This document shows positions 1 to 64,000 of a DNA stretch of 64,000 nucleotides, in pieces (position 1 is the stretch's first letter; the number at the start of each line of letters is the position of its first letter). The notes below the pieces were generated by a model that had not been told where the DNA came from, did not search any database, and saw only the letters and a list, made by a program, of their open reading frames with translations. Source of the stretch: Indolivaga capnocytophagoides DSM 22835 (lineage in GTDB: Bacteria; Bacteroidota; Bacteroidia; Bacteroidales; Dysgonomonadaceae); contig NZ_KE384530.1 in assembly GCF_000426485.1 (NCBI RefSeq), forward strand, positions 168,829 to 232,828, given 5' to 3'. A program made the position numbers and the translations under genes.

Positions 1-3046
<3,046 letters not shown>

Positions 3047-3057
3047 TTATCTTTCAT

Positions 3058-6000
3058 TTATTGAACATCCAAAGCGTCAAAAGCTAATCCTTCGAGATTA
3101 TCGCCGCTTATCACTACCTGATAATGTCCGGCATTGATGTATTCGCCGGTAGTAGTGCTTATCATTCTCCATTTTTCGGGAGCCGACGGAAACTGTATTT
3201 CGCTTTCGCGCATCACTCTGTTGTCGCTCGATAGTATTTGAATTTTTGCTGTAATAGGCTGGTTAGTGGTATTTATGTACTTAAACCGAAGGGCATACAC
3301 TCCGGCAAGACCGGGAGACATAGTCCACGATATGCTGTGAGTAGCTTTGCCGATAGCTTTTACTCCCTCTTTTTTACGGATAGTTACCTTATCCCATTTA
3401 CCTTTTGTTACAGCACTTTCGGCTTCTAATGATATTTCGGGACGAAGATTTGGTTCGGCAGGCCATTCTATCTGAGGTACGGCAAAAATGTACTCACTGT
3501 TAAGATTTAATCTTTCTCCGGCTTTACATGAGGTCTTAACAAATCCTGTATCTACTTTCTGATAGATATCTGCATCTTTGCTGATGGTAAAAGAAATAGG
3601 ATTAGTATTGGTTTCTTTTTTAATCCATTCTGCTCCGTATAGTTGAGCCGGAAGTGATGTGAAATCATTACCTGTATCAGCCCAATGTTTGTGAGTTCCA
3701 CCTGTTACATTCAAAATAAGGGATGGGGATGCAGGTTTACCTTTTATATTTTTATCGGTCGATGCTATAGCTATAGCCGAAACAATGGCTTGCCCTGTAT
3801 TGATTCGAGGAAATGATATTTCTAGCATCCCGTTTTTAACGATGCCTTTTACTGATTTCTTTAATACTTTGTCGTGACCTGCTTCTTTCCATATATCCAG
3901 ATTCTTGATTACAGTATCTTTGTTTACTGCAATATCGAATGTTCGGAAACCTTCGCAATTCATGCTGCGATCTGTTCCCCACCAAGGTTCTATAAAGTAT
4001 AATTCGATAAGATATTCTCCATTCGGAAGAGGAAATTGATATTTCAGTTTCTCACGTCCAAAACGGAATGTCTGGAATAATTGCCAATCTTTAGTTCCAT
4101 CAATAGGATCTTTCGTTCTGCGTTGAGATGCCAGAAAATCAGGCAGATTGCCGAAGTCATCAGTCCATGACAGCGAGCCCCAATAATCGCCTTTTACTTT
4201 GTGTACATCCGTCATCCATAAATTGCCGTTTTCGTCTGAAAAATTATCACCTCCGCAATTTACACGATAGATATAATTGTAGTCAGGCTGAGGTTGGGTT
4301 ACATTTTGTACGTCTTTATACAACTGTCCGAAGTTTGGTGATTTTGGCAGATTCTCCATTACTATATAATCTTCCGTAACAGCTTTTCCGTTTACATATC
4401 CAATGGCATACAGCACATTGTATCGGATATTTACATTATCCCACGTAAAATGTGTACCGATACCGTTTCGGGTGCGTTTGCCTAATGATATAGACTTCAC
4501 ATCGTTGAATAGTTCTACTTCATCGCAATTTGAATATACTGTAATTCCGTTTTTGATGCCCCGTTCAGTCCATCTGTCGTTCCATGTATGAGAAACGATA
4601 TAAACCATCGGTGATTTTTCTTTCAGCACATAGTTCGAACGATACATGTAGTATACATCCAAAGGTTCTTCCCAAGGGGTAACCAACCCTTTATAATTAA
4701 ATGGACCAATACGGTCTATGTCTCTGAATGCCTCATCGTTTTGTATCCTACCGGGATTATCGTGCGAACTGTATATCCATTGAAATTGGCCGCAAACGCT
4801 GTCGCGAACTTGTTCAGCCATACGAATTTTCATTTCCATAAGAGCAGTCATACGGTCTTCACTCCATTTCCCGTCCGGAATAAAACCACCTTCGGTATGC
4901 AGGTCTATGCTTCGCCAAGCACCATACTCTCCATTTAATAGTTGATCTTTTTTACTTAATTCTTGATTGTATTTGTAAGGATCGCCGCTATATGTTCCCG
5001 ACCAGTTTTGTACGACATTCCAGTCTGTACCATCGCCTCCGTTACATGTAGTGACAAGGCGTTGAGTAGGAGAAGTCGGATCTATTTCGCGAATGATGGC
5101 AGTACATTCTTCTGCAAAATCTTTAGGGAGTACGCTCTCGTTCTGTAACCCCCAAAGCACAACAGCCGGAGAAGAGCGTCTTTCTTTTACCCATTCACGC
5201 AGATTGTTTTTGAAGTTTTCTCTGAATTCGGGAGTGTCGTACCATACATGAGCCGACAGTTGAGTCCATAGAAGTGTGCCGTTTTTCTCCCACAAGTTTT
5301 GATACAATAAATTGTGAGGCTGATGTGCATCACGGAACGCATTGAATCCGGCAGCTTTCATCTGCTCTACACGAGATATAATTTGGTCGTCGCTAAAAGC
5401 ATGACTATTACCTAGTATATGCTCGTATTCGCAGACTCCATTCAGGAACACTGGTTTTCCGTTCAGATAGAAACGATTGTCACCATCGTTGCGGTATATA
5501 GGCCACGATATCCAACGGAAGCCATAAGGAGTAGTCTCCTGATCGATAATCTTTCCGTTTTCTTTGATCATGGTTATCAGCTTGTAGAGATACGGATTTT
5601 CGGTATCCCAAAGTATCGGATTTACAATCTCAGTACCTATTTGTTTTATTGTTCGAGTTTCGTTCGGTTTGAGAATAATTGTATCTGTAACACGCTTGAT
5701 CTGTATGTTTTCGGTATTGACCAGCTTTTGTATAATTTCAATTTTACGCTGATTATTTGTATAGTTCTTTATCTCTGTATCGACATTTAATGAGAATGTT
5801 TTGTCTGTTGCTGTTATTTGTGGTTTATCGTTCCATGCATGAACACCAAACGGTTCTATCCGAACATCATTAGATACCACCAAAGTTACCGGACGAAATA
5901 TTCCCATTGGTTGAGAACCTTCGGAGAATCCCCATTCCGAAGAGCAACCGCCACACACCCAAGGTAAGTCTGAAATCATCGGAGGATGATCTGCCTGTAC

Positions 6001-7506
6001 AGCGAGTATATTCGGTTGATCGAAACGGATTGCATCCGTAACATCGAGAGTGAAAGTGGTACGTCCTCCTGCATGATATCCTACTTTCTGATTGTTTAGG
6101 TATACAGTAGCATACGAACCTACACCTTCGAAAAACAAAAAGTATCGTTTGCCTTCGCCTTCATTTTTTGCATCAAATGTTTTTCTGTACCAAGAATATC
6201 CGTGTAGGTTTCCATGTTTCAAACGACGAACCCCTTCGTACTGATCCCAATTGTGAGGAACATTCACTTTTGTCCATTTCGAATCGTCAAAATTGAGAGA
6301 TTCAAAACCTGTCATTGCATTTTTGTCTGTTTCGTTTACGGTTGTTTTCCAACCATTATTTAAAGATGTTTCTTTTCTGAAAGTTTCTTTATCGGGTTTA
6401 GGAAAACGAACAAGACTTCGTCCCATATCTTTCGATGTGGCAACAGCTATTGCACGTTGATCATCGTTATTTACCGCACAGTAAAAGTGATATACAACAT
6501 CGTTCCATTTAACTACATACGATTTATGAGCAAACAGATTATCGTATTTTTCGGTAGGAATAATCAGATCATCACCATCCCAGTCTGTCCAATTAATCAA
6601 ATCATAGGAGCAAGCAAATGTATTGAAGGCTTTGTAAGTACGGGTTTTGTGAAATGCCCCGAAATAGAACATTACGTATAAATCGCCGATTTGCTGTATA
6701 ACTCCATCACCTGTAATGCCTTGTTCGTGATTGACAATCGGATTGCCGTGATAGCGTTTCCAATGTACCATATCGTCCGATAGGGCAATACCGATTCTTT
6801 CTGCTTTAACGTTATTCGAGGGGTTAATTCCTCCTGCATTATAGAACATAACGAACGGGTGTCCTAAGCGTTTTGTTTTATCCCAGATAACGGATGATTT
6901 GTATTGTGTTATATTTTCCCACCATCCTTTGTTCGGATCAAGAGGTGATAATCTCGGTTTTTCAAAGCTTTTCCATTCATGAGCTTTTGTAATATCTCCA
7001 TCGGTATAAGCCATTCCTTCTTCGAGGCGACCTTGTTCGTAACCTTTACCGATACCTCCGAAGTATGACATCCAATATTTATTGTCGAATTTTTCGACAT
7101 TGTAGTTACCTCCCCATTGATAATCGACAAGGGCTATGTATCCTGCCCTTTGGTTTTCATCCCAACGTCCACTTCCTTTTTCAGGAAAAGATAATATCCG
7201 TCCCAATGTTTTCCATTCGAGCAGATCGTTGCTTTCGGCAAGCCATGTTTCGTAGCCTCGACCGTCTTTTCCTGTTTTTCCGTTATAAACAATATACGAC
7301 ATGTACCATTTTCCATCTTTTCGAAAAACGGTAGGGCAGTCGATTTTGTGCATATTATCCTCGGGAGCGATTACAAGCCCGTATTTATAAGGAGTTTTGA
7401 CTTCCTCATATACTTTATTCATAACATCTTTAGCTACTGTTTTCTGAGCGAAAACAGCAACTAAAGAAATAAAGTACAGAAGTATGATTGAAGATATTTT
7501 TTTCAT
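3058..7506 (-). CDS. GH137 beta-L-arabinofuranosidase / GH2 beta-glucuronidase fusion (BT0996-like)
   Basis: A 1482-residue secreted protein (signal peptide 1-20, AVFAQ). Residues about 35-385 form a five-bladed-propeller-type glycosidase domain resembling GH137; Glu157 (GYEQGR) and Glu236 (KAERIG) lie near the catalytic positions I recall for BT0996. Residues about 395-1060 are a GH2 enzyme with sugar-binding domain (PHNWDQYEG), acid/base Glu790 in GLQNES and nucleophile Glu860 in NGEYGAW. A malectin-like domain follows (about 1078-1245, RVNCGGDNF), then a C-terminal beta-sandwich resembling CBM6/35. In Bacteroides thetaiotaomicron the same fusion removes a terminal beta-L-arabinofuranose from chain B and glucuronic acid from chain A of RG-II. 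Specificity here is by homology of architecture; sequence identity was not measured. Confidence 0.85.
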   Translation of the reverse strand: MKKISSIILLYFISLVAVFAQKTVAKDVMNKVYEEVKTPYKYGLVIAPEDNMHKIDCPTVFRKDGKWYMSYIVYNGKTGKDGRGYETWLAESNDLLEWKTLGRILSFPEKGSGRWDENQRAGYIALVDYQWGGNYNVEKFDNKYWMSYFGGIGKGYEQGRLEEGMAYTDGDITKAHEWKSFEKPRLSPLDPNKGWWENITQYKSSVIWDKTKRLGHPFVMFYNAGGINPSNNVKAERIGIALSDDMVHWKRYHGNPIVNHEQGITGDGVIQQIGDLYVMFYFGAFHKTRTYKAFNTFACSYDLINWTDWDGDDLIIPTEKYDNLFAHKSYVVKWNDVVYHFYCAVNNDDQRAIAVATSKDMGRSLVRFPKPDKETFRKETSLNNGWKTTVNETDKNAMTGFESLNFDDSKWTKVNVPHNWDQYEGVRRLKHGNLHGYSWYRKTFDAKNEGEGKRYFLFFEGVGSYATVYLNNQKVGYHAGGRTTFTLDVTDAIRFDQPNILAVQADHPPMISDLPWVCGGCSSEWGFSEGSQPMGIFRPVTLVVSNDVRIEPFGVHAWNDKPQITATDKTFSLNVDTEIKNYTNNQRKIEIIQKLVNTENIQIKRVTDTIILKPNETRTIKQIGTEIVNPILWDTENPYLYKLITMIKENGKIIDQETTPYGFRWISWPIYRNDGDNRFYLNGKPVFLNGVCEYEHILGNSHAFSDDQIISRVEQMKAAGFNAFRDAHQPHNLLYQNLWEKNGTLLWTQLSAHVWYDTPEFRENFKNNLREWVKERRSSPAVVLWGLQNESVLPKDFAEECTAIIREIDPTSPTQRLVTTCNGGDGTDWNVVQNWSGTYSGDPYKYNQELSKKDQLLNGEYGAWRSIDLHTEGGFIPDGKWSEDRMTALMEMKIRMAEQVRDSVCGQFQWIYSSHDNPGRIQNDEAFRDIDRIGPFNYKGLVTPWEEPLDVYYMYRSNYVLKEKSPMVYIVSHTWNDRWTERGIKNGITVYSNCDEVELFNDVKSISLGKRTRNGIGTHFTWDNVNIRYNVLYAIGYVNGKAVTEDYIVMENLPKSPNFGQLYKDVQNVTQPQPDYNYIYRVNCGGDNFSDENGNLWMTDVHKVKGDYWGSLSWTDDFGNLPDFLASQRRTKDPIDGTKDWQLFQTFRFGREKLKYQFPLPNGEYLIELYFIEPWWGTDRSMNCEGFRTFDIAVNKDTVIKNLDIWKEAGHDKVLKKSVKGIVKNGMLEISFPRINTGQAIVSAIAIASTDKNIKGKPASPSLILNVTGGTHKHWADTGNDFTSLPAQLYGAEWIKKETNTNPISFTISKDADIYQKVDTGFVKTSCKAGERLNLNSEYIFAVPQIEWPAEPNLRPEISLEAESAVTKGKWDKVTIRKKEGVKAIGKATHSISWTMSPGLAGVYALRFKYINTTNQPITAKIQILSSDNRVMRESEIQFPSAPEKWRMISTTTGEYINAGHYQVVISGDNLEGLAFDALDVQ

Positions 7507-7520
7507 GAGATAAGTGTTAG

Positions 7521-7535
7521 GGTCTCAGACCTTAA
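7521..7535 (-). repeat. Solo palindromic tip after GH138
   Basis: GGTCTCAGACC followed by TTAA; read leftward it starts in the GH138 stop codon. The rest of the 90-bp repeat is missing. Confidence 0.65.
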
Positions 7536-10204
7536 TAAAATAACCAGTCTATCTTGCTCGATTCGCCTTCGCCACCGAAACCGGCATTACGAGGGTCTAT
7601 TTTCTGATTGGCATTTGTGAAACCGAGTATCAGGGCAGCTCCTTTGCCCAAAGACAATGTGTTGGTTCCCGCAGGGAATGTGTAGGTATGAATATTAACC
7701 GAAGCTCTGCCCGGAACATCTATAGCATTAGCAATCTTAACATCGCCTTGACCGAACTCGTTTGCACTGGCATCGGTTTCGAGAGTAGGTGCTTTGGCAT
7801 ATTCTTTACGTTCGGTGTTAAAATAACCGACCAATACATTTACAGGCTCTTTTGAAGTGAAGGTGATAGATGTGCCGTTTTTAGCTTGTTCGTCCATACT
7901 CAAACGCATTAGCTTCATGTTTTTCAATTCTTCGGCAAAGTCTCCAAATACGTAAGTTTGATTCGAAAATACTTTATCTCCTTTTTTGATAGGATAAGTA
8001 GGAACATTACCGGAGATAGTTACTTGAGCAGGGGTCAGAATTTCTATTTTAGTGTTTTGTCCTCCATGTTTTTTAATAAACTCTATATTCTTTTCGAAAT
8101 TTGCTAATTCAGCCTCGAAAGCAGGAAGCAGTTCAGCCCATGTTTTATTCTTAGCATCATCGCCTCCGATAGGAATACGACGTTGAGCCGTTTGCATACT
8201 ATTAGCATACAGATAAGTATCTTTAGTCAGATCAACCAGTTTGCGATAATGTTCGAGACTCGTTTTGATGTATGGAACAGCCTTGTCCAAATCCGAAATA
8301 TCTTGCGAATGGGTATAACGAAGTATTTGCATTGATGCTTCTACTTTAGCAGCAAAGAAATCGGCAAATTCGCGATAGCAGTATATATCATTTTTCAGAC
8401 GGTTGAACTCGTCTTTGTTTTTAGTTACTTTCGATGCTGCTTTGTCTATTGCTTCTACAGCAGCCTTGCCATGTGCAACCGCTTCTGAAATCAACTGAGG
8501 AGGTGTTTCTCCGATGTGAGGTTGTTTACTCCACTCTTTGTTTATATATTCGATAAGCATTTCACCTTCAGGTCCGCATGATTCGTGAAATCCCGGATAT
8601 ACTTTCCATTTTGCCGGATTAACTAATTGGCTGAGGAACATTCCCAATAAGAATGTCTGTCTGTTTCCTTCTGTAATACCGAATTTACGGGTCAGTTTCG
8701 GAGATATTTCTCCGGCTTGTTCGTAAGCATCAAGAATGTATTTTCCGGCATCGCCGCATCCGTACATATCGCCAAGCTGATTTGTCCAGTATTTGATTTC
8801 GCTATCTCTGTCCAGTGATTCGTTCCATGCATATCTGGCCCATGCCTTGTACCAAATCCAGTCGCGATCCATTTCTAATAAACGAGGATCGCTTTTGTCA
8901 GCCGTATAAGGCCAATCCCAATAAGATGCTTGAGGGTATAAATGCAGGGCATTAGCTCCGTGTATGTTATGCATTGCTTGCACGCATTTTTGAATAAAGT
9001 CAGGAGATCCGAATCTGAATGGTTCAAGATTAGCTAGGATATGTACATTCGAAATATGTATTGATCCGAGGCTGCTCAAGTCAGTATGAATTTTAGACCA
9101 CGACCCTCTCGGTTGATATGTTGTCAACGATTCGCCATTGTATTTATGCATAGTGTACAGGTTATGATATATGGGTAAAGCTGCATCCATAACCATTTTA
9201 GCATCTGTATCGTGAGCACGAACAACGATAGGAGGTTCTTCGGTACGCCCCAAAGCTTTAAGTCCGTCTTGTACTCCCGGAATAATTGTTTTAGTGAACC
9301 AGTTTACATCATCTTCATAGGTATCCATTGCTTCTCCAAGACATACTAATAATCCTACATTTGGATATTTTTCGATAAATGCAGCAACAGATTTTCTGGT
9401 ATAGTCAGAAAGTAGGGGTGTGATAGGACGGCTGCGATCTTGAGTCTTTATATTGTAATGCTCGGCAAAAGGTTTAGACACTATAATATTGTAGAACATC
9501 TGAATAACCCAAATACCTCGTTTTTCGGCTTCAGTAGTCAAGAAGGCATACATTTCTTCGTTCTTCTTAAAAGTTTCTTCATCTACTTCTACAGCAAAAG
9601 GATAATCGTTTAACTTAACTAATGAAGCAAAAGGATGACCGTTCCATAAATACAGTGAGTTGTACTTATTTTCAGCCATCATATCCAAATACTTTATCCA
9701 TAGATTTTTGTCGTAAAACCAAGGGAATGTTTCTTCAGTATATGGATATTCATATACGGTACGTTCCGGCAGATAGTATGGTTTTTGCACCCCGATACAA
9801 GTCCCGCGCAAAACCATGTGAGGCTTTTCGGTGGTATTGATATCCAAGGGAAGTTTTTTATTATCTTTTATTGCACTTATAATATCCATACATCCATATA
9901 ATGCTCCGGATGCATCATTTCCAATAATCGATATTTTTTTGTCTTTGCTCGAAATGGTGTATCCTTCTTTAGCAAGAGAATCGGTTTTATTTTCCGAAAC
10001 AGATATTAAGATTCCTGTACGTTCGTCAGCCGAAGTATTAATTTTTACGTCATACTTAGCCGCTTCTAAAGCCGCTTTTAATTTATCTACTCCGTACGTT
10101 ATTCGCGTCGAAGGGTTTTCTTCTACTACAATCGTTACTTTCTCCTGTGCACACGAGAGAAATAAGATTGAACATAAAACTGTAAATAGTAATCTGATAT
10201 TCAT
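7532..10204 (-). CDS. GH138 alpha-D-galacturonidase (RG-II chain A)
   Basis: An 890-residue lipoprotein: the signal ends LFLSCAQ with lipobox Cys18. An N-terminal alpha/beta domain (about 24-125), of the kind seen before GH20/GH115-type barrels, precedes a TIM barrel and an alpha-helical C-terminal part. Glu291 (CLGEAMD) and Glu358 (KYNGESL) are 67 residues apart, the spacing I recall for catalytic Glu294 and Glu361 of the characterised GH138 enzyme BPA0997, which cuts the alpha-1,2 galacturonic acid on the chain A rhamnose. The stop codon TAA is immediately followed by a GGTCTCAGACC palindrome, 15 bp before the next ATG. The family call is made from recalled motifs, not from a search. Confidence 0.83.
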   Translation of the reverse strand: MNIRLLFTVLCSILFLSCAQEKVTIVVEENPSTRITYGVDKLKAALEAAKYDVKINTSADERTGILISVSENKTDSLAKEGYTISSKDKKISIIGNDASGALYGCMDIISAIKDNKKLPLDINTTEKPHMVLRGTCIGVQKPYYLPERTVYEYPYTEETFPWFYDKNLWIKYLDMMAENKYNSLYLWNGHPFASLVKLNDYPFAVEVDEETFKKNEEMYAFLTTEAEKRGIWVIQMFYNIIVSKPFAEHYNIKTQDRSRPITPLLSDYTRKSVAAFIEKYPNVGLLVCLGEAMDTYEDDVNWFTKTIIPGVQDGLKALGRTEEPPIVVRAHDTDAKMVMDAALPIYHNLYTMHKYNGESLTTYQPRGSWSKIHTDLSSLGSIHISNVHILANLEPFRFGSPDFIQKCVQAMHNIHGANALHLYPQASYWDWPYTADKSDPRLLEMDRDWIWYKAWARYAWNESLDRDSEIKYWTNQLGDMYGCGDAGKYILDAYEQAGEISPKLTRKFGITEGNRQTFLLGMFLSQLVNPAKWKVYPGFHESCGPEGEMLIEYINKEWSKQPHIGETPPQLISEAVAHGKAAVEAIDKAASKVTKNKDEFNRLKNDIYCYREFADFFAAKVEASMQILRYTHSQDISDLDKAVPYIKTSLEHYRKLVDLTKDTYLYANSMQTAQRRIPIGGDDAKNKTWAELLPAFEAELANFEKNIEFIKKHGGQNTKIEILTPAQVTISGNVPTYPIKKGDKVFSNQTYVFGDFAEELKNMKLMRLSMDEQAKNGTSITFTSKEPVNVLVGYFNTERKEYAKAPTLETDASANEFGQGDVKIANAIDVPGRASVNIHTYTFPAGTNTLSLGKGAALILGFTNANQKIDPRNAGFGGEGESSKIDWLFY

Positions 10205-10217
10205 AATTCTATAATGT

Positions 10218-10246
10218 TTACAAAGTCAATAAAAGGTCTGAGACCC
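10218..10246 (-). repeat. Partial repeat copy beside copy E
   Basis: Only the palindrome-tip end is present (GGTCTGAGACC at 10,235-10,245, with AAAGTCAATAAAA beside it), in the same orientation as copy E. It lies between copy E and the GH138 start. Confidence 0.7.
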
Positions 10247-10249
10247 GAA

Positions 10250-10344
10250 TTAAGTAACAGAAAGTATTTAATGTCGCATTTTAAAGTTATAACTATCAAT
10301 TGCTGTTATACTTGGATGGACAATAAATAGGTCTGAGACCTTAA
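10250..10344 (-). repeat. Palindrome-tipped intergenic repeat, copy E
   Basis: Read on the minus strand it begins TTAAGGTCTCAGACC, contains GACATTAAATACTT and ends CTGTTACTTAA. The first bases supply the stop codon of the GH78 gene. Confidence 0.85.
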
Positions 10345-12506
10345 AATTTTCCTGTGATCTTATAATCACCTTTATTAGCTAAAATTTTGATTCGGTATTT
10401 ATTTTTCGAAATATTTTCGATGGTTCCTTGATTGCTTTTTGGTTTGGATGTGCTTTCGAAGGACAAGTAGCCTTCACCTTCGCTTGCCGATACTGTGATG
10501 TTTTTTCTATCCATACGCACTTTAATATCTCCGTTAGGAGTCGGTACTGAACCTTCCATCCATTGCAAATCACCCAATACAGGAGTGATGGCAAATTCTT
10601 TGTAACCTTCTTTTAGAGGTTTTACCCCTATATAGTATTTGCCAAGCAGATAAATGGGGCTTGCCCCCCATGCATGACAAAGGCTTTTGCCGAAAGGACG
10701 TCCGTACATGGCTAAATGTTGAGTACCGGTTTCATTCGGATTGTATTTTTCCCAGAAAGAAGTTGCTCCCAGATTGACCATACCTCCCCAATAGTCGCGC
10801 ATTTCTTTCAGTACAAAGTCTTGTTCGCCAAGCTTACATAAAGCCTCTAATTCGTAGAAGCGCATATAAGGAGTTGTTATCTTTAAAGCATTTGGGTTAA
10901 GTAATACACTTTGTTTTACTTGTTCGGTTTTTTCGGTATCGAGATAACCTAAAAGAACAGCAAACATATTGGTATAAGGTGTAACTTGTTTGCTTTGAAC
11001 ACCATTTTCGCGATTGTGGACAAATGCTTGCTGACTCTCAGACCAGAATGCCGAGAATAGTTTTGATTTAATTTCTGATGCCAATTCTGCATATTTTCTT
11101 TTGCCTTCGTCATCTTTCATTATTTCTGCACATATTGACATTGTTTCCAAGCTGCGACAGAAAAGTAATTGTTCGAAGCTAAGTTCTCCGCTCTTACTCA
11201 TCTTGAAGTCTGCCCAATCGAGAAATACCCAATCACCCGAAAGACCTTCCATCAATCCATTTTTATTTCTCCGTGAAAGACAGAAGTCCATCAGGCTTTG
11301 CATACGGGGATAAAATTGTTTAACAAATTCTTCATCACCTGTATATTGTAAATAGTCATAGATTCCCATAAACCAGTAAAATGTATAATCCATAATGGTA
11401 TTTATATGGCTGGTCACAGGATCTTTACCCCTAAGATTAAGCATAGTTCGTGTTACAGAAGGAGAGTCAAAAAACAGGTAGTAATTCATCAGATAGCTTT
11501 GATAAGCATCGCCGCTCCAGACCCAGCGATCGCGTTTGATTCCATCAATGAAAAATTCACGGGAGGTAAGGTGCATAGTATATGCTGATATGTCCCATAT
11601 CTGATTAATAAGATTATCGTTGCATTTAAATGATCCTCTGTATTCGAGAGGCAGATACTCATATAACATAAATACAGTATCGAACACTACATTTTCATCT
11701 TTTTCGATATAGATATAGCGGAATGCTTTAGAACCGGGAGCTGTAAAGCCTTTTGCTTCGGGATTCTTTATATCAAAAAAATCGAGGGTTTCGCAGGTTT
11801 CTTTAGTTAAGGCTTCTTCGGGTGATTCGCCATAATAGACATACAACTTTCCTAATCCTTTCAGATTTTTGAATTGAATGAAACCGAATGTTTCTTTTCC
11901 AAAGTCAACAAGTAGTCCATTATCTTTAGGTTCTGTTTTAACAGCATCCAATGGTATTGTCTCTAATTTGAATTTAGAAGGAGGCGTATCGATGTTATTG
12001 AAGTTCCACGATCCGGCATTGAGGTATACTGTACCTGACGATGTATCGGATGCTTTACCCGATTCGTCAATCCATTCTTTGTCTTCGAATGTTACCTGCC
12101 ATGTATTATCCGAACCGAATGTTTCGCCTTGTACATATACCGATGGCACATTCGCCTGATTATGTACTTTTATATTCAGACTGTGTTTTCCTTCTGGAAT
12201 AGTAATATTAGATGGATTGCCTGTCAATAATTTCCCATCTAGTTTTACATTATATTGACCTTCTACAGCAATGGTTACCTTCTCAGTCTTTACTAAATCT
12301 AGTTTCTTAGAAAATTCGACCAATACATAATGGCTGTCCATTTTCCAAAAAGGAGGAAAAAATGCACCTCGTTCGGTACGTCGGTTTTGCATATCGTTGC
12401 CCAGCCATATTTCAAAATCGCCTGGGTAGTATATCCATGTAGCTTTTTGTGCAAATATGCCGGAAACGGATACACAAAGCATAATTAATATTAGTTTATA
12501 TTTCAT
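10341..12506 (-). CDS. GH78-family alpha-L-rhamnosidase (BT1001-like)
   Basis: A 721-residue secreted protein with signal peptide ending SGIFAQ. It shows the rhamnosidase layout: N-terminal beta-sandwich domains (to about 290), an (alpha/alpha)6 barrel (about 300-620) and a C-terminal beta domain. The usual GH78 motif DxRDERxGWxGD reads DGIKRDRWVWSGDAYQS near residue 325, so the standard general-acid Glu of DER is absent; a divergent GH78 group in Bacteroidota PULs, including as I recall BT1001, has this form. The barrel C-terminus carries GATSFWEKYNP, where the catalytic base Glu of GH78 lies. It starts 4 bp after the GH141 stop. In RG-II breakdown this type removes rhamnose from a side chain; linkage is not readable from sequence. 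Confidence 0.8.
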   Translation of the reverse strand: MKYKLILIMLCVSVSGIFAQKATWIYYPGDFEIWLGNDMQNRRTERGAFFPPFWKMDSHYVLVEFSKKLDLVKTEKVTIAVEGQYNVKLDGKLLTGNPSNITIPEGKHSLNIKVHNQANVPSVYVQGETFGSDNTWQVTFEDKEWIDESGKASDTSSGTVYLNAGSWNFNNIDTPPSKFKLETIPLDAVKTEPKDNGLLVDFGKETFGFIQFKNLKGLGKLYVYYGESPEEALTKETCETLDFFDIKNPEAKGFTAPGSKAFRYIYIEKDENVVFDTVFMLYEYLPLEYRGSFKCNDNLINQIWDISAYTMHLTSREFFIDGIKRDRWVWSGDAYQSYLMNYYLFFDSPSVTRTMLNLRGKDPVTSHINTIMDYTFYWFMGIYDYLQYTGDEEFVKQFYPRMQSLMDFCLSRRNKNGLMEGLSGDWVFLDWADFKMSKSGELSFEQLLFCRSLETMSICAEIMKDDEGKRKYAELASEIKSKLFSAFWSESQQAFVHNRENGVQSKQVTPYTNMFAVLLGYLDTEKTEQVKQSVLLNPNALKITTPYMRFYELEALCKLGEQDFVLKEMRDYWGGMVNLGATSFWEKYNPNETGTQHLAMYGRPFGKSLCHAWGASPIYLLGKYYIGVKPLKEGYKEFAITPVLGDLQWMEGSVPTPNGDIKVRMDRKNITVSASEGEGYLSFESTSKPKSNQGTIENISKNKYRIKILANKGDYKITGKF

Positions 12507-12509
12507 GGT

Positions 12510-14342
12510 TCATAGACTTTTAAGGTGTTTGTATTCAGGTTTCAGTCCCGCCCTCGTTTTGATTGAATCGGCAACCATCGGACCATTGTTTTCCCAAGTA
12601 TTTCCCGGACCGTTTGCATTCTGTAGGAATTTTTCTTGAGGAGTCCAATTATCTTTTACTGTAATAAAAGAGCTGCCCTCGTCGGTATATAAGTAAAACC
12701 AATGCTGAGGATCGTGCACATACGAGGGGCTGTAAATATCTTCGACCCTATTTTCTGTGATGAACGATTTCGATTGTACCGAAAGAGTATATATGCCGGC
12801 TACATCATACATATGTTTACCATAATGATGTATATAGTTGGCATGTATTCTGTTGTTGCGCATACAATTAACAGTTTTAGTCCATCCCCATCCAAGGCTG
12901 ATACCTGTATATGATATCTCGCTGATCTCGTTGTGTTCGATATTGATGTCTGTAACAAATCCGGCACAGATGGCTACACATCCCCAATCTTCGTTGGCTA
13001 CATCGGTTATCAGATTATTCGATATAGTTTGATAAGAGCATAATTCTCTTTTGTCCGAAGGATCGTACGGTAAATGGCTCTCCATACCTATGTCAGACAT
13101 TTTACCTATTTGCATGGCATTGCCTGTAATATCCGAAAATGTACATCCATTAACAATATCGTATCGGGAAGCTGAAATGAAATCAATTCCACAAGAACCC
13201 AGATGTTGAAATTTACAGTTGTCGAAAAGGGTGTTTTCGGCAAATTCAACCATTACTGCTGCCGGAGGACTACCTATCCATGCTTGATTTTCTATCCCTT
13301 TATTCAAGTTTCCGTGTACTCCGGGTGGACGTAGTTTATAGCCGTCCAAAAGATACATTCCGGCTTGAAGAGGTACATGCCCTTTTTCGGATGGACGTGT
13401 CCATGTTGTATATCGAAAATCAATACCTTTGAATTGAATATGCTTAACAGGGCGGTCGATAGTTCCTTTTATATCTACTAGAGTTTCGAGTGTAGGAACA
13501 ATTACTTCGGCTGTTTTCATATCTTCTTCCGATCGGGGCAAATAATAAATTTTATTAGAATCGATATCGTGATACCATTCTCCCGGTTTATCGATTAACT
13601 GAAAAGCGTTAGTAAAATAAAAAGCAGAATTAAATCCCTCTTTTATCATAGGTTGAGGCCAAGGATGCTCAAACTGTATGCGAGCTTCTGGATTATGAAA
13701 TTTGATACCTGCCGAATCGCCTTGTACAACAATCGATTTAACCCGAAGGTTGGCAATAGCCCACATTTGATGGATGACTAACTCCAGATTCGGTGCATTT
13801 TCTAAACCTTTTACAGATGATGCAGGAACCCAAAGTGTTTCATTCTTTTTATCATTACTTCTGATTCTGTCCATTTTTTCGAAATCAGAAACATTACGAG
13901 CTCTGATTGCCTTGTTGCCGTTTACCCATAATTGCCTAAAGGTTATCCGATTACCATTGAATCGGGGAACTGAAGCTGTCCAGTATTTGCCTTCTTTTTT
14001 CCAGTTACTTATTTGCATACCTCCGCTTAAAACAGGTGTTCCGTTTATTGCTTCGATGATAGTTGGACTTGATTCTGTTCCCGAATCTTCGGGACGGATA
14101 AAGAGAGGTTCGTACAAATTGTAGGTACCTCCATTTACCTTAATATGTATTGCTTCATCTTTCTTTATCTTCGAAAGACGTCTGTACTCACGTGCTTCTC
14201 TTAGTGCTGCGTTTAATGTTGCTTTGGGTTTATTTTTACTGCCATCGTCAAAGTCATTGCCTTTGGTAGAGACATATATCTCTGCTCCTGATAATGCAAA
14301 AGCATAGCAGAATGCAAAGAGTGTATGTATATATTTAATCAT
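12510..14342 (-). CDS. GH141 alpha-L-fucosidase, right-handed beta-helix (BT1002-like)
   Basis: A 610-residue secreted protein (signal 1-19, ALSGAEIYVS). After the opening EIYVSTKGNDFDDGS, typical of beta-helix enzymes, it continues as a right-handed parallel beta-helix with repeated N/S/I turn patterns up to about residue 560. Length, start and the WENNGPMV / ADSIKTRAGL tail agree with the GH141 family founded by BT1002, which releases the L-fucose in the core of RG-II chain A. It sits between two GH78 genes, 46 bp after the triple-fusion gene and 3 bp before the next. It could in principle be another beta-helix glycosidase, but the RG-II context favours GH141. Catalytic residues were not assigned. 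Confidence 0.8.
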   Translation of the reverse strand: MIKYIHTLFAFCYAFALSGAEIYVSTKGNDFDDGSKNKPKATLNAALREAREYRRLSKIKKDEAIHIKVNGGTYNLYEPLFIRPEDSGTESSPTIIEAINGTPVLSGGMQISNWKKEGKYWTASVPRFNGNRITFRQLWVNGNKAIRARNVSDFEKMDRIRSNDKKNETLWVPASSVKGLENAPNLELVIHQMWAIANLRVKSIVVQGDSAGIKFHNPEARIQFEHPWPQPMIKEGFNSAFYFTNAFQLIDKPGEWYHDIDSNKIYYLPRSEEDMKTAEVIVPTLETLVDIKGTIDRPVKHIQFKGIDFRYTTWTRPSEKGHVPLQAGMYLLDGYKLRPPGVHGNLNKGIENQAWIGSPPAAVMVEFAENTLFDNCKFQHLGSCGIDFISASRYDIVNGCTFSDITGNAMQIGKMSDIGMESHLPYDPSDKRELCSYQTISNNLITDVANEDWGCVAICAGFVTDINIEHNEISEISYTGISLGWGWTKTVNCMRNNRIHANYIHHYGKHMYDVAGIYTLSVQSKSFITENRVEDIYSPSYVHDPQHWFYLYTDEGSSFITVKDNWTPQEKFLQNANGPGNTWENNGPMVADSIKTRAGLKPEYKHLKSL

Positions 14343-14373
14343 TATACAGCGTGTTTATTTGATTTCATTTAAA

Positions 14374-14388
14374 AGACCTGAGTCCTTA
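14374..14388 (-). repeat. Decayed solo palindromic tip after the triple-fusion gene
   Basis: Read leftward, TAAGGACTCAGGTCT directly follows tandem TAA stops. It is one short step from the repeat tip TAAGGTCTCAGACC. Confidence 0.45.
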
Positions 14389-17300
14389 TTATTGGAATAC
14401 TTGCTTTAGGTATCGAACATTTGCTCCATAATTTTTCTTCACATTATGTACATCATTAGTGTCACGAGATCTTTCTACTACAAGCCAACCGCTCCATCCC
14501 ATTTTATCCAATGTCTTTTTTATTTCGGGCATATTGATTGCAGGATCGTTTTCTAACCAATACCCATCGGTGTTTGAAGCATGAATTTGAATGATACGAT
14601 CTTTACCCAGAGTTTTTAGATCTTTGATAATATTACCATTACGTTTAATAATACTCGAAAAGTTGACATAGCTTTTTATAGACGGAGAGTTTATTTTATC
14701 GATCAACTTTGCTTCTTCTTTAGCAGTCAAGGTAGTTTCGATACCGATAACTACTCCTGCAGATTCAGCTTTTTTAGCCACCACTTTCAGCCTTTCTACA
14801 ACCGTATTGTATAACTCGGGTTCTTTTACTAAATCGCTTTGATTACCCATTGGCAGAAAAGCTACTTTGATACCCATTGCTTTCATCGTAGCAATACATT
14901 CATCTATCAGTTGTTCGTAATTGTCTCTTTTGGCAAACGATTGCCCGTAAAAAGCCGACATAGCCAGAGAACTGTATTGTATACCTAACCGGTTACATTC
15001 GGCAATAAACATTTCCTGAAAATGCTTTTCCGTTAGTTTATTGTCAAAGCTGACGCGTTTACCTAAACCTCCCATATCAAGCTCAAGACCGTCTGCATTT
15101 AATGATTTAGCAAGCTCCATTGCCCCTACTTTTTGACGTTTCAGCATCATCCAGTCACAAACAGAAACTTTGTATCGTTGATTGTTTACCACTTGTATTT
15201 CTGCTGTTTCGGTAAGTGAAGGCCATTCCATGTTTTCGATCTTCGATAAAACTAATTTAGAAGGATCTACGACCACATGTTTAATGGCTTTACGTCTCCA
15301 TGTATAAACAATATGCACCAATCCGTCGGATGATTGAATAACTGATGGATATGAATATTGACTGATAGGTGAGTCTTCTAAAACTAAAGCTGCATACCAT
15401 ACTTTACCATCTTCGGATATTGCTACATTTAAAGGAGTTCTTAGTCCTTTACCCTTTTTCAGTGTATCATTGGGCAATACATGGTTATATACAAGCAATT
15501 GACGTCCGTCTTGTAATGTTACGGCATCTGTTCCCGAATTATTGTTGGGAAGCATCGTTGGTTTAAATTCTGACCAAGTTTTGCCATTGTCGGCAGACCA
15601 CGATTGTGCTATTGTTCGTTCCTGCGTTCTACACAGAATCTGCAATTTTCCATCAGGATAAGTAAGTACTGATGGTTGAATGGTATGTATTGATTTACCT
15701 TCGTTGATAGGACCTATCATAGACCATGTTTTGCCAAAGTCTTTAGTCACTTCAAGGTGAGTTCTCCAAGCTCCGCCTTCGGTACTCGATGGACAAATCA
15801 GTAATCCGTTTTTAAGGAGTACAGGTTTATTCTTTACAGGTCCGAGAAATCCTTCGGGTAGGTCTTTCGGTTCAGACCAAGAATAACCTCCATCGTTTGA
15901 TGTAATTACTTTTCCAATCCATCCTCCGACATTAGGTCCTACTTTGTAGTATAATTGAAGTTCACCATTTGGCACTTGATACAATACAGGATTCCAACAA
16001 GCATAGCGAAGAGTGTCATTCACGATTCCGTTTGCAACGTTTCTTGGTTCAGTCCATTTACCGTTTATATAGTGGCTTGTCCAGATACATACATCAGGGT
16101 TTCGTTCTTTTGTTCCGCCAAACCAAGAGGCTATTATTGATCCTTCTTTAGTTTCGGCAATGGTAGAAGCATGACTTTCGGGGAAAGACGGTTTTTCGCA
16201 AATAAATTCATCGGCAATAATACCCTCTCTCCAACGATCTTGTGCAACACCATATTTACAAGTAAATGAGTATTCGCCCGAGCCTATTTCGAGATTGATA
16301 CGTCCGTTTTCTTTCCGTACAAATTTTAACCCTTCTACATCAGTAATAGGTCTACCGTTTTCGGTAATGTCGTTTATTTCGGCAGCTGGTATAAGAATAT
16401 TAGCTCTACTATTAACAGGAATGGTAATCTTCCATGTAAAGATTCCTTTATTTAATGTCCAATCGCTTTCTACCAGACCATAAGGTGTGGTATGAGATGC
16501 TTTTGCCTGATTCAAATTTTCGGTTGGGGTAGGGTGCATCCACAACCACTTAAATCCTGTATGCGTTTCGTGGCTCTTGATTCCTGCAATATTCTCGTAC
16601 ATCCATGCAATAAGGTCGCCTAAAAGCATCACATGGTTTTGTGAATTCATTTTTGGGCTGGCTGTATTTCCATTCCACAGTTCCCATATAGTAGTTGCTC
16701 CGTTTTCGATCATATATCCCCATCCCGGATAATCTTTCTGAGTAGCAATAGTATATGCAACATCAGTACATCCTCGTTTCGACAGTTCACGCATTAACCA
16801 TTGAGTACCGATAACCCCTGTACTTATATGCAGTTTATCGTTCTGAACGATACGATACATCATATTCTTGAAAACACGATCTTCATTTTCCTTGTCTACA
16901 ATACCGAAAGTCAAAGGTAAAAGATTGGCTGTTACGGTATAATTGCTATATTGACCGGTTGCGTTATTATAAAATTTATTGTTGAAACCTGTGCGGATAT
17001 GATCAGCTAAGTTGACATATTGAGGTATATCACTCTCATGTCCGGCAATCTTAGCAAACTTTTGCATCAATTGCATGAAATAAAAATAATAAGCTGTTGA
17101 TATTAGTTCCCCATCTGTTTTTCGGGCAGGATCGAGAGAATGAATCAGTTCTTTTGATTCGGGCGGGACACACCAATCTCCGTATTTATCTTTGGTGACG
17201 ATGTAAGAAGTAGTCATATACTTACTCCTCATATATTCTAGCCATTGCTTCATAGAGGCATAATGACTTATAATAGGGTCGGCATTTCCTGTTTGACGGT

Positions 17301-19005
17301 ATATCATATCAGCCACCATCAGATAAGTACCGGGCCATGTCATATTATCACTGTAATATGTTTTGTAAAATCCGGGAGACATATCAGGAAGCTGTCCCGA
17401 TGGCATTTGTGATTGTTCTATATCATTTAACCATTTGGCATACAATCTGGTATTATCAAAAATATAGCTTTCTCCTAGCGAGCCCGTTGCCCTGTCTCCT
17501 AGCCAAGGCTGTCTTTCGTCCCGTTGAGGGCAATCTACAGGCATTCCTTTATAGTTACCTCTGATTCCCCAATATGCATTCTGATATATTTGATTCAATA
17601 GCTCATTCGAAGAGCTAAATTCACCGATTGTAGCCATATCATCGTATATGACCTTTCCTTCGAAATTGTCAATTGTAGGGATGCTTTGAAATCCTGTAAC
17701 TTCGGCATATCTGAATCCGTGATAAACAAACGATGGCTCCCATGTTTCAATACCCGAACCTTTCAGTATGTATGTATCAGTAGATAGGGCACTTCTTAAA
17801 TTATCACGCTTTAGGCGTCCATTATTATCTAATGATTCTGCAAAGCGGATAGTTATTTTACTTCCTCTATGTCCTTGTGCTTTCAGTTGAAGCCATCCGA
17901 CCATATTCTGACCCATATCGATAATGAAAGTATCTTTTGCTAAGGGTTTTACTCTTATAGGTTTCAGTACTTCTTTTATACGCATATTGTCGGTGATCTG
18001 AGCAATCAGACTGCCCGATGGAGCACTTACTACAGATGCTTTAGTCCATTTAGAATCATTGAAACTATTCAGATTCCAGTTCTGTAATTCTTTGGTAGCA
18101 TCGTAATCTTCACCGTCAAATTCATTATTTGATCGGATAGGTCCGTCAGATGTTACCTTCCAATTATTGTCGCTGTTGACAAACGATTTGCTGCCATCGG
18201 TATATTCTATTTCAAGCTGAAGTCGCATTTTAGGATAGCCGTAAGTTTTTACTTTATGCGGTTTAAAGTTTTGACGCATATTGTAATAGCGGCCATTTCC
18301 TAAAATAGTTGCAACAGTATTCGTTCCGTTTTTAATGAGTGATGTAACATCAAAAGTATTATAAGTAACAGATTTATCATAATCTGTAGGGACTGGGGCA
18401 AGAACTTGATTTCCAATCCGCTTACCGTTTATATAAAGTTCATACAGACCTAGCCCTGCAATATATACTTTAGCCGATTTTACAGTTTTGGCAGAGGTAA
18501 ATTCTTTTCTGAGGTAACGAGCCGATAGTCTCGAATGTTGAGTTTCGCTATCCCAAGGGAAAGCTTTATCTAGCCCGATCCATTGAGCAGCCCAATCGTT
18601 AGAATTAAGTAACCCTATTGAGAAATGAGACGGAGTACTCCATCCGCTATTTTCTTTATTGGTGGTAACTTTTACTGTCCAATAGACTATATCTCTCGAT
18701 TTAAGAGCTTTTCCCGCATATTTGACTAAAGTGGACTGATCGCTTTTGATGACTCCCGAATTCCATAAATCGGCATCTTTTTCGTTTAATTTTTCAGGGG
18801 AACTGGATGCTAATATCTGATAAGAAGTTTGTAGCGAGTTGCGCTCATTTGATTTTATGATCCAATTGAAGCGGGGAGTGGTAGTACTTATGCCCTCAGG
18901 ATTAGTCATTAATTCGCAACGTAAGTCTTTTATCTCAATCGCATGGACTGAGATAAAAAGACTTAGTGCACCCCAAAACAATATAATACGTTTGAAATTC
19001 ATCAT
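14389..19005 (-). CDS. Three-domain fusion: GH78 rhamnosidase / sialidase-like (GH33-type) / xylose-isomerase-like TIM barrel
   Basis: A single uninterrupted frame of 1538 residues with signal peptide 1-22. Residues about 24-915 are canonical GH78: DCPQRDERQPWLGD with acid Glu497, later TTIWELWNGN, and a C-terminal TTPYGLVES beta domain. Residues about 920-1265 are a BNR/sialidase-like six-bladed propeller with Asp boxes SNDGGYSW, TKDFGKTW and SADNGKTW. Residues about 1275-1538 are a sugar isomerase/epimerase-like TIM barrel starting YKVSVCDWMML, with GIETTL, QIHASNTDG and WLVVERS. RG-II side chain C is rhamnose-Kdo, and GH33 includes Kdo hydrolases, so the first two domains could strip that disaccharide in order (inference). 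The TIM barrel lacks the usual Asp/His of the metal site (VNFSSI), so an isomerase role is doubtful. Confidence 0.85.
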   Translation of the reverse strand: MMNFKRIILFWGALSLFISVHAIEIKDLRCELMTNPEGISTTTPRFNWIIKSNERNSLQTSYQILASSSPEKLNEKDADLWNSGVIKSDQSTLVKYAGKALKSRDIVYWTVKVTTNKENSGWSTPSHFSIGLLNSNDWAAQWIGLDKAFPWDSETQHSRLSARYLRKEFTSAKTVKSAKVYIAGLGLYELYINGKRIGNQVLAPVPTDYDKSVTYNTFDVTSLIKNGTNTVATILGNGRYYNMRQNFKPHKVKTYGYPKMRLQLEIEYTDGSKSFVNSDNNWKVTSDGPIRSNNEFDGEDYDATKELQNWNLNSFNDSKWTKASVVSAPSGSLIAQITDNMRIKEVLKPIRVKPLAKDTFIIDMGQNMVGWLQLKAQGHRGSKITIRFAESLDNNGRLKRDNLRSALSTDTYILKGSGIETWEPSFVYHGFRYAEVTGFQSIPTIDNFEGKVIYDDMATIGEFSSSNELLNQIYQNAYWGIRGNYKGMPVDCPQRDERQPWLGDRATGSLGESYIFDNTRLYAKWLNDIEQSQMPSGQLPDMSPGFYKTYYSDNMTWPGTYLMVADMIYRQTGNADPIISHYASMKQWLEYMRSKYMTTSYIVTKDKYGDWCVPPESKELIHSLDPARKTDGELISTAYYFYFMQLMQKFAKIAGHESDIPQYVNLADHIRTGFNNKFYNNATGQYSNYTVTANLLPLTFGIVDKENEDRVFKNMMYRIVQNDKLHISTGVIGTQWLMRELSKRGCTDVAYTIATQKDYPGWGYMIENGATTIWELWNGNTASPKMNSQNHVMLLGDLIAWMYENIAGIKSHETHTGFKWLWMHPTPTENLNQAKASHTTPYGLVESDWTLNKGIFTWKITIPVNSRANILIPAAEINDITENGRPITDVEGLKFVRKENGRINLEIGSGEYSFTCKYGVAQDRWREGIIADEFICEKPSFPESHASTIAETKEGSIIASWFGGTKERNPDVCIWTSHYINGKWTEPRNVANGIVNDTLRYACWNPVLYQVPNGELQLYYKVGPNVGGWIGKVITSNDGGYSWSEPKDLPEGFLGPVKNKPVLLKNGLLICPSSTEGGAWRTHLEVTKDFGKTWSMIGPINEGKSIHTIQPSVLTYPDGKLQILCRTQERTIAQSWSADNGKTWSEFKPTMLPNNNSGTDAVTLQDGRQLLVYNHVLPNDTLKKGKGLRTPLNVAISEDGKVWYAALVLEDSPISQYSYPSVIQSSDGLVHIVYTWRRKAIKHVVVDPSKLVLSKIENMEWPSLTETAEIQVVNNQRYKVSVCDWMMLKRQKVGAMELAKSLNADGLELDMGGLGKRVSFDNKLTEKHFQEMFIAECNRLGIQYSSLAMSAFYGQSFAKRDNYEQLIDECIATMKAMGIKVAFLPMGNQSDLVKEPELYNTVVERLKVVAKKAESAGVVIGIETTLTAKEEAKLIDKINSPSIKSYVNFSSIIKRNGNIIKDLKTLGKDRIIQIHASNTDGYWLENDPAINMPEIKKTLDKMGWSGWLVVERSRDTNDVHNVKKNYGANVRYLKQVFQ

Positions 19006-20451
19006 TTATTTTTTTTCTTGAAGATTGTCTTCTACATATGTTTTTGTTGCATCTGTAATGATCAGTACCCAATCGTTACCGGCTCTGTATCCCGAATCGT
19101 TGATGAAGTCTTTCGATCCGTTGTCGAATTCACCGATAAATTCAGTATGTCCATCAAGAGGACTATACCACCAAGCTTTTTTCTTAGTTCCGCTGATCTT
19201 GGTCATATCTATCTTGGTCAAACGGTTTGTATAGTTATATACTAAAATATAATCGTTACCTCTGGTTGCGATTACCCGTTCGTATTGTTTTCCATTGGTA
19301 TCGGCAATAATACTCTGATCGGGAATCCGTTCTGTAAAAGGAAAAGCCAACATTAATTTTTTCAGGTATTTCATTTGTAAACATCCCGGATCGTGCAGTG
19401 CATCCCACCAAGACTTTTTTGCACCAAAAGAAGCCAGATATCCGGGGCGCAGCATTTGCATAGTCGAATTGTGTCCGTATGTATGACCAAACGATCCTGC
19501 CAAAACAGACCAATATGCATATCGGCGTACATCTTCGGCTTGCCAATATCTTTCGCCCGAATTGTGCAATCCATGAGGAATATCTTCGTAAGCAGGTTCT
19601 CCGTCTATTACTGGTTTATGTGGAGATACAGCTAAACTGCTTTCAACAAATCGCCAGTTGTCTTCTTCGGTATTTTCTTCAATAGGATAATCTCCATCTC
19701 CGAACCTTTGTCCGTATCTGCGATGCCCTGATTGAAACATATTAAAATCTAACCAATCTTCGTTATTAAACCAAGTGGTAGAAGAGGTACGACCTCTGGG
19801 GTGGAATGTCATTAAGTGCTCGGAATCTTGTGCTCGTATTGTTTTAGCTAATGTTTGCCAAACTTCGGGTTGTACATCGCCACGAATATCACCTCCGATA
19901 AACCAGATTATGTTTGGGTACTTTTTGTATCTTTCTACCAGAAATGTTCCATATTTTTTAGCATCTTCAACTGTCATTAATTTTTCATTGACAGGACCTC
20001 CCCAAACACAAACAATGCCTACATATATTCCGCTTTTTTGAGCTCTTTCTACGATGTAGTCTATATGTTTCCAATAATTGTATTGACCTTTTTGATCTAT
20101 GTTTTTGAAATCAAAACCATTGGGTAAAGCCTCGTGTCCGTAAACATTCATAGCCGGAATAGTATGAAGTACTGATATTTGTAAAACATTATAATCATTT
20201 TTTTGAACTTCGGACATCAGAAAATCAACTTCGTCTCTATTCGATCTGGAAGGTAAAAGCCATGCTGTTTCTCCTAACCAGAAAAATGGTTTGCCATTGG
20301 CATGTTGTAAATAACGTTTATTGTCGCTGACAATTAATCTTCCATTGTCCCACGGTTTTTCTTTTTTCTTTTTATTGTTGTCCTGAGCTGTAATACTTAA
20401 AGATGCAGCTAAAGCAAAAAATAGAACTATATGTTTGGTAATAAATTTCAT
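19006..20451 (-). CDS. GH140 endo-apiosidase (DUF4038)
   Basis: A 481-residue secreted protein (signal 1-22, SITAQ) with a Lys-rich linker before the catalytic TIM barrel (DUF4038, about 36-375) and a C-terminal beta domain. Asp188 (FIGGDIRGD) and Glu285 (VIDGEPAYED) match, with an offset of one, the catalytic Asp187/Glu284 I recall for BT1012, the founding GH140 enzyme. That enzyme cuts the apiose-galacturonic acid bond that anchors RG-II side chains A and B to the backbone. The start follows the GH105 region by 4 bp and the stop abuts the next ATG, so translation is probably coupled. Confidence 0.92.
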   Translation of the reverse strand: MKFITKHIVLFFALAASLSITAQDNNKKKKEKPWDNGRLIVSDNKRYLQHANGKPFFWLGETAWLLPSRSNRDEVDFLMSEVQKNDYNVLQISVLHTIPAMNVYGHEALPNGFDFKNIDQKGQYNYWKHIDYIVERAQKSGIYVGIVCVWGGPVNEKLMTVEDAKKYGTFLVERYKKYPNIIWFIGGDIRGDVQPEVWQTLAKTIRAQDSEHLMTFHPRGRTSSTTWFNNEDWLDFNMFQSGHRRYGQRFGDGDYPIEENTEEDNWRFVESSLAVSPHKPVIDGEPAYEDIPHGLHNSGERYWQAEDVRRYAYWSVLAGSFGHTYGHNSTMQMLRPGYLASFGAKKSWWDALHDPGCLQMKYLKKLMLAFPFTERIPDQSIIADTNGKQYERVIATRGNDYILVYNYTNRLTKIDMTKISGTKKKAWWYSPLDGHTEFIGEFDNGSKDFINDSGYRAGNDWVLIITDATKTYVEDNLQEKK

Positions 20452-20455
20452 GGTA

Positions 20456-21682
20456 TTATTTCTGTTTCTTTTGTTTTTCGTTTTCTATGGCAGCCCAGAT
20501 AAATGGTGCAACGGATTTAGGGTCGTTTTCGATAACAGGTTCTCCGATATAATATTCGAATGATCCGTCTCTGTATACTTTTTCTCCACCCAATCCGGCA
20601 ACAGCACAACAATTAGTTATTGTATATGTGCCATCCGTTTCTAACTTGGTAAATTCTTTTATCAGACCCTCGAATCCTTTATTTGCCGATGCTAAATATT
20701 CACTACTTATATATCCTTTGCGAATAGCTTTGTACAGAAATGTAACAAACATAGCAGAACCTGATGATTCGAGGTAATTACCCTTACGATCGCCTAAATT
20801 GGTAACCTGATACCATGTGTCTGATTTTTGATCTTGCCATTTGGTAATCCCCTTAGCCAATTTATCTATAATATTCAGTATGTCTTTTCGTCCGGCATGA
20901 TCTTGTGGTAGATAGTCTAATACATCTACCGAAGCGAGCGCATACCAACCGATACTTCTCGACCAGAAATTTGGAGATAATCCTGTTTTAGGATCTGCCC
21001 ATTTCTGTTTACGGCTTTCGTCCCATCCATGATAATACAACCCTGATTCTTTATCGTAGCAATATTTGTCTATCAGCGTGAATTGTTTGACTATATCATC
21101 GAACATTTCTGGCTTATTAAATTGTGCTGCATATTCAGCTAAAAAAGGTTCAGCCATATATACACCATCGAGCCACATCTGATCGGGATATATTTGTTTA
21201 TGCCAATATCCGCCGACTTTAGTTCGTGGTTGGTTTTCCATTTGAAGAACCAATGTGTCGATAGCCAATTTATATTTATTATTTTTTGTATCGGAATAGA
21301 ACCGAAATAGAATCTTTCCGGCATTGATATTATCTATGTTGAACTTTTCGAACTGATATGTTTTGATCGAGCCTTCAGCAGTAATTAAGGTATCGGCATA
21401 CCCTTTAGAATATCTATAGAAAGTACTGTCATGTGTATGATTATACAAATCAAGCATAGCTTTAGCTACACATCCGTGAGTGTATCCCCATCTGGGAGAT
21501 TTAGCCTTTTCTATCATCCATGCTTCAGGGAAACGTTTGATTTCCGACTCTGCTAATTTTACAGACCACGGTTTGTTTTGATCGGTTATATTGTTATTGT
21601 TCTCCTTTTTATTTCCGCAAGCGATTAAACTTGTAGATAGAAAGAGGAGAACTGCAAAACGTATAAGTGTATTTTTTTTCAT
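20456..21682 (-). CDS. GH105 unsaturated uronyl hydrolase, lipoprotein
   Basis: A 408-residue (alpha/alpha)6-barrel protein with a lipoprotein signal (SLIACGNKK, Cys22). Asp172 in DQMWLDGVYMAEPF matches the catalytic Asp of the YteR/GH105 family, which hydrates the 4,5-unsaturated galacturonic acid left by pectate lyases. Length is normal for the family. In this locus it would complete the work of the PL1 lyase. A 95-bp repeat element fills the gap between this gene and GH95, and its palindromic tip lies about 20 bp upstream of this ATG. Confidence 0.93.
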   Translation of the reverse strand: MKKNTLIRFAVLLFLSTSLIACGNKKENNNNITDQNKPWSVKLAESEIKRFPEAWMIEKAKSPRWGYTHGCVAKAMLDLYNHTHDSTFYRYSKGYADTLITAEGSIKTYQFEKFNIDNINAGKILFRFYSDTKNNKYKLAIDTLVLQMENQPRTKVGGYWHKQIYPDQMWLDGVYMAEPFLAEYAAQFNKPEMFDDIVKQFTLIDKYCYDKESGLYYHGWDESRKQKWADPKTGLSPNFWSRSIGWYALASVDVLDYLPQDHAGRKDILNIIDKLAKGITKWQDQKSDTWYQVTNLGDRKGNYLESSGSAMFVTFLYKAIRKGYISSEYLASANKGFEGLIKEFTKLETDGTYTITNCCAVAGLGGEKVYRDGSFEYYIGEPVIENDPKSVAPFIWAAIENEKQKKQK

Positions 21683-21700
21683 AGTCGATTTATTTATTTT

Positions 21701-21795
21701 TTAAGGTCTCAAACCTATTTATTGACTTTGCAAGTATAACAACAACAATTAGTTATTATTTTAAGATATGTCATTAAATACTTACAGTTACTTAA
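21701..21795 (+). repeat. Palindrome-tipped intergenic repeat, copy A
   Basis: Begins TTAAGGTCTCAAACC, contains GTCATTAAATACTT and ends CAGTTACTTAA. Its right end contains the stop codon of the GH95 gene (read leftward AAGTAA). Confidence 0.85.
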
Positions 21796-24241
21796 TAGTG
21801 AAAGTGTATGCTTTACCTTTTTCTGTTTTCAGATCGTACATATTCGATGCTGATGTGTAGGTATTTGTTATATTTCGATTTATTGTTGCTTTGTCCGAAA
21901 TCAAAGGAGTTGTAATCTGAGGTGTTGCGTATAATGAATTTGGATTTTCGCCTTTGGCAGATTTTATCCCTTGTCCACTCAATTTGCCAACCACTCCGAT
22001 GCGACAATTACCTCCGTTTTTCGAGTAGATTTGTATTCGAGTAGCTTTTCCGTTTTTCCATTCTATGTCAAACACAAAGCCACCTCTTGCGACTAAGCCT
22101 TTAATCTCTCCGTCTTTCCATACATCGGGCAATGCAGGTAGTATATGTGCAAATCCGTCGTGGCTTTGTAGAAACATTTCGGCAATACCGGCAGTACATC
22201 CAAAATTTCCATCAATCTGGAAGGGTGGGTGGGCATCAAACATATTACTGTATGTTCCACCTTTCTTTTTTTCGTTTGTTACTAGATTCAGTTGTTCTGT
22301 AAGTAATTTATATGCGTGATTACCATCGAGTAAGCGAGCCCATAAACAAACTTTCCAACCCATCGACCATCCTGTTGAAGGATCTCCTCTGTAAATAAGC
22401 GAATTTTTAGCAGCTTCACTAAGTATAGGAGTTCTTATCGGAGATATTTGATTGCTGGGATACAAACCATACAGATGAGAAACATGTCGATGTTTATCAT
22501 CGGGAGAATCCCAGTCTTGCATCCATTCTTGTAATTGATTGTGCTGTCCGACCTGCATAGGAGGTAATAAAGCTCGTTTAGATCTTAATGTATCCGCAAA
22601 ATCTTTATCCAAACCTAATAGATCTGCAGCCGTAATTACTTCCGAAAACAGATCGAAAACCAGTTGGTTATCCATTGTGGTTCCGGCTGAAATTGTAGCT
22701 TTATTTTTGCTTCCGGCATGCGTATTTTCAGGAGAACTCGAAGGACTAACGACCAACCAACCATGCGAAGGTTCGGTTATCAGAAAATCATTGAAGAACA
22801 TGGCTGCACCCTTCATTATAGGATATACCGATTTCAGAAATTCTTTATCGCCCGTATATAGGTATCTGTACCATAAATGTTGACTTACCCAAGCTCCGCC
22901 TGTAGGCCACATACCTGACGCTGCCCTATCTACAGGACCTGTTATTCGCCATATATCGGTATTGTGATGTAATACCCATCCTCTACAGTTGTACATCTTT
23001 TTTGCTGTTTCGGTTCCTGTTTCTGCTACTTCACGAACAAGTTGTAACATGGGCTCGTGCATTTCGCTCAGGTTGGTAGGTTCTGCAGGCCAATAATTCA
23101 TTTCGAGATTGATATTACAAGTGTATTTACTGTCCCAAGATGGTAAATACCTGTCGTTCCATATACCTTGTAAATTTGCAGCCTGAGTATTCGGTTGAGA
23201 ACTCGATATCAGCAGGTAACGTCCAAATTGATAATATAATGCAGCCAAAGAAGGATCGTAACTCGTCGCAAAATTACGGATTCTTTCATCTGTAGGCTTT
23301 TTATTGTTTTCTGTCTCTCCTAAATAAAGAGACGAGCGATTGAAGTATTGCTGATAATATAGGCTATGCTCATCTTTAGCCTTATTGTATTCATTGTTAT
23401 ATGCTTTATTCAGATACGCTTTACATCGCGCAGTTTTGTCTCCTGTAAGGTCATTGTAATTGTTGAAATTAGTAGCAATAGCCACATATAAGATCACTTC
23501 ATCAGCGTGATTGATAGATATTATACCATTATTAACCGAAACGTTTCCTCCTGAGACTTTGGGTTTGACTCTTGTTTCGAGTTGTACCTTTCCGCTTTGT
23601 TTCTCATGAGCAGGGGTAATTGCCGTAAGTATCAACTCTCCGTTTTCGGATAATTGTTCGGCTTTCTCCTGAGGTGTAGTCATGAATATGTTACAAGAAA
23701 TACTTGACTTCTTATCTGCAGTCAGTTTTATTATTACTGCCTGATCTGTAAATGACGTGAATACTTCTCTTCGGAAAGTAGTACCATCCACTTTATAGCT
23801 CACAGAGGCGGTTGCGTTGCTGATGTCCAGATCCCGATAATAGTCGGTGTATTTGTTATGACCATTGAACGAAATAAACAAATCTCCCATGGGTTGATAT
23901 GGCATGCCATGGTTTGTTTTAGACATGATTTTTTCTGTAGCCATGTCTTCTGCTTGTTTGTATTTTCCTTCGAATATGAGTTGCCTGACTTTATTCAAGA
24001 CACCGTTTTCTAGCTCACGTGCATTGCTGTTTGGCGAACCTGCCCAGATTGTTTCTTCATTTAACTGGAGATGCTCAACCGAAGGATCGCCGAATACCAT
24101 AGCTCCCAGACGTCCGTTACCTAGAGGTAGGGCTTGATTCCAATCGGTTGCAGGTTTGTTGTACCACAACTTTAGGTCTTGTTGGGCAGAAAGGCATGTT
24201 CCCAAGACTAACATTACGAATATGGATAAAACTTGTTTCAT
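21788..24241 (-). CDS. GH95 alpha-L-galactosidase/alpha-L-fucosidase (BT1010-like)
   Basis: An 817-residue secreted protein (signal 1-19, GTCLSAQQ) with full GH95 layout: N-terminal beta super-sandwich opening [26 protein letters not shown], linker, (alpha/alpha)6 barrel containing [20 protein letters not shown], and [15 protein letters not shown] near the end. GH95 contains 1,2-alpha-L-fucosidases and alpha-L-galactosidases. In an RG-II locus, and with an L-galactose cassette downstream in the window, removal of the terminal L-galactose of chain A is the likely role (inference). The stop codon TAA lies inside the end of repeat copy A. The gene begins 2 bp after the esterase stop. Confidence 0.9.
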
Positions 24242-24243
24242 GG

Positions 24244-25653
24244 TTATTCTTTAATGATTTGGTACTCTTTCAGGACTTTTAATAAAGACTCTTTTCCTTT
24301 TATTGCATTTTTGGGGAGGTTTTCGCCTTTCTCTCCGAAAGCATACATTTCAGATTCTTTTTCGATGGTTACTTTGCTTTCGTCTATATTTCCGTCCGAA
24401 TCCGAAATACATTTCAAATCCAGATTGAAATGTTTTGCTATAAAACGGTACATTGCCAATCGTTTAGAAATCCCATAATCATGTCCTTCTTCGGGGAAGT
24501 GGGTATTTTCGATATTCTCTTCTGCTCCGTAAAATCCGTATATACGTTTGATGTAGGGCAGTTCCAATTCTGGAACATTCGCAGTCCAGTCTTTACCATC
24601 GGATAAGATAAGCTGGGGCTTGGGTGCAAACATCGCTGAAAGCTCTGCATTATTAGTCCTGTTTCCGCAAAGATGTGCCGGAAGACCGCTTTCGCAAGGA
24701 CACCCTCCGACAAAGTAGGATGAAGTCATAACAGTAGGTATGCTTAAAGTAATACGGTCGTCAATGGCTGAGACCATCATAGTCATGCTGCCACCACCCG
24801 ATCCCCCAGTGATGCCGACTTTGGTCTGATCTGCTTCTTTCAGCGATAGCATATAATCGAGTATGCGTAAGGTATTTAATGTTTGGATGGCATGAGCTGC
24901 ACTTAGCCGATGTAGAGTTCCATCGAATTGGAGAAGACTTTCCCCCCATGCGAACAGATCCCAACTGGCTGCTATTGCTCCCATACGGGCTTGCATAGCG
25001 CAGCGATTTTGCTGATCGGCTCTGTATCGCCCTTGTCCGAAATGTCCGTTAGGGTTTAATATAATCGGATATTGCTTCATTTTCAGGGAAGATTTGTATA
25101 TGGATCCGCACACATATATTCCCGGCAAAGTTTCCAATGCAAAGTTCTGAACAGTATATCCGTTGTATTTTCGTATCTTGGTTAAAATTATTTGTGTGCT
25201 TGGTTTGGTCGGCATTGGAGATAGCCCAAGTGCTGAAGGCAGGCAGGCTTTTAGTTGAGCCTTTCGTTGTTCCCAATCTGTTTTATTTGGATAGAGCAAA
25301 TTAAGATAATCGAGAAATTGCTTACCTTCCTCCGTAGTTGTTCGGGCGTATTCGAATGATTTGATTTTATACTTTCCGTTATCCATCGTGTATATATAAT
25401 CAAAAGGAGCAAGTACGGCTTTCAGAGTTTCTGTTACGCTCCACGGTTTGATTCTCCAATCTGCATAAGTGAGAACTTTCCCATCTATCATCTTTTGATC
25501 GTATTTGATTTTAATACCGAATTGGTGTTCTATATTATTCAAAACTTCAATCAATGGACGAGAGTAAAGGCTGTCTGCGTTTTGTGTCTGCGAAAATAGA
25601 CCGGAGATACAAATAAAAGATACGAAAATATATATGCACGCTTTTAGTTTCAT
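24244..25653 (-). CDS. CE19-type pectin methylesterase, alpha/beta hydrolase with STN-like N-terminal domain
   Basis: A 469-residue secreted protein (signal 1-21, GLFSQ). Residues about 25-105 ([19 protein letters not shown] and TETLKAVL) look like the short secretin/TonB N-terminal (STN/DUF4974) fold. The rest is an alpha/beta hydrolase: nucleophile Ser285 in [10 protein letters not shown], His391 in PEEGHDYG, and a Cys-rich strip [16 protein letters not shown]. This layout matches BT1017, which defined family CE19 and demethylates galacturonic acid of RG-II. Acetyl-esterase activity cannot be excluded from sequence. It is packed 6 bp after GH28 and 2 bp before GH95. Confidence 0.82.
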
Positions 25654-25659
25654 TGCTTA

Positions 25660-27240
25660 TTATTCTATAAAGGCTGCAGACTTCTTTAACAGGTTTCCCT
25701 TTTCAACTGCAGTCGTTAATCTTATAAATGAATTATTGGATAAGATAATGTTGTTGGTTTCAGCTCCATCGACAGATACAAATGATTTACTGCCCTTTAG
25801 GGGAAAACAGCCTTGAATAAAGGCATCTTTCACATCAGTCAGTTCTACAACAGGTTTTGTAGCGACTGGATTGGCTGTCGATATATTATTTACATAAAGA
25901 TTTTCAGTTGAACTGATTTTGTATGCAGTACCCAATTGTGTCCCTATCTTTATATTGTTTAGGGTGATATCTTTGGCCTTATCAATCTGAATTCCTGTTT
26001 CGGCATCTATATTGATATCAGATAATGTGATATTGCTAATTGGTGATTCTTCAATACCGAGTATCGTGCAGGCTGTATTTACTTTACTGCCTGTAAGTCC
26101 TGATATGTGTATATTTCTAAAAATGGGAGTCCTCTCCGAAAAGCTTTCCTGTGGAACATTTGAATAAAACAGATTGATTGTAATTGCTTCCTTCTTGATA
26201 TCTTTCATAACAATATTGCTGACTCTTATTTCTTCAACAATACCTCCACGTCCCCGAGTCGATTTTATACGGATTCCCCGGTCTGTTCCATCAAAAATAC
26301 AGTTACTGATAGATACTTTGCGAACATCTCCCGACATTTCGCTACCGATTACAACTCCACCGTGACCGGCTCTCATGACACAATTAGTGATAGTGATATT
26401 TTCGCAAGGAGTCGAATATTGACGCCCTTGTAAGTCGCGTCCGGATTTGAGAGTAATACAGTCATCACCCACAGTAATGAAACTATTGGATATAATTACA
26501 TTTTTGCAGGATGAGGGATTTATCCCGTCAGTATTAGGTGCATCAGGGTTATTTATTGTTATGCCATCTATTAATACGTTTTCGCAAAACTCAGGATTGA
26601 TAGTCCAGAATGGTGAATTTATAATTTTTACCCCTTGTACCTTAAATCCTTTGCATTTGTATGGCTGCATCAATGGAGGGCGGAAAAACCTTTTACCGAG
26701 AGTCCGTTTCCAATCTGATTGGTCTTCGATGGTGAGGTTCGGATTCTCCTTATTCCAAAGCTCTTGATACCGATTCAATTCTTTTTTGAATTGTTCATCT
26801 TTGTGAGCTCCTTCTACGGTGAAAGTACCATACCACCACTTTTTGCCGTTACCGTCTATTGTGCCTTCACCTTTGATGGTGATATTTTCCTGTTCATAGG
26901 CATAGATCATCGGGCAAAAACTTTTCATGACTACACCTTCGTATCTCATTTCAACAAACGGAATATATTCCGAAAAATCATCCGAAAACTTGATGGTTGC
27001 ACTTGCATCTATTAGCAGAGTGATATTGCTTTTCAGTACGATAGGTCCTGTAACGAAAGTTCCTTGTGTGAAACTTAATGTTCCACCACCTTTTGATGAC
27101 AACTCGTCTATGGCTCTTTTTATAATGCCTGTATTGCTGGTTTTTCCATCACCGTTGCCTCCGTATTCGGATATATTTATATCCTTAGCCTGAGCAGATA
27201 ATGAAATAAGCAATAGTAATATAATGTAGATTTTTTTCAT
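25660..27240 (-). CDS. GH28 galacturonidase / polygalacturonase
   Basis: A right-handed beta-helix enzyme of 526 residues. The ATG at 27240 is chosen because it gives a clean signal peptide (MKKIYIILLLLISLSAQA); an ATG 27 bp upstream would put nine polar residues before it. Catalytic motifs are intact: NTDG with Asp238, GDDC with Asp259/260, GHGG with His293 and DRGIRIK. BT1018 is the equivalent exo-acting GH28 in the B. thetaiotaomicron RG-II locus. It is the first gene of the leftward operon that follows the hairpin at 27,290-27,327, and its promoter carries a LacI-type palindrome. Confidence 0.93.
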   Translation of the reverse strand: MKKIYIILLLLISLSAQAKDINISEYGGNGDGKTSNTGIIKRAIDELSSKGGGTLSFTQGTFVTGPIVLKSNITLLIDASATIKFSDDFSEYIPFVEMRYEGVVMKSFCPMIYAYEQENITIKGEGTIDGNGKKWWYGTFTVEGAHKDEQFKKELNRYQELWNKENPNLTIEDQSDWKRTLGKRFFRPPLMQPYKCKGFKVQGVKIINSPFWTINPEFCENVLIDGITINNPDAPNTDGINPSSCKNVIISNSFITVGDDCITLKSGRDLQGRQYSTPCENITITNCVMRAGHGGVVIGSEMSGDVRKVSISNCIFDGTDRGIRIKSTRGRGGIVEEIRVSNIVMKDIKKEAITINLFYSNVPQESFSERTPIFRNIHISGLTGSKVNTACTILGIEESPISNITLSDINIDAETGIQIDKAKDITLNNIKIGTQLGTAYKISSTENLYVNNISTANPVATKPVVELTDVKDAFIQGCFPLKGSKSFVSVDGAETNNIILSNNSFIRLTTAVEKGNLLKKSAAFIE

Positions 27241-27264
27241 GGAGCAGGTAAATTTAAGATTATA

Positions 27265-27294
27265 CAAAAATATCAGATTAAACGTTTTAGCAAA
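27265..27294 (-). promoter_or_regulatory. Promoter and LacI-type operator for the GH28-to-GH2 operon
   Basis: On the minus strand TTTG (27,294-27,291), an 18-base spacer and TATTTTTG (27,272-27,265) fit the Bacteroidota TTTG/TAnnTTTG promoter. The palindrome TTAAACGTTTTA (27,278-27,289) lies in the spacer, where a bound repressor would block RNA polymerase. The start codon is 25 bp downstream of the -7 box. Confidence 0.75.
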
Positions 27295-27327
27295 AATAGC
27301 TCGATATGTTGTAAAACATATCGAGCT
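27290..27327 (-). terminator. Hairpin terminator downstream of the GH2 gene
   Basis: A perfect 13-bp inverted repeat, AGCTCGATATGTT / AACATATCGAGCT with a 4-base loop (27,298-27,327), is followed on the minus strand by ATTTTTGC. It lies 30 bp beyond the GH2 stop. The T-run overlaps the TTTG (-33) box of the next promoter. There is no T-run on the plus-strand side. Confidence 0.8.
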
Positions 27328-27338
27328 GTATTAATCTC

Positions 27339-27359
27339 AATAAAATATCTGAGACTTTA
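27339..27359 (-). repeat. Decayed solo tip after the GH2 gene
   Basis: Read leftward the GH2 stop is followed by AGTCTCAGATATTTTATTG, which matches the repeat start (GTCTCAGACC then TTTATTG) in most positions. Confidence 0.45.
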
Positions 27360-29963
27360 TTGATTCTTTTCGCCGAATTCAGTCTGTTGAAGCTCCACTT
27401 CATTTAAAGCTTTTTGCTTATCTTCTTCTGATAGCTGGCGTTGATAGTCAAAGCTATAAGAGCTTTTGTTTACTGTTCTGGGTTTTTCATTATAAATAAG
27501 CTGAAAATCTGATGGTATACTTTCGAATTCTATTACGGCAGGAGTCGGAGCATGCTCTCCTTCAAACAAAACTCTTGCCTTTACTTTAATTTTTCCGGCA
27601 GTCGTGGTTGATCTGATCAATACGGGTGCCGAACCGAATTCTACCGTACGCGGATTAGCACCTATAATTGCATCCCCGATGATTTCGCCTTCCCCTTCTA
27701 CCGAGAAAAGTATCTGTTCTTTGGCGAGTCGTCTTACGTTTCCATCGTCGTCGGTAACTTCACATATTACAGGTATAAAATCAGACCCATTAGCAGTCAG
27801 ATGTTGCCCGGCATTGTCAATTGAAAGGCGGAGTTTTGCAGATCGTCTCGACGGCATTTTCTTTTCTCTGCATACCACCTTGCTATTTATCAGCCCTTCT
27901 GCGATAAATGACACTTGCTGCCATTTTTTCTCAACATAAGGGAGTACACGCATTTGGTTAAAATCATATACATTTTTGAATGTTACCGGAGGATTCGGCA
28001 TTCCCGGATTTGTACGAGGAACTTTTTGTATAAGAGTGTCCTTTTCGTAAACGATAAGACGAACTTCGTCACAATTTGTAAATATAGTCACATCACTGCT
28101 TGAAAAAGGAGATATCTCATGAGCAATAAATAGCATAGGACCTGTTTCTAATAGAGGATTACTGAATGTGGCAGGAACCTGGCTTTTGAACATATAATAT
28201 GAATACTTCGGTTGTCTGAACGCATCCATTATACCTCCCCAATATGGGTCGGGGTGATATCCTCTCTGATGATCAAATGGATGCCATAATGCTCCACCTA
28301 TAAATTGACGGCTGGCCGGGTACATTTCATTATATGCTTTTGCCAACTGGAGAGACTGTATTAAGAGAGGAGTTTCTCCCCAACTGCGTGATGCTCTGTT
28401 ATTTGTGTTATGAGCATACCAGTCGTCCACATTCTCCCCGAATTCACGTGTAAAAATACATTGTTTATAACTGCCTGTATCTTTTGGCCATCCGTAAACG
28501 ACCTCGTAGTTTTCGGCAACACCTGCTGAATGATTATCAGCAGCACATGATGATCCCGGCATTTCCTGGTGTGTAATTTGCTGGGCCTTTAGTGAAAATT
28601 CGAGCGGAAATCTTGTCTCATTAAGTATAGGTTCCCACATCAATACAGACGGGTGATTGCGATCTCGGCGGATCATATTGCGAATATCATCATATACCAA
28701 CTCGGCAAACTGAGGGTCTTTGTTCCAGTATTGCCATCCGGGAGTCGCTACAATGACAAACATGCCCAGTTCATCGCAGGCATCCATAAAAGAAGGATCC
28801 TGAGGGTAGTGCGCAACCCGTATGATACGGCATCCGGCTTCCCTGAGTTTCTTTGCGTCACGCCAGTGTTGACTATTGGGTACGGCATTACCTACATATG
28901 CATAATCCTGATGGCGGTTTCCTCCAATAAGTTTATCGCAGGGTTCTCCGTTAAGCCATAATCCGTCTTTTCCTCGGAATTCGATTTTTCTTATCCCTGT
29001 TCGTGTTGTTACTCCGTCTATAGCATTCCCTTTTGAATCAGTAATCAGAGTTTCAATACTATATAAATTCGGGGAGTCGGGATGCCACAGAAGTGGATGT
29101 TTTACTAATAATTTTTGAGCATTATTTTTAGACTCATCCGCTTTTAATGATAGCTTCCCTTGAGATACAGCTACTGCTTGTCCATTTTTGTCTACCAGTT
29201 TTTGGTGTATTATAATGGTTTTCCCTTTAGTATCTGCATTATGGATGTCTGTATTGATTATTAATTCAGCTTTTGTTTTGCATATATCTCCAAATTGGAC
29301 AAAGATGCCGCCTCCGGCAACTTTGTTCGTCTTGTTCGGATCAGTGATAAAAGTCTTAGATGTTGCGATCATCCATACATCCCGATAAATTCCCCCATGG
29401 TATGTAAAATCAAGCGTTGTTTGTTTTTTTCCCGGAGGAAAGTTTTTATCGTCTGAATTATCAGTCTTAACAGCAATTAAACATTCGTCTCCGGCTTTGA
29501 TTCCAAGTTGAGTAAGTTCTATGCTGAAAGGAAGATATCCCCCGAGGTGTGTGAGTATTTCTTTGCCGTTGAGGTACACGGTTGATTTACCCATTGCTGC
29601 TTCGAAGTATATGTTTATAAGCCTGTTTTTTAAGTCTTTATTTACCGTGAAATGTTTTCTATACCATGCCACTCCTTGGTAATTACGGCTTCCGCTGGCT
29701 TCCGCCGGCATTAGTTGCACGGTATGAGGAGTAGATACTATATTCCAATTAGAATCATTGAATTCGGTTGTCTCAGCATTCGGGATGTCTCCTTTATGAA
29801 ATCTCCATCCTACATTGAAATTAAATACTTTTCGATCAGAGTTCTTTAAATCATAAAACCCACCTGCCGATATTTTAGGTTGGTATTCTATTTGCCCGGA
29901 AAAGCATGGACAAATACTCATAAGAAAAAAAGAAACAGTAAATAAAGTTAATCGTTTTATCAT
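27357..29963 (-). CDS. GH2 glycosidase (substrate not readable)
   Basis: An 868-residue secreted GH2 enzyme. The start at 29963 (MIKRLTLFTVSFF) gives a standard signal peptide; an ATG 24 bp upstream is possible but adds polar residues. It has the sugar-binding domain (YQGVAWYRKHF), Ig domain, TIM barrel with IGGNRHQDYAY, acid/base Glu449 in EPILNETRF and nucleophile Glu507 in TREFGENVDDW, then two C-terminal Ig-like domains (DGNVRRLAKEQ). Bacteroides RG-II loci contain several GH2 enzymes acting on arabinopyranose, galacturonic acid or galactose; I cannot choose between them. It is the first gene leftward of the divergent region and ends at a strong hairpin, so it may be a single-gene unit. 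Confidence 0.9.
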   Translation of the reverse strand: MIKRLTLFTVSFFLMSICPCFSGQIEYQPKISAGGFYDLKNSDRKVFNFNVGWRFHKGDIPNAETTEFNDSNWNIVSTPHTVQLMPAEASGSRNYQGVAWYRKHFTVNKDLKNRLINIYFEAAMGKSTVYLNGKEILTHLGGYLPFSIELTQLGIKAGDECLIAVKTDNSDDKNFPPGKKQTTLDFTYHGGIYRDVWMIATSKTFITDPNKTNKVAGGGIFVQFGDICKTKAELIINTDIHNADTKGKTIIIHQKLVDKNGQAVAVSQGKLSLKADESKNNAQKLLVKHPLLWHPDSPNLYSIETLITDSKGNAIDGVTTRTGIRKIEFRGKDGLWLNGEPCDKLIGGNRHQDYAYVGNAVPNSQHWRDAKKLREAGCRIIRVAHYPQDPSFMDACDELGMFVIVATPGWQYWNKDPQFAELVYDDIRNMIRRDRNHPSVLMWEPILNETRFPLEFSLKAQQITHQEMPGSSCAADNHSAGVAENYEVVYGWPKDTGSYKQCIFTREFGENVDDWYAHNTNNRASRSWGETPLLIQSLQLAKAYNEMYPASRQFIGGALWHPFDHQRGYHPDPYWGGIMDAFRQPKYSYYMFKSQVPATFSNPLLETGPMLFIAHEISPFSSSDVTIFTNCDEVRLIVYEKDTLIQKVPRTNPGMPNPPVTFKNVYDFNQMRVLPYVEKKWQQVSFIAEGLINSKVVCREKKMPSRRSAKLRLSIDNAGQHLTANGSDFIPVICEVTDDDGNVRRLAKEQILFSVEGEGEIIGDAIIGANPRTVEFGSAPVLIRSTTTAGKIKVKARVLFEGEHAPTPAVIEFESIPSDFQLIYNEKPRTVNKSSYSFDYQRQLSEEDKQKALNEVELQQTEFGEKNQ

Positions 29964-30340
29964 ATTGTATATATTTTTGCAGATCAATTCTGACTGTTTT
30001 TCCTTTTAGTGAAAAGTAATTTTAAAATAAAAAGAAGGTTATTGTTGTTTTATAGGTCTTTATATTGAGTGTTTGTCTGTATGTATTCTTTAAAGTTGAT
30101 GTCCTATAAGTGTACAAAGGAATATATTTTTTTAGATAATTGATCCTTTTATTTCTTATGTTATAAAACATGCCTAAACGTTTTACTTAAGATTTCGTTT
30201 TTTATATTTTTGTCGACATTCCTTAATTGATAATATGAATAATTCTGAAAAATAATTTCATTTAAATATATAAAGTGTCATAATACAAGAGAAACGCTCA
30301 ACTTAACCAAGGAATTTTTTATTCACTTATTAAATAACCC
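29964..30340. promoter_or_regulatory. Divergent control region between GH2 and susC (377 bp)
   Basis: This is the AT-rich spacer from which the two arms of the locus diverge. For susC, TATTTTTG at 30,205-30,212 is a good -7 box, with TTTT at 30,181-30,184 as a weak -33 box, leaving an untranslated leader of roughly 120 bases. The palindrome CTAAACGTTTTA at 30,174-30,185 covers the -33 region. For the leftward GH2 gene I see no convincing -7 box, only TTCCTTTG reading leftward near 30,120. No ORF or RNA gene was recognised. Confidence 0.65.
30174..30186. promoter_or_regulatory. LacI-type operator upstream of susC
   Basis: TAAACGTTTTA, a CG-centred palindrome, lies directly over the -33 position of the susC promoter. 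It is the same sequence type as in the GH28 and lacI promoters in this window, so it is a likely binding site of the LacI-family regulator at 49,807. Confidence 0.65.
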
Positions 30341-33300
30341 ATGATAAACACAGATTTATTTAAAACCTTTTTTACGGCTAAAATAGTTAAACGATTTAGC
30401 GGTAGATTTTTTACTTTTCTGATAGGCTTGATTGTATCCGTGTGTGCTTATGGTCAATCGACTATATCTGTATCAGGAAATGTGCTCGACGAGCAAGGAG
30501 AAGCCGTGATTGGAGCTTCTGTTATTGTTGATGGTGAAAAAACCGGAGTGATAACAGATATTGATGGTTTTTACAGAGTAAATGCCTCACCTCAAGGTAT
30601 CCTGAAGGTCTCATTTATTGGATATTTATCTCAGAATGTTCAAATTAAAAATCGATCTAAAATTAATATTACTTTACAAGAAGATGCTAAAATTTTGGAT
30701 GAAGTGGTAGTTGTAGGGTATGGAACCCAGAAAGTGAAAGATGTAACTGCTTCTATTGCTGTGATAACCCCGAAAGAATTTGAGAATCTTCCGGTTTCTA
30801 ATCTAGGTGCGGCATTAGCTGGTCAGATTCCGGGATTAAGCGTAAGTGGTGGCAACAGTAGACCAGGAGAAGGTGCAACATTATCGATCCGTCAGCAATT
30901 TGGGTATTCAAAGGATGGTAGCTCTAATACTCCTTTGGTTATAATTGATGATGTGATTCAAATTGACCCGAATACAGGGCAAGCGTCTTTATCTACATTC
31001 AATGCCTTAGACCCTTCTGAAATAGAGAGTATCTCAGTTCTCAGAGATGCCGGTGCTGCCATATATGGTTCACGTGCTTCTCAGGGAGCAATTATCGTAA
31101 AAACAAAACGTGGAAAAATCGGGACTCCAAAAATCAGTTATTCCGGAAAATTCGGGATAAATGATGCTGTCGGACATCCTAAGGTTCTTACAGGGTCAGC
31201 TTATGGACGTTTTGCCAACTCTATGAATGTAGCTAATGGTAAAGTAAATAATGCTGTTGCAGGATGGGAGAATAAGTTATATAGTGAGGCTGAATTGGCT
31301 CAGATGGATAATTTAAATTACAATTGGCTCGATAAGGCTTGGTCTTCTGCTTCAACTGTCTCTAATTCGGTAAATGTAAGCGGTGGAGGTGAAAATGCAA
31401 CTTATTATGCCGGAGCTACTTATTTTACTCAAGGAGCAAACTTAGGGCAGCAGGACTATGATCGATGGAATTTCCGTACAGGTGTTGATGTAAAATTGAC
31501 TTCGGACTTGAAATTTTCGGCTACCCTTGCCGGAACACAACAGGATATTCTGAAAAGCTTTGCTAAAAGCGGAACAGGTATCAATGGTTATGACAAAATT
31601 CAACCCGGAGAGTCCGGCGAATATCTTTTGTTATCTCATATGCCTAACTACATTCCATGGGAAATAACATTGGACGATGGAAACCGTTATTATACATCTC
31701 CATTGCTTAATAGTTATTCTGCACCGGGTAATGCTAAGTCGAATGACCAGATTGGCAGTTGGAATTATTTTGCTATGTCGGATACGGATGGTGCATATTC
31801 CAAATCAAACTCATTTGGCTATGATGCAAGTTTCTCTCTTACATATGCTGTGCCATATGTGAAAGGTTTATCGGTGAAAGGTTCTTATGCATTGAAGCGT
31901 GACGCTGAAGATGCAGAACAAGTAATGATGCCTTATACATTGGCTTATCTTAATGCAAGTAACAGATTGGACCCTGGTACTCGTTTCTTTAGCGAACATA
32001 CATCTGTGTCTGATTATAAATTTGATTCGTTTTCGGGACGTTCACGTGTTGCCTATACAGATGCAATTTCAAAAAATGAACAAATGAACTTCTTTGTTAA
32101 TTATGACAAAAAAATAGGCGTTCATAGTATTGAGGCCATGGTGGGTATGGAAAGGATGAAAGCTTCTCAGACCAAAAAACAAATGCTGTACAACAATCCC
32201 GATCCCGATTCATATTTGGGAACCTCTCCTAGTGCAGGTACTATGGATGTCGGAAATTCAATAACATACAAATTCGAACAAGGAGCTTTGTCTTACTTTG
32301 GTCGTTTATCATATAATTATGCAGACAAGTATTTATTCCAGTTTATATTCCGTACCGATGCTTCTACTAAATTTTCGCCGTCAAACTACTGGGGCTTTTT
32401 CCCGGGCGTTTCTGTTGGTTGGGTAGCTTCTGAAGAGCCGTTTTTCAAGAATTCACTTCCTCAATGGATCGATTATACAAAACTACGGTTCTCTTGGGGT
32501 AAAACCGGTAAGGATAATATAAAAGCTTGGCGTTGGATGCAGTTGTATGAAGTCGATGGCACTAAAGGGTATGGATTCGGGTCTAACAGCGGTATTGCAA
32601 CTCCGGGTTTGAAAGCGGGAGCAACGGCCAATCCTGATGCCCATTGGGATACTACGAATAAATATAATTTAGGATTGGATTTGCAATTCTTGAGAAATAG
32701 ATTGACTGCAACTATGGACTTCTATTATGATCAAAATTCAGACATACTGAATCAAAACATTGGAAGTATTATTGGAACTCCGATTATTGCAGGTGGTGCA
32801 ATTTCCGAGAAGAATTTTGGTACAATTGACGCATGGGGTAGTGAATTTTCTCTCAATTGGAGAGACCAGGTTGGAAAGGTTAATTACAATGTGGGTGTTA
32901 ACTTTGGATTCAGTGGGAATAAAGTGAAAAAATGGCCGGAACTTCCCGTTGATCTGCCAGCCAAGAATACCGTTATTGCAGGTCGTTCGACTTATATGCC
33001 TGAATGGGGATTTAATGTTTGGAGAGGTACAAGCTCCGGAGATGGGATTTTACGTAATCAGCAAGATATTGATAATTACTGGAGTTATTTGACTGAGAAT
33101 GCTAACGGCGGTCAGGTCAAATATCTGGGGTCTACTAATAAATCAGACCTGAGACCTGGTATGCTTGCTTATAAGGATCTAGGAGGTGAGATGGGTGATG
33201 ATGGTAAACAAAAAGGGCCTGACGGGCAAATTGAAAAAGAGAAAGATTATGCCAAATTATCTAAAAACAATAAAACATACGGATTTACCACCAAATTGGG

Positions 33301-33763
33301 AGCAGAATGGAAGGGGTTAACTTTCAGTATGATGATTTCTACTTCGTGGGGAGGAAGCCGTCAAATAGATGTGGCATCATACAATACTTCTTCCAATCAG
33401 AATATGGTATGGGCTCCGGATTCCTTCTGGAAAGATATGTTTGATGAAACATCGAACCCTAACGGAAAGTATCCGAATATTGGTATGGAAAACAGACTAT
33501 CGGGATCAGTAGATGCTCCTTCTGATTTCTGGACTATCAGTACATTCCGTTGCTTTATCCGTAATCTAAGCATTGGTTATACTTTGCCTAAACGATGGTT
33601 GGTACCTTTAAAAGTTGATGCGGCAAGACTTAGTCTAACCGGAAATAATTTATGGGATCTGTATAATCCATACCCCGATAAGTATCGTAATATGTATGAC
33701 AAAACAACGACCCTTTATCCAACATTGAGAACATGGTCTTTGGGCGTAAATGTTACATTTTAA
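30341..33763 (+). CDS. susC: SusC-like TonB-dependent outer-membrane transporter
   Basis: An 1140-residue SusC/RagA protein. The first 38 residues contain a signal peptide after a basic stretch (FFTFLIGLIVSVCAYGQ). A carboxypeptidase-regulatory-like domain (about 43-115, DEQGEAVIGASVIVDG) precedes the TonB-box-like DEVVVVGYGTQ, plug domain (about 125-235) and a 22-strand barrel ending in a hydrophobic strand, SLGVNVTF. It takes the bound oligosaccharide, here presumably RG-II fragments, across the outer membrane, paired with the SusD 17 bp downstream. It is the only SusC in the window. Confidence 0.97.
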   Translation: MINTDLFKTFFTAKIVKRFSGRFFTFLIGLIVSVCAYGQSTISVSGNVLDEQGEAVIGASVIVDGEKTGVITDIDGFYRVNASPQGILKVSFIGYLSQNVQIKNRSKINITLQEDAKILDEVVVVGYGTQKVKDVTASIAVITPKEFENLPVSNLGAALAGQIPGLSVSGGNSRPGEGATLSIRQQFGYSKDGSSNTPLVIIDDVIQIDPNTGQASLSTFNALDPSEIESISVLRDAGAAIYGSRASQGAIIVKTKRGKIGTPKISYSGKFGINDAVGHPKVLTGSAYGRFANSMNVANGKVNNAVAGWENKLYSEAELAQMDNLNYNWLDKAWSSASTVSNSVNVSGGGENATYYAGATYFTQGANLGQQDYDRWNFRTGVDVKLTSDLKFSATLAGTQQDILKSFAKSGTGINGYDKIQPGESGEYLLLSHMPNYIPWEITLDDGNRYYTSPLLNSYSAPGNAKSNDQIGSWNYFAMSDTDGAYSKSNSFGYDASFSLTYAVPYVKGLSVKGSYALKRDAEDAEQVMMPYTLAYLNASNRLDPGTRFFSEHTSVSDYKFDSFSGRSRVAYTDAISKNEQMNFFVNYDKKIGVHSIEAMVGMERMKASQTKKQMLYNNPDPDSYLGTSPSAGTMDVGNSITYKFEQGALSYFGRLSYNYADKYLFQFIFRTDASTKFSPSNYWGFFPGVSVGWVASEEPFFKNSLPQWIDYTKLRFSWGKTGKDNIKAWRWMQLYEVDGTKGYGFGSNSGIATPGLKAGATANPDAHWDTTNKYNLGLDLQFLRNRLTATMDFYYDQNSDILNQNIGSIIGTPIIAGGAISEKNFGTIDAWGSEFSLNWRDQVGKVNYNVGVNFGFSGNKVKKWPELPVDLPAKNTVIAGRSTYMPEWGFNVWRGTSSGDGILRNQQDIDNYWSYLTENANGGQVKYLGSTNKSDLRPGMLAYKDLGGEMGDDGKQKGPDGQIEKEKDYAKLSKNNKTYGFTTKLGAEWKGLTFSMMISTSWGGSRQIDVASYNTSSNQNMVWAPDSFWKDMFDETSNPNGKYPNIGMENRLSGSVDAPSDFWTISTFRCFIRNLSIGYTLPKRWLVPLKVDAARLSLTGNNLWDLYNPYPDKYRNMYDKTTTLYPTLRTWSLGVNVTF

Positions 33764-33780
33764 ATATAAAAAAGAAGAAT

Positions 33781-35775
33781 ATGAAAAAGATAATCGTTAT
33801 TGTTAATGCTATATTGGTTTTAAGCTTATTCTTTTCTGGTTGTAGCGACCAGTTTTTGAAAGATATGTCTCCTTATGACAAATATTCTCCTGAAAAAACT
33901 TTTGGGAATGATGTCAATATAGATAAATTCATACAGAATATTTATTATAATTATTTTAGAGTAAGTGGCATGACTCCTCCTCAGTCTTATGGATTAGTCG
34001 GGAAATATGATGATATGACCGGATATACTGAAGAAAAGTGGGGTATTGGAGATAAGTTTAATGCCAATAAGGATATGAAACTAGCTTCGGAATGTGATAC
34101 TTATTTTGGATCGACTCTTTCTACTACGGTAGCCAATAATCCGTACACCCGTATCCGAAATTGTAATGAAGTATTGGAAGGTATTGAAAAATATGGCTCA
34201 ACCTTGTCCGCTGGTGTAGCTAAACAATCAAAAGGGCAGGTTTATTTTCTTCGTGCACTTCAGTTGTTTGATTTAGTCCGTGTATATGGAGGTGTTCCTA
34301 TCGTTACAAAAGTTTTAGACGCAACCGATTATGAAGGCGCGAAAACATTTAGCCGCTCTACAATCGAAACATGCTTCACTCAGATTATTGCTGATCTTGA
34401 TTCAGCATCGACTTTACTGCCTACACGTGCCGAATGGGGAGATAGCCAATACGGACGATTAACAAAAGAGGCAGCATTAGCTTATAAAAGCCGGGCGTTA
34501 TTAGTATTTGCCAGTCCGATTTTTAATTCAGATTGGGATAATTCATCAAATCAGCGTTGGAAAGATGCTTTGAAAGCTACTCAGGAAGCTAAAGCCTTTC
34601 TTGATGCTCAGGGATATGGCTTGTATGGAACTACTGCAAAAATGTGGGATGAAATGTTTTACAATTTTGACAATAAATGGAATAAAGAAGTTATTATGGT
34701 GAAGATGCTGTCTAATACAACATCTAATTCCGATGAACATAGTGGTTGGCAGAAAGCTATTCGCCTGAAAACTATGGGTGGAAGTGGTTCCGGTTATCAG
34801 GTTCCGATGGGTATGTTAGAAATCTTCCCGATGGCAAATGGCAAAGAGGCTACAACTGCAAATGGTTATGATGAGTTCTTGTTTTTTAAGAATCGTGATC
34901 CACGTTTTTATTACACATTTACATTTTCAGGAATGAAATGGGGTTATGATACCGATGCTAATGCTGTTGTTTGGAATTATCGCTGGAGTGATAATGCTAA
35001 TAAGCATTATTATGCAGGTAATGTTGGTGGAAGTAGTCCTGCAATTGTCCGTAAAATGTCTGACCCTAAAGAAGCGAGTGCAAATACTTATCAGGCTGAT
35101 GGTACTGATGTATATGAATATCGTTATGCGGAATTATTACTGAATTTGGCAGAATGCTATGCTGCGACAGGAGATATTGCCAGTGCCGTTAATACCATTG
35201 GTCTCGTACGTGCCCGTGTAGGAATTCCAGCCGGAGACGGAACCTACGGTCTGGGCATGATTTCGAATACGCATGAGGCAATTAAGGCTTGTCTTCGTGA
35301 ACGGCAGATCGAATTAGCTTATGAAGGTAAACGTTATTGGGATCTTTGGCGGTGGATGTTGTTTAATGATGATGCAGCAAATGATAATAATACTTGCGCA
35401 GCATTGGGACTCGAACCTATGAACGGAAAATACCGAGAAGGTAAGTATCTGCAGGTTAAAGGTACAGGTTTTTCAAGTACCGATCCATTAACAAACAGTA
35501 TAACTGCGTTCACTCCGATAGATGTAAATACCAGTGCCGACTTACAGGCTGATATGAATCTATTGGCAAATTTCTGGAATACTAATTTTGAATTTAAAGA
35601 GACTGAGACTCCTGTCGATAATTTGAATAATCAACAGGCATATATCACCTGGAGACAAAATTATTATTTATCAGGTTTGCCCTCTGATGTCTTAAAAATG
35701 AATACATGGTTACCTCAATCTAAAGGTTGGCTCGACTTTACAGGAGGAGAGGGTACCTTCGATGCCAGAAAGTAG
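33781..35775 (+). CDS. susD: SusD-like surface glycan-binding lipoprotein
   Basis: A 664-residue RagB/SusD lipoprotein. The ATG at 33781 is chosen because it gives the lipoprotein signal LFFSGCSDQF with Cys21; reading further upstream overlaps the susC end. SusD-family features include the TPR-rich helical core and the C-terminal RERQIELAYEGKRYWDLWRW motif (about residues 510-530). It forms the lid over SusC and gives substrate selectivity. The long C-terminal insertion before the final WLPQSKGWLDF segment may reflect a large branched ligand, which is inference. Confidence 0.96.
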   Translation: MKKIIVIVNAILVLSLFFSGCSDQFLKDMSPYDKYSPEKTFGNDVNIDKFIQNIYYNYFRVSGMTPPQSYGLVGKYDDMTGYTEEKWGIGDKFNANKDMKLASECDTYFGSTLSTTVANNPYTRIRNCNEVLEGIEKYGSTLSAGVAKQSKGQVYFLRALQLFDLVRVYGGVPIVTKVLDATDYEGAKTFSRSTIETCFTQIIADLDSASTLLPTRAEWGDSQYGRLTKEAALAYKSRALLVFASPIFNSDWDNSSNQRWKDALKATQEAKAFLDAQGYGLYGTTAKMWDEMFYNFDNKWNKEVIMVKMLSNTTSNSDEHSGWQKAIRLKTMGGSGSGYQVPMGMLEIFPMANGKEATTANGYDEFLFFKNRDPRFYYTFTFSGMKWGYDTDANAVVWNYRWSDNANKHYYAGNVGGSSPAIVRKMSDPKEASANTYQADGTDVYEYRYAELLLNLAECYAATGDIASAVNTIGLVRARVGIPAGDGTYGLGMISNTHEAIKACLRERQIELAYEGKRYWDLWRWMLFNDDAANDNNTCAALGLEPMNGKYREGKYLQVKGTGFSSTDPLTNSITAFTPIDVNTSADLQADMNLLANFWNTNFEFKETETPVDNLNNQQAYITWRQNYYLSGLPSDVLKMNTWLPQSKGWLDFTGGEGTFDARK

Positions 35776-35800
35776 CAGTATTATAAGATAAAAACTTCTT

Positions 35801-35866
35801 TTCTCCCGAAATTGTTGATGTATAAATGTTATATTTTCAGCTTTTTATCATAGCATTTTGGGAGAA
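35801..35866 (+). other. Long-stem inverted repeat between susD and the pectate lyase gene
   Basis: TTCTCCCGAAAT (35,801-35,812) can pair with ATTTTGGGAGAA (35,855-35,866), giving a 12-bp stem with one G-U pair and a loop of about 42 bases. There is no T-run after it, so it is less like a terminator and more like an mRNA-stabilising or attenuating structure after susCD. Confidence 0.45.
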
Positions 35867-35925
35867 TTGTGTTTACGTACGAATTGTTTTTATAATCTGA
35901 AAAGAAACCTAAATATAATTTCTGA

Positions 35926-37617
35926 ATGAAAAAAATAGTGATTGCGAGCACTGCATTTCTTGCTCTGGCTCTTACAAATACTGTATCGGCGCAGTATCCT
36001 AAAATTACACCGGAAGTAAAAAAACAGGAGACTGAGTTGATTAAAGCAGCATATGCTCGTTCTGATTCAGCTTTTGCAATAGCTAAACCAATAATTGATC
36101 AACAGGCAAAGGAAGGCAGACCCTATATTCCTTGGGCTGCACGACCAACGGATTTACCTCAGGCTGAGATTCCCGCTTTTCCGGGAGCAGAAGGTGGAGG
36201 TGCATACAGTTTTGGCGGACGCGGTGGTAAGGTTATAACTGTAACAAGTTTAGCTGATAGTGGTCCGGGATCATTAAGAGATGCTTGCGAACAGGGCGGT
36301 GCACGTATCATTGTTTTTAATGTAGCAGGTATAATACATCTGAAATCTCCCTTGATTATACGTGCTCCTTATATCACTATTGCGGGACAAACAGCTCCTG
36401 GCGATGGCGTTTGTATTGCCGGTGAAACTATATGGGCTAATACTCACGATGTTGTTGTCCGTCATATGCGTTTCCGTAGAGGCGAAACGTGGGTAGGACG
36501 CCGTGATGATAGCTTTGGAGGTAATCCTGTGGGAAATATAATGATCGACCACTGTTCTACAAGCTGGGGATTAGATGAAAATATATCGTTTTATCGTCAT
36601 ATGTTCAATCCTGAAGATGGCTCGAAAGATCTAAAATTACCTACGGTTAACGTTACTATTCAGAATACAATCTCGTCTCAGGCATTAGATACTTACAATC
36701 ATTCCTTCGGCAGTACTTTAGGAGGTGAAAATTGTACATTCATGCGCAACCTTTGGGCTAATAATGCAGGACGTAATCCGTCTATCGGGTGGAATGGTGT
36801 TTTCAATTTTGTAAATAACGTAATTTATAATTGGGTGCATCGTTCAGTTGATGGAGGCGATTATACAGCTCTCTACAATATAATAAATAACTATTATAAG
36901 CCCGGTCCGTTGACTCCTAAAAATACTCCGGTCGGACACCGTATTTTGAAACCCGAAGCCGGTCGTAGCAAATTAGGGTATTTTGTTTTTGGTCGTGTAT
37001 ATGCAAATGGTAATGTTGTAGAGGGATATCCTGAGATTAGTAAAAATAACTGGGCTGGAGGTATTCAAGTTCAGGAACAGGCTAATACAGACGGCTATAC
37101 CGAAAATATGAAATGGGATAAACCGTTTCCTATAGATAATCCATTTCCTATAATGTCAGCTAATGAAGCATACAATTTTGTGATGGATAATGTAGGTGCA
37201 ACATTCCCCAAACGTGATATTGTAGACCAACGTGTTATAGAACAAGTAAAAACAGGAAAAGTGTATTATGACAAGAACTTAAATCCTGAAGATTTTTACC
37301 AATTCGAATATCGTCGTTTACCAAAAGATTCTTATAAATCGGGTATTATTACCGATATTAAACAAGTAGGAGGATATCCGGAATACAAAGGTAAACCATA
37401 CAAAGATTCGGATAATGATGGTATACCCGATGCATGGGAGATCAAATACGGATTAAATCCGAATGATCCTTCAGATGCTAATGGTGATTTGAGTGGTGAT
37501 GGTTATACTAATATCGAAAAATATATTAATGGAATAGATCCAACTAAGAAAGTAAACTGGAAGGATCCAAAGAATAATTATGATACATTGGCAAAAAGAA
37601 AGAGTCTGATGAACTAA
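35926..37617 (+). CDS. PL1 pectate lyase with C-terminal calcium-binding repeats
   Basis: A 563-residue secreted protein with signal peptide 1-23 (TVSAQYP). The PL1 beta-helix occupies about 85-430 (AFPGAEGGGAYSFGGRGGK, VTSLADSGPGSLRDA, MIDHCSTSWGLDENIS). The C-terminal 80 residues carry thrombospondin-type-3-like calcium loops, DSDNDGIPDAWE and DANGDLSGDGYTN. It cuts demethylated homogalacturonan by beta-elimination, giving the unsaturated ends removed by GH105. BT1023 is the comparable PL1 of the Bacteroides RG-II locus. It lies 150 bp after susD with a possible RNA hairpin between. Confidence 0.93.
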   Translation: MKKIVIASTAFLALALTNTVSAQYPKITPEVKKQETELIKAAYARSDSAFAIAKPIIDQQAKEGRPYIPWAARPTDLPQAEIPAFPGAEGGGAYSFGGRGGKVITVTSLADSGPGSLRDACEQGGARIIVFNVAGIIHLKSPLIIRAPYITIAGQTAPGDGVCIAGETIWANTHDVVVRHMRFRRGETWVGRRDDSFGGNPVGNIMIDHCSTSWGLDENISFYRHMFNPEDGSKDLKLPTVNVTIQNTISSQALDTYNHSFGSTLGGENCTFMRNLWANNAGRNPSIGWNGVFNFVNNVIYNWVHRSVDGGDYTALYNIINNYYKPGPLTPKNTPVGHRILKPEAGRSKLGYFVFGRVYANGNVVEGYPEISKNNWAGGIQVQEQANTDGYTENMKWDKPFPIDNPFPIMSANEAYNFVMDNVGATFPKRDIVDQRVIEQVKTGKVYYDKNLNPEDFYQFEYRRLPKDSYKSGIITDIKQVGGYPEYKGKPYKDSDNDGIPDAWEIKYGLNPNDPSDANGDLSGDGYTNIEKYINGIDPTKKVNWKDPKNNYDTLAKRKSLMN

Positions 37618-37674
37618 GGTGTCATACAAGTAACATTAACATGCTGGTTTTTTAATTATATTAATGGGAGATAT

Positions 37675-37746
37675 AGGGGTTATCGTAAAGATTTTGATGT
37701 GGTTTAGAGTTTTTCATGTATCTAATAAGAAAAAGCGATAACCCCT
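37675..37746 (+). other. Inverted repeat in the leader of the DUF3826 gene
   Basis: AGGGGTTATCG (37,675-37,685) and CGATAACCCCT (37,736-37,746) are perfect 11-bp complements separated by 50 bases; the flanks GAG and CTC can extend the stem. It lies 27 bp before the next ATG. No T-run follows, so a terminator is unlikely; an attenuator, processing site or regulator site is possible. Confidence 0.5.
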
Positions 37747-37773
37747 CTCCATTTTATCAAAAAAAGAAAAATT

Positions 37774-38421
37774 ATGACTCGATTTGGCTTATTCATTATA
37801 CTCGTATTTAGTTTTGCGATAATTTGGGCTCAGGATAACGATTCCGAATATACAAAGGTTTTGACTCAAAGGTCAGAAAAAATTGTAGATGTGTTGAACC
37901 TTACCGATAAATCGGTATATAATAAAGTTGTAGGTGCTGTTGTGGATCAATATAAGAATGTCGGCCGTATAAATGACCGCGCCGAAGATGCTAAAAAACA
38001 AACAAAACAGATCACAGATAAAACTGCGAAGGAACTAAAGGTTACGGCTATCGAAAATGAAAGAAATGCTGATCTTTATAATCAATATTGTATGTTTATA
38101 GGCAATTTATCTCCTTATCTGGACGAAAAACAGATAACAGCAGTTAAAGACGGGTTGACATACGGAGTTGTAAAAGTAACCTACGATTCGTATTTAGATA
38201 TGATTCCATCATTGAAAGACTTCGAAAAACAACAGATATATGCATGGCTGGTAGAAGCCCGCGAACATGCTGTTTGTGCATCTTCATCGAAAGACAAGCA
38301 TGGATGGTTTGGGAAATATAAGGGGCGGATAAACAATTATTTGTCTAAACAAGGCTATGATGTTCAGGCAGAACGAAAAGGCTGGGAAGAAAGATTGAAA
38401 GCTCAGGGGAAAAGTCTTTGA
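37774..38421 (+). CDS. DUF3826 family secreted protein
   Basis: A 215-residue protein with signal peptide 1-19 (AIIWAQ). The mature part is highly charged and mainly helical (QRSEKIVDVLNLTDK, KQTKQITDKTAKELK) and ends in a basic stretch. I recognise it as DUF3826, a small periplasmic family that is common in Bacteroidota pectin and RG-II loci and has no proven function to my knowledge. Its gene is followed after 14 bp by the large beta-helix protein, so the two are probably co-expressed. Confidence 0.8.
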   Translation: MTRFGLFIILVFSFAIIWAQDNDSEYTKVLTQRSEKIVDVLNLTDKSVYNKVVGAVVDQYKNVGRINDRAEDAKKQTKQITDKTAKELKVTAIENERNADLYNQYCMFIGNLSPYLDEKQITAVKDGLTYGVVKVTYDSYLDMIPSLKDFEKQQIYAWLVEAREHAVCASSSKDKHGWFGKYKGRINNYLSKQGYDVQAERKGWEERLKAQGKSL

Positions 38422-38435
38422 GAAGAAAGGATATT

Positions 38436-41400
38436 ATGAAAAAGATTGTATTTATTGTATTATTATCAGCTTGTTTCGGTTTTGTATGCGCTCAATCTCC
38501 ATTGATTTACAAATCGGATAAGCTTGTTTACACTCCGGATAGTTTAGGTAATAGAATTCCCGATTTTTCGTATGCGGGTTATATGGCAGGCGAAAAAGCT
38601 ATTCCTAATACTTCTCCGACTATAGTTGTGCCTACTGTTGCAGACGATGCAACTTCTATTATTCAAGATGCAATCGATTATGTAAGTTCTTTACCACTGA
38701 ATCAGAATGGATTGAGAGGGATTGTATTATTATCTACGGGAGATTATGCAATCAAATCATCGTTGAAGATAACAACATCGGGAGTAGTGCTTCGCGGATG
38801 TGGAGTTGCCAAAACCAGACTCGTTGCAACCGGAAAAGACAGGCGTACGCTTATTAGACTTTACGGAACTGATGATCGTAAAATGGGAGAAACTCACGAA
38901 ATAATAGATGGTTATGTTCCGGTGAATGCATTTTCTGTAAATATCACTAACACTTCAAAACTACAAAAAGGAGATAAAATATATATTCAGCGGCCATCGG
39001 AACAAAGCTGGATAGATAAAATCGGGACGAAACATTTTGGAGGAGGAATAACCTCTTTAGGCTGGAAGCCTTCTGCTACAGATATTTATTGGGATAGAAC
39101 AATCGTTTCTGTCGAGGGCACAAAAGTAACTTTTGATGCTCCCATAACAACAGCTTTAGACAAAGCATACGGAGGTGGCATGCTTATTCCTTATATCTGG
39201 AATGGGCGTATATCAAATATCGGTGTCGAAAACTTGACATGCATATCCGAATTTGATAAAAATAATCTGAAAGACGAGGCTCACTCGTGGACAGCAATTA
39301 CTATGGAGAATCTTCAGGATGGATGGGTAAGAAATGTAAACTTTTTCCATTTTGCAGGCTCTGCCGTTTATGTTGATAATTCGGTAAAACAGGTAACTGT
39401 TGAAAATTGTAAATCTTTAGCTCCTGTTTCAGAAATAGGAGGAGAGCGACGTACTTCATTTTTTACAGCTGGTCAGCAATGCCTTTTTCAGAGATTATAT
39501 GCCGAAGACGGATATCACGATTTTGCAGTTGGATATTGTGCTGCCGGTCCTAATGCATTTGTTCAATGTCATTCTTTTCTGCCTCATAGTTTTAGCGGCG
39601 CAATTGACCGTTGGGCATCAGGTATTCTTTTCGATATAGTTAATGTTGAAGGACAAGCTCTAAGCTATAAAAATCATATGCAGGAACGTCAAGGATCGGG
39701 ATGGACAGCTGCTAATAGTGTATTTTGGCAGTGTTCAGCTTCATTAATCGAATGCTTCAGCCCTCCTACAGCTCAGAATTGGGCATTTGGTTCATGGTCT
39801 GAATTTTCTGGAGACGGATATTGGCAAGACAGTAATAATAATATTAATCCCCGAAGCCTATATTATGCACAGAAAAAAGAGCGTTTTCCGGATAATACAG
39901 AAGATACAGGATTGATGCCTTTTGAGGGGGAAGCATCCAGTTCTCCGAAAGTAGAAGTGGCAATGGAATTGACTAAACAAGCTTATTCGCCTGCATTGAA
40001 GTTATCGGAATGGATTGATTCTCTGAATAATAAAAATACAATATTGGTCGATGTTGCTAGTGCTAAGATATTTAAACATGATAAAAAGAAACAGCCTGTA
40101 GAAATGAATAAGCCAGCCCTTGAAGTTAAAAATGGCTGGTTAGTCAGAGGAGATTTGGTTCAAACAGGAGGAAAACACGATATCAGTTGGTGGAACGGAA
40201 GTGTACAGCCTATTTATCTGGCAAAAACGGCATCGCCACATCTAACCCGATATGTACCCAGTAGAGTTGGTACAGGACTGACAGATGATATCGATTCTGT
40301 AGCTAAATGGATGCATGATAAGCATATAATAGCTATAGATCATAATTATGGTTTATGGTACGAAAGACGAAGAGACGATCATGAGCGCATACGCCGCATC
40401 AATGGAGATGTATGGCCTCCTTTTTATGAGCAACCTTTTGCCCGTAGCGGACAAGGTACAGCTTATGATGGATTAAGTAAATACGATCTCACTAAATACA
40501 ACGATTTTTATTGGAATAGACTTAAAAAATTTGCAGACCTTGCCGATCAGAAAGGTTTGGTATTACTGCATCAAAACTACTTTCAGCACAATATAATTGA
40601 AGCAGGAGCACATTGGGCTGATAGCCCCTGGCGTCCGGCAAATAATATAAACAATACAGGTTTTCCCGAACCAGTGCCTTATGCCGGAGATAAAAGAATA
40701 TTTTTTGCCGAACAATTTTATGATATAACACATCCTGTTCGTAGAGAATTACACCGAAAATTTATCCGTCAGTGCTTAGATAATTTTAAAGGAAACAATA
40801 GCGTAATACAATTAATCAGTGCCGAATATACAGGTCCGTTACATTTTGTCGAATTCTGGTTGGACGTAATAGCCGAGTGGGAAAAAGAAACAGGCGAAAA
40901 GCCATTGATTGCATTAAGTACAACTAAAGATGTACAAGATGCTATTTTGGCAGATCAGTCACGAGCCAAATATGTAGATATAATAGACATTCGATATTGG
41001 CAATATCGAGCCGATGGTACTACTTACGAACCCAAAGGTGGACAAAATTTGGCTCCACGTCAGCATGCCCGTCTAGAGAAAGTCGGAAAGGTTTCGTTCG
41101 AATCGGTTTACCGTTCAGTAAGAGAATATTGTCAACGTTTTCCCGAAAAAGCGGTAATGTACTATGCTGTACAGTATCCTGAAAATGCGTGGGCTTCATT
41201 TATGGCGCAAGGGTCTTTGGCTTGTTTACCTGTTATTTCCGATACTCGTTTTTTACAGGCTGCATCAAAAATGGATGTGGTTGAAAATCAGACTAAAGAC
41301 GGGCAATATGTATTAGGTAATTCTAATATCGGTTATATTATTTATACCGAAAAACAATCGGTAACAGTAGACCTGTCTTCTGAAAAGGGTACGTATGCAG

Positions 41401-41516
41401 TTTATCAGGTAAATAGTAAAACCGGTGAAGTGAAAGATATAAAACGAAAACTGAAAGGAGGAGGATCTTTTAACCTTGCTATTTCTCAAAACATAGTTTG
41501 GCTGGTAAAGCAATAA
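38436..41516 (+). CDS. Large uncharacterised PUL protein: pectate-lyase-like beta-helix plus TIM-barrel-like domain
   Basis: A 1026-residue secreted protein. The ATG at 38436 (MKKIVFIVLLSACFGFVCAQ) is chosen over a TTG 18 bp upstream because the signal peptide starts there. Residues about 55-430 form a right-handed beta-helix (AIDYVSSLPLNQNGLRG, GVVLRGCGVAKTRLVA, WVRNVNFFHFAG). A second half (about 590-1026) resembles a TIM-barrel glycosidase, with AIDHNYGLWYERRRDDHE, LVLLHQNYFQHN, AEYTGPLHFVEFW and DIRYWQYR, then a C-terminal beta-sandwich. I think it belongs to the DUF4955/DUF6298 type found in Bacteroidota pectin loci, but the enzyme activity is unknown to me. Glu in ISAEYTG is a catalytic candidate. 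Confidence 0.75.
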   Translation: MKKIVFIVLLSACFGFVCAQSPLIYKSDKLVYTPDSLGNRIPDFSYAGYMAGEKAIPNTSPTIVVPTVADDATSIIQDAIDYVSSLPLNQNGLRGIVLLSTGDYAIKSSLKITTSGVVLRGCGVAKTRLVATGKDRRTLIRLYGTDDRKMGETHEIIDGYVPVNAFSVNITNTSKLQKGDKIYIQRPSEQSWIDKIGTKHFGGGITSLGWKPSATDIYWDRTIVSVEGTKVTFDAPITTALDKAYGGGMLIPYIWNGRISNIGVENLTCISEFDKNNLKDEAHSWTAITMENLQDGWVRNVNFFHFAGSAVYVDNSVKQVTVENCKSLAPVSEIGGERRTSFFTAGQQCLFQRLYAEDGYHDFAVGYCAAGPNAFVQCHSFLPHSFSGAIDRWASGILFDIVNVEGQALSYKNHMQERQGSGWTAANSVFWQCSASLIECFSPPTAQNWAFGSWSEFSGDGYWQDSNNNINPRSLYYAQKKERFPDNTEDTGLMPFEGEASSSPKVEVAMELTKQAYSPALKLSEWIDSLNNKNTILVDVASAKIFKHDKKKQPVEMNKPALEVKNGWLVRGDLVQTGGKHDISWWNGSVQPIYLAKTASPHLTRYVPSRVGTGLTDDIDSVAKWMHDKHIIAIDHNYGLWYERRRDDHERIRRINGDVWPPFYEQPFARSGQGTAYDGLSKYDLTKYNDFYWNRLKKFADLADQKGLVLLHQNYFQHNIIEAGAHWADSPWRPANNINNTGFPEPVPYAGDKRIFFAEQFYDITHPVRRELHRKFIRQCLDNFKGNNSVIQLISAEYTGPLHFVEFWLDVIAEWEKETGEKPLIALSTTKDVQDAILADQSRAKYVDIIDIRYWQYRADGTTYEPKGGQNLAPRQHARLEKVGKVSFESVYRSVREYCQRFPEKAVMYYAVQYPENAWASFMAQGSLACLPVISDTRFLQAASKMDVVENQTKDGQYVLGNSNIGYIIYTEKQSVTVDLSSEKGTYAVYQVNSKTGEVKDIKRKLKGGGSFNLAISQNIVWLVKQ

Positions 41517-41536
41517 TATTGAATCTAGAATAATCC

Positions 41537-42478
41537 ATGAAAACAATAACGAATCTTTGGTTGATACTTCTTGTGTCAGTAAGTTTTGGAGCATGTAGTT
41601 CCGAGAAGAAAAGTATAGAACCTGCTCAGGTATATATGTTTACATCTTTTCACGAACCAGCTACCGAAGGATTGCGCCTTCTTTATAGTTACGATGGTTA
41701 TAAATGGGATAGCATTCCCGGAATTTTTCTTAAACCTGAAGTGGGTACACAAAAGATAATGAGAGACCCTAGTATTGCACGAGGTAAAGACGGAACATAT
41801 CATTTGGTATGGACATGCAGTTGGAAAGGCGATTTTGGTTTTGGATATTCTTCTTCGAAAGATCTTAAAAACTGGAGCAAACAAGAGTTTATTCCTGTAA
41901 TGGCTTTCGATACCACTACTGTAAATGTATGGGCTCCCGAAATATTTTACGATGATGCTGCCGATGATTTTATTATAGTTTGGGCATCTACTATTCCTTT
42001 CAAGTTTGAAAAAGGAATCGAAGATGAATATAATAATCATCGCCTATATTATACTAAAACCAAAGATTTCAAAGAATTGACTAAGGCAGAAGTGATATAC
42101 GATCCGGGGTTTAGTTCTATCGATGCAGTATTACTTAAACGTGCCGATTCTGATTATGTAATGGTACTGAAAGACAATACCCGTCCCGAAAGAAATATGA
42201 GAGTTGCTTTTGCTAAATCTGCGACAGGACCTTATACCGATCTTTCGCCGAAAACATTTACTGATAATTTTACCGAAGGGCCATCAGTAGTGAAGGTGGG
42301 TGACGAATGGTTGATCTACTTTGATTCGTATCAGAAAAAAACTTACGAGGCTGTTTCTACAAAAGACTTTAAGACTTTTACAAATATCAATAATAAGATT
42401 TCTATCCCCGAAGGACATAAGCATGGAACTATATTTATGGCTGACGAAAAGATAGTAAATGATCTGTTGAAAAAATAA
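41537..42478 (+). CDS. GH43-like five-bladed-propeller glycosidase, lipoprotein
   Basis: A 313-residue lipoprotein (SVSFGACSSEKK, Cys20). The fold and motifs are those of the GH43/62/32 clan: Asp77 in MRDPSIARG, WAPEIFYD, the pKa-modulator-type Asp in SSIDAVLLK and Glu in FTEGPSVVK. Such enzymes usually remove alpha-L-arabinofuranose or beta-xylose. A comparable gene lies next to the GH143-GH142 gene in Bacteroides RG-II loci, as I recall. Its exact subfamily and substrate are not assigned. It follows the preceding gene after 20 bp and precedes the GH143-GH142 gene by 18 bp. Confidence 0.8.
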   Translation: MKTITNLWLILLVSVSFGACSSEKKSIEPAQVYMFTSFHEPATEGLRLLYSYDGYKWDSIPGIFLKPEVGTQKIMRDPSIARGKDGTYHLVWTCSWKGDFGFGYSSSKDLKNWSKQEFIPVMAFDTTTVNVWAPEIFYDDAADDFIIVWASTIPFKFEKGIEDEYNNHRLYYTKTKDFKELTKAEVIYDPGFSSIDAVLLKRADSDYVMVLKDNTRPERNMRVAFAKSATGPYTDLSPKTFTDNFTEGPSVVKVGDEWLIYFDSYQKKTYEAVSTKDFKTFTNINNKISIPEGHKHGTIFMADEKIVNDLLKK

Positions 42479-42496
42479 GTTTCTTATAATCGAAAT

Positions 42497-45400
42497 ATGA
42501 ATTTACATAAAATAAATAGACCCATACTGAGCTTTTGTTTGTTCGGGTTAGCTTTATCGGCATATGGGCAGGCAAATACAGATGGGGTACATTATACAGG
42601 TTCAACTTTATCGAATGTCGATTATCATCACGGACAATTGAGCCCAGCTGTAGGAACTCATAATATCCAGACAATGAGGGCAAGCCGCCTACACCCAGAT
42701 AAGACTGACGGGTTAGGTTATACATACAATCATGCTCCGATGTTGGCATATTGGAACGGACAGTTTTATCTTGAATACCTCAATGCACCTGTTGGAGAGC
42801 ACATGCCTCCCGGAGAGGCCATGTTACAAACCTCGAAAGATGGTTATAATTGGTCGAGGCCGGAAGTTATTTTTCCTAAATACAAAGTGCCCGACGGATA
42901 TTCGAAGGACGGAAAAGGAACTCCTGCAAAAGATTTATATGCGATAACACATTTTAGAGTAGCTTTTTTTACTTCATCAACAGGACGTCTTTTAGCAATG
43001 ACTTCGTACGGAGTATGCTTGGATATGAAAGACGATCCGAATGATGGAAACGGCATAGGCAGAGTAATCAGAGAGATTAAAAAAGACGGGTCTTTTGGCC
43101 CTATTCATTTCATTCGTTACAACCATTCTTTTAATGAAAAGAATACAGATTATCCGTTCTATAAGAAATCGAAAGATAAAGGATTTGTTCAGGCTTGCGA
43201 CGAACTGTTAGCTAATCCGTTGTATATGATGCAATGGGTGGAAGAGGCTGATCGTAACGACCCCATTATACCTTTGAAGAAGCCTTATAAAGCATTCAGT
43301 TATTATAAATTGAATGACGGACGTACTGTTGGCCTGTGGAAACATGCATTGACTGCTATAAGTAATGATGATGGTAAAACCTGGCCTGAGAATGCTTACC
43401 GAGCACCGGGATTTGTGAATAGTAATGCAAAAATATGGGGGCAGAAAACATCTGACGGTAAATATGCTACGGTATACAATCCTTCGGAATTTCGTTGGCC
43501 AATGGCAGTATCAACTAGTGACGACGGATTGGAATACACCTCATTATATTTAGTGCATGGAGACCTGACACCCATGCGTTACGGAGGTAATTATAAATCG
43601 AGAGGTCCTCAATATATCAGAGGTATACAGGATAATAACGGTACTCCACCCGATGGCAACATGTGGGTAACATATAGTTTGAATAAAGAAGATATATGGG
43701 TGTCAAAAGTACCTGTGCCTATTACAGATCAGGCTATGAGTCATGCCGATGAAATATTCAATAATATGCCAGAAGGCAAAGAGTTGGATGTGTGGAATAT
43801 ATACAGTCCGCTTTGGGCTCCTGCAAAAATAGAAAGGCGTGCCGATGGTAAACGTTGGTTAGCTCTTAAAGATTGGGATAAGCACGATTATGCCAAAGCA
43901 GAAAGAGTTATACCCGAAGCGAAATTACTCAATGCATCATTTTCGGTTATTCCTGAGCAAAACGATAAAGGCAGTTTACAGATAGAGTTTCAGAATGCAA
44001 AAGGAGAGGCTTGTACACGAATTAGTTTTGATGCTGATGGAATACTGCGAATAAAAAATGGAGCAAGATATGGAACATTGTCTCCGTATGTTGCCGGAAC
44101 TCAGTATGATTTTGATATATCATTATCAACACCTACCCGTAGTCTGACAATGAAATTGAACGGAAAAGATATTTCTACTAAATTATTCTTTAATCCTGTT
44201 GAATCGATCAAAAGAATAGTGTTCCGTACAGGAGATTTACCGCAAGATCCAACACCGGAAACTCCTGCCGATAGATTTACTGATATGCCCGATGCGGATG
44301 CAGATGAATCAATGGCAGCATATTATATATCGGGTTTGCATACCAAAGATTTAGGAAATACAGCCGCTATTTTAGTTAGTGATAATTACAAACCGTATGT
44401 GGATTATTTCAATGCAATGGAAGATGAGAATGTGGTGCAGTCTATACCGAATGCTCAGTCGTGGGATTGGATGAAATCTAATATTCCGTTATTCGATTGT
44501 CCACAGAAAAACTTCGAAGAGATTTATTATTATCGTTGGTGGTCGTATCGAAAGCATATCAAAGATACTCCTGTCGGATATGCGATAACCGAATTTCTGG
44601 TCGATCGTCCTTATGCAGATAAGTACAATATGATAGCCTGTGCTATCGGTCATCATGTGTATGAAGGACGGTGGTTGCACGATCAGAAGTACGTGAATCA
44701 GTATATTCATACGTGGTTTAGAGGCAATGAAGGTCAGCCGATGAAAAAATTGCGTTTCTTTAGCAGTTGGACAGCCGATGCTCTATACAATAAATATATG
44801 GTAGATGGTAATCAGTCGTATCTGACAGATATGTATCCCGATCTTCAATGGGAGTTTACGCAATGGGATGATCATTTATTACCCAGCGGGTTGTATTGGC
44901 AGGAAGACGTAAAAGATGGCATGGAAGAACAAATCAGCGGAGGACGAAGAAAGAAATATGCTCGTCCTACTATTAATTCATACATGTATGGAAATGCTAA
45001 AGCGCTTGCCGAAATTGCCAAACTCAAAGGTGATAAAGACAATGCAGATAAATATGCAAATAAGGCAGTTCAGATAAAAGATTTGGTAGAGAGTCAATTG
45101 TGGAATAAAGACAGTGTTTTTTTCGAAACATTACGTAAACCCGGCGAGTTTGCTTTGGTTAGAGAAGCTATTGGTTATATTCCATGGTACTTTGGTCTTC
45201 CATCTGATAAAGAAAATTTTAGTGCTGCTTGGAAACAAGTAACAGATACTAAAGGTTTTTGTGCGCCTTTCGGATTAACCACAGCTGAGCGTCGTCATCC
45301 TTTGTTTCGTTCGCATGGATGTTGTCGTTGTGAATGGGATGGGGCAGTATGGCCTTTCGCTTCTTCGCAAACTTTGACGGCAATGGCTAATGTACTGAAC

Positions 45401-45832
45401 AACTATTCCCAAAAGGATGTATTGAACGACAGTATTTATTTTAAAGAAATGGAAACATACGTTCAGAGTCAGTATTATAGGGGAAAACCGTATGTCGGTG
45501 AATATCTTGATGAAAAGACCGGTTATTGGCTGAAAGGTGATGAAGAGCGCAGTCGTTATTATAATCACTCTACTTTTAATGATTTAATTATTTCGGGACT
45601 GATCGGGTTACGTCCTCGAGCTGACAATGTATTGGAAGTAAATCCGCTGTTACCGAAAGATAAATGGGATTGGTTCTGTTTGGATAATATATTGTATCAC
45701 AATCGAATAATAACCATTGTTTGGGACAAAAACGGTGATCGCTACAAACGAGGTAAAGGTTTCTACATATTGGTTGACGGCAAAGAAGTTATTCGTAAGG
45801 TTGATATAGAAAAGGTTATATACAATCTGTAA
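42497..45832 (+). CDS. GH143 DHA hydrolase / GH142 beta-L-arabinofuranosidase fusion (BT1020-like)
   Basis: An 1111-residue secreted protein (signal 1-24, ALSAYGQ), nearly identical in length to BT1020. Residues about 30-430 form a sialidase-like propeller (MLQTSKDGYNWSRPE, AISNDDGKTWPE, VSTSDDGLEY), the GH143 part. Residues about 440-620 are a beta-sandwich linker. Residues about 640-1070 form an (alpha/alpha)6 barrel (YYYRWWSYRKHI, GLYWQEDVKDGMEEQ, RCEWDGAVWPFASSQ, YYNHSTFNDLI), the GH142 part. In B. thetaiotaomicron this double enzyme removes RG-II chain D: first the beta-L-arabinofuranose, then the 3-deoxy-lyxo-heptulosaric acid (DHA). Confidence 0.9.
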   Translation: MNLHKINRPILSFCLFGLALSAYGQANTDGVHYTGSTLSNVDYHHGQLSPAVGTHNIQTMRASRLHPDKTDGLGYTYNHAPMLAYWNGQFYLEYLNAPVGEHMPPGEAMLQTSKDGYNWSRPEVIFPKYKVPDGYSKDGKGTPAKDLYAITHFRVAFFTSSTGRLLAMTSYGVCLDMKDDPNDGNGIGRVIREIKKDGSFGPIHFIRYNHSFNEKNTDYPFYKKSKDKGFVQACDELLANPLYMMQWVEEADRNDPIIPLKKPYKAFSYYKLNDGRTVGLWKHALTAISNDDGKTWPENAYRAPGFVNSNAKIWGQKTSDGKYATVYNPSEFRWPMAVSTSDDGLEYTSLYLVHGDLTPMRYGGNYKSRGPQYIRGIQDNNGTPPDGNMWVTYSLNKEDIWVSKVPVPITDQAMSHADEIFNNMPEGKELDVWNIYSPLWAPAKIERRADGKRWLALKDWDKHDYAKAERVIPEAKLLNASFSVIPEQNDKGSLQIEFQNAKGEACTRISFDADGILRIKNGARYGTLSPYVAGTQYDFDISLSTPTRSLTMKLNGKDISTKLFFNPVESIKRIVFRTGDLPQDPTPETPADRFTDMPDADADESMAAYYISGLHTKDLGNTAAILVSDNYKPYVDYFNAMEDENVVQSIPNAQSWDWMKSNIPLFDCPQKNFEEIYYYRWWSYRKHIKDTPVGYAITEFLVDRPYADKYNMIACAIGHHVYEGRWLHDQKYVNQYIHTWFRGNEGQPMKKLRFFSSWTADALYNKYMVDGNQSYLTDMYPDLQWEFTQWDDHLLPSGLYWQEDVKDGMEEQISGGRRKKYARPTINSYMYGNAKALAEIAKLKGDKDNADKYANKAVQIKDLVESQLWNKDSVFFETLRKPGEFALVREAIGYIPWYFGLPSDKENFSAAWKQVTDTKGFCAPFGLTTAERRHPLFRSHGCCRCEWDGAVWPFASSQTLTAMANVLNNYSQKDVLNDSIYFKEMETYVQSQYYRGKPYVGEYLDEKTGYWLKGDEERSRYYNHSTFNDLIISGLIGLRPRADNVLEVNPLLPKDKWDWFCLDNILYHNRIITIVWDKNGDRYKRGKGFYILVDGKEVIRKVDIEKVIYNL

Positions 45833-45869
45833 TATTCAGGTTAGTGTGTTTACAAAAAAATATAAGTAA

Positions 45870-47288
45870 ATGAAAAAGGTCATATTATTTATTATTGTTG
45901 CTGTTTATATACTTCAAGCTCATGCAGGAATTAAATTGCCTGCGATTTTTAGTGATAATATGATGTTTCAACAAAACTCGGAAGTCAAAATTTGGGGTTG
46001 GGGAGAGAAAAACAGCACAGTAGAAGTAAGGCCATCGTGGACTAACGAACCTTATTATACAAAAGTTGATAAGGACGGCAGGTGGTTTGTATATGTCAAA
46101 ACACTGGAAGCCGATAACCGCGCTTATTCGATCGCAATCAGTGATGAACAAAACAGTGTCACCTTCAATAATATACTGATAGGTGAGGTGTGGCTTTGTC
46201 TTGGGCAATCGAATATGGAAATGCCTATGAAAGGTTTTAAAGGACAACCTGTGAAAAACAGTAATACTGATATACTGAAGTCTGCGAACAAGAAGATTCG
46301 TTTGTTTACGGTAAAAAGAACATCTCTTTTGAATCGGACTGATGATGTGATTGGTACATGGACTGAGGCTTCTCCCGAAACGGTACGTGAGTTTAGTGCA
46401 ACCGGCTATTATTTTGGTCGTCTTCTGAACGAAATGCTTGACGTACCGGTCGGACTTGTATTGTCGTCATGGGGTGGTACATGGATAGAAAGCTGGATGG
46501 CAAAAGAATGGCTCATCGGCTTCCCTGAAATAAGTATCCCGAAAGCCGAAGCCGATATTAAAGTACCTAATCGTACAGCTACTACATTGTACAACGGTAT
46601 GATAAATCCGATCAAAGGGTACACTATTAAAGGCAGTATTATGTACCAGGGCGAGTCTAATTACGATCGTCCGAAACAATACGTTCCATTATTCGAGAAA
46701 TTCGTAAAGGAGTTGAGATCTTCATGGGGACAGGGTGATTTTCCGTTTTATTTTTGCCAGATTGCACCTTATGACAATCCGCCCGAAGCGCATGGAGATT
46801 TTAATGCTGCCTATCTGAGAGAAGCCCAATTGAAGGTATCCCGTAATATACCCAATTCGGGTATGGTTGTATTGATGGATATAGGCGAAGAATATAATAT
46901 TCACCCACAGGACAAACAGACCGGAGGCGAACGTTTGGCGATGATGGCTTTGGGTAAAGCTTACAACAAAATGGGTTTTGCTTTCGAAAGCCCAAGTTTC
47001 GAAGGTATGGAGATCAAAGATTCTGTGGCTATTCTCAGTTTTGCCAATGCACCGATGTGGATGACATCATTCGGAAAGGAAATGAAGGAATTCGAGATAG
47101 CCGGATCAGACCGGAAATTTTATCCGGCAAAAGCTAGATTCAACAGAAGCAAAGTAGAGGTGTCTTCCGACAAGGTGCTTCAGCCTGTTGCCGTCAGGTA
47201 TGGTTTTAAAGATTATGTGAAAGCAGACTTGTTTGGTACTGAAGGACTTCCTGTATCTTCATTCAGAACTGATGATTGGGATGAATAA
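45870..47288 (+). CDS. Sialate O-acetylesterase-type carbohydrate esterase
   Basis: A 472-residue secreted SGNH-like esterase (signal 1-19, LQAHAG). It shows the sialate-O-acetylesterase pattern: beta-domain opening IKLPAIFSDNMMFQQ, catalytic Ser in GQSNMEMP, IMYQGESNY and the Asp/His block DIGEEYNIHPQDK. The name is inherited from the family; many PUL members remove acetyl groups from plant polysaccharides. RG-II side chain B is acetylated on 2-O-methyl-fucose and aceric acid, so these are likely targets (inference). Its stop overlaps the next start by 8 bp (ATGAATAA), pointing to coupled translation. Confidence 0.88.
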   Translation: MKKVILFIIVAVYILQAHAGIKLPAIFSDNMMFQQNSEVKIWGWGEKNSTVEVRPSWTNEPYYTKVDKDGRWFVYVKTLEADNRAYSIAISDEQNSVTFNNILIGEVWLCLGQSNMEMPMKGFKGQPVKNSNTDILKSANKKIRLFTVKRTSLLNRTDDVIGTWTEASPETVREFSATGYYFGRLLNEMLDVPVGLVLSSWGGTWIESWMAKEWLIGFPEISIPKAEADIKVPNRTATTLYNGMINPIKGYTIKGSIMYQGESNYDRPKQYVPLFEKFVKELRSSWGQGDFPFYFCQIAPYDNPPEAHGDFNAAYLREAQLKVSRNIPNSGMVVLMDIGEEYNIHPQDKQTGGERLAMMALGKAYNKMGFAFESPSFEGMEIKDSVAILSFANAPMWMTSFGKEMKEFEIAGSDRKFYPAKARFNRSKVEVSSDKVLQPVAVRYGFKDYVKADLFGTEGLPVSSFRTDDWDE

Positions 47289-49566
47289 AAGGTTATTATT
47301 GATATACATTCTCTTTTTGAGTTCTCTCTGTTTTAGAGCAGCGGATGTAAAGACGTATAATGTAGTGTGGAACACTCAAAGCAACAATTCATCTGAAAGT
47401 ATGCCCTGTGGGGGTGGAGATATCGGCTTGAATGTCTGGGTGGAGGATGGCGATATCCTGTTTTATATGTCCCGCAGTGGAGCTTTTGATGAAAATAATA
47501 CTCTATTGAAGCAAGGGCGTGTTAGGATACGTTTATCTTCAAATCCTTTTGGAGATGATAAATTCAGTCAGGAGTTGCTTCTGGATGAGGGTTGCATAAA
47601 AATAAGCGGAGAGAATAAAGGTGAGAAGACTACGGTTCGTATATGGGTGGATATATTTAATCCCGTTATTCATGTCGATATAGAGAATAATAAAAATATA
47701 ACAGCAGAGATACATTACGAGAATTGGAGATACAAAGACCGATTGCTGAGAAAGCAGGAAAGTAACCAGAATTCCTATAAATGGGCGGCACCCACAGACC
47801 TGAAGACGTTGAAAGATTCTGTGTCCTTTGATAAGGGGCGGATATTGTTTTACCATCGGAACAAGAGTTACACTGTAGTCGATGAGACTGTAAAACAGCA
47901 GGGTCTGTCGGCATATATGTCCGATATATATAATCCGATAAAGAATCTTATATCCGGCGGCTATATTCAAGCTAAAGGCTTTGATATTATAAATCGGGGG
48001 GAAGGTATCTATGGTCAGACTGATTATCAGAGTTGGATATTAAGCAATTCCCGACCCATGCGTAGTATCAATGTATCTATTGCCTTAAATGTCGAACAGG
48101 CAGAGGAGATCGAACAATGGAAGAATAATCTGTATAAACCTGTTTTGTCGGACAAGAATAAAAATATAGCATGGTGGAAATCTTTCTGGCAACGAAGTTA
48201 TGTCCATATCTCACCTTCTAATCAGGATAAAGATGCATTTCAAGTAGTGAAGAATTATCACTTATTTCGTTACATGCTGGCATGTAATGCTTATGGTAAA
48301 TATCCGACTAAATTCAATGGAGGGCTGTTTACATTCGATCCCGAATCAGTAGATAGTACATTTGCCTTTACACCCGATTTCAGAAAATGGGGAGGGGGCA
48401 CATTTACAGCTCAAAATCAAAGGTTGGTATATTTTCCGATGCTAAAAAATGGTGATGGTGATATGCTTCGCTCTCAATTCCATTTTTACAAGAATCTGCT
48501 ACCTGTGGCTGAACTTCGCAGCAAAGTTTATTGGGGGCACGATGGAGCGTGTTTTACCGAGCAGTTAGAAAACTGCGGCTTGCCCAATCCGAGTGAATAT
48601 GGATGGAAACGCCCCGAGCAGTTTGATAAAGGTTTGGAGTACAATGCTTGGCTTGAATATCAGTGGGATACTGTTCTGGAATTTTGTTATATGATTTTGC
48701 AATATCACACCTATACAGGAGTCAATATAGATGAATATCTACCTCTGATCAAAAGTTGCCTTGTATTCTTTGACGAACATTATCAGTATCTGGCAAAAGA
48801 GCGGGGACGTAAATCGTTGGACGGAGACGGTAAATTGGTTCTGTATCCGGGATCGGCTTGTGAGACATATAAAATGGCTTACAATGCTTCGTCAACTATA
48901 GCTGCTTTACAATCAGTAACGTCATCTTTGTTGAGATGTGAGACAATATTGAAGGATAGCAATGATATTAAATATTTTACGGAACTAAGAAACCGGATTC
49001 CTGAATTACCACAACACTCAGTGGATGGTAAAACGCTGATAGCTCCTGCGAAATTATGGGAACGTGTTAATAATGTGGAAACTCCTCAATTGTATCCTGT
49101 GTATCCATGGGGCATTTATGGTATTGGTAATAAAAATATGGAAGTTGCTCTTAATACGTGGAAATACGATAAGGATGCTATCCGTTTCAGAAGCCATATC
49201 GGGTGGAAGCAGGATGCTATATGGGCAGCCCGGCTGGGATTGACCGAAGATGCCTGGACTTTAGTTAAAGCCAAACTAAAAGATGGTGATCATCGTTTTC
49301 CTGCATTTTGGGGCCCAGGATATGATTGGACGCCCGACCACAACTGGGGTGGGAGCGGAATGATTGCATTGCAAGAAATGCTAGTACAGGAAACTGCTGA
49401 TTCGAAGATTATTCTATTGCCATCGTGGCCTCAGGATATTGATGTGTCATTTAAACTTCATCTGTCGAAGAATACAACTGTTGAGTGTAATTATGAAAAA
49501 GGTAAAATAACTTATCTGAATATATATCCGAAAGAGCGGTTCTCTGATATTCTTGAGATTAATTAA
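47281..49566 (+). CDS. DUF5703-type glycoside hydrolase, (alpha/alpha)6 barrel; candidate GH139
   Basis: A 761-residue secreted protein; ATG at 47281 (MNKRLLLIYILFLSSLCFRA) gives the signal peptide and overlaps the preceding gene. The N-terminal beta-sandwich opens YNVVWNTQSNNSSESMPCGGG, and the barrel has NAYGKYPTKFNGGLFTFD, YWGHDGACFTEQ and PGYDWTPDHNWGG. This is the GH95/GH65-like fold with a DUF5703-type N-terminus. Among known RG-II activities, an alpha-2-O-methyl-L-fucosidase (GH139) is not otherwise assigned here, which makes it a candidate; this is inference by elimination. The stop TAA overlaps the tip of repeat copy B. Confidence 0.65.
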   Translation: MNKRLLLIYILFLSSLCFRAADVKTYNVVWNTQSNNSSESMPCGGGDIGLNVWVEDGDILFYMSRSGAFDENNTLLKQGRVRIRLSSNPFGDDKFSQELLLDEGCIKISGENKGEKTTVRIWVDIFNPVIHVDIENNKNITAEIHYENWRYKDRLLRKQESNQNSYKWAAPTDLKTLKDSVSFDKGRILFYHRNKSYTVVDETVKQQGLSAYMSDIYNPIKNLISGGYIQAKGFDIINRGEGIYGQTDYQSWILSNSRPMRSINVSIALNVEQAEEIEQWKNNLYKPVLSDKNKNIAWWKSFWQRSYVHISPSNQDKDAFQVVKNYHLFRYMLACNAYGKYPTKFNGGLFTFDPESVDSTFAFTPDFRKWGGGTFTAQNQRLVYFPMLKNGDGDMLRSQFHFYKNLLPVAELRSKVYWGHDGACFTEQLENCGLPNPSEYGWKRPEQFDKGLEYNAWLEYQWDTVLEFCYMILQYHTYTGVNIDEYLPLIKSCLVFFDEHYQYLAKERGRKSLDGDGKLVLYPGSACETYKMAYNASSTIAALQSVTSSLLRCETILKDSNDIKYFTELRNRIPELPQHSVDGKTLIAPAKLWERVNNVETPQLYPVYPWGIYGIGNKNMEVALNTWKYDKDAIRFRSHIGWKQDAIWAARLGLTEDAWTLVKAKLKDGDHRFPAFWGPGYDWTPDHNWGGSGMIALQEMLVQETADSKIILLPSWPQDIDVSFKLHLSKNTTVECNYEKGKITYLNIYPKERFSDILEIN

Positions 49567-49652
49567 GGTCTCAGGTCATTTATTGATTTTGTAAGTACAA
49601 AGACATTAGAAGATAGTTTTTTATATGTCATTAAATATTTAATGTTACTTAT
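49563..49652 (+). repeat. Palindrome-tipped intergenic repeat, copy B
   Basis: Begins TTAAGGTCTCAGGTC, contains GTCATTAAATATTT and ends TGTTACTTAT. The left TTAA supplies the stop codon of the DUF5703 gene. Confidence 0.8.
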
Positions 49653-49743
49653 TTTGTAAATTAGGCACGGAAATAAATTAACGTTTAGTTGCATATTTCT
49701 GTGCTGTAATTTTTGCAGATAGGTTCAGAGTTTAGTGTCTTAT

Positions 49744-49777
49744 TTTGTGCTTAAACGTTTAATTTTGCGTATATTTG
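49744..49777 (+). promoter_or_regulatory. lacI promoter with perfect operator palindrome
   Basis: TTTG (49,744-49,747), a 22-base spacer and TATATTTG (49,770-49,777) form a Bacteroidota-type promoter. The perfect palindrome TTAAACGTTTAA (49,751-49,762) fills the spacer, so the regulator probably represses itself. A weaker AACGTTT core lies about 70 bp upstream at 49,680-49,686. Confidence 0.78.
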
Positions 49778-49806
49778 TGATATAATCCTTAATAAACGAA
49801 TAAAGA

Positions 49807-50808
49807 ATGTCCCGAGTATCAATAAAAATGATTGCCCAAACGTTAGGTGTCTCTAATGCAACCGTTTCGCTTGTTCTGAACGGAAAAGAAAAAGAAGGAC
49901 GTGTAGGAAAAGAGCTGGCGGAGAAAATAAGGATAAAAGCGAAAGAATTAAATTATGAGCCTAATAGTCTGGCTCGTAGTCTACGTATGGGCAAATCCCA
50001 AACTATCGGGCTTATTGTGGCGGACATTTCAAATCCTTTTTTCGGAAAATTGGCCTTTCATATACAAGAGCAGGCTCAGAAATATGGATATACGGTTTTC
50101 ATAACTAATACCAACGAGGATACGGAGAAAATGCAGACGATGATAAATACACTGAAAAACAGGCAGGTGGATGGTTTTATCATTATCCCTACCGAATATG
50201 GAAGCGATGCTATACGAGACCTGAATAAAACTAATATTCCTGTGGTATTATTGGATCGGTATTATCCGGATATTACAAATAATTATGTGATTATTGACAA
50301 CTTTAATTCGGCATATAAGGCTGCTGAATTTATTTTGTCTCAAGGATGTAGAAAGACAGCTTTCATTACATATCAGAATTCTATGCAGCACTTTACCCAG
50401 CGTCTGGAAGGATATACAGAAGCTATGAAAAATGCTAAGATGCTTGATGTGAATCTTATAAAGAAAGTTAGGTATTCGAATTTAGAGAAGGATATTATAA
50501 AGACAATCGATAAGGTGCTGGAAAAAGACATTGACAGTATCTTTTTTGCAACAGACTCAATCTGTGCAGCTGCGATAAAATATTTACAGAAGAAAGATCC
50601 TTCGGTTTTGAAAAAATTACGATTAACCAGTTTTGACTATAGCGAAATTTTTGATTTTATAGATAAGCCTGTATCGCATATTCTTCAGCCTTTACCCGAA
50701 ATGGGGAAAAAGTCGATAGATATTCTTATGGATTTAATCAATTCAAAATTAGAGACTCAGGAGACACAGACTGTTTGTTTCCCTTGTGAATTTGTTTTAT
50801 ATAAATAA
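49807..50808 (+). CDS. LacI-family transcription regulator of the RG-II/L-galactose genes
   Basis: A 333-residue LacI/GalR protein: N-terminal helix-turn-helix (SIKMIAQTLGVSNATVSLVLNG, residues 5-26), hinge helix with PNSLARSLRMG (Leu-Ala-Arg, the residues that open a central CpG), then the periplasmic-binding-protein-like sensor from TIGLIVADISNPFFGKLA. CG-centred palindromes fitting such a hinge occur in its own promoter and in those of susC, GH28 and the cassette that follows. The ligand is unknown; L-galactose or a catabolic intermediate is the natural guess. LacI control of a SusCD locus is less usual than hybrid two-component or ECF/anti-sigma control. Confidence 0.93.
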   Translation: MSRVSIKMIAQTLGVSNATVSLVLNGKEKEGRVGKELAEKIRIKAKELNYEPNSLARSLRMGKSQTIGLIVADISNPFFGKLAFHIQEQAQKYGYTVFITNTNEDTEKMQTMINTLKNRQVDGFIIIPTEYGSDAIRDLNKTNIPVVLLDRYYPDITNNYVIIDNFNSAYKAAEFILSQGCRKTAFITYQNSMQHFTQRLEGYTEAMKNAKMLDVNLIKKVRYSNLEKDIIKTIDKVLEKDIDSIFFATDSICAAAIKYLQKKDPSVLKKLRLTSFDYSEIFDFIDKPVSHILQPLPEMGKKSIDILMDLINSKLETQETQTVCFPCEFVLYK

Positions 50809-50845
50809 TCCATTTGCTTATTAGCAGGTGGTGTATTTTTTATAT

Positions 50846-50877
50846 TTTCAAGTTAATCGTTTTAGCGTTTATTCCTG
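50846..50877 (+). promoter_or_regulatory. Probable promoter/operator of the L-galactose cassette
   Basis: TTAATCGTTTTA (50,853-50,864) differs from the GH28 operator by one base. It is centred 11.5 bp before TATTCCTG (50,870-50,877), the same spacing as in the GH28 promoter. The -33 box would be TTTC (50,846-50,849). The -7 box is imperfect, so the promoter call is weaker than the operator. Confidence 0.55.
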
Positions 50878-50952
50878 AAAAAACAAAAAAGCAAGAGAAC
50901 CTTAACTGCAACAAAATAATAAAAGACTCATGTTTAGAATAGAAAAAATAAT

Positions 50953-51885
50953 ATGGAATACAGAAAATTAGGAAATACAGACCTCAAAGTATCAAACATC
51001 AGTTTTGGGGCGTCTTCTTTGGGTGGAGTATTTCATCCTGTGGATGAAAGCAAAGCCATACAAACAGTACATACGGTAATAGAACAAGGCATAAACTTTA
51101 TAGATGTATCTCCTTATTATGGGCATTTGAAGGCAGAAATCATATTAGGCAAAGCTTTAAAAGATATAGACCGCAATAAATATTATCTGTCATCTAAGGT
51201 CGGCAGATACGGGAGTAATGGCATTAATACGTGGGACTATTCGGCACAGAGAGTCAAGGAAAGCGTTTATGAAAGTATGGAACGTCTCCATGTAGACTAT
51301 TTGGATATAATAAATGTGCATGACATTGAATTTGCTGATCTGGATCAGGTTTGTAATGAAACGCTGCCTGCATTGAAAGAATTGCAGGAGAAGAAAATAG
51401 TGGGGTATGTAGGGATAACCAATTTAAATCTGAATCATTTTAAGTATGTAATCGAACATACTGCACCTCATACAATAGATGTATTGTTAAGCTTTTGCCA
51501 TTATTGCTTAAATGACGATAGCTTGTTGGATTATCTTGATTATTTTGAAGAAAAAGGAATCGGAGTTATCAATGCGTCGCCGTTCTCAATGGGGCTATTA
51601 ACCGAAAGAGGAGCTCCGGACTGGCATCCAGCCCCACAGCAGTTGAAAAATCTATGCCATAAAGCTGCTCGATATTGCAGAAGCCGCGAAACTCCAATAG
51701 AACAGCTTGCTATAAAATATTCAACATCAAACCCGAGAATAGCTACTACATTATTCAGTAGTGCCAGACCTGAAGCTGTCATTCAAAATCTGGAGTGGGA
51801 AAAGGCCGCCCTTGATAAGAATTTATTAGAAGATGTTCAGAAGATACTGGCTCCCCGCTTTAGGGATTCATGGGTGAACAGTTAA
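50953..51885 (+). CDS. Aldo/keto reductase, probable L-galactose 1-dehydrogenase
   Basis: A 310-residue cytoplasmic aldo/keto reductase with no signal peptide. Catalytic residues are visible: Asp and Tyr in FIDVSPYYG, Lys in LSSKVGRYG and His in INVHDIE. It resembles the L-galactose/L-fucose dehydrogenase branch of the superfamily, including plant L-galactose dehydrogenase. With the dehydrogenase, lactonase and symporter that follow, it fits the first step of the B. vulgatus L-galactose route: L-galactose to L-galactono-1,5-lactone. L-fucose or D-arabinose oxidation is the main alternative. Confidence 0.82.
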   Translation: MEYRKLGNTDLKVSNISFGASSLGGVFHPVDESKAIQTVHTVIEQGINFIDVSPYYGHLKAEIILGKALKDIDRNKYYLSSKVGRYGSNGINTWDYSAQRVKESVYESMERLHVDYLDIINVHDIEFADLDQVCNETLPALKELQEKKIVGYVGITNLNLNHFKYVIEHTAPHTIDVLLSFCHYCLNDDSLLDYLDYFEEKGIGVINASPFSMGLLTERGAPDWHPAPQQLKNLCHKAARYCRSRETPIEQLAIKYSTSNPRIATTLFSSARPEAVIQNLEWEKAALDKNLLEDVQKILAPRFRDSWVNS

Positions 51886-51928
51886 ATAACTCAATAAAAA
51901 TAAACCAGAACTTAACCTTCCTGAAAAT

Positions 51929-52945
51929 ATGAAAACAATAATAATACCTAAAGAACACGAGATTGATGTTGTTGAAAAAGAGCAGCCTATTTTAAAATCG
52001 GGAGAAATTCTCGTTGAGATTAAATATGTTGGTTTTTGCGGTTCTGATTTAAACACCTTTTTAGGAAAGAACCCCATGGTTAAACTTCCTGTGATACCCG
52101 GTCATGAGATTGGTGCGGTTATAGCTGATATTGCTCCGGGGGGTCCGGATATTTATAGAAAAGGAGCATCGTGTACCATCAATCCATATACCAACTGCGG
52201 ACATTGCCCGTCTTGCAGAAATGGGCGTCCGAATGCCTGCCAGTTTAACGAAACATTCGGTGTGCAGCGTGATGGAGCCATGTGTAAATATGTGGCAGTA
52301 CCATGGTCAAAAGTGATTGTAGATGATGAACTTACTCCGAAAGATTTTGCTTTAGTCGAACCCATGAGCGTAGGATTTCATGCCGTTGATAGGGGAGAGG
52401 TCTCGGATCTGGACAGAGTATTGGTTATTGGATGCGGAATGATTGGCATCGGAGCCATTATCCGTTCAGTACTGAGGGGGGCAGAGGTTATAGCCGCGGA
52501 TATTGACGATACAAAGCTTAGCTTGGCTAAAGAACTTGGTGTTAAGCATACCATTAATACAAAAACCGAAGATATTCATCAAAAATTACAAAGTATAACA
52601 CAGAATCAAGGACCGGATGTCATTATAGAGGCTGTAGGATCTCCATATACCTATCAGACAGCTATCAATGAAGCAGCGTTTACCAGCCGGATTGTATGTA
52701 TAGGATATGCGAAAAGCGATATCGAGTTTGAAACCAAGTTGTTTGTGTCTAAGGAGTTGGATATTAGAGGTTCCCGCAATGCAATGCCCGAAGATTTCAG
52801 GGCGGTTATCAAATATCTGAAACAAGGTATCTGTCCTAAGGATAAATTAATCTCAGGCATATATCAACCCGAAGAAGCCCGGCAAGCATTAGAATATTGG
52901 GCGGAAAATCCAGGAAACGTATTCAGAATACTTATTCAATTTTAA
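51929..52945 (+). CDS. Zinc-dependent dehydrogenase, probable L-galactonate 5-dehydrogenase
   Basis: A 338-residue medium-chain zinc dehydrogenase. Catalytic zinc ligands are in FCGSDLN and PGHEIG; structural zinc Cys cluster in NCGHCPSCRNGRPNAC; the Rossmann motif is VIGCGMIGIGA (about residue 170). E. coli LgoD and the B. vulgatus L-galactonate dehydrogenase belong to this family and form D-tagaturonate, which enters the galacturonate pathway. The same end route would serve galacturonic acid from RG-II. It is 43 bp after the reductase gene and 4 bp before the lactonase. Confidence 0.82.
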   Translation: MKTIIIPKEHEIDVVEKEQPILKSGEILVEIKYVGFCGSDLNTFLGKNPMVKLPVIPGHEIGAVIADIAPGGPDIYRKGASCTINPYTNCGHCPSCRNGRPNACQFNETFGVQRDGAMCKYVAVPWSKVIVDDELTPKDFALVEPMSVGFHAVDRGEVSDLDRVLVIGCGMIGIGAIIRSVLRGAEVIAADIDDTKLSLAKELGVKHTINTKTEDIHQKLQSITQNQGPDVIIEAVGSPYTYQTAINEAAFTSRIVCIGYAKSDIEFETKLFVSKELDIRGSRNAMPEDFRAVIKYLKQGICPKDKLISGIYQPEEARQALEYWAENPGNVFRILIQF

Positions 52946-52949
52946 GTGT

Positions 52950-53873
52950 ATGGAGTTCTCGATAATAGATGCTCACAGCCACCTTTGGCTAAAGCAGGAA
53001 GCCATTGTGGATGGTCATAAGATACATGCTTTGAATAACGGAAAATCGATGTTTATGGGTGAAATACGTCAAATGCTGCCTCCATTTATAACAGATGGGC
53101 AGAATACGGCTGAGATATTTCTTTCCAACATGGATTATGCACAAGTGTCTGCTGCTGTTGTTACTCAGGAGTACATTGACGGAGATCAGAATGACTATCT
53201 GTTGCAGGTGCAGCAAAAATATCCCCATAGATTTCTTTGCTGCGGATTGATTGATGCCCGGAAGGATGGTTTCTTCGAGCATGCAAAGTCTTTGATCGGT
53301 TTGGGTTTCAAAGCAATAAAAATACCGGCGGCACGCCTTATCACTCCCAAAAAGAGGACATGGCTTACATGCGATGAAATGATGCGGGTTTTTAAGTTAA
53401 TGGAAAGTAAAGATATTATTCTGTCGATAGATCTTGCGGACGGAGATTCTCAGGTTCAGGAGATGAAAGAGGTTATAGCAGAATGTCCCCGTCTTCGTAT
53501 AGCTATTGGGCATTTCGGGATGGTTACTACACCTCATTGGCAGGAGCAGATAAAATTGGCTCGAGAAGAGAATGTAATGATTGAATCCGGAGGAATTACC
53601 TGGTTGTTTCACCACGAATTTTATCCTTACAATAAAGCTGTATACGCGATAAAGGAAGCTGCTTCTTTGGTTGGTATCGAAAAGCTTATGTGGGGATCAG
53701 ATTATCCCCGTACCATTACTGCAATAACTTATCGTATGTCTTATGATTTTATTTCTAAATCTAGTTTGCTAGAAGATGACGAAAAATCGTTATTTTTAGG
53801 CTTAAATGCAAAAAGATTTTATCGGTTTGCAGAACTTATTAATCTTCCATACATAAAAAATATGTCAGAGTAA
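52950..53873 (+). CDS. Amidohydrolase (COG3618), probable L-galactono-1,5-lactonase
   Basis: A 307-residue cytoplasmic amidohydrolase-superfamily protein with metal-site motifs DAHSHLWL (HxH) at the N-terminus, IAIGHFGM in the middle and MWGSDYPRT near residue 250. COG3618 includes L-fucono-1,5-lactonase and the L-galactono-1,5-lactonase of the B. vulgatus L-galactose cluster. Placed between a dehydrogenase and a sugar symporter, opening the sugar lactone is the likely role. The substrate among 6-deoxy and hydroxy L-galacto sugars is not readable from the sequence. Confidence 0.82.
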   Translation: MEFSIIDAHSHLWLKQEAIVDGHKIHALNNGKSMFMGEIRQMLPPFITDGQNTAEIFLSNMDYAQVSAAVVTQEYIDGDQNDYLLQVQQKYPHRFLCCGLIDARKDGFFEHAKSLIGLGFKAIKIPAARLITPKKRTWLTCDEMMRVFKLMESKDIILSIDLADGDSQVQEMKEVIAECPRLRIAIGHFGMVTTPHWQEQIKLAREENVMIESGGITWLFHHEFYPYNKAVYAIKEAASLVGIEKLMWGSDYPRTITAITYRMSYDFISKSSLLEDDEKSLFLGLNAKRFYRFAELINLPYIKNMSE

Positions 53874-53929
53874 AAAAGACAGTAAGCTTGTTTACTGATG
53901 CATCAATTAAATGCTCTGAGATCTAAATT

Positions 53930-54022
53930 TTAAGCAATAGAAAGTATTTAATGACGGATTAAATTGATAACTGTCTGTTGTTTTTATACTTACAAAGTCA
54001 ATAAAAAGGTCAGAGACCTTAA
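53930..54022 (-). repeat. Palindrome-tipped intergenic repeat, copy F
   Basis: Read on the minus strand it begins TTAAGGTCTCTGACC, contains GTCATTAAATACTT and ends CTATTGCTTAA. It fills the gap between the lactonase and symporter genes, the tip 11 bp before the symporter ATG. Confidence 0.85.
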
Positions 54023-54032
54023 AATCTGTTCT

Positions 54033-55295
54033 ATGAAAAATAATCACAAAAATTACCTCCTTTCTTTATCGTTGATTTTCAGTTTGTTTTTTATCTGGGC
54101 AATAAGCAGTAACCTCTTGCCGACAATGATCAGGCAGCTGATGAAGACTTGTGAACTGAATACTTTTGAAGCATCTTTTACTGAAACTGCATATTGGCTT
54201 GCTTATCTGATATTTCCGATTCCGATAGCTATGTTTATGAAACGGTTCAGCTACAAATCAGGCATTATATTCGGTCTTCTTTTAGCGGCTTTCGGAGGAA
54301 TGCTTTTCTTTCCGGCATCACAAATAAATCAATACTGGGCTTATCTTGCTATATTCTTCATTATAGCTGTCGGTATGTGTTTCCTGGAAACAGCAGCTAA
54401 CCCTTATGTTACGGCGTTAGGAAATCCGGAGACATCTTCCCGCAGATTGAATCTCGCTCAATCTTTTAATGGATTGGGTGCTTTTATTTCGGCTATGTTT
54501 CTCAGCAAGTTTGTTTTAAGCGGACATAATTATACAAGAGACAATATTCCGTTTGATTATCCCGGAGGATGGGACGGCTATATTCAGGCGGAGACCGCCT
54601 CTATGAAGCTACCTTATATACTCTTGGCTGCGTTGCTAATTATTCTGGCTATAGTGTTTATATTCGTACACTTTCCTAAAATGAAAGAGGAAGAAACAAG
54701 CAGGGATAGTAAGGATCCTGGTAAATTGATCGACTTCTCAGTCTTGAAAAGAACCCACCTGAGAAAAGGAGTCATCGCTCAATTTTTTTACAATGGAGGT
54801 CAAACGGCTATCAACAGTCTCTTTCTTGTGTATTGTTGTAATTATGCAGGTATGACGGAGAGTGTAGCTACGACGTTTTTCGGCTTTTATATGCTGGCCT
54901 TTTTGCTCGGTCGTTGGATTGGTACATTATTGATGGGACGTTTTAAACCTCAGAATATGTTGCTTACATATTCTGCCGTAAATGTGGTATTGTGTCTGAT
55001 TATAAGTGTTTACGGAGGTTTTATCGGGTTATATGCGATGTTGGGTGTGTCATTTTTTATGTCTATTATGTATCCGACTCAATTTTCATTGGCTATCAAA
55101 GATTTAGGCAATAATACGAAAAGTGGTTCCGCTTTCTTAGTGATGGCAATTGTAGGAAATGCTTGTTTGCCTCAGGTAACGGCTTATATTATGCATCATT
55201 TTGAGAGTATATATCAGATAGCATATATTGTGCCTTTGATCTGTTTTATATTTTGTGCTCATTACGGGTGGAAGGGGTATAAAATTCTTGATTAA
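54033..55295 (+). CDS. FucP-like MFS sugar:proton symporter, probable L-galactose uptake
   Basis: A 420-residue inner-membrane transporter with about 12 hydrophobic segments. The ATG at 54033 (MKNNHKNYLLSLSLIFSLFF) is used; upstream extension runs back into repeat copy F. FucP-type features are FFIWAISSNLLPTMIRQLM in helix 1, CFLETAANPYVTALGNPETSSRRLNLAQSFNG cut here to the known FLETAANPYV core, and the SIMYPTQFSLAIK segment. FucP members carry L-fucose, L-galactose or related sugars. The gene closes the catabolic cassette, after a 159-bp gap filled mostly by a repeat element. Confidence 0.88.
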   Translation: MKNNHKNYLLSLSLIFSLFFIWAISSNLLPTMIRQLMKTCELNTFEASFTETAYWLAYLIFPIPIAMFMKRFSYKSGIIFGLLLAAFGGMLFFPASQINQYWAYLAIFFIIAVGMCFLETAANPYVTALGNPETSSRRLNLAQSFNGLGAFISAMFLSKFVLSGHNYTRDNIPFDYPGGWDGYIQAETASMKLPYILLAALLIILAIVFIFVHFPKMKEEETSRDSKDPGKLIDFSVLKRTHLRKGVIAQFFYNGGQTAINSLFLVYCCNYAGMTESVATTFFGFYMLAFLLGRWIGTLLMGRFKPQNMLLTYSAVNVVLCLIISVYGGFIGLYAMLGVSFFMSIMYPTQFSLAIKDLGNNTKSGSAFLVMAIVGNACLPQVTAYIMHHFESIYQIAYIVPLICFIFCAHYGWKGYKILD

Positions 55296-55336
55296 GGTTT
55301 ATTTGAGGGTTAAAGTGTTCTTCGATTTATTATTAT

Positions 55337-55344
55337 ATATTTGG
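55337..55344 (+). promoter_or_regulatory. -7 box (TATATTTG) before the 46-residue ORF
   Basis: TATATTTG fits TAnnTTTG exactly and lies 48 bp before the ATG at 55,393. No clear TTTG -33 box is seen upstream. Confidence 0.5.
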
Positions 55345-55392
55345 AAAAGAGAATATTATTTTGCAAGTATACGTTATATAAAAATCAATTAG

Positions 55393-55533
55393 ATGAAAAC
55401 ACCTTTTACTCTTTCAGAAAAAATAATTGCTTCAATATTGTTTGTTATTGGAGTTTTCTTAAGCTATCAGGCTATTGAAGGTTATATTTATATCAATTTG
55501 TTTTTTTGTGATTGGAGTATGTTTGCAAAATAA
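55393..55533 (+). CDS. Small predicted membrane peptide (46 residues)
   Basis: ATG AAA ACA to TAA encodes 46 residues with a single hydrophobic stretch, IIASILFVIGVFLSYQAI (about 11-28), preceded by KTPFTLSEK and followed by an aromatic tail YIYINLFFCDWSMFAK. It lies between its own -7 box and a strong hairpin terminator 5 bp after the stop, a complete small transcription unit. I recognise no family. It may be a small membrane protein, or the unit may encode an RNA; codon and homology evidence are needed. Confidence 0.5.
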   Translation: MKTPFTLSEKIIASILFVIGVFLSYQAIEGYIYINLFFCDWSMFAK

Positions 55534-55566
55534 AAAAAAGCAATCGAATTTTCGATTGCTTTTTTT
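55532..55566. terminator. Bidirectional hairpin terminator
   Basis: AGCAATCG, loop AATTTT, CGATTGCT (55,539-55,560), with an A-run before and a T-run after. It can end both the small-ORF transcript (plus) and the tRNA-Gln transcript (minus). Confidence 0.85.
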
Positions 55567-55571
55567 ATTAG

Positions 55572-55642
55572 TTGTCTCACCAGGATTCGAACCTAGACAG
55601 GCAGAACCAAAAACTGCAGTGCTACCATTACACCATGAGACA
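55572..55642 (-). tRNA. tRNA-Gln (anticodon TTG)
   Basis: Read on the minus strand, a 7-bp acceptor stem TGTCTCA/TGAGACA, D-arm GGTGTAATGGTAGCAC, anticodon loop TTTTGGT with TTG, and T-arm AGGTTCGAATCCT are all present. The lowest anticodon-stem pair is T-T. CCA is not encoded. It has its own promoter and terminator. Confidence 0.95.
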
Positions 55643-55667
55643 AACTCGTGCTTTTTCTAAAGCGATA

Positions 55668-55699
55668 CAAAAGTAGAATATTATTTTGGATTTTCCAAA
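55668..55699 (-). promoter_or_regulatory. Promoter of tRNA-Gln
   Basis: On the minus strand TTTG (55,699-55,696), 20 bases, then TACTTTTG (55,675-55,668) about 25 bp before the tRNA. It fits the Bacteroidota consensus well. Confidence 0.75.
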
Positions 55700-55702
55700 T
55701 AT

Positions 55703-55723
55703 GAAAAGCGAATTTCGCTCTTT
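55703..55723. terminator. Possible hairpin terminator after rmlD
   Basis: AGCGAA-T-TTCGCT with flanking AAAA and CTTTT forms a short hairpin about 75 bp past the rmlD stop. The 1-base centre is tight, so the call is tentative. Confidence 0.3.
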
Positions 55724-55796
55724 TGCTTTAATAATTGGTTTGTAATATGCTTGTTATCAATATTAATATGGGGCGTTTACTTCGAAAAAAAACTTG

Positions 55797-56750
55797 CTAT
55801 TTACTCAACTCTGTAATGCAAACCCTCAGACTATCTTCCCATTGAGGTATTTGTATCCCGAATGCTGCTTTAATTTTCGATTTATCTAAAACGCTATATT
55901 GAGGACGGCTGGCTCTGGTTGGATATTGATCAGTACTTATCGGGTTGACTTTGCAGGTTGTAATGCCTGCATCGTGATGAATTGCTTTGGTAAAATCGTA
56001 CCATGTAGTTATTCCCTCATTTGAGTAATGATATATTCCCGCTTTAAAGTGAGAGTTTGCTTCGGAGTAATCAAGTATCTTAACGATTGCTTTTGCCAGA
56101 TCGGCAGCATTAGTAGGTGTTCCGGTTTGGTCGGCAACAACATTCAATGATTCTCTCTCTTTGCCAAGTTTTATCATGGTTTTGACAAAGTTATTCCCGA
56201 AAATAGAATAAAGCCATGCAGTGCGAATGATGATAGAGTCGGCACATGCTTCCAGCAGAGCGCTCTCACCTTCTTGTTTCGATTTGCCATAGACCGACTT
56301 TGGGCATACCTGATCACTTTCGGTATAAGGACGGGAACCTGTACCGTCAAAGACGTAGTCGGTAGATACATGGATCACTTTTGCCTGATTGTTAGCTGCC
56401 GCTATACCGAGATTTCTTACTGCATCCTTATTTATTTTATAGCAAAGTTCAGTATCATCTTCGGCTTTATCTACAGCAGTGTAAGCTGCACAATTGATTA
56501 TATATCTGATCTTATTGTTTTTTACAAATTCATCAACCGCTTGAATGTCTGTAATATCAAGTTCGGCTACATCTGTAAATATAAAATTGAGTATATCATT
56601 ATGATCGGCTGTAGCCCGTCTCAACTCACTTCCTAATTGTCCGTTTGCACCTGTTACCAAGACATTTTTAGGATATAGTTGGAATATAAATGTGTTTTTT
56701 GCGGTTTCATCCTGATCGTCTGCCTGTTTGTTTCCTGAAAAAAATGCCAT
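55797..56750 (-). CDS. rfbD: dTDP-4-dehydrorhamnose reductase
   Basis: A 317-residue short-chain-dehydrogenase-type enzyme of the RmlD family. Seen motifs: nucleotide-binding NVLVTGANGQLGSEL (starting near residue 29), STDYVFDGTG and the catalytic YGKSKQEGE. It makes dTDP-L-rhamnose, used for surface polysaccharides. The N-terminus has about 28 extra residues (MAFFSGNKQADDQDETAKNT) before the normal family start; no later ATG restores the usual length, so the extension may be real. No other rml genes lie nearby. It is 60 bp after DUF4924. Confidence 0.93.
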   Translation of the reverse strand: MAFFSGNKQADDQDETAKNTFIFQLYPKNVLVTGANGQLGSELRRATADHNDILNFIFTDVAELDITDIQAVDEFVKNNKIRYIINCAAYTAVDKAEDDTELCYKINKDAVRNLGIAAANNQAKVIHVSTDYVFDGTGSRPYTESDQVCPKSVYGKSKQEGESALLEACADSIIIRTAWLYSIFGNNFVKTMIKLGKERESLNVVADQTGTPTNAADLAKAIVKILDYSEANSHFKAGIYHYSNEGITTWYDFTKAIHHDAGITTCKVNPISTDQYPTRASRPQYSVLDKSKIKAAFGIQIPQWEDSLRVCITELSK

Positions 56751-56810
56751 TATCTGCTATTTTTATAAGTTGTGATTCTTTTTTCTTTTATTGGATAAGG
56801 TCACTGATCT

Positions 56811-57356
56811 TTATTCGAGATCAAGTTCTCCATCCTTTTCTTTTTTGTATTTTCCGGACAGCAGCCGAAGAAAACTGCTTATCTGGGCTATAGCGGCCTG
56901 AGTCTCTCCTGATATTTCTTTCTGCTGCAAACGCAACAGTAGAAAGCCGTACAGAGCCGAAAAGCAGGTCTCGAGTTCCGGTATGCTTTTATCTTCGGTT
57001 TTGGATCGGAGTTCAACGATAAACGGCAGTGTTTTATAATATACCGCTTTGTACTCCGGTTCGGTAGGAGCTTTTAATAACCTTAAATGTAAATCGGTCA
57101 GGTCTATTATAATATTCTTATTGATTTGTAAATGCCCGCTTTCTTTTACATTTTCATATTTCATCATTTCGATGAGGCTTTCGTACCAATCGGTCATTTC
57201 GAGCTTAATATCATCCGTCAGATCAAACTTTTCTATTACATTTTGTTTGATGAGGTCAATGTCTAGGTTATTAGCCCTTATTATATCTTCGACCTGCCAC
57301 ATATAGAGGAGGTATTCGGCTATATTTTCTTTCTTTTTTTGTCTGGCTATCAGCAT
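56811..57356 (-). CDS. DUF4924 family protein
   Basis: A 181-residue, mostly helical cytoplasmic protein (MLIARQKKKENIAEYLLYMWQ, then charged helices and a Lys-rich tail KYKKEKDGELDLE). I recognise it as DUF4924, a Bacteroidota family without known function. It overlaps the glycosyltransferase stop by 7 bp and is the last member of a tight four-gene run. Confidence 0.75.
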   Translation of the reverse strand: MLIARQKKKENIAEYLLYMWQVEDIIRANNLDIDLIKQNVIEKFDLTDDIKLEMTDWYESLIEMMKYENVKESGHLQINKNIIIDLTDLHLRLLKAPTEPEYKAVYYKTLPFIVELRSKTEDKSIPELETCFSALYGFLLLRLQQKEISGETQAAIAQISSFLRLLSGKYKKEKDGELDLE

Positions 57357-58237
57357 TGGTTCAAAAGTTCTTTCTTTGTTTTCAGATTACAAAGATAACC
57401 CAGTTTATAAAAATCCAATATCTTGAGTGAGGGGTTATTTCCTCTCAGATTGAGAAGTAAAACTTTTTTTAATAATCTGAATAATAAAGCTATCGGATAA
57501 GATAAATATTGTATCGAATAATATAGCTTCAAAAGTCTGATTCTCTTTTCTTTCTTTATTTCTTTCAGCAACGGCTCTATTGTAATGAGATTGCGGATAC
57601 TCGATTCTACCTTTTCCAGATACGTATAGGATATATCGAGTCCGGTATGGAGAAGCGGATTGTCGATAAACTTTATGTCTGCATTGTTATGCTGTAAAGT
57701 AATACCAAAAAGAGAATCTTCATATCCATAACTGTTCAGCTTTTCTGAAAAAGGGTATTTACAGAATATGTCCTTCGGAATAAGAAAATTGAAGCACGAA
57801 AAATATTTTCCAACACCTTCTTCCCTCTGTTTTCCGAACTTCCAACGCAAAATAAACTCTGTTTGAGGAAGAGAGTCTGAATAAACGCACCCCCCGAAAC
57901 AGGCCGAATTGGATGTGCAAAAAGAGATATACGTCTGCCAGTAATCTTCTCGCACGATCTCAGCATCGCTGTCTATGAACAGAAGATATGGGTAGCGCGC
58001 TAACTCAGCCAGCTTATTTCTGGTAGCCGACAGTCCTTTGTTTTGTTCGTTTTCGAATATTCTGACATTAGGAATTCCTGCTAATTTTTCGTTCTCCTGT
58101 TTAGTCTCAATATCGGCAGAGTCGTCGTCAAGCAAAATTATCTCAAAAGGATCGGATCCGGCTGATGCTTGTTTATATAGTGTTCGGACTAGCAGGTTGA
58201 CATCGGTATTATATACGGGAATACATACCGAGATCAT
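57350..58237 (-). CDS. Family 2 glycosyltransferase
   Basis: A 295-residue GT-A enzyme starting ISVCIPVYNTDVNLLVRTL, with DDDSAD (about 39) and the metal-binding LFIDSDAEIV (about 95). A C-terminal basic/hydrophobic section (IRLLKLYYSIQYLSYPIALLFRLLKK) may contact the membrane. The sugar and acceptor are unknown. It overlaps rsmD by 4 bp and DUF4924 by 7 bp. Confidence 0.9.
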   Translation of the reverse strand: MISVCIPVYNTDVNLLVRTLYKQASAGSDPFEIILLDDDSADIETKQENEKLAGIPNVRIFENEQNKGLSATRNKLAELARYPYLLFIDSDAEIVREDYWQTYISFCTSNSACFGGCVYSDSLPQTEFILRWKFGKQREEGVGKYFSCFNFLIPKDIFCKYPFSEKLNSYGYEDSLFGITLQHNNADIKFIDNPLLHTGLDISYTYLEKVESSIRNLITIEPLLKEIKKEKRIRLLKLYYSIQYLSYPIALLFRLLKKVLLLNLRGNNPSLKILDFYKLGYLCNLKTKKELLNQC

Positions 58238-58779
58238 TCTTCACTGTCTTTTCTGAAAATGCTGAAGTTAACACTGCCATAAACCCTTCTTTCGTAAAAA
58301 TAGGGAAGTGCTGAAAAATCGTTGGACTTGGAGTGTTCCATAATGAAAGTACCTCCATCTTTGAGCATGTCTTTCTCGAAAATAAGTTTTGGTACTTCCG
58401 GTAAAAATTCTAAATCATAGGGAGGATCAGCAAATATAAAATCGAATTGTTCTTTGCAGATGCTGATGTATTTGAATACATCCATTTTATATGAACATAA
58501 TTCTTTTGCATCCAGCAGTTTTTTCGTTTTTTCAATAAATCCGTAATGCATAGGGGATTTTTCGATGCTGATTACTTTGGAGCAGCCTCTCGATACCAGC
58601 TCGAAACTGATACTTCCTGTTCCTCCGAATAAGTCTAAAGCCGACAGACCGTCCCAGTCTATCCAGTTATTAAGTATATTGAATAGATTCTCTTTTGCAA
58701 AATCTGTTGTCGGTCTTGCTTTGAAACTAGACGGAACTTCGATTCTCCGTCCTTTATATCTTCCGCTGATAATTCTCAT
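58234..58779 (-). CDS. rsmD: 16S rRNA (guanine(966)-N2)-methyltransferase
   Basis: A 181-residue class I methyltransferase with RsmD hallmarks: MRIISGRYKGRRIEVP at the start, the S-adenosylmethionine loop DLFGGTGSI and the catalytic DPPY in FIFADPPYDL. It modifies 16S rRNA during 30S assembly. It overlaps both neighbours by 4 bp, so translation is coupled with DUF3822 and the glycosyltransferase. Confidence 0.95.
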   Translation of the reverse strand: MRIISGRYKGRRIEVPSSFKARPTTDFAKENLFNILNNWIDWDGLSALDLFGGTGSISFELVSRGCSKVISIEKSPMHYGFIEKTKKLLDAKELCSYKMDVFKYISICKEQFDFIFADPPYDLEFLPEVPKLIFEKDMLKDGGTFIMEHSKSNDFSALPYFYERRVYGSVNFSIFRKDSEE

Positions 58780-59600
58780 TTTGTTGATAAGATTAATAGA
58801 TCTAAGGGTGTTTTACGCCCATCTTCCCCTAAGAATTCGACTTCGCTGGGTAATCCCAATGATTCAATCCGACTGATATAGTCGCGAAGAAGAGGGTGTA
58901 TTTGCTGCGATACCGGAGACTCGGATTCTACAAAGTACATAAAGTCCTTGTTCTGATCGAAGTCGCATTTATCCCATAAGTTTAATATATGGTACACTAT
59001 ATTCTGAACAGGCTCGTTGTGATATGATATCGCGTGTAAAAAATGTCCCAGACTATCAAAACATACGATATCAAGAAACCTGCCATGAAAATTCAGGTAC
59101 ATCTTAGCTCCTTTTTCGGCAACACGGTTTTTACGGTCTGTATATCCGAGTAAGAGATCCGTATGATGCCAAAACTGAGGGTTATATAAACTGCGTGACA
59201 AGAATTGATATATTTCATTGTCGACACTGTATAGCAAGAGGTTGTTTTGAGTTTTTTCCGCACCTATCAGTATCCGGTCTGCTTTTTTTGAATGCGAAAT
59301 ATTATAAAGTTCCGATTTCTTTTTTTTCTCAAATAAATATTGCGGAACTACTTCGTATTCGGTTGATACAAATACTACATTTGTTTGTTTGAAAGGCTGA
59401 GACAGGAAGTTAAAGTCAAATATCATCCTTTGGATGTTATTTAATATGTCGGAGTCTTTCGAAAAAGATACTTCTCGATAACAATATTCTCCGCCTATTT
59501 CGGGCTCATGTATCGAAAACGACCATCCGTCAGGTTTTATCCTGAGTGACAGCACATATTTCTCAGATTGAGCAAAGTCTATTGTATCTGGTAAAAACAT
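58776..59600 (-). CDS. DUF3822 family protein
   Basis: A 274-residue cytoplasmic protein of the DUF3822 family, which as I recall sits beside rsmD in many Bacteroidota. The ATG at 59600 (MFLPDTIDFAQSEKY) is preferred; a TTG 15 bp upstream is the only longer option. Visible segments include LRIKPDGWSFSIHEP and KMYLNFHGRFLDIVCFD, compatible with an actin-like nucleotide-binding fold, but no function is known. A repeat element (copy C) lies in its leader. Confidence 0.8.
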   Translation of the reverse strand: MFLPDTIDFAQSEKYVLSLRIKPDGWSFSIHEPEIGGEYCYREVSFSKDSDILNNIQRMIFDFNFLSQPFKQTNVVFVSTEYEVVPQYLFEKKKKSELYNISHSKKADRILIGAEKTQNNLLLYSVDNEIYQFLSRSLYNPQFWHHTDLLLGYTDRKNRVAEKGAKMYLNFHGRFLDIVCFDSLGHFLHAISYHNEPVQNIVYHILNLWDKCDFDQNKDFMYFVESESPVSQQIHPLLRDYISRIESLGLPSEVEFLGEDGRKTPLDLLILSTK

Positions 59601-59615
59601 ATGTATATAGTTCAA

Positions 59616-59710
59616 TTAAGGTCTCAGACCCTTTTATTATCCATTCAAGCATAAGATCAACAGTCTGTTATCATATTGATATACGACATTAAATACCTAC
59701 TGTTACTTAC
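59616..59710 (+). repeat. Palindrome-tipped intergenic repeat, copy C
   Basis: Begins TTAAGGTCTCAGACC, contains GACATTAAATACCT and ends CTGTTACTTAC. It lies 15 bp upstream of the DUF3822 ATG. Confidence 0.82.
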
Positions 59711-59743
59711 ATCTGCTAATTATAAAGATTCATCGAAATTATA

Positions 59744-59751
59744 CAAATTTA
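59744..59751 (-). promoter_or_regulatory. -7 box for the DUF3822-rsmD-GT2-DUF4924 run
   Basis: TAAATTTG on the minus strand fits TAnnTTTG exactly. Transcription from here would place the whole of repeat copy C in the untranslated leader. No good -33 TTTG is seen. Confidence 0.4.
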
Positions 59752-59928
59752 GAAAAAGAAATTCTATATCATATTCTTATAGCTTAATTATTGTGATTTT
59801 AAGGGCGGAGACCTTTTTGTGTTTTTATCTAGAGACAGAGATCTTTTTTCCCTTTTTATCTATGGTAAAAGAGTTCTTTAAATAACAGTAAAAATTATAG
59901 AAAAGGAAAAAGGTATCATCTGAAAAAA

Positions 59929-60160
59929 TGTAATTTTGGCGTAACCTTTGTCACCTTTTTAGGTAATTGAGAATGAATAATTAATAATGATTGCTCACAA
60001 TTGCTCATTAATCTTGTAACTTTTGTTACCTTTTCGGGGAGAATGGTCACAAACCTCTGAAAGGTTTTTGCCGGTGGTAGCCAACCTTCTTTAGACCAGA
60101 GGTATAAAAGTAACAATAGAAAGTGTGCAATTTTGCTGTAACTTTTGTCACCTTTTTAGT
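59929..60160 (+). repeat. Three direct repeats of GTAACYTTTGTYACC upstream of the helicase
   Basis: GTAACCTTTGTCACC (59,941), GTAACTTTTGTTACC (60,016) and GTAACTTTTGTCACC (60,138). Each has inverted arms GTAAC/GTTAC or a near match. The outer two extend to a 35-bp direct repeat (59,929-59,963 and 60,126-60,160) with 30 matches. They could be regulator sites or a degraded repeat family. Confidence 0.7.
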
Positions 60161-60191
60161 TGAAAGTTGCAGACTGATAACTGATTTTGAG

Positions 60192-61607
60192 ATGTCTTTA
60201 AATAAATTCTTTCTAAAACAAATAATTGAAAATTTTCAATTCGAACCAACTTCGCAACAGGCAGAAGCATTGGAATTGATTACGAATTTTTTATTTCAAC
60301 CTCAATCCGACGGTTTGTTTTTATTAAAAGGTTATGCCGGAACCGGAAAATCGTCTCTAATCGGGGCTTTGGTAAAAACAATGACCGAACTGAAACAGAA
60401 AACCGTTTTGTTAGCCCCTACGGGACGAGCTGCTAAAGTGTTCGGAGCCTATGCTGATCATCCAGCTTATACTGTTCATAAAAAAATATACAGACAGAAG
60501 CGATTCTCCGATCAGGCGACGGACTTCGTTCCTATGGATAATCTGTATAAGGATACGCTGTTTATAGTGGATGAGGCTTCGATGCTGAGTAATGACGGTA
60601 TCGATTCTTATATTTTCGGGTCGGGTCGAGTTTTGGACGATTTGATCCAATATGTATATGGTGGGGAAAATTGTCGTTTGTTATTGATCGGAGATGAGGC
60701 ACAGCTTCCTCCCGTAATGCAGGAAGTAAGTCCGGCTTTGCAGATAGATACTCTTAAGGGATACGGATTGGATGTCTTCAGTACTACGATGACTCAGATT
60801 GTACGTCAGGGCGAAGGGTCAGGTATATTATATAATGCTACGGAAATTAGAAATGCGCTGTTGAATGAAACCACAGGATTATTTCCTAAGATTAAGCTGA
60901 ATGATTTTCCGGATATAAAAAATGTCGGAGGAGACGAACTGATTGATACGATCAACGCCATGTACGATCGGGACGGAATAGACGACTGTATGGTGATCAC
61001 CCGATCTAATAAGCGTTCGAATATTTATAATGATGGTATCCGTAACCGCATACTGTACAGGGAAGAAGAATTGTCGGCAGGAGATATGTTGATGATTACA
61101 AAAAATAATTACTTTTGGACAGAGAATATCGATCAGGTTGATTTTCTGGCAAACGGAGAACTGGTAGAGGTATTACGGGTACGTAAAACTCAGGAGTTAT
61201 ATGGTTTCAGATTTGCCGATGTACTGGTAAAGCATCCCGATTACGATATAGAGTTGGAGTTGAAGATTTTATTAGATACCTTGCATTCCGAAACCACAGG
61301 GCTGTCGAAAGAAAAGAACGGTGAACTGTTTTATAATATTCTTGAAGATTATTCCGATATAAGATCTAATGCCGCTAAAATGCAAAAGATGAAAACAGAT
61401 CCTTTCTATAATGCGGTTCAGGTAAAATACGGTTATGCGATAACATGCCATAAGGCTCAGGGAGGGGAATGGAAAAATGTATTTCTGGATATAGGATATA
61501 TATCAGAAGAGCATTTAGGTATAAACTTTTATCGGTGGTTGTATACTGCGATAACGCGGGCAACGAAACAGCTTTATTTCGTGAATCTGCCCGAAGAGTT
61601 CCTTTAA
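60192..61607 (+). CDS. RecD-like ATP-dependent DNA helicase
   Basis: A 471-residue superfamily 1 helicase. ATG at 60192 (MSLNKFFLKQI) is chosen; the open frame upstream runs through the repeats and lacks an ATG. Motif I GYAGTGKSS (Walker A), motif II FIVDEASM, motif III GDEAQLPPV and motifs V/VI CHKAQGGEW and YTAITRA are all present. It is a short RecD2/Dda-like helicase of the type common in Bacteroidota, acting in DNA repair or replication. Confidence 0.93.
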   Translation: MSLNKFFLKQIIENFQFEPTSQQAEALELITNFLFQPQSDGLFLLKGYAGTGKSSLIGALVKTMTELKQKTVLLAPTGRAAKVFGAYADHPAYTVHKKIYRQKRFSDQATDFVPMDNLYKDTLFIVDEASMLSNDGIDSYIFGSGRVLDDLIQYVYGGENCRLLLIGDEAQLPPVMQEVSPALQIDTLKGYGLDVFSTTMTQIVRQGEGSGILYNATEIRNALLNETTGLFPKIKLNDFPDIKNVGGDELIDTINAMYDRDGIDDCMVITRSNKRSNIYNDGIRNRILYREEELSAGDMLMITKNNYFWTENIDQVDFLANGELVEVLRVRKTQELYGFRFADVLVKHPDYDIELELKILLDTLHSETTGLSKEKNGELFYNILEDYSDIRSNAAKMQKMKTDPFYNAVQVKYGYAITCHKAQGGEWKNVFLDIGYISEEHLGINFYRWLYTAITRATKQLYFVNLPEEFL

Positions 61608-61696
61608 TCGCGAAGAATGTTAATAAGTGCAAAATGAAAGCTTCAAATGCAACATTTTGTAAATATATTCATCTTATAATTGAATGTTAAATCTGA

Positions 61697-62239
61697 ATGG
61701 AAGAGTTGCAACTAATAGAAGGATGCAAAAGACAAGACCGAAAATCGCAACAGCTTGTATACGAAAAGTATGCGAGGGTGATGTATGGTATATGTCTGCG
61801 TTATGCATCTGAAAAGGAAGCTGCTCAGGATTTATTGCAAGACGGATTTATCAAAGTATTTATGAATATCAACTCGTTCGAAAACAAAGGTTCATTCGAA
61901 GGCTGGATGAAAAGAATCTTTGTAAATCTTGCATTAGAGAATATCCGGAAAGATAAAACAAAGAAAATGTACAGTGATGATATCGAAAATGTGTCGGATC
62001 TTGATATTATAGATGAAGCAGAAGGAGATATCGATGGAATTACTGAAGATGAATTATTGAAGATGGTTCAGGAATTACCGCAAGGATACAGATCGGTATT
62101 TAATTTATATGCAATAGAAGATTACTCACATAAAGAAATAAGCGAAATGCTAGGCATTGCCGAAGGTACATCACGCTCACAATATATAAGAGCCAGGGCT
62201 CTGTTACAAGAAAAAATAAAAGAATATTTTAAGCAATAA
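61697..62239 (+). CDS. ECF-type RNA polymerase sigma factor
   Basis: A 180-residue sigma-70 family factor with region 2 (EKEAAQDLLQDGFIKVFMN) and region 4 helix-turn-helix (YSHKEISEMLGIAEGTSRSQY). Its TAA overlaps the next ATG by one base, so the following membrane/beta-barrel protein is its translational partner and may control it. No SusC/FecR pair is adjacent, so this is not the usual PUL-type sigma arrangement. Confidence 0.93.
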   Translation: MEELQLIEGCKRQDRKSQQLVYEKYARVMYGICLRYASEKEAAQDLLQDGFIKVFMNINSFENKGSFEGWMKRIFVNLALENIRKDKTKKMYSDDIENVSDLDIIDEAEGDIDGITEDELLKMVQELPQGYRSVFNLYAIEDYSHKEISEMLGIAEGTSRSQYIRARALLQEKIKEYFKQ

Positions 62240-63537
62240 TGGTTCCAGATAAAGATCATATAAAAAAGGTTTTTGCTTCAAAGCTGAAAGGCATTGAGCA
62301 GGATCCTCCTGCATTTATGTGGGAGAGGATCGAGTCTGGTCTTATCGCTCAGGAGCGTAAGCCTAATACACGTAAACTGATATACAAAATTGCAGGATGG
62401 AGTACTGCGGCCGCAGCCGCTGTTGTCGCTTTTGGTTTATTCTTATTCTTGCCAAAAGGTGGTGAAGAGGCTCTGACAAACCATGTAGCAATAGTACAAC
62501 CTATGCCGGAGCCCGCAGTTCCAGAGTCTCAGGTTGGGGATTCTGTTCTTCCGTCTATAGAAAAAGATAGCCATTCAACAGGAAATCAGTCGGGGAAAAG
62601 ATCTTCTGAAATATTATTTGCTCATAGTGATAATACGGAAAAAGATAATAATACAGGAGTTATTGGTGCTGAAGATGTAAAAAAAGAAGAATTGGTTAAA
62701 CCAGCTCTTTCTTCTCCAAATTCTTCTCAACCTGAAAAAAAAGAAATGCTCGCTGCATCGGCTCCCATAAAGAAGCAGGAGGAAAAGAAGTCTGAAGAAA
62801 CTGATGCTGATCTACAAAGACAAATAGATGCTTTTGCAGCAGAAGGGCTCAAAACTGAAAAATTACTGGCTGATAATGCTGAGGCAGAATCGGTAAGTTC
62901 TTCTCACAAAGGTTTAGCTTTGGGGGTTAATGGAGGAGGAGCTTTCTCTAAAGCCGATGGATATAAACGTACGGTAGTGGCGATGGCTAATGCTGACCAA
63001 CAATTTAGTCTCAGATCTGAAACCGTAAAGCTGGAACATAATCAGCCGATAACTTTTGGTTTATCTATAAACAAAAGGATAACAGACAGGCTGTCTATCG
63101 AAAGCGGGATAAACTATGCTTATCTGTCGTCTAAAATAAAATCGAAGTCTGCATCTTCTTATAGCCGTAATAATGCGCAATATTTTCACTATTTAGGTAT
63201 ACCGTTGACTCTTAACTATAATATTGCCGAATGGAACAGGTTACGCTTATATATATCAGCCGGTGGAGCAATACAGAAAGATATTTACGGGCGGTTAAAC
63301 CGTAGTGGCGGTATATCTCAATCGTCGGTTTCTGATAAGAAAAATATCTCGCAAAAAAACGTGCAGATGTCATTGACTTCTTCTGTTGGCATCAGCTATC
63401 CTATCTATGGAAATATGTCGGTATATACAACTGTAGGCGGGGCATATTATATTGATGCCAAGAATGAATATGAAACTATTTATTCGGATAAAAAGTGGCT
63501 GTTAAACTTGAATTTGGGTGTGAAATTTGGATTTTAA
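62239..63537 (+). CDS. Membrane-anchored protein with C-terminal outer-membrane-type beta-barrel; sigma-factor partner
   Basis: A 432-residue protein with no standard signal peptide. A cytoplasmic N-terminus (MVPDKDHIKKVFASKLKG) is followed by one hydrophobic span (IAGWSTAAAAAVVAFGLFLFL, about 51-72), a long charged Glu/Lys/Ser-rich linker (75-220), then beta-strands ending NLNLGVKFGF, typical of an outer-membrane barrel. The N-terminal part could act as an anti-sigma factor. Which membrane the barrel inserts in, given an inner-membrane anchor, is unclear. The stop overlaps the tip of repeat copy D. Confidence 0.75.
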   Translation: MVPDKDHIKKVFASKLKGIEQDPPAFMWERIESGLIAQERKPNTRKLIYKIAGWSTAAAAAVVAFGLFLFLPKGGEEALTNHVAIVQPMPEPAVPESQVGDSVLPSIEKDSHSTGNQSGKRSSEILFAHSDNTEKDNNTGVIGAEDVKKEELVKPALSSPNSSQPEKKEMLAASAPIKKQEEKKSEETDADLQRQIDAFAAEGLKTEKLLADNAEAESVSSSHKGLALGVNGGGAFSKADGYKRTVVAMANADQQFSLRSETVKLEHNQPITFGLSINKRITDRLSIESGINYAYLSSKIKSKSASSYSRNNAQYFHYLGIPLTLNYNIAEWNRLRLYISAGGAIQKDIYGRLNRSGGISQSSVSDKKNISQKNVQMSLTSSVGISYPIYGNMSVYTTVGGAYYIDAKNEYETIYSDKKWLLNLNLGVKFGF

Positions 63538-63626
63538 GGTCATAGTCTCTTTTGTTTTAGAGTAAGCATAACAGCCCGAGTATCTTACTATCTAAAAATG
63601 ATCATTAAATACTTGTTGTTACTTAA
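63534..63626 (+). repeat. Palindrome-tipped intergenic repeat, copy D
   Basis: Begins TTAAGGTCATAGTCTC (a decayed palindrome), contains ATCATTAAATACTT and ends TTGTTACTTAA. The left end supplies the stop codon of the beta-barrel gene. Confidence 0.75.
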
Positions 63627-63653
63627 TATAAAATATAAAACCATATAAAAATT

Positions 63654-64000
63654 ATGAGAAAAACATGTCTGGGCTTATTTTCAGCCGCTATTTTAGGATT
63701 GTCTTTATCGTCGTGTCTGGGAGATGGAGGTGAGCAGTCGATAACATCACAAAATGAATTTGGTGTAATTAAAGTTGTTTCGGAGAGTGGTGTGTCAGTT
63801 ACTGCTGCAACTATGGCGAGAGGAGTTAATATCACAGGAGGAGATATAACCGGTTATTCTGCAGGAGATGTGGTGCTTGTGTCATATAAAGCTAATTTGA
63901 ATGATTTTATAAACTCTACAACTATTAAAGCTGAATATGCAACTATAGATGCTTCGAGTGGTGTTTTTAAAGTTGCAAATCAGGTATCTGTAACTGAAGG
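63654..64000 (+). CDS. Secreted lipoprotein, partial
   Basis: ATG at 63654 begins MRKTCLGLFSAAILGLSLSSCLGDGGEQ, a lipoprotein signal with lipobox Cys21. About 115 residues are visible before the window ends, without a stop. The mature start (NEFGVIKVVSESGVSVTAATMARGV cut to its core GVIKVVSESGVSV) is beta-rich. I do not recognise the family. Repeat copy D fills the space between it and the previous gene. Confidence 0.75.
   Translation, partial: MRKTCLGLFSAAILGLSLSSCLGDGGEQSITSQNEFGVIKVVSESGVSVTAATMARGVNITGGDITGYSAGDVVLVSYKANLNDFINSTTIKAEYATIDASSGVFKVANQVSVTE

Follow-up and report, generated by a model that had tools for sequence, protein, structure and literature searches.

A GH78-BNR-ISO fusion in an RG-II utilisation locus of Indolivaga capnocytophagoides, with a putative role at side chain C

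RG-II is the most complex plant pectin, and the Kdo hydrolase of Bacteroides thetaiotaomicron reportedly sits in a GH78/GH33 protein. In the passages cited here, B. thetaiotaomicron cleaves all but one of the RG-II linkages (PMC12282258), a Kdo hydrolase is placed under GH33 and an RG-II rhamnosidase under GH78 (PMC11214529; PMC9120202, table), and both families are named for a pectin locus of B. xylanisolvens, in a passage that does not state whether they share one protein (PMC4769552). A 2021 paper mentioned a xylose isomerase-like TIM barrel attached to an RG-II methylesterase domain, in passages that give the barrel no function (PMC7939467). The protein described here carries such a barrel too, but its partner is a GH78 and sialidase-like pair rather than an esterase. 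An earlier note on this DNA knew of no precedent for such a combination. A literature search of titles and abstract openings likewise returned no description of the three-way combination; the joining of barrel and RG-II enzyme was already in print.

The window (the whole 64,000-nucleotide stretch analysed) contains the fusion as a single frame, the boundaries and continuous 1538 residues of which were correctly read in the earlier note. It lies on the minus strand, and the plus-strand reading of the same interval is full of stops. From sequence and predicted structure, its architecture is that of an exported protein with a GH78 rhamnosidase, a sialidase-like propeller (BNR) and a xylose-isomerase-like barrel (ISO), and Pfam recovered all three of the domains first proposed, the second and third also being borne out by AlphaFold2 models and PDB comparison (Table 1). 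In Pfam, the GH78 part comprises Ig_Rha78A_N (25-134), Bac_rhamnosid_N (173-345), Bac_rhamnosid (356-454), Bac_rhamnosid6H (460-806, E 2.7e-107) and Bac_rhamnosid_C (808-882), followed by BNR_2 (955-1232, E 3e-92) and AP_endonuc_2, 'Xylose isomerase-like TIM barrel' (1297-1535, E 2.3e-23). Mean pLDDT of the AlphaFold2 models is 91.5 for BNR and 96.1 for ISO.

Table 1. Features of the fusion and of the surrounding locus (positions in the window).
Feature	Position	Strand	Basis
Whole ORF P0001, 1538 aa, GH78-BNR-ISO fusion	14389..19005	-	Pfam, orthologous frames
Signal peptide, residues 1-22	18940..19005	-	hydrophobic, without lipobox; judged by eye
GH78 alpha-L-rhamnosidase (predicted), residues 23-905	16291..18939	-	Pfam; 6i60 E 3.3e-186; 3w5m E 8.2e-142
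E497, aligned with E636 of 3w5m	17515..17517	-	alignment to 3w5m
E775, aligned with E895 of 3w5m	16681..16683	-	alignment to 3w5m
BNR domain, GH33-like propeller, residues 915-1268	15202..16263	-	Pfam, AlphaFold2, PDB comparison
H945, at place of GH33 RIP-motif Arg	16171..16173	-	profile alignments and hand count
Q1110, replaces Tyr-activating Glu of GH33	15676..15678	-	profile alignments
Y1219, aligned with GH33 Tyr nucleophile	15349..15351	-	profile alignments
ISO, xylose-isomerase-like TIM barrel of exported family, residues 1271-1538	14392..15195	-	Pfam, AlphaFold2, PDB comparison
N1448, second metal-ligand position (Asp in ketose 3-epimerases)	14662..14664	-	alignment to D-tagatose 3-epimerase 8xix
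Apiosidase-type (GH140) gene; stop codon abuts start codon of fusion	19006..20451	-	Pfam
GH141-type gene (GH141_M)	12510..14342	-	Pfam
Second GH78-type gene	10341-12506		Pfam
Alpha-D-galacturonidase	7532..10204	-	NCBIfam NF049878, above cut-off
Beta-D-glucuronidase/beta-L-arabinofuranosidase	3058..7506	-	NCBIfam NF049877, above cut-off
BT1017-type RG-II pectin methylesterase	24244..25653	-	matches 6goc = BT1017, E 2.9e-149
BT_1020-type enzyme	42497..45832	+	Pfam Beta-prop_BT_1020; matches 5mqr over 25-1098
SusC/SusD pair	30341..35775	+	domain scan

The fusion recurs elsewhere. In 8 of 119 relatives (120 genomes including the window's own) we observe its frame free of stops and 71-74% identical, 18 of 80 ISO loci (named-record loci, isolates included) have it as one ORF, and the ISO rows of the triple fusions form a single group in the ISO tree (SH-aLRT 99). 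Because the same three-domain frame recurs in this way, an assembly or annotation artefact, a prospect that the earlier note had raised, is ruled out to near certainty. Within the eight relatives, ISO is 82-90% identical to the window protein, BNR 76-84% and the parts of the GH78 region past the signal peptide 51-73%, so that no other domain of the fusion is as well conserved as ISO. Chance acquisition of ISO was considered as well, and is ruled out by this conservation and by the stand-alone relatives of the domain. Two of the 18 loci with the fusion in one ORF (L081 and L086) extend to a contig end.

The window is an RG-II utilisation locus, and the setting supposed in the earlier note is borne out by its NF049877, NF049878, GH140-, GH141-, GH95-, GH28- and BT_1020-type genes, its BT1017-type methylesterase and its SusCD pair. 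We take NF049877 to correspond to GH2/GH137, NF049878 to GH138, and the BT_1020-type enzyme to be a GH142/GH143 protein acting on chain D. The latter presumably works to a similar plan as the fusion, pairing a sugar hydrolase with a propeller that handles a keto-deoxy sugar acid (in its case on Araf-Dha), but it belongs to different families (5mqr) and has no isomerase-like barrel. Among the 32 window proteins scanned, the fusion is the sole strong BNR_2 match, the BT_1020-type protein matches weakly (26.3 bits, below the cut-off), and no other candidate Kdo enzyme was found. Since the Araf-Dha enzyme is a separate gene of the window, the Rha-Kdo disaccharide is left over, and we infer that chain C is a probable target of the fusion.

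In the rhamnosidase part, all five domains of the Rha78A-type set (Ig, N, concanavalin-like, 6-hairpin, C) score above their Pfam cut-offs, as in the GH78 alpha-L-rhamnosidases 6i60 and SaRha78A (3w5m), from which the fusion differs in bearing two extra C-terminal domains. Its two aligned glutamates (Table 1) fall on residues of SaRha78A that we take to be the catalytic acid (E636) and base (E895), and by this alignment both catalytic Glu of GH78 are kept.

The propeller departs from its family. By fold, BNR is a sialidase propeller, with the Micromonospora sialidase as the best PDB match (1w8o_A, Z 37.4, rmsd 2.7, 320 aligned residues), and it shares with GH33 sialidases and the Kdo hydrolase the propeller itself (fold of 1w8o/1eus, Z about 37), the tyrosine and two arginines of the triad, at 15-18% identity; Asp-box-like motifs are discernible by eye, while Pfam BNR scores below its cut-off. 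Residue equivalences, for BNR as for ISO, were read from profile alignments made with HMMER and HHalign. The tyrosine nucleophile is Tyr in 58/58 rows and in 8/8 sequences from another bacterial family, whereas the helper Glu beside it is Gln in the same 58/58 and 8/8. R1126 and R1189 of the arginine triad are kept and the RIP-motif Arg is absent: no RIP motif is present, the rows inspected show H-A or H-S there, and the position holds His in 58/58 and 8/8 by a pairing counted back by hand from a shared 'EG', which ignores a three-residue gap that HHalign set there. A later conserved Glu of GH33 is Thr in BNR. R86 (58/58), R54 (52/58) or R324 (58/58), in BNR numbering, could substitute in space for the RIP arginine, and in the region of the GH33 Asp acid/base, where the loop is shorter than in sialidases, E967 (58/58) or D971 (57/58) could serve as the acid/base. 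With the RIP-motif Arg replaced by His and the Tyr-activating Glu by Gln in all 66 sequences checked, BNR is no textbook GH33 enzyme despite its GH33 fold, and the plain GH33 reading of the earlier note is not supported. The chain-C reading of that note thus keeps the RG-II setting, the GH78 domain with both Glu joined to a GH33 fold and the leftover Rha-Kdo, and loses two GH33 features of the propeller.

The same two missing residues would be expected if BNR were an inactive binding propeller and the GH78 and BNR domains acted on a linkage other than Rha-Kdo, such as a rhamnose on chain A or B, and the locus does hold a second GH78-type gene. We consider this unlikely, as the tyrosine, the two arginines and other polar residues of BNR are identical in 58/58 rows, the scanned window proteins offer no other Kdo candidate, and PMC11214529 lists for RG-II both a Kdo hydrolase of GH33 and a rhamnosidase of GH78. 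A Kdo-releasing role for BNR is, on balance, the likelier reading.

The chemistry of that release might also be unusual. NanB, NanC and anhydrosialidases are non-hydrolytic, and they are the best PDB matches of BNR by sequence. Given these matches, the loss of the helper Glu and RIP Arg, and the presence of a 3-keto-glycoside lyase (8tcr) in the ISO superfamily, BNR could conceivably free Kdo in an anhydro or unsaturated form that ISO then converts to usable Kdo. This lies outside known GH33 chemistry and is a long shot; by fold the hydrolytic sialidases rank first, which speaks against it. No paper on a 3-keto-glycoside pathway was found in the literature search.

ISO is an isomerase/epimerase barrel in PDB comparison (best Z 26.3, Art22 8z1i; UlaE 25.9), with Foldseek TM up to 0.79 (0.70 for AL1, 8tcr). 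Sequence searches for solved relatives gave none at E 0.001 with a 9-row profile and weak matches with a 60-row profile (best E 2.4e-05). It shares the barrel and three of four metal-ligand positions with the group of ketose 3-epimerases and UlaE (3cqi, 3cqj, 3vnj), the AL1 3-keto-glucoside 1,2-lyase (8tcr) and xylose isomerases, but differs in its low identity (10-18%), its Asn or Lys in place of the Asp ligand, its export and its RG-II loci. In the window protein, E1423, H1475 and E1511 occupy the remaining ligand positions, so that the E-D-H-E site of the epimerases reads E-N-H-E by alignment to 8xix. The Tat route typically serves proteins that fold or take up their metal before they are exported, and 30 of the 55 stand-alone ISO ORFs (55/79) have Tat-like N-termini. 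Judged from their N-termini, which are export-like in 53/55 stand-alone copies, ISO appears to be an exported family. The view of the earlier note that such a domain is unexpected in a secreted enzyme is therefore not supported, the more since passages of PMC7939467 already join such a barrel to a methylesterase.

Whether the barrel is catalytic bears on its role. The second metal-ligand position is Asn in 54 and Lys in 6 of 60 rows, and the first Glu is changed in 4/60, as would suit a decayed metal site in a module that merely holds substrate or serves as scaffold. Asn could still act as a ligand, however, and the first Glu is kept in 56/60 rows and the His and last Glu in 60/60. Twelve residues are identical in 60/60 (D14, K19, R20, Q21, K22, D40, Q85, H205, D210, E241, R242 and R244, in ISO numbering), and in the AlphaFold2 model the invariant residues lie at, or a few residues past, the C-terminal ends of the barrel strands, which form the active-site face of this fold. 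Together with the strong conservation of ISO within the fusion and its frequent occurrence as a stand-alone, Tat-like ORF, this makes a non-catalytic module improbable, and we think it likely that ISO is an enzyme of RG-II breakdown. Its five invariant Lys/Arg would suit an anionic substrate.

ISO and the RG-II propeller PF24067 coincide almost genome for genome. In a phylum sample of 395 genomes, ISO is found in 19 (E 1e-50), PF24067 in 21 and both in 19, with BNR present in 19/19 ISO genomes; the two PF24067 genomes that lack ISO are G490, with no match, and G649, with just a distant barrel (146 bits). Some genomes with GH78-BNR or PF24067 do without ISO: it is absent from G868 and G893, where PF24067 and BNR are present, and gave no match at E 1e-20 in the GH78-BNR genomes G007, G028 and G021. 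Nor is the GH78 and BNR pair rare without ISO, as it occurs in 6 of 119 relatives and in 4 confirmed cases in another family. In 8 loci taken from G235's family, GH78 lies ahead of BNR in L163-L166, while L167-L170 have BNR and no GH78 match. In six more frames of 1282-1336 aa a GH78 part is presumed from their length.

Of the 80 ISO loci, 65 have one or more of seven marker families and 60 have BNR, while 15 show no marker within the DNA examined per locus. A frequent gene order is GH78, BNR, (methylesterase), ISO. ISO is also fused to a BT1017-type methylesterase in 5/80 loci (L099, L101, L133, L143 and L144) and to DUF3826 in L055, and these fusions tie it to RG-II processing in general and not to chain C alone. 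Along with the BT_1020-type gene found in the DNA examined for 30/62 non-triple ISO loci, they lend weight to a tentative alternative, that ISO acts on another near-backbone product (6-O-methyl-GalA/GalA, Dha or apiose) and is fused to BNR through operon order only. Yet BNR is the nearer and more constant neighbor. Of 42 non-triple loci with both ORFs, 41 have BNR upstream of ISO by 0-2 genes (0 being the same ORF), with GH78 fused to BNR or 0-2 genes upstream of it in 36, and a quick tree places ISO-BNR fusions on three branches of ISO. On that tree, part of the separate genes may derive from split fusions rather than from separate gains. The literature searched gave no function for ISO and nothing on a D-apiose isomerase role, and a search of the window's own genome for a tetronate-type kinase family found none.

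We therefore favor, at a probability of about 0.6, a putative role of the protein as an exported, fused-operon enzyme for RG-II side chain C. Its GH78 part would take the terminal L-rhamnose off Rha-alpha1,5-Kdo, and BNR would next release Kdo from the galacturonan backbone through a modified sialidase site that keeps the tyrosine and two triad arginines, with His for the RIP-motif Arg and Gln for the helper Glu. ISO would then handle the acidic product, most likely the freed Kdo, ahead of uptake, by isomerase/epimerase or dehydratase/hydratase chemistry of the xylose-isomerase-like superfamily. That Kdo is indeed its substrate we regard as doubtful.

The close match of this exported isomerase-like family to PF24067 (19/21 genomes), along with its repeated fusions to RG-II enzymes, suggests a step of RG-II breakdown without a known enzyme, and the triple fusion is the sharpest hint of what that step may concern, namely Kdo from chain C. 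The fusion also marks a subgroup of the GH33 fold with altered catalytic residues, whose Kdo-release chemistry is directly testable. Should Kdo leave in an anhydro or unsaturated form, ISO would represent an exported enzyme activity of a new kind, shared by 19 of the 21 PF24067 genomes of the phylum sample.

The window is a locus for degradation of the complex plant pectin RG-II, and it encodes a protein in which a GH33-like propeller (BNR) and a xylose-isomerase-like TIM barrel (ISO) follow GH78 domains. The continuous frame reported for this protein in the earlier note is there, on the minus strand, while the plus-strand reading of the same interval is interrupted throughout. The fusion's start codon adjoins the stop codon of a GH140 gene of apiosidase type. 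The protein carries a single, N-terminal signal peptide, judged by eye, and GH78, BNR and ISO should thus be exported together.

Features of the window and of its fusion protein
Feature	Position	Strand	Remarks
Fusion ORF	14389-19005	minus	1538 residues, stop-free
GH78 domains, five	residues 25-882		Pfam
BNR_2	residues 955-1232		Pfam
Xylose-isomerase-like barrel (ISO)	residues 1297-1535		Pfam
Glucuronidase/arabinofuranosidase			NF049877, above NCBIfam cut-off
Galacturonidase			NF049878, above NCBIfam cut-off
GH140-, GH141-, GH95-, GH88/105-type genes
GH28 and DUF3826 genes
BT1017-type methylesterase			matches 6goc, E 2.9e-149
BT_1020-type enzyme			matches 5mqr
SusC/D
DUF6298 protein	38418-41516		within RG-II locus
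Aldo/keto reductase, Zn-dehydrogenase, Amidohydro_2, MFS transporter	50953-55295		near locus end

The fusion is no assembly artefact but a genuine, conserved variant within a known type of locus. A search of 119 relatives plus the window's own genome (120 in all) found the same three-domain frame in eight relatives, at 71-74% identity and with open frames of 1537-1583 residues. A contig scan with an ISO alignment found at least 578 stretches encoding a relative, and 18 of the best 80 carry all three domains in one ORF, two of these loci (L081 and L086) reaching a contig end. These 18 triple loci belong to Dysgonomonas isolates and to Bacteroidales or Bacteroidetes MAGs, and the two sets overlap, with five genomes common to both. 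Across the eight orthologues, ISO is best kept (82-90% identity to the window protein), followed by BNR (76-84%) and the GH78 parts (51-73%). Six of the 119 relatives have GH78-BNR without ISO (frames of 1264-1294 residues), and three genomes (G025, G014, G049) carry ISO as its own gene, on the GH78-BNR contig but 21-26 kb away. A 1864-residue frame in one MAG (L077:5195-10789) joins a GH140 apiosidase to GH78, BNR and ISO, where an error is possible.

Gene order suggests how the fusion arose. Both BNR and ISO ORFs are present in 42 of the 62 non-triple loci among the best 80; BNR lies 0-2 genes upstream of ISO (0 being the same ORF) in 41 of these 42, and GH78 is fused to BNR or lies 0-2 genes upstream of it in 36. 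Common orders are BT_1020-type, GH78, BNR, ISO (10 loci), BT_1020-type, GH78-BNR, ISO (10 loci) and GH78, BNR, methylesterase, ISO (6 loci). On a quick ISO tree, built from the window, 51 of the best 80 scan loci and 8 of 13 matches of another search (60 rows in all), triple fusions form a single group (SH-aLRT 99); two other branches carry BNR-ISO without GH78, up to three carry methylesterase-ISO and one carries ISO-DUF3826. We favour reading the triple protein as a conserved operon that became a single chain; under fewest-changes counts, some separate genes may be split fusions. DUF3826-like stretches are fused to ISO in one locus (L055:8672-10123, 40% identity) and to BNR in L143:365-2065 (26% identity), and BT1017, the protein of structure 6GOC, is described as having DUF3826 as its C-terminal domain (PMC7939467). 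These fusions thus link DUF3826, methylesterase, BNR and ISO in one fusion web.

In its AlphaFold2 model (mean pLDDT 96.1), ISO folds like ketose 3-epimerases and UlaE (TM up to 0.79, Z ~26), and its structure matches include 8tcr, a 3-keto-glucoside lyase. The superfamily includes isomerases, epimerases, dehydratases and lyases. Alignment to D-tagatose 3-epimerase places metal ligands 1, 3 and 4 at E1423, H1475 and E1511; ligand 1 is changed in 4 of 60 rows, and ligand 2 is Asn in 54 and Lys in 6, which may mark a functional division within the family. The Lys rows are L040, L046, L119, L139, L142 and L146, three in Bacteroides- or Phocaeicola-titled records and one in genome G235; SusC lies near ISO in the L040 and L139 regions. 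The invariant residues of ISO include five Lys or Arg and map to the C-terminal ends of strands or a few positions beyond. The best 80 loci hold 79 ISO ORFs, 55 of them stand-alone, whose N-termini appear Tat-like (30), Sec-like (20), lipobox-like (3) or unclear (2) in a simple pattern test. With 53 of 55 export-like, the family is probably exported, and an isomerase-like domain in a secreted enzyme, which the earlier note found unexpected, would therefore be normal.

ISO sits almost always with RG-II degradation genes. With neighbours assigned by blastp to window proteins (at least 40% identity over at least 100 residues), one or more of seven marker families occur in 65 of the best 80 ISO loci and two or more in 55, although GH95 and GH2 are not RG-II-specific and several contigs are short. 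BNR is found in 60, GH78 in 55, methylesterase in 33 and the BT_1020-type enzyme in 32; the DUF6298 protein, a further orphan RG-II candidate, is found in 13. In a phylum sample of 395 genomes, ISO (E 1e-50) occurs in 19 and PF24067, the RG-II propeller family (E 1e-30), in 21, with both in 19; PF24067 at this threshold occurs in 1 of 14 control genomes. All 10 ISO genera fall among the 12 PF24067 genera of 171, and a hypergeometric test gives p = 2e-30 at genome level and 1e-14 at genus level; these values ignore relatedness, and 9 of the 19 ISO genomes belong to one genus. BNR (E 1e-50) is present in 39 of the 395, including all 19 with ISO, where it scores above 510 bits in 18 (439 in G395); it reaches at most 489 bits in the other 20, one of which (G649) has PF24067. 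Among 81 genomes of G235's family, 11 have PF24067: the nine with long BT1020-type frames (1104-1156 residues) all have BNR (frames of 1264-1336 residues) and seven have ISO, while the remaining two have neither. Four loci of this family were confirmed to have GH78 before BNR. Counter-cases are G868 and G893 in the same family, without ISO, and G007, G028 and G021, with GH78-BNR and no ISO.

The catalytic Glu pair of GH78 is present, as E497 and E775 align with E636 and E895, the catalytic residues of 3w5m. The window's BT_1020-type gene presumably covers RG-II chain D. Chain C would most naturally fall to the fusion, which is the sole strong BNR_2 match among the 32 ORFs scanned of 35 with at least 150 residues (41576-42040, 56811-57356 and 58234-58779 were left out). 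Chain C is Rha-alpha1,5-Kdo and chain D is Araf-beta1,5-Dha (PMC12282258), and a proteomics paper lists a Kdo hydrolase (GH33) and a rhamnosidase (GH78) among RG-II enzymes (PMC11214529). The closest solved folds to the BNR model (mean pLDDT 91.5) are sialidases (Z 37.4, rmsd 2.7, 320 aligned), and profile alignment to NanB and eight Bacteroidota sialidases matches two triad Arg with R1126 and R1189 and the Tyr nucleophile with Y1219. Gln (Q1110) replaces the Tyr-activating Glu in all 58 aligned rows, made up of the window and 57 of 68 stretches, and in eight of eight relatives from another family (L163-L170, from 8 of 14 matched genomes of G235's family). The RIP motif is absent from BNR; a hand count puts H945 at the place of its Arg, a position that is His in 66 of 66 sequences, and Thr (T1235) stands where sialidases have a later Glu, again in 66 of 66. 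In L167-L170, BNR lies in frames of ~800-1050 residues with other fusion partners and no GH78 match in the stretch examined. These changes mark BNR as a GH33-fold subgroup whose machinery is altered; it would either release Kdo by a different route or have some other activity. Its odd residues need not mean inactivity, because a non-canonical Asn base has been proposed for GH139, another RG-II family (PMC12282258). The earlier reading, in which the fusion removes Rha and then Kdo from chain C, thus keeps its RG-II setting, GH78 Glu pair and GH33 fold, but BNR lacks the RIP Arg and helper Glu.

Sequences and models give the architecture, conservation, setting, gene order, repeated fusion, export-like signals and kept or lost residues; the mechanism we propose is that GH78 would take off Rha, BNR would then take off Kdo, and ISO would act on an acidic product, with Kdo as the leading candidate. 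A Gfo/Idh/MocA oxidoreductase occurs in 17 and a sodium:solute symporter in 21 of the best 80 ISO loci, and the two adjoin downstream of ISO and GH141 in L115:13442-16119; they may supply the next step and uptake for an ISO product. Beside RG-II genes, L143:2080-7064 encodes a cytoplasmic-type set of DHDPS-family aldolase, Fe-ADH, PdxA and SBD_N/NBD_C kinase, also seen in L077, L078, L093 and L112 and partly in L053:370-2615 and L054:602-2784. All four genes are present in 5 of the best 80 ISO loci by blastp, with Pfam matches in L143 and L093; a search of the window's own genome did not find the kinase family. Worked out by hand, a possible Dha pathway would convert Dha (3-deoxy-D-lyxo-heptulosarate) to pyruvate and 4-oxo-threonate, and the latter through D-threonate and its 4-phosphate to DHAP. 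Near the locus end, the window's own aldo/keto reductase, Zn-dehydrogenase, Amidohydro_2 and MFS transporter genes resemble a non-phosphorylating pathway for a sugar of the L-fucose or L-galactose type, as we infer.

GH78-BNR proteins occur in several relatives, so that pair is not new, and the novelty is the third domain. At the level of titles and abstract starts, we found no description of GH78-BNR-ISO in the literature. BT1017-type methylesterase domains are described as occurring with a 'xylose isomerase-like TIM barrel', with no function given in the relevant part of that paper (PMC7939467). In the portions of the literature covered, no function is assigned to ISO, and it is on this apparently exported family that the interest of the fusion rests.
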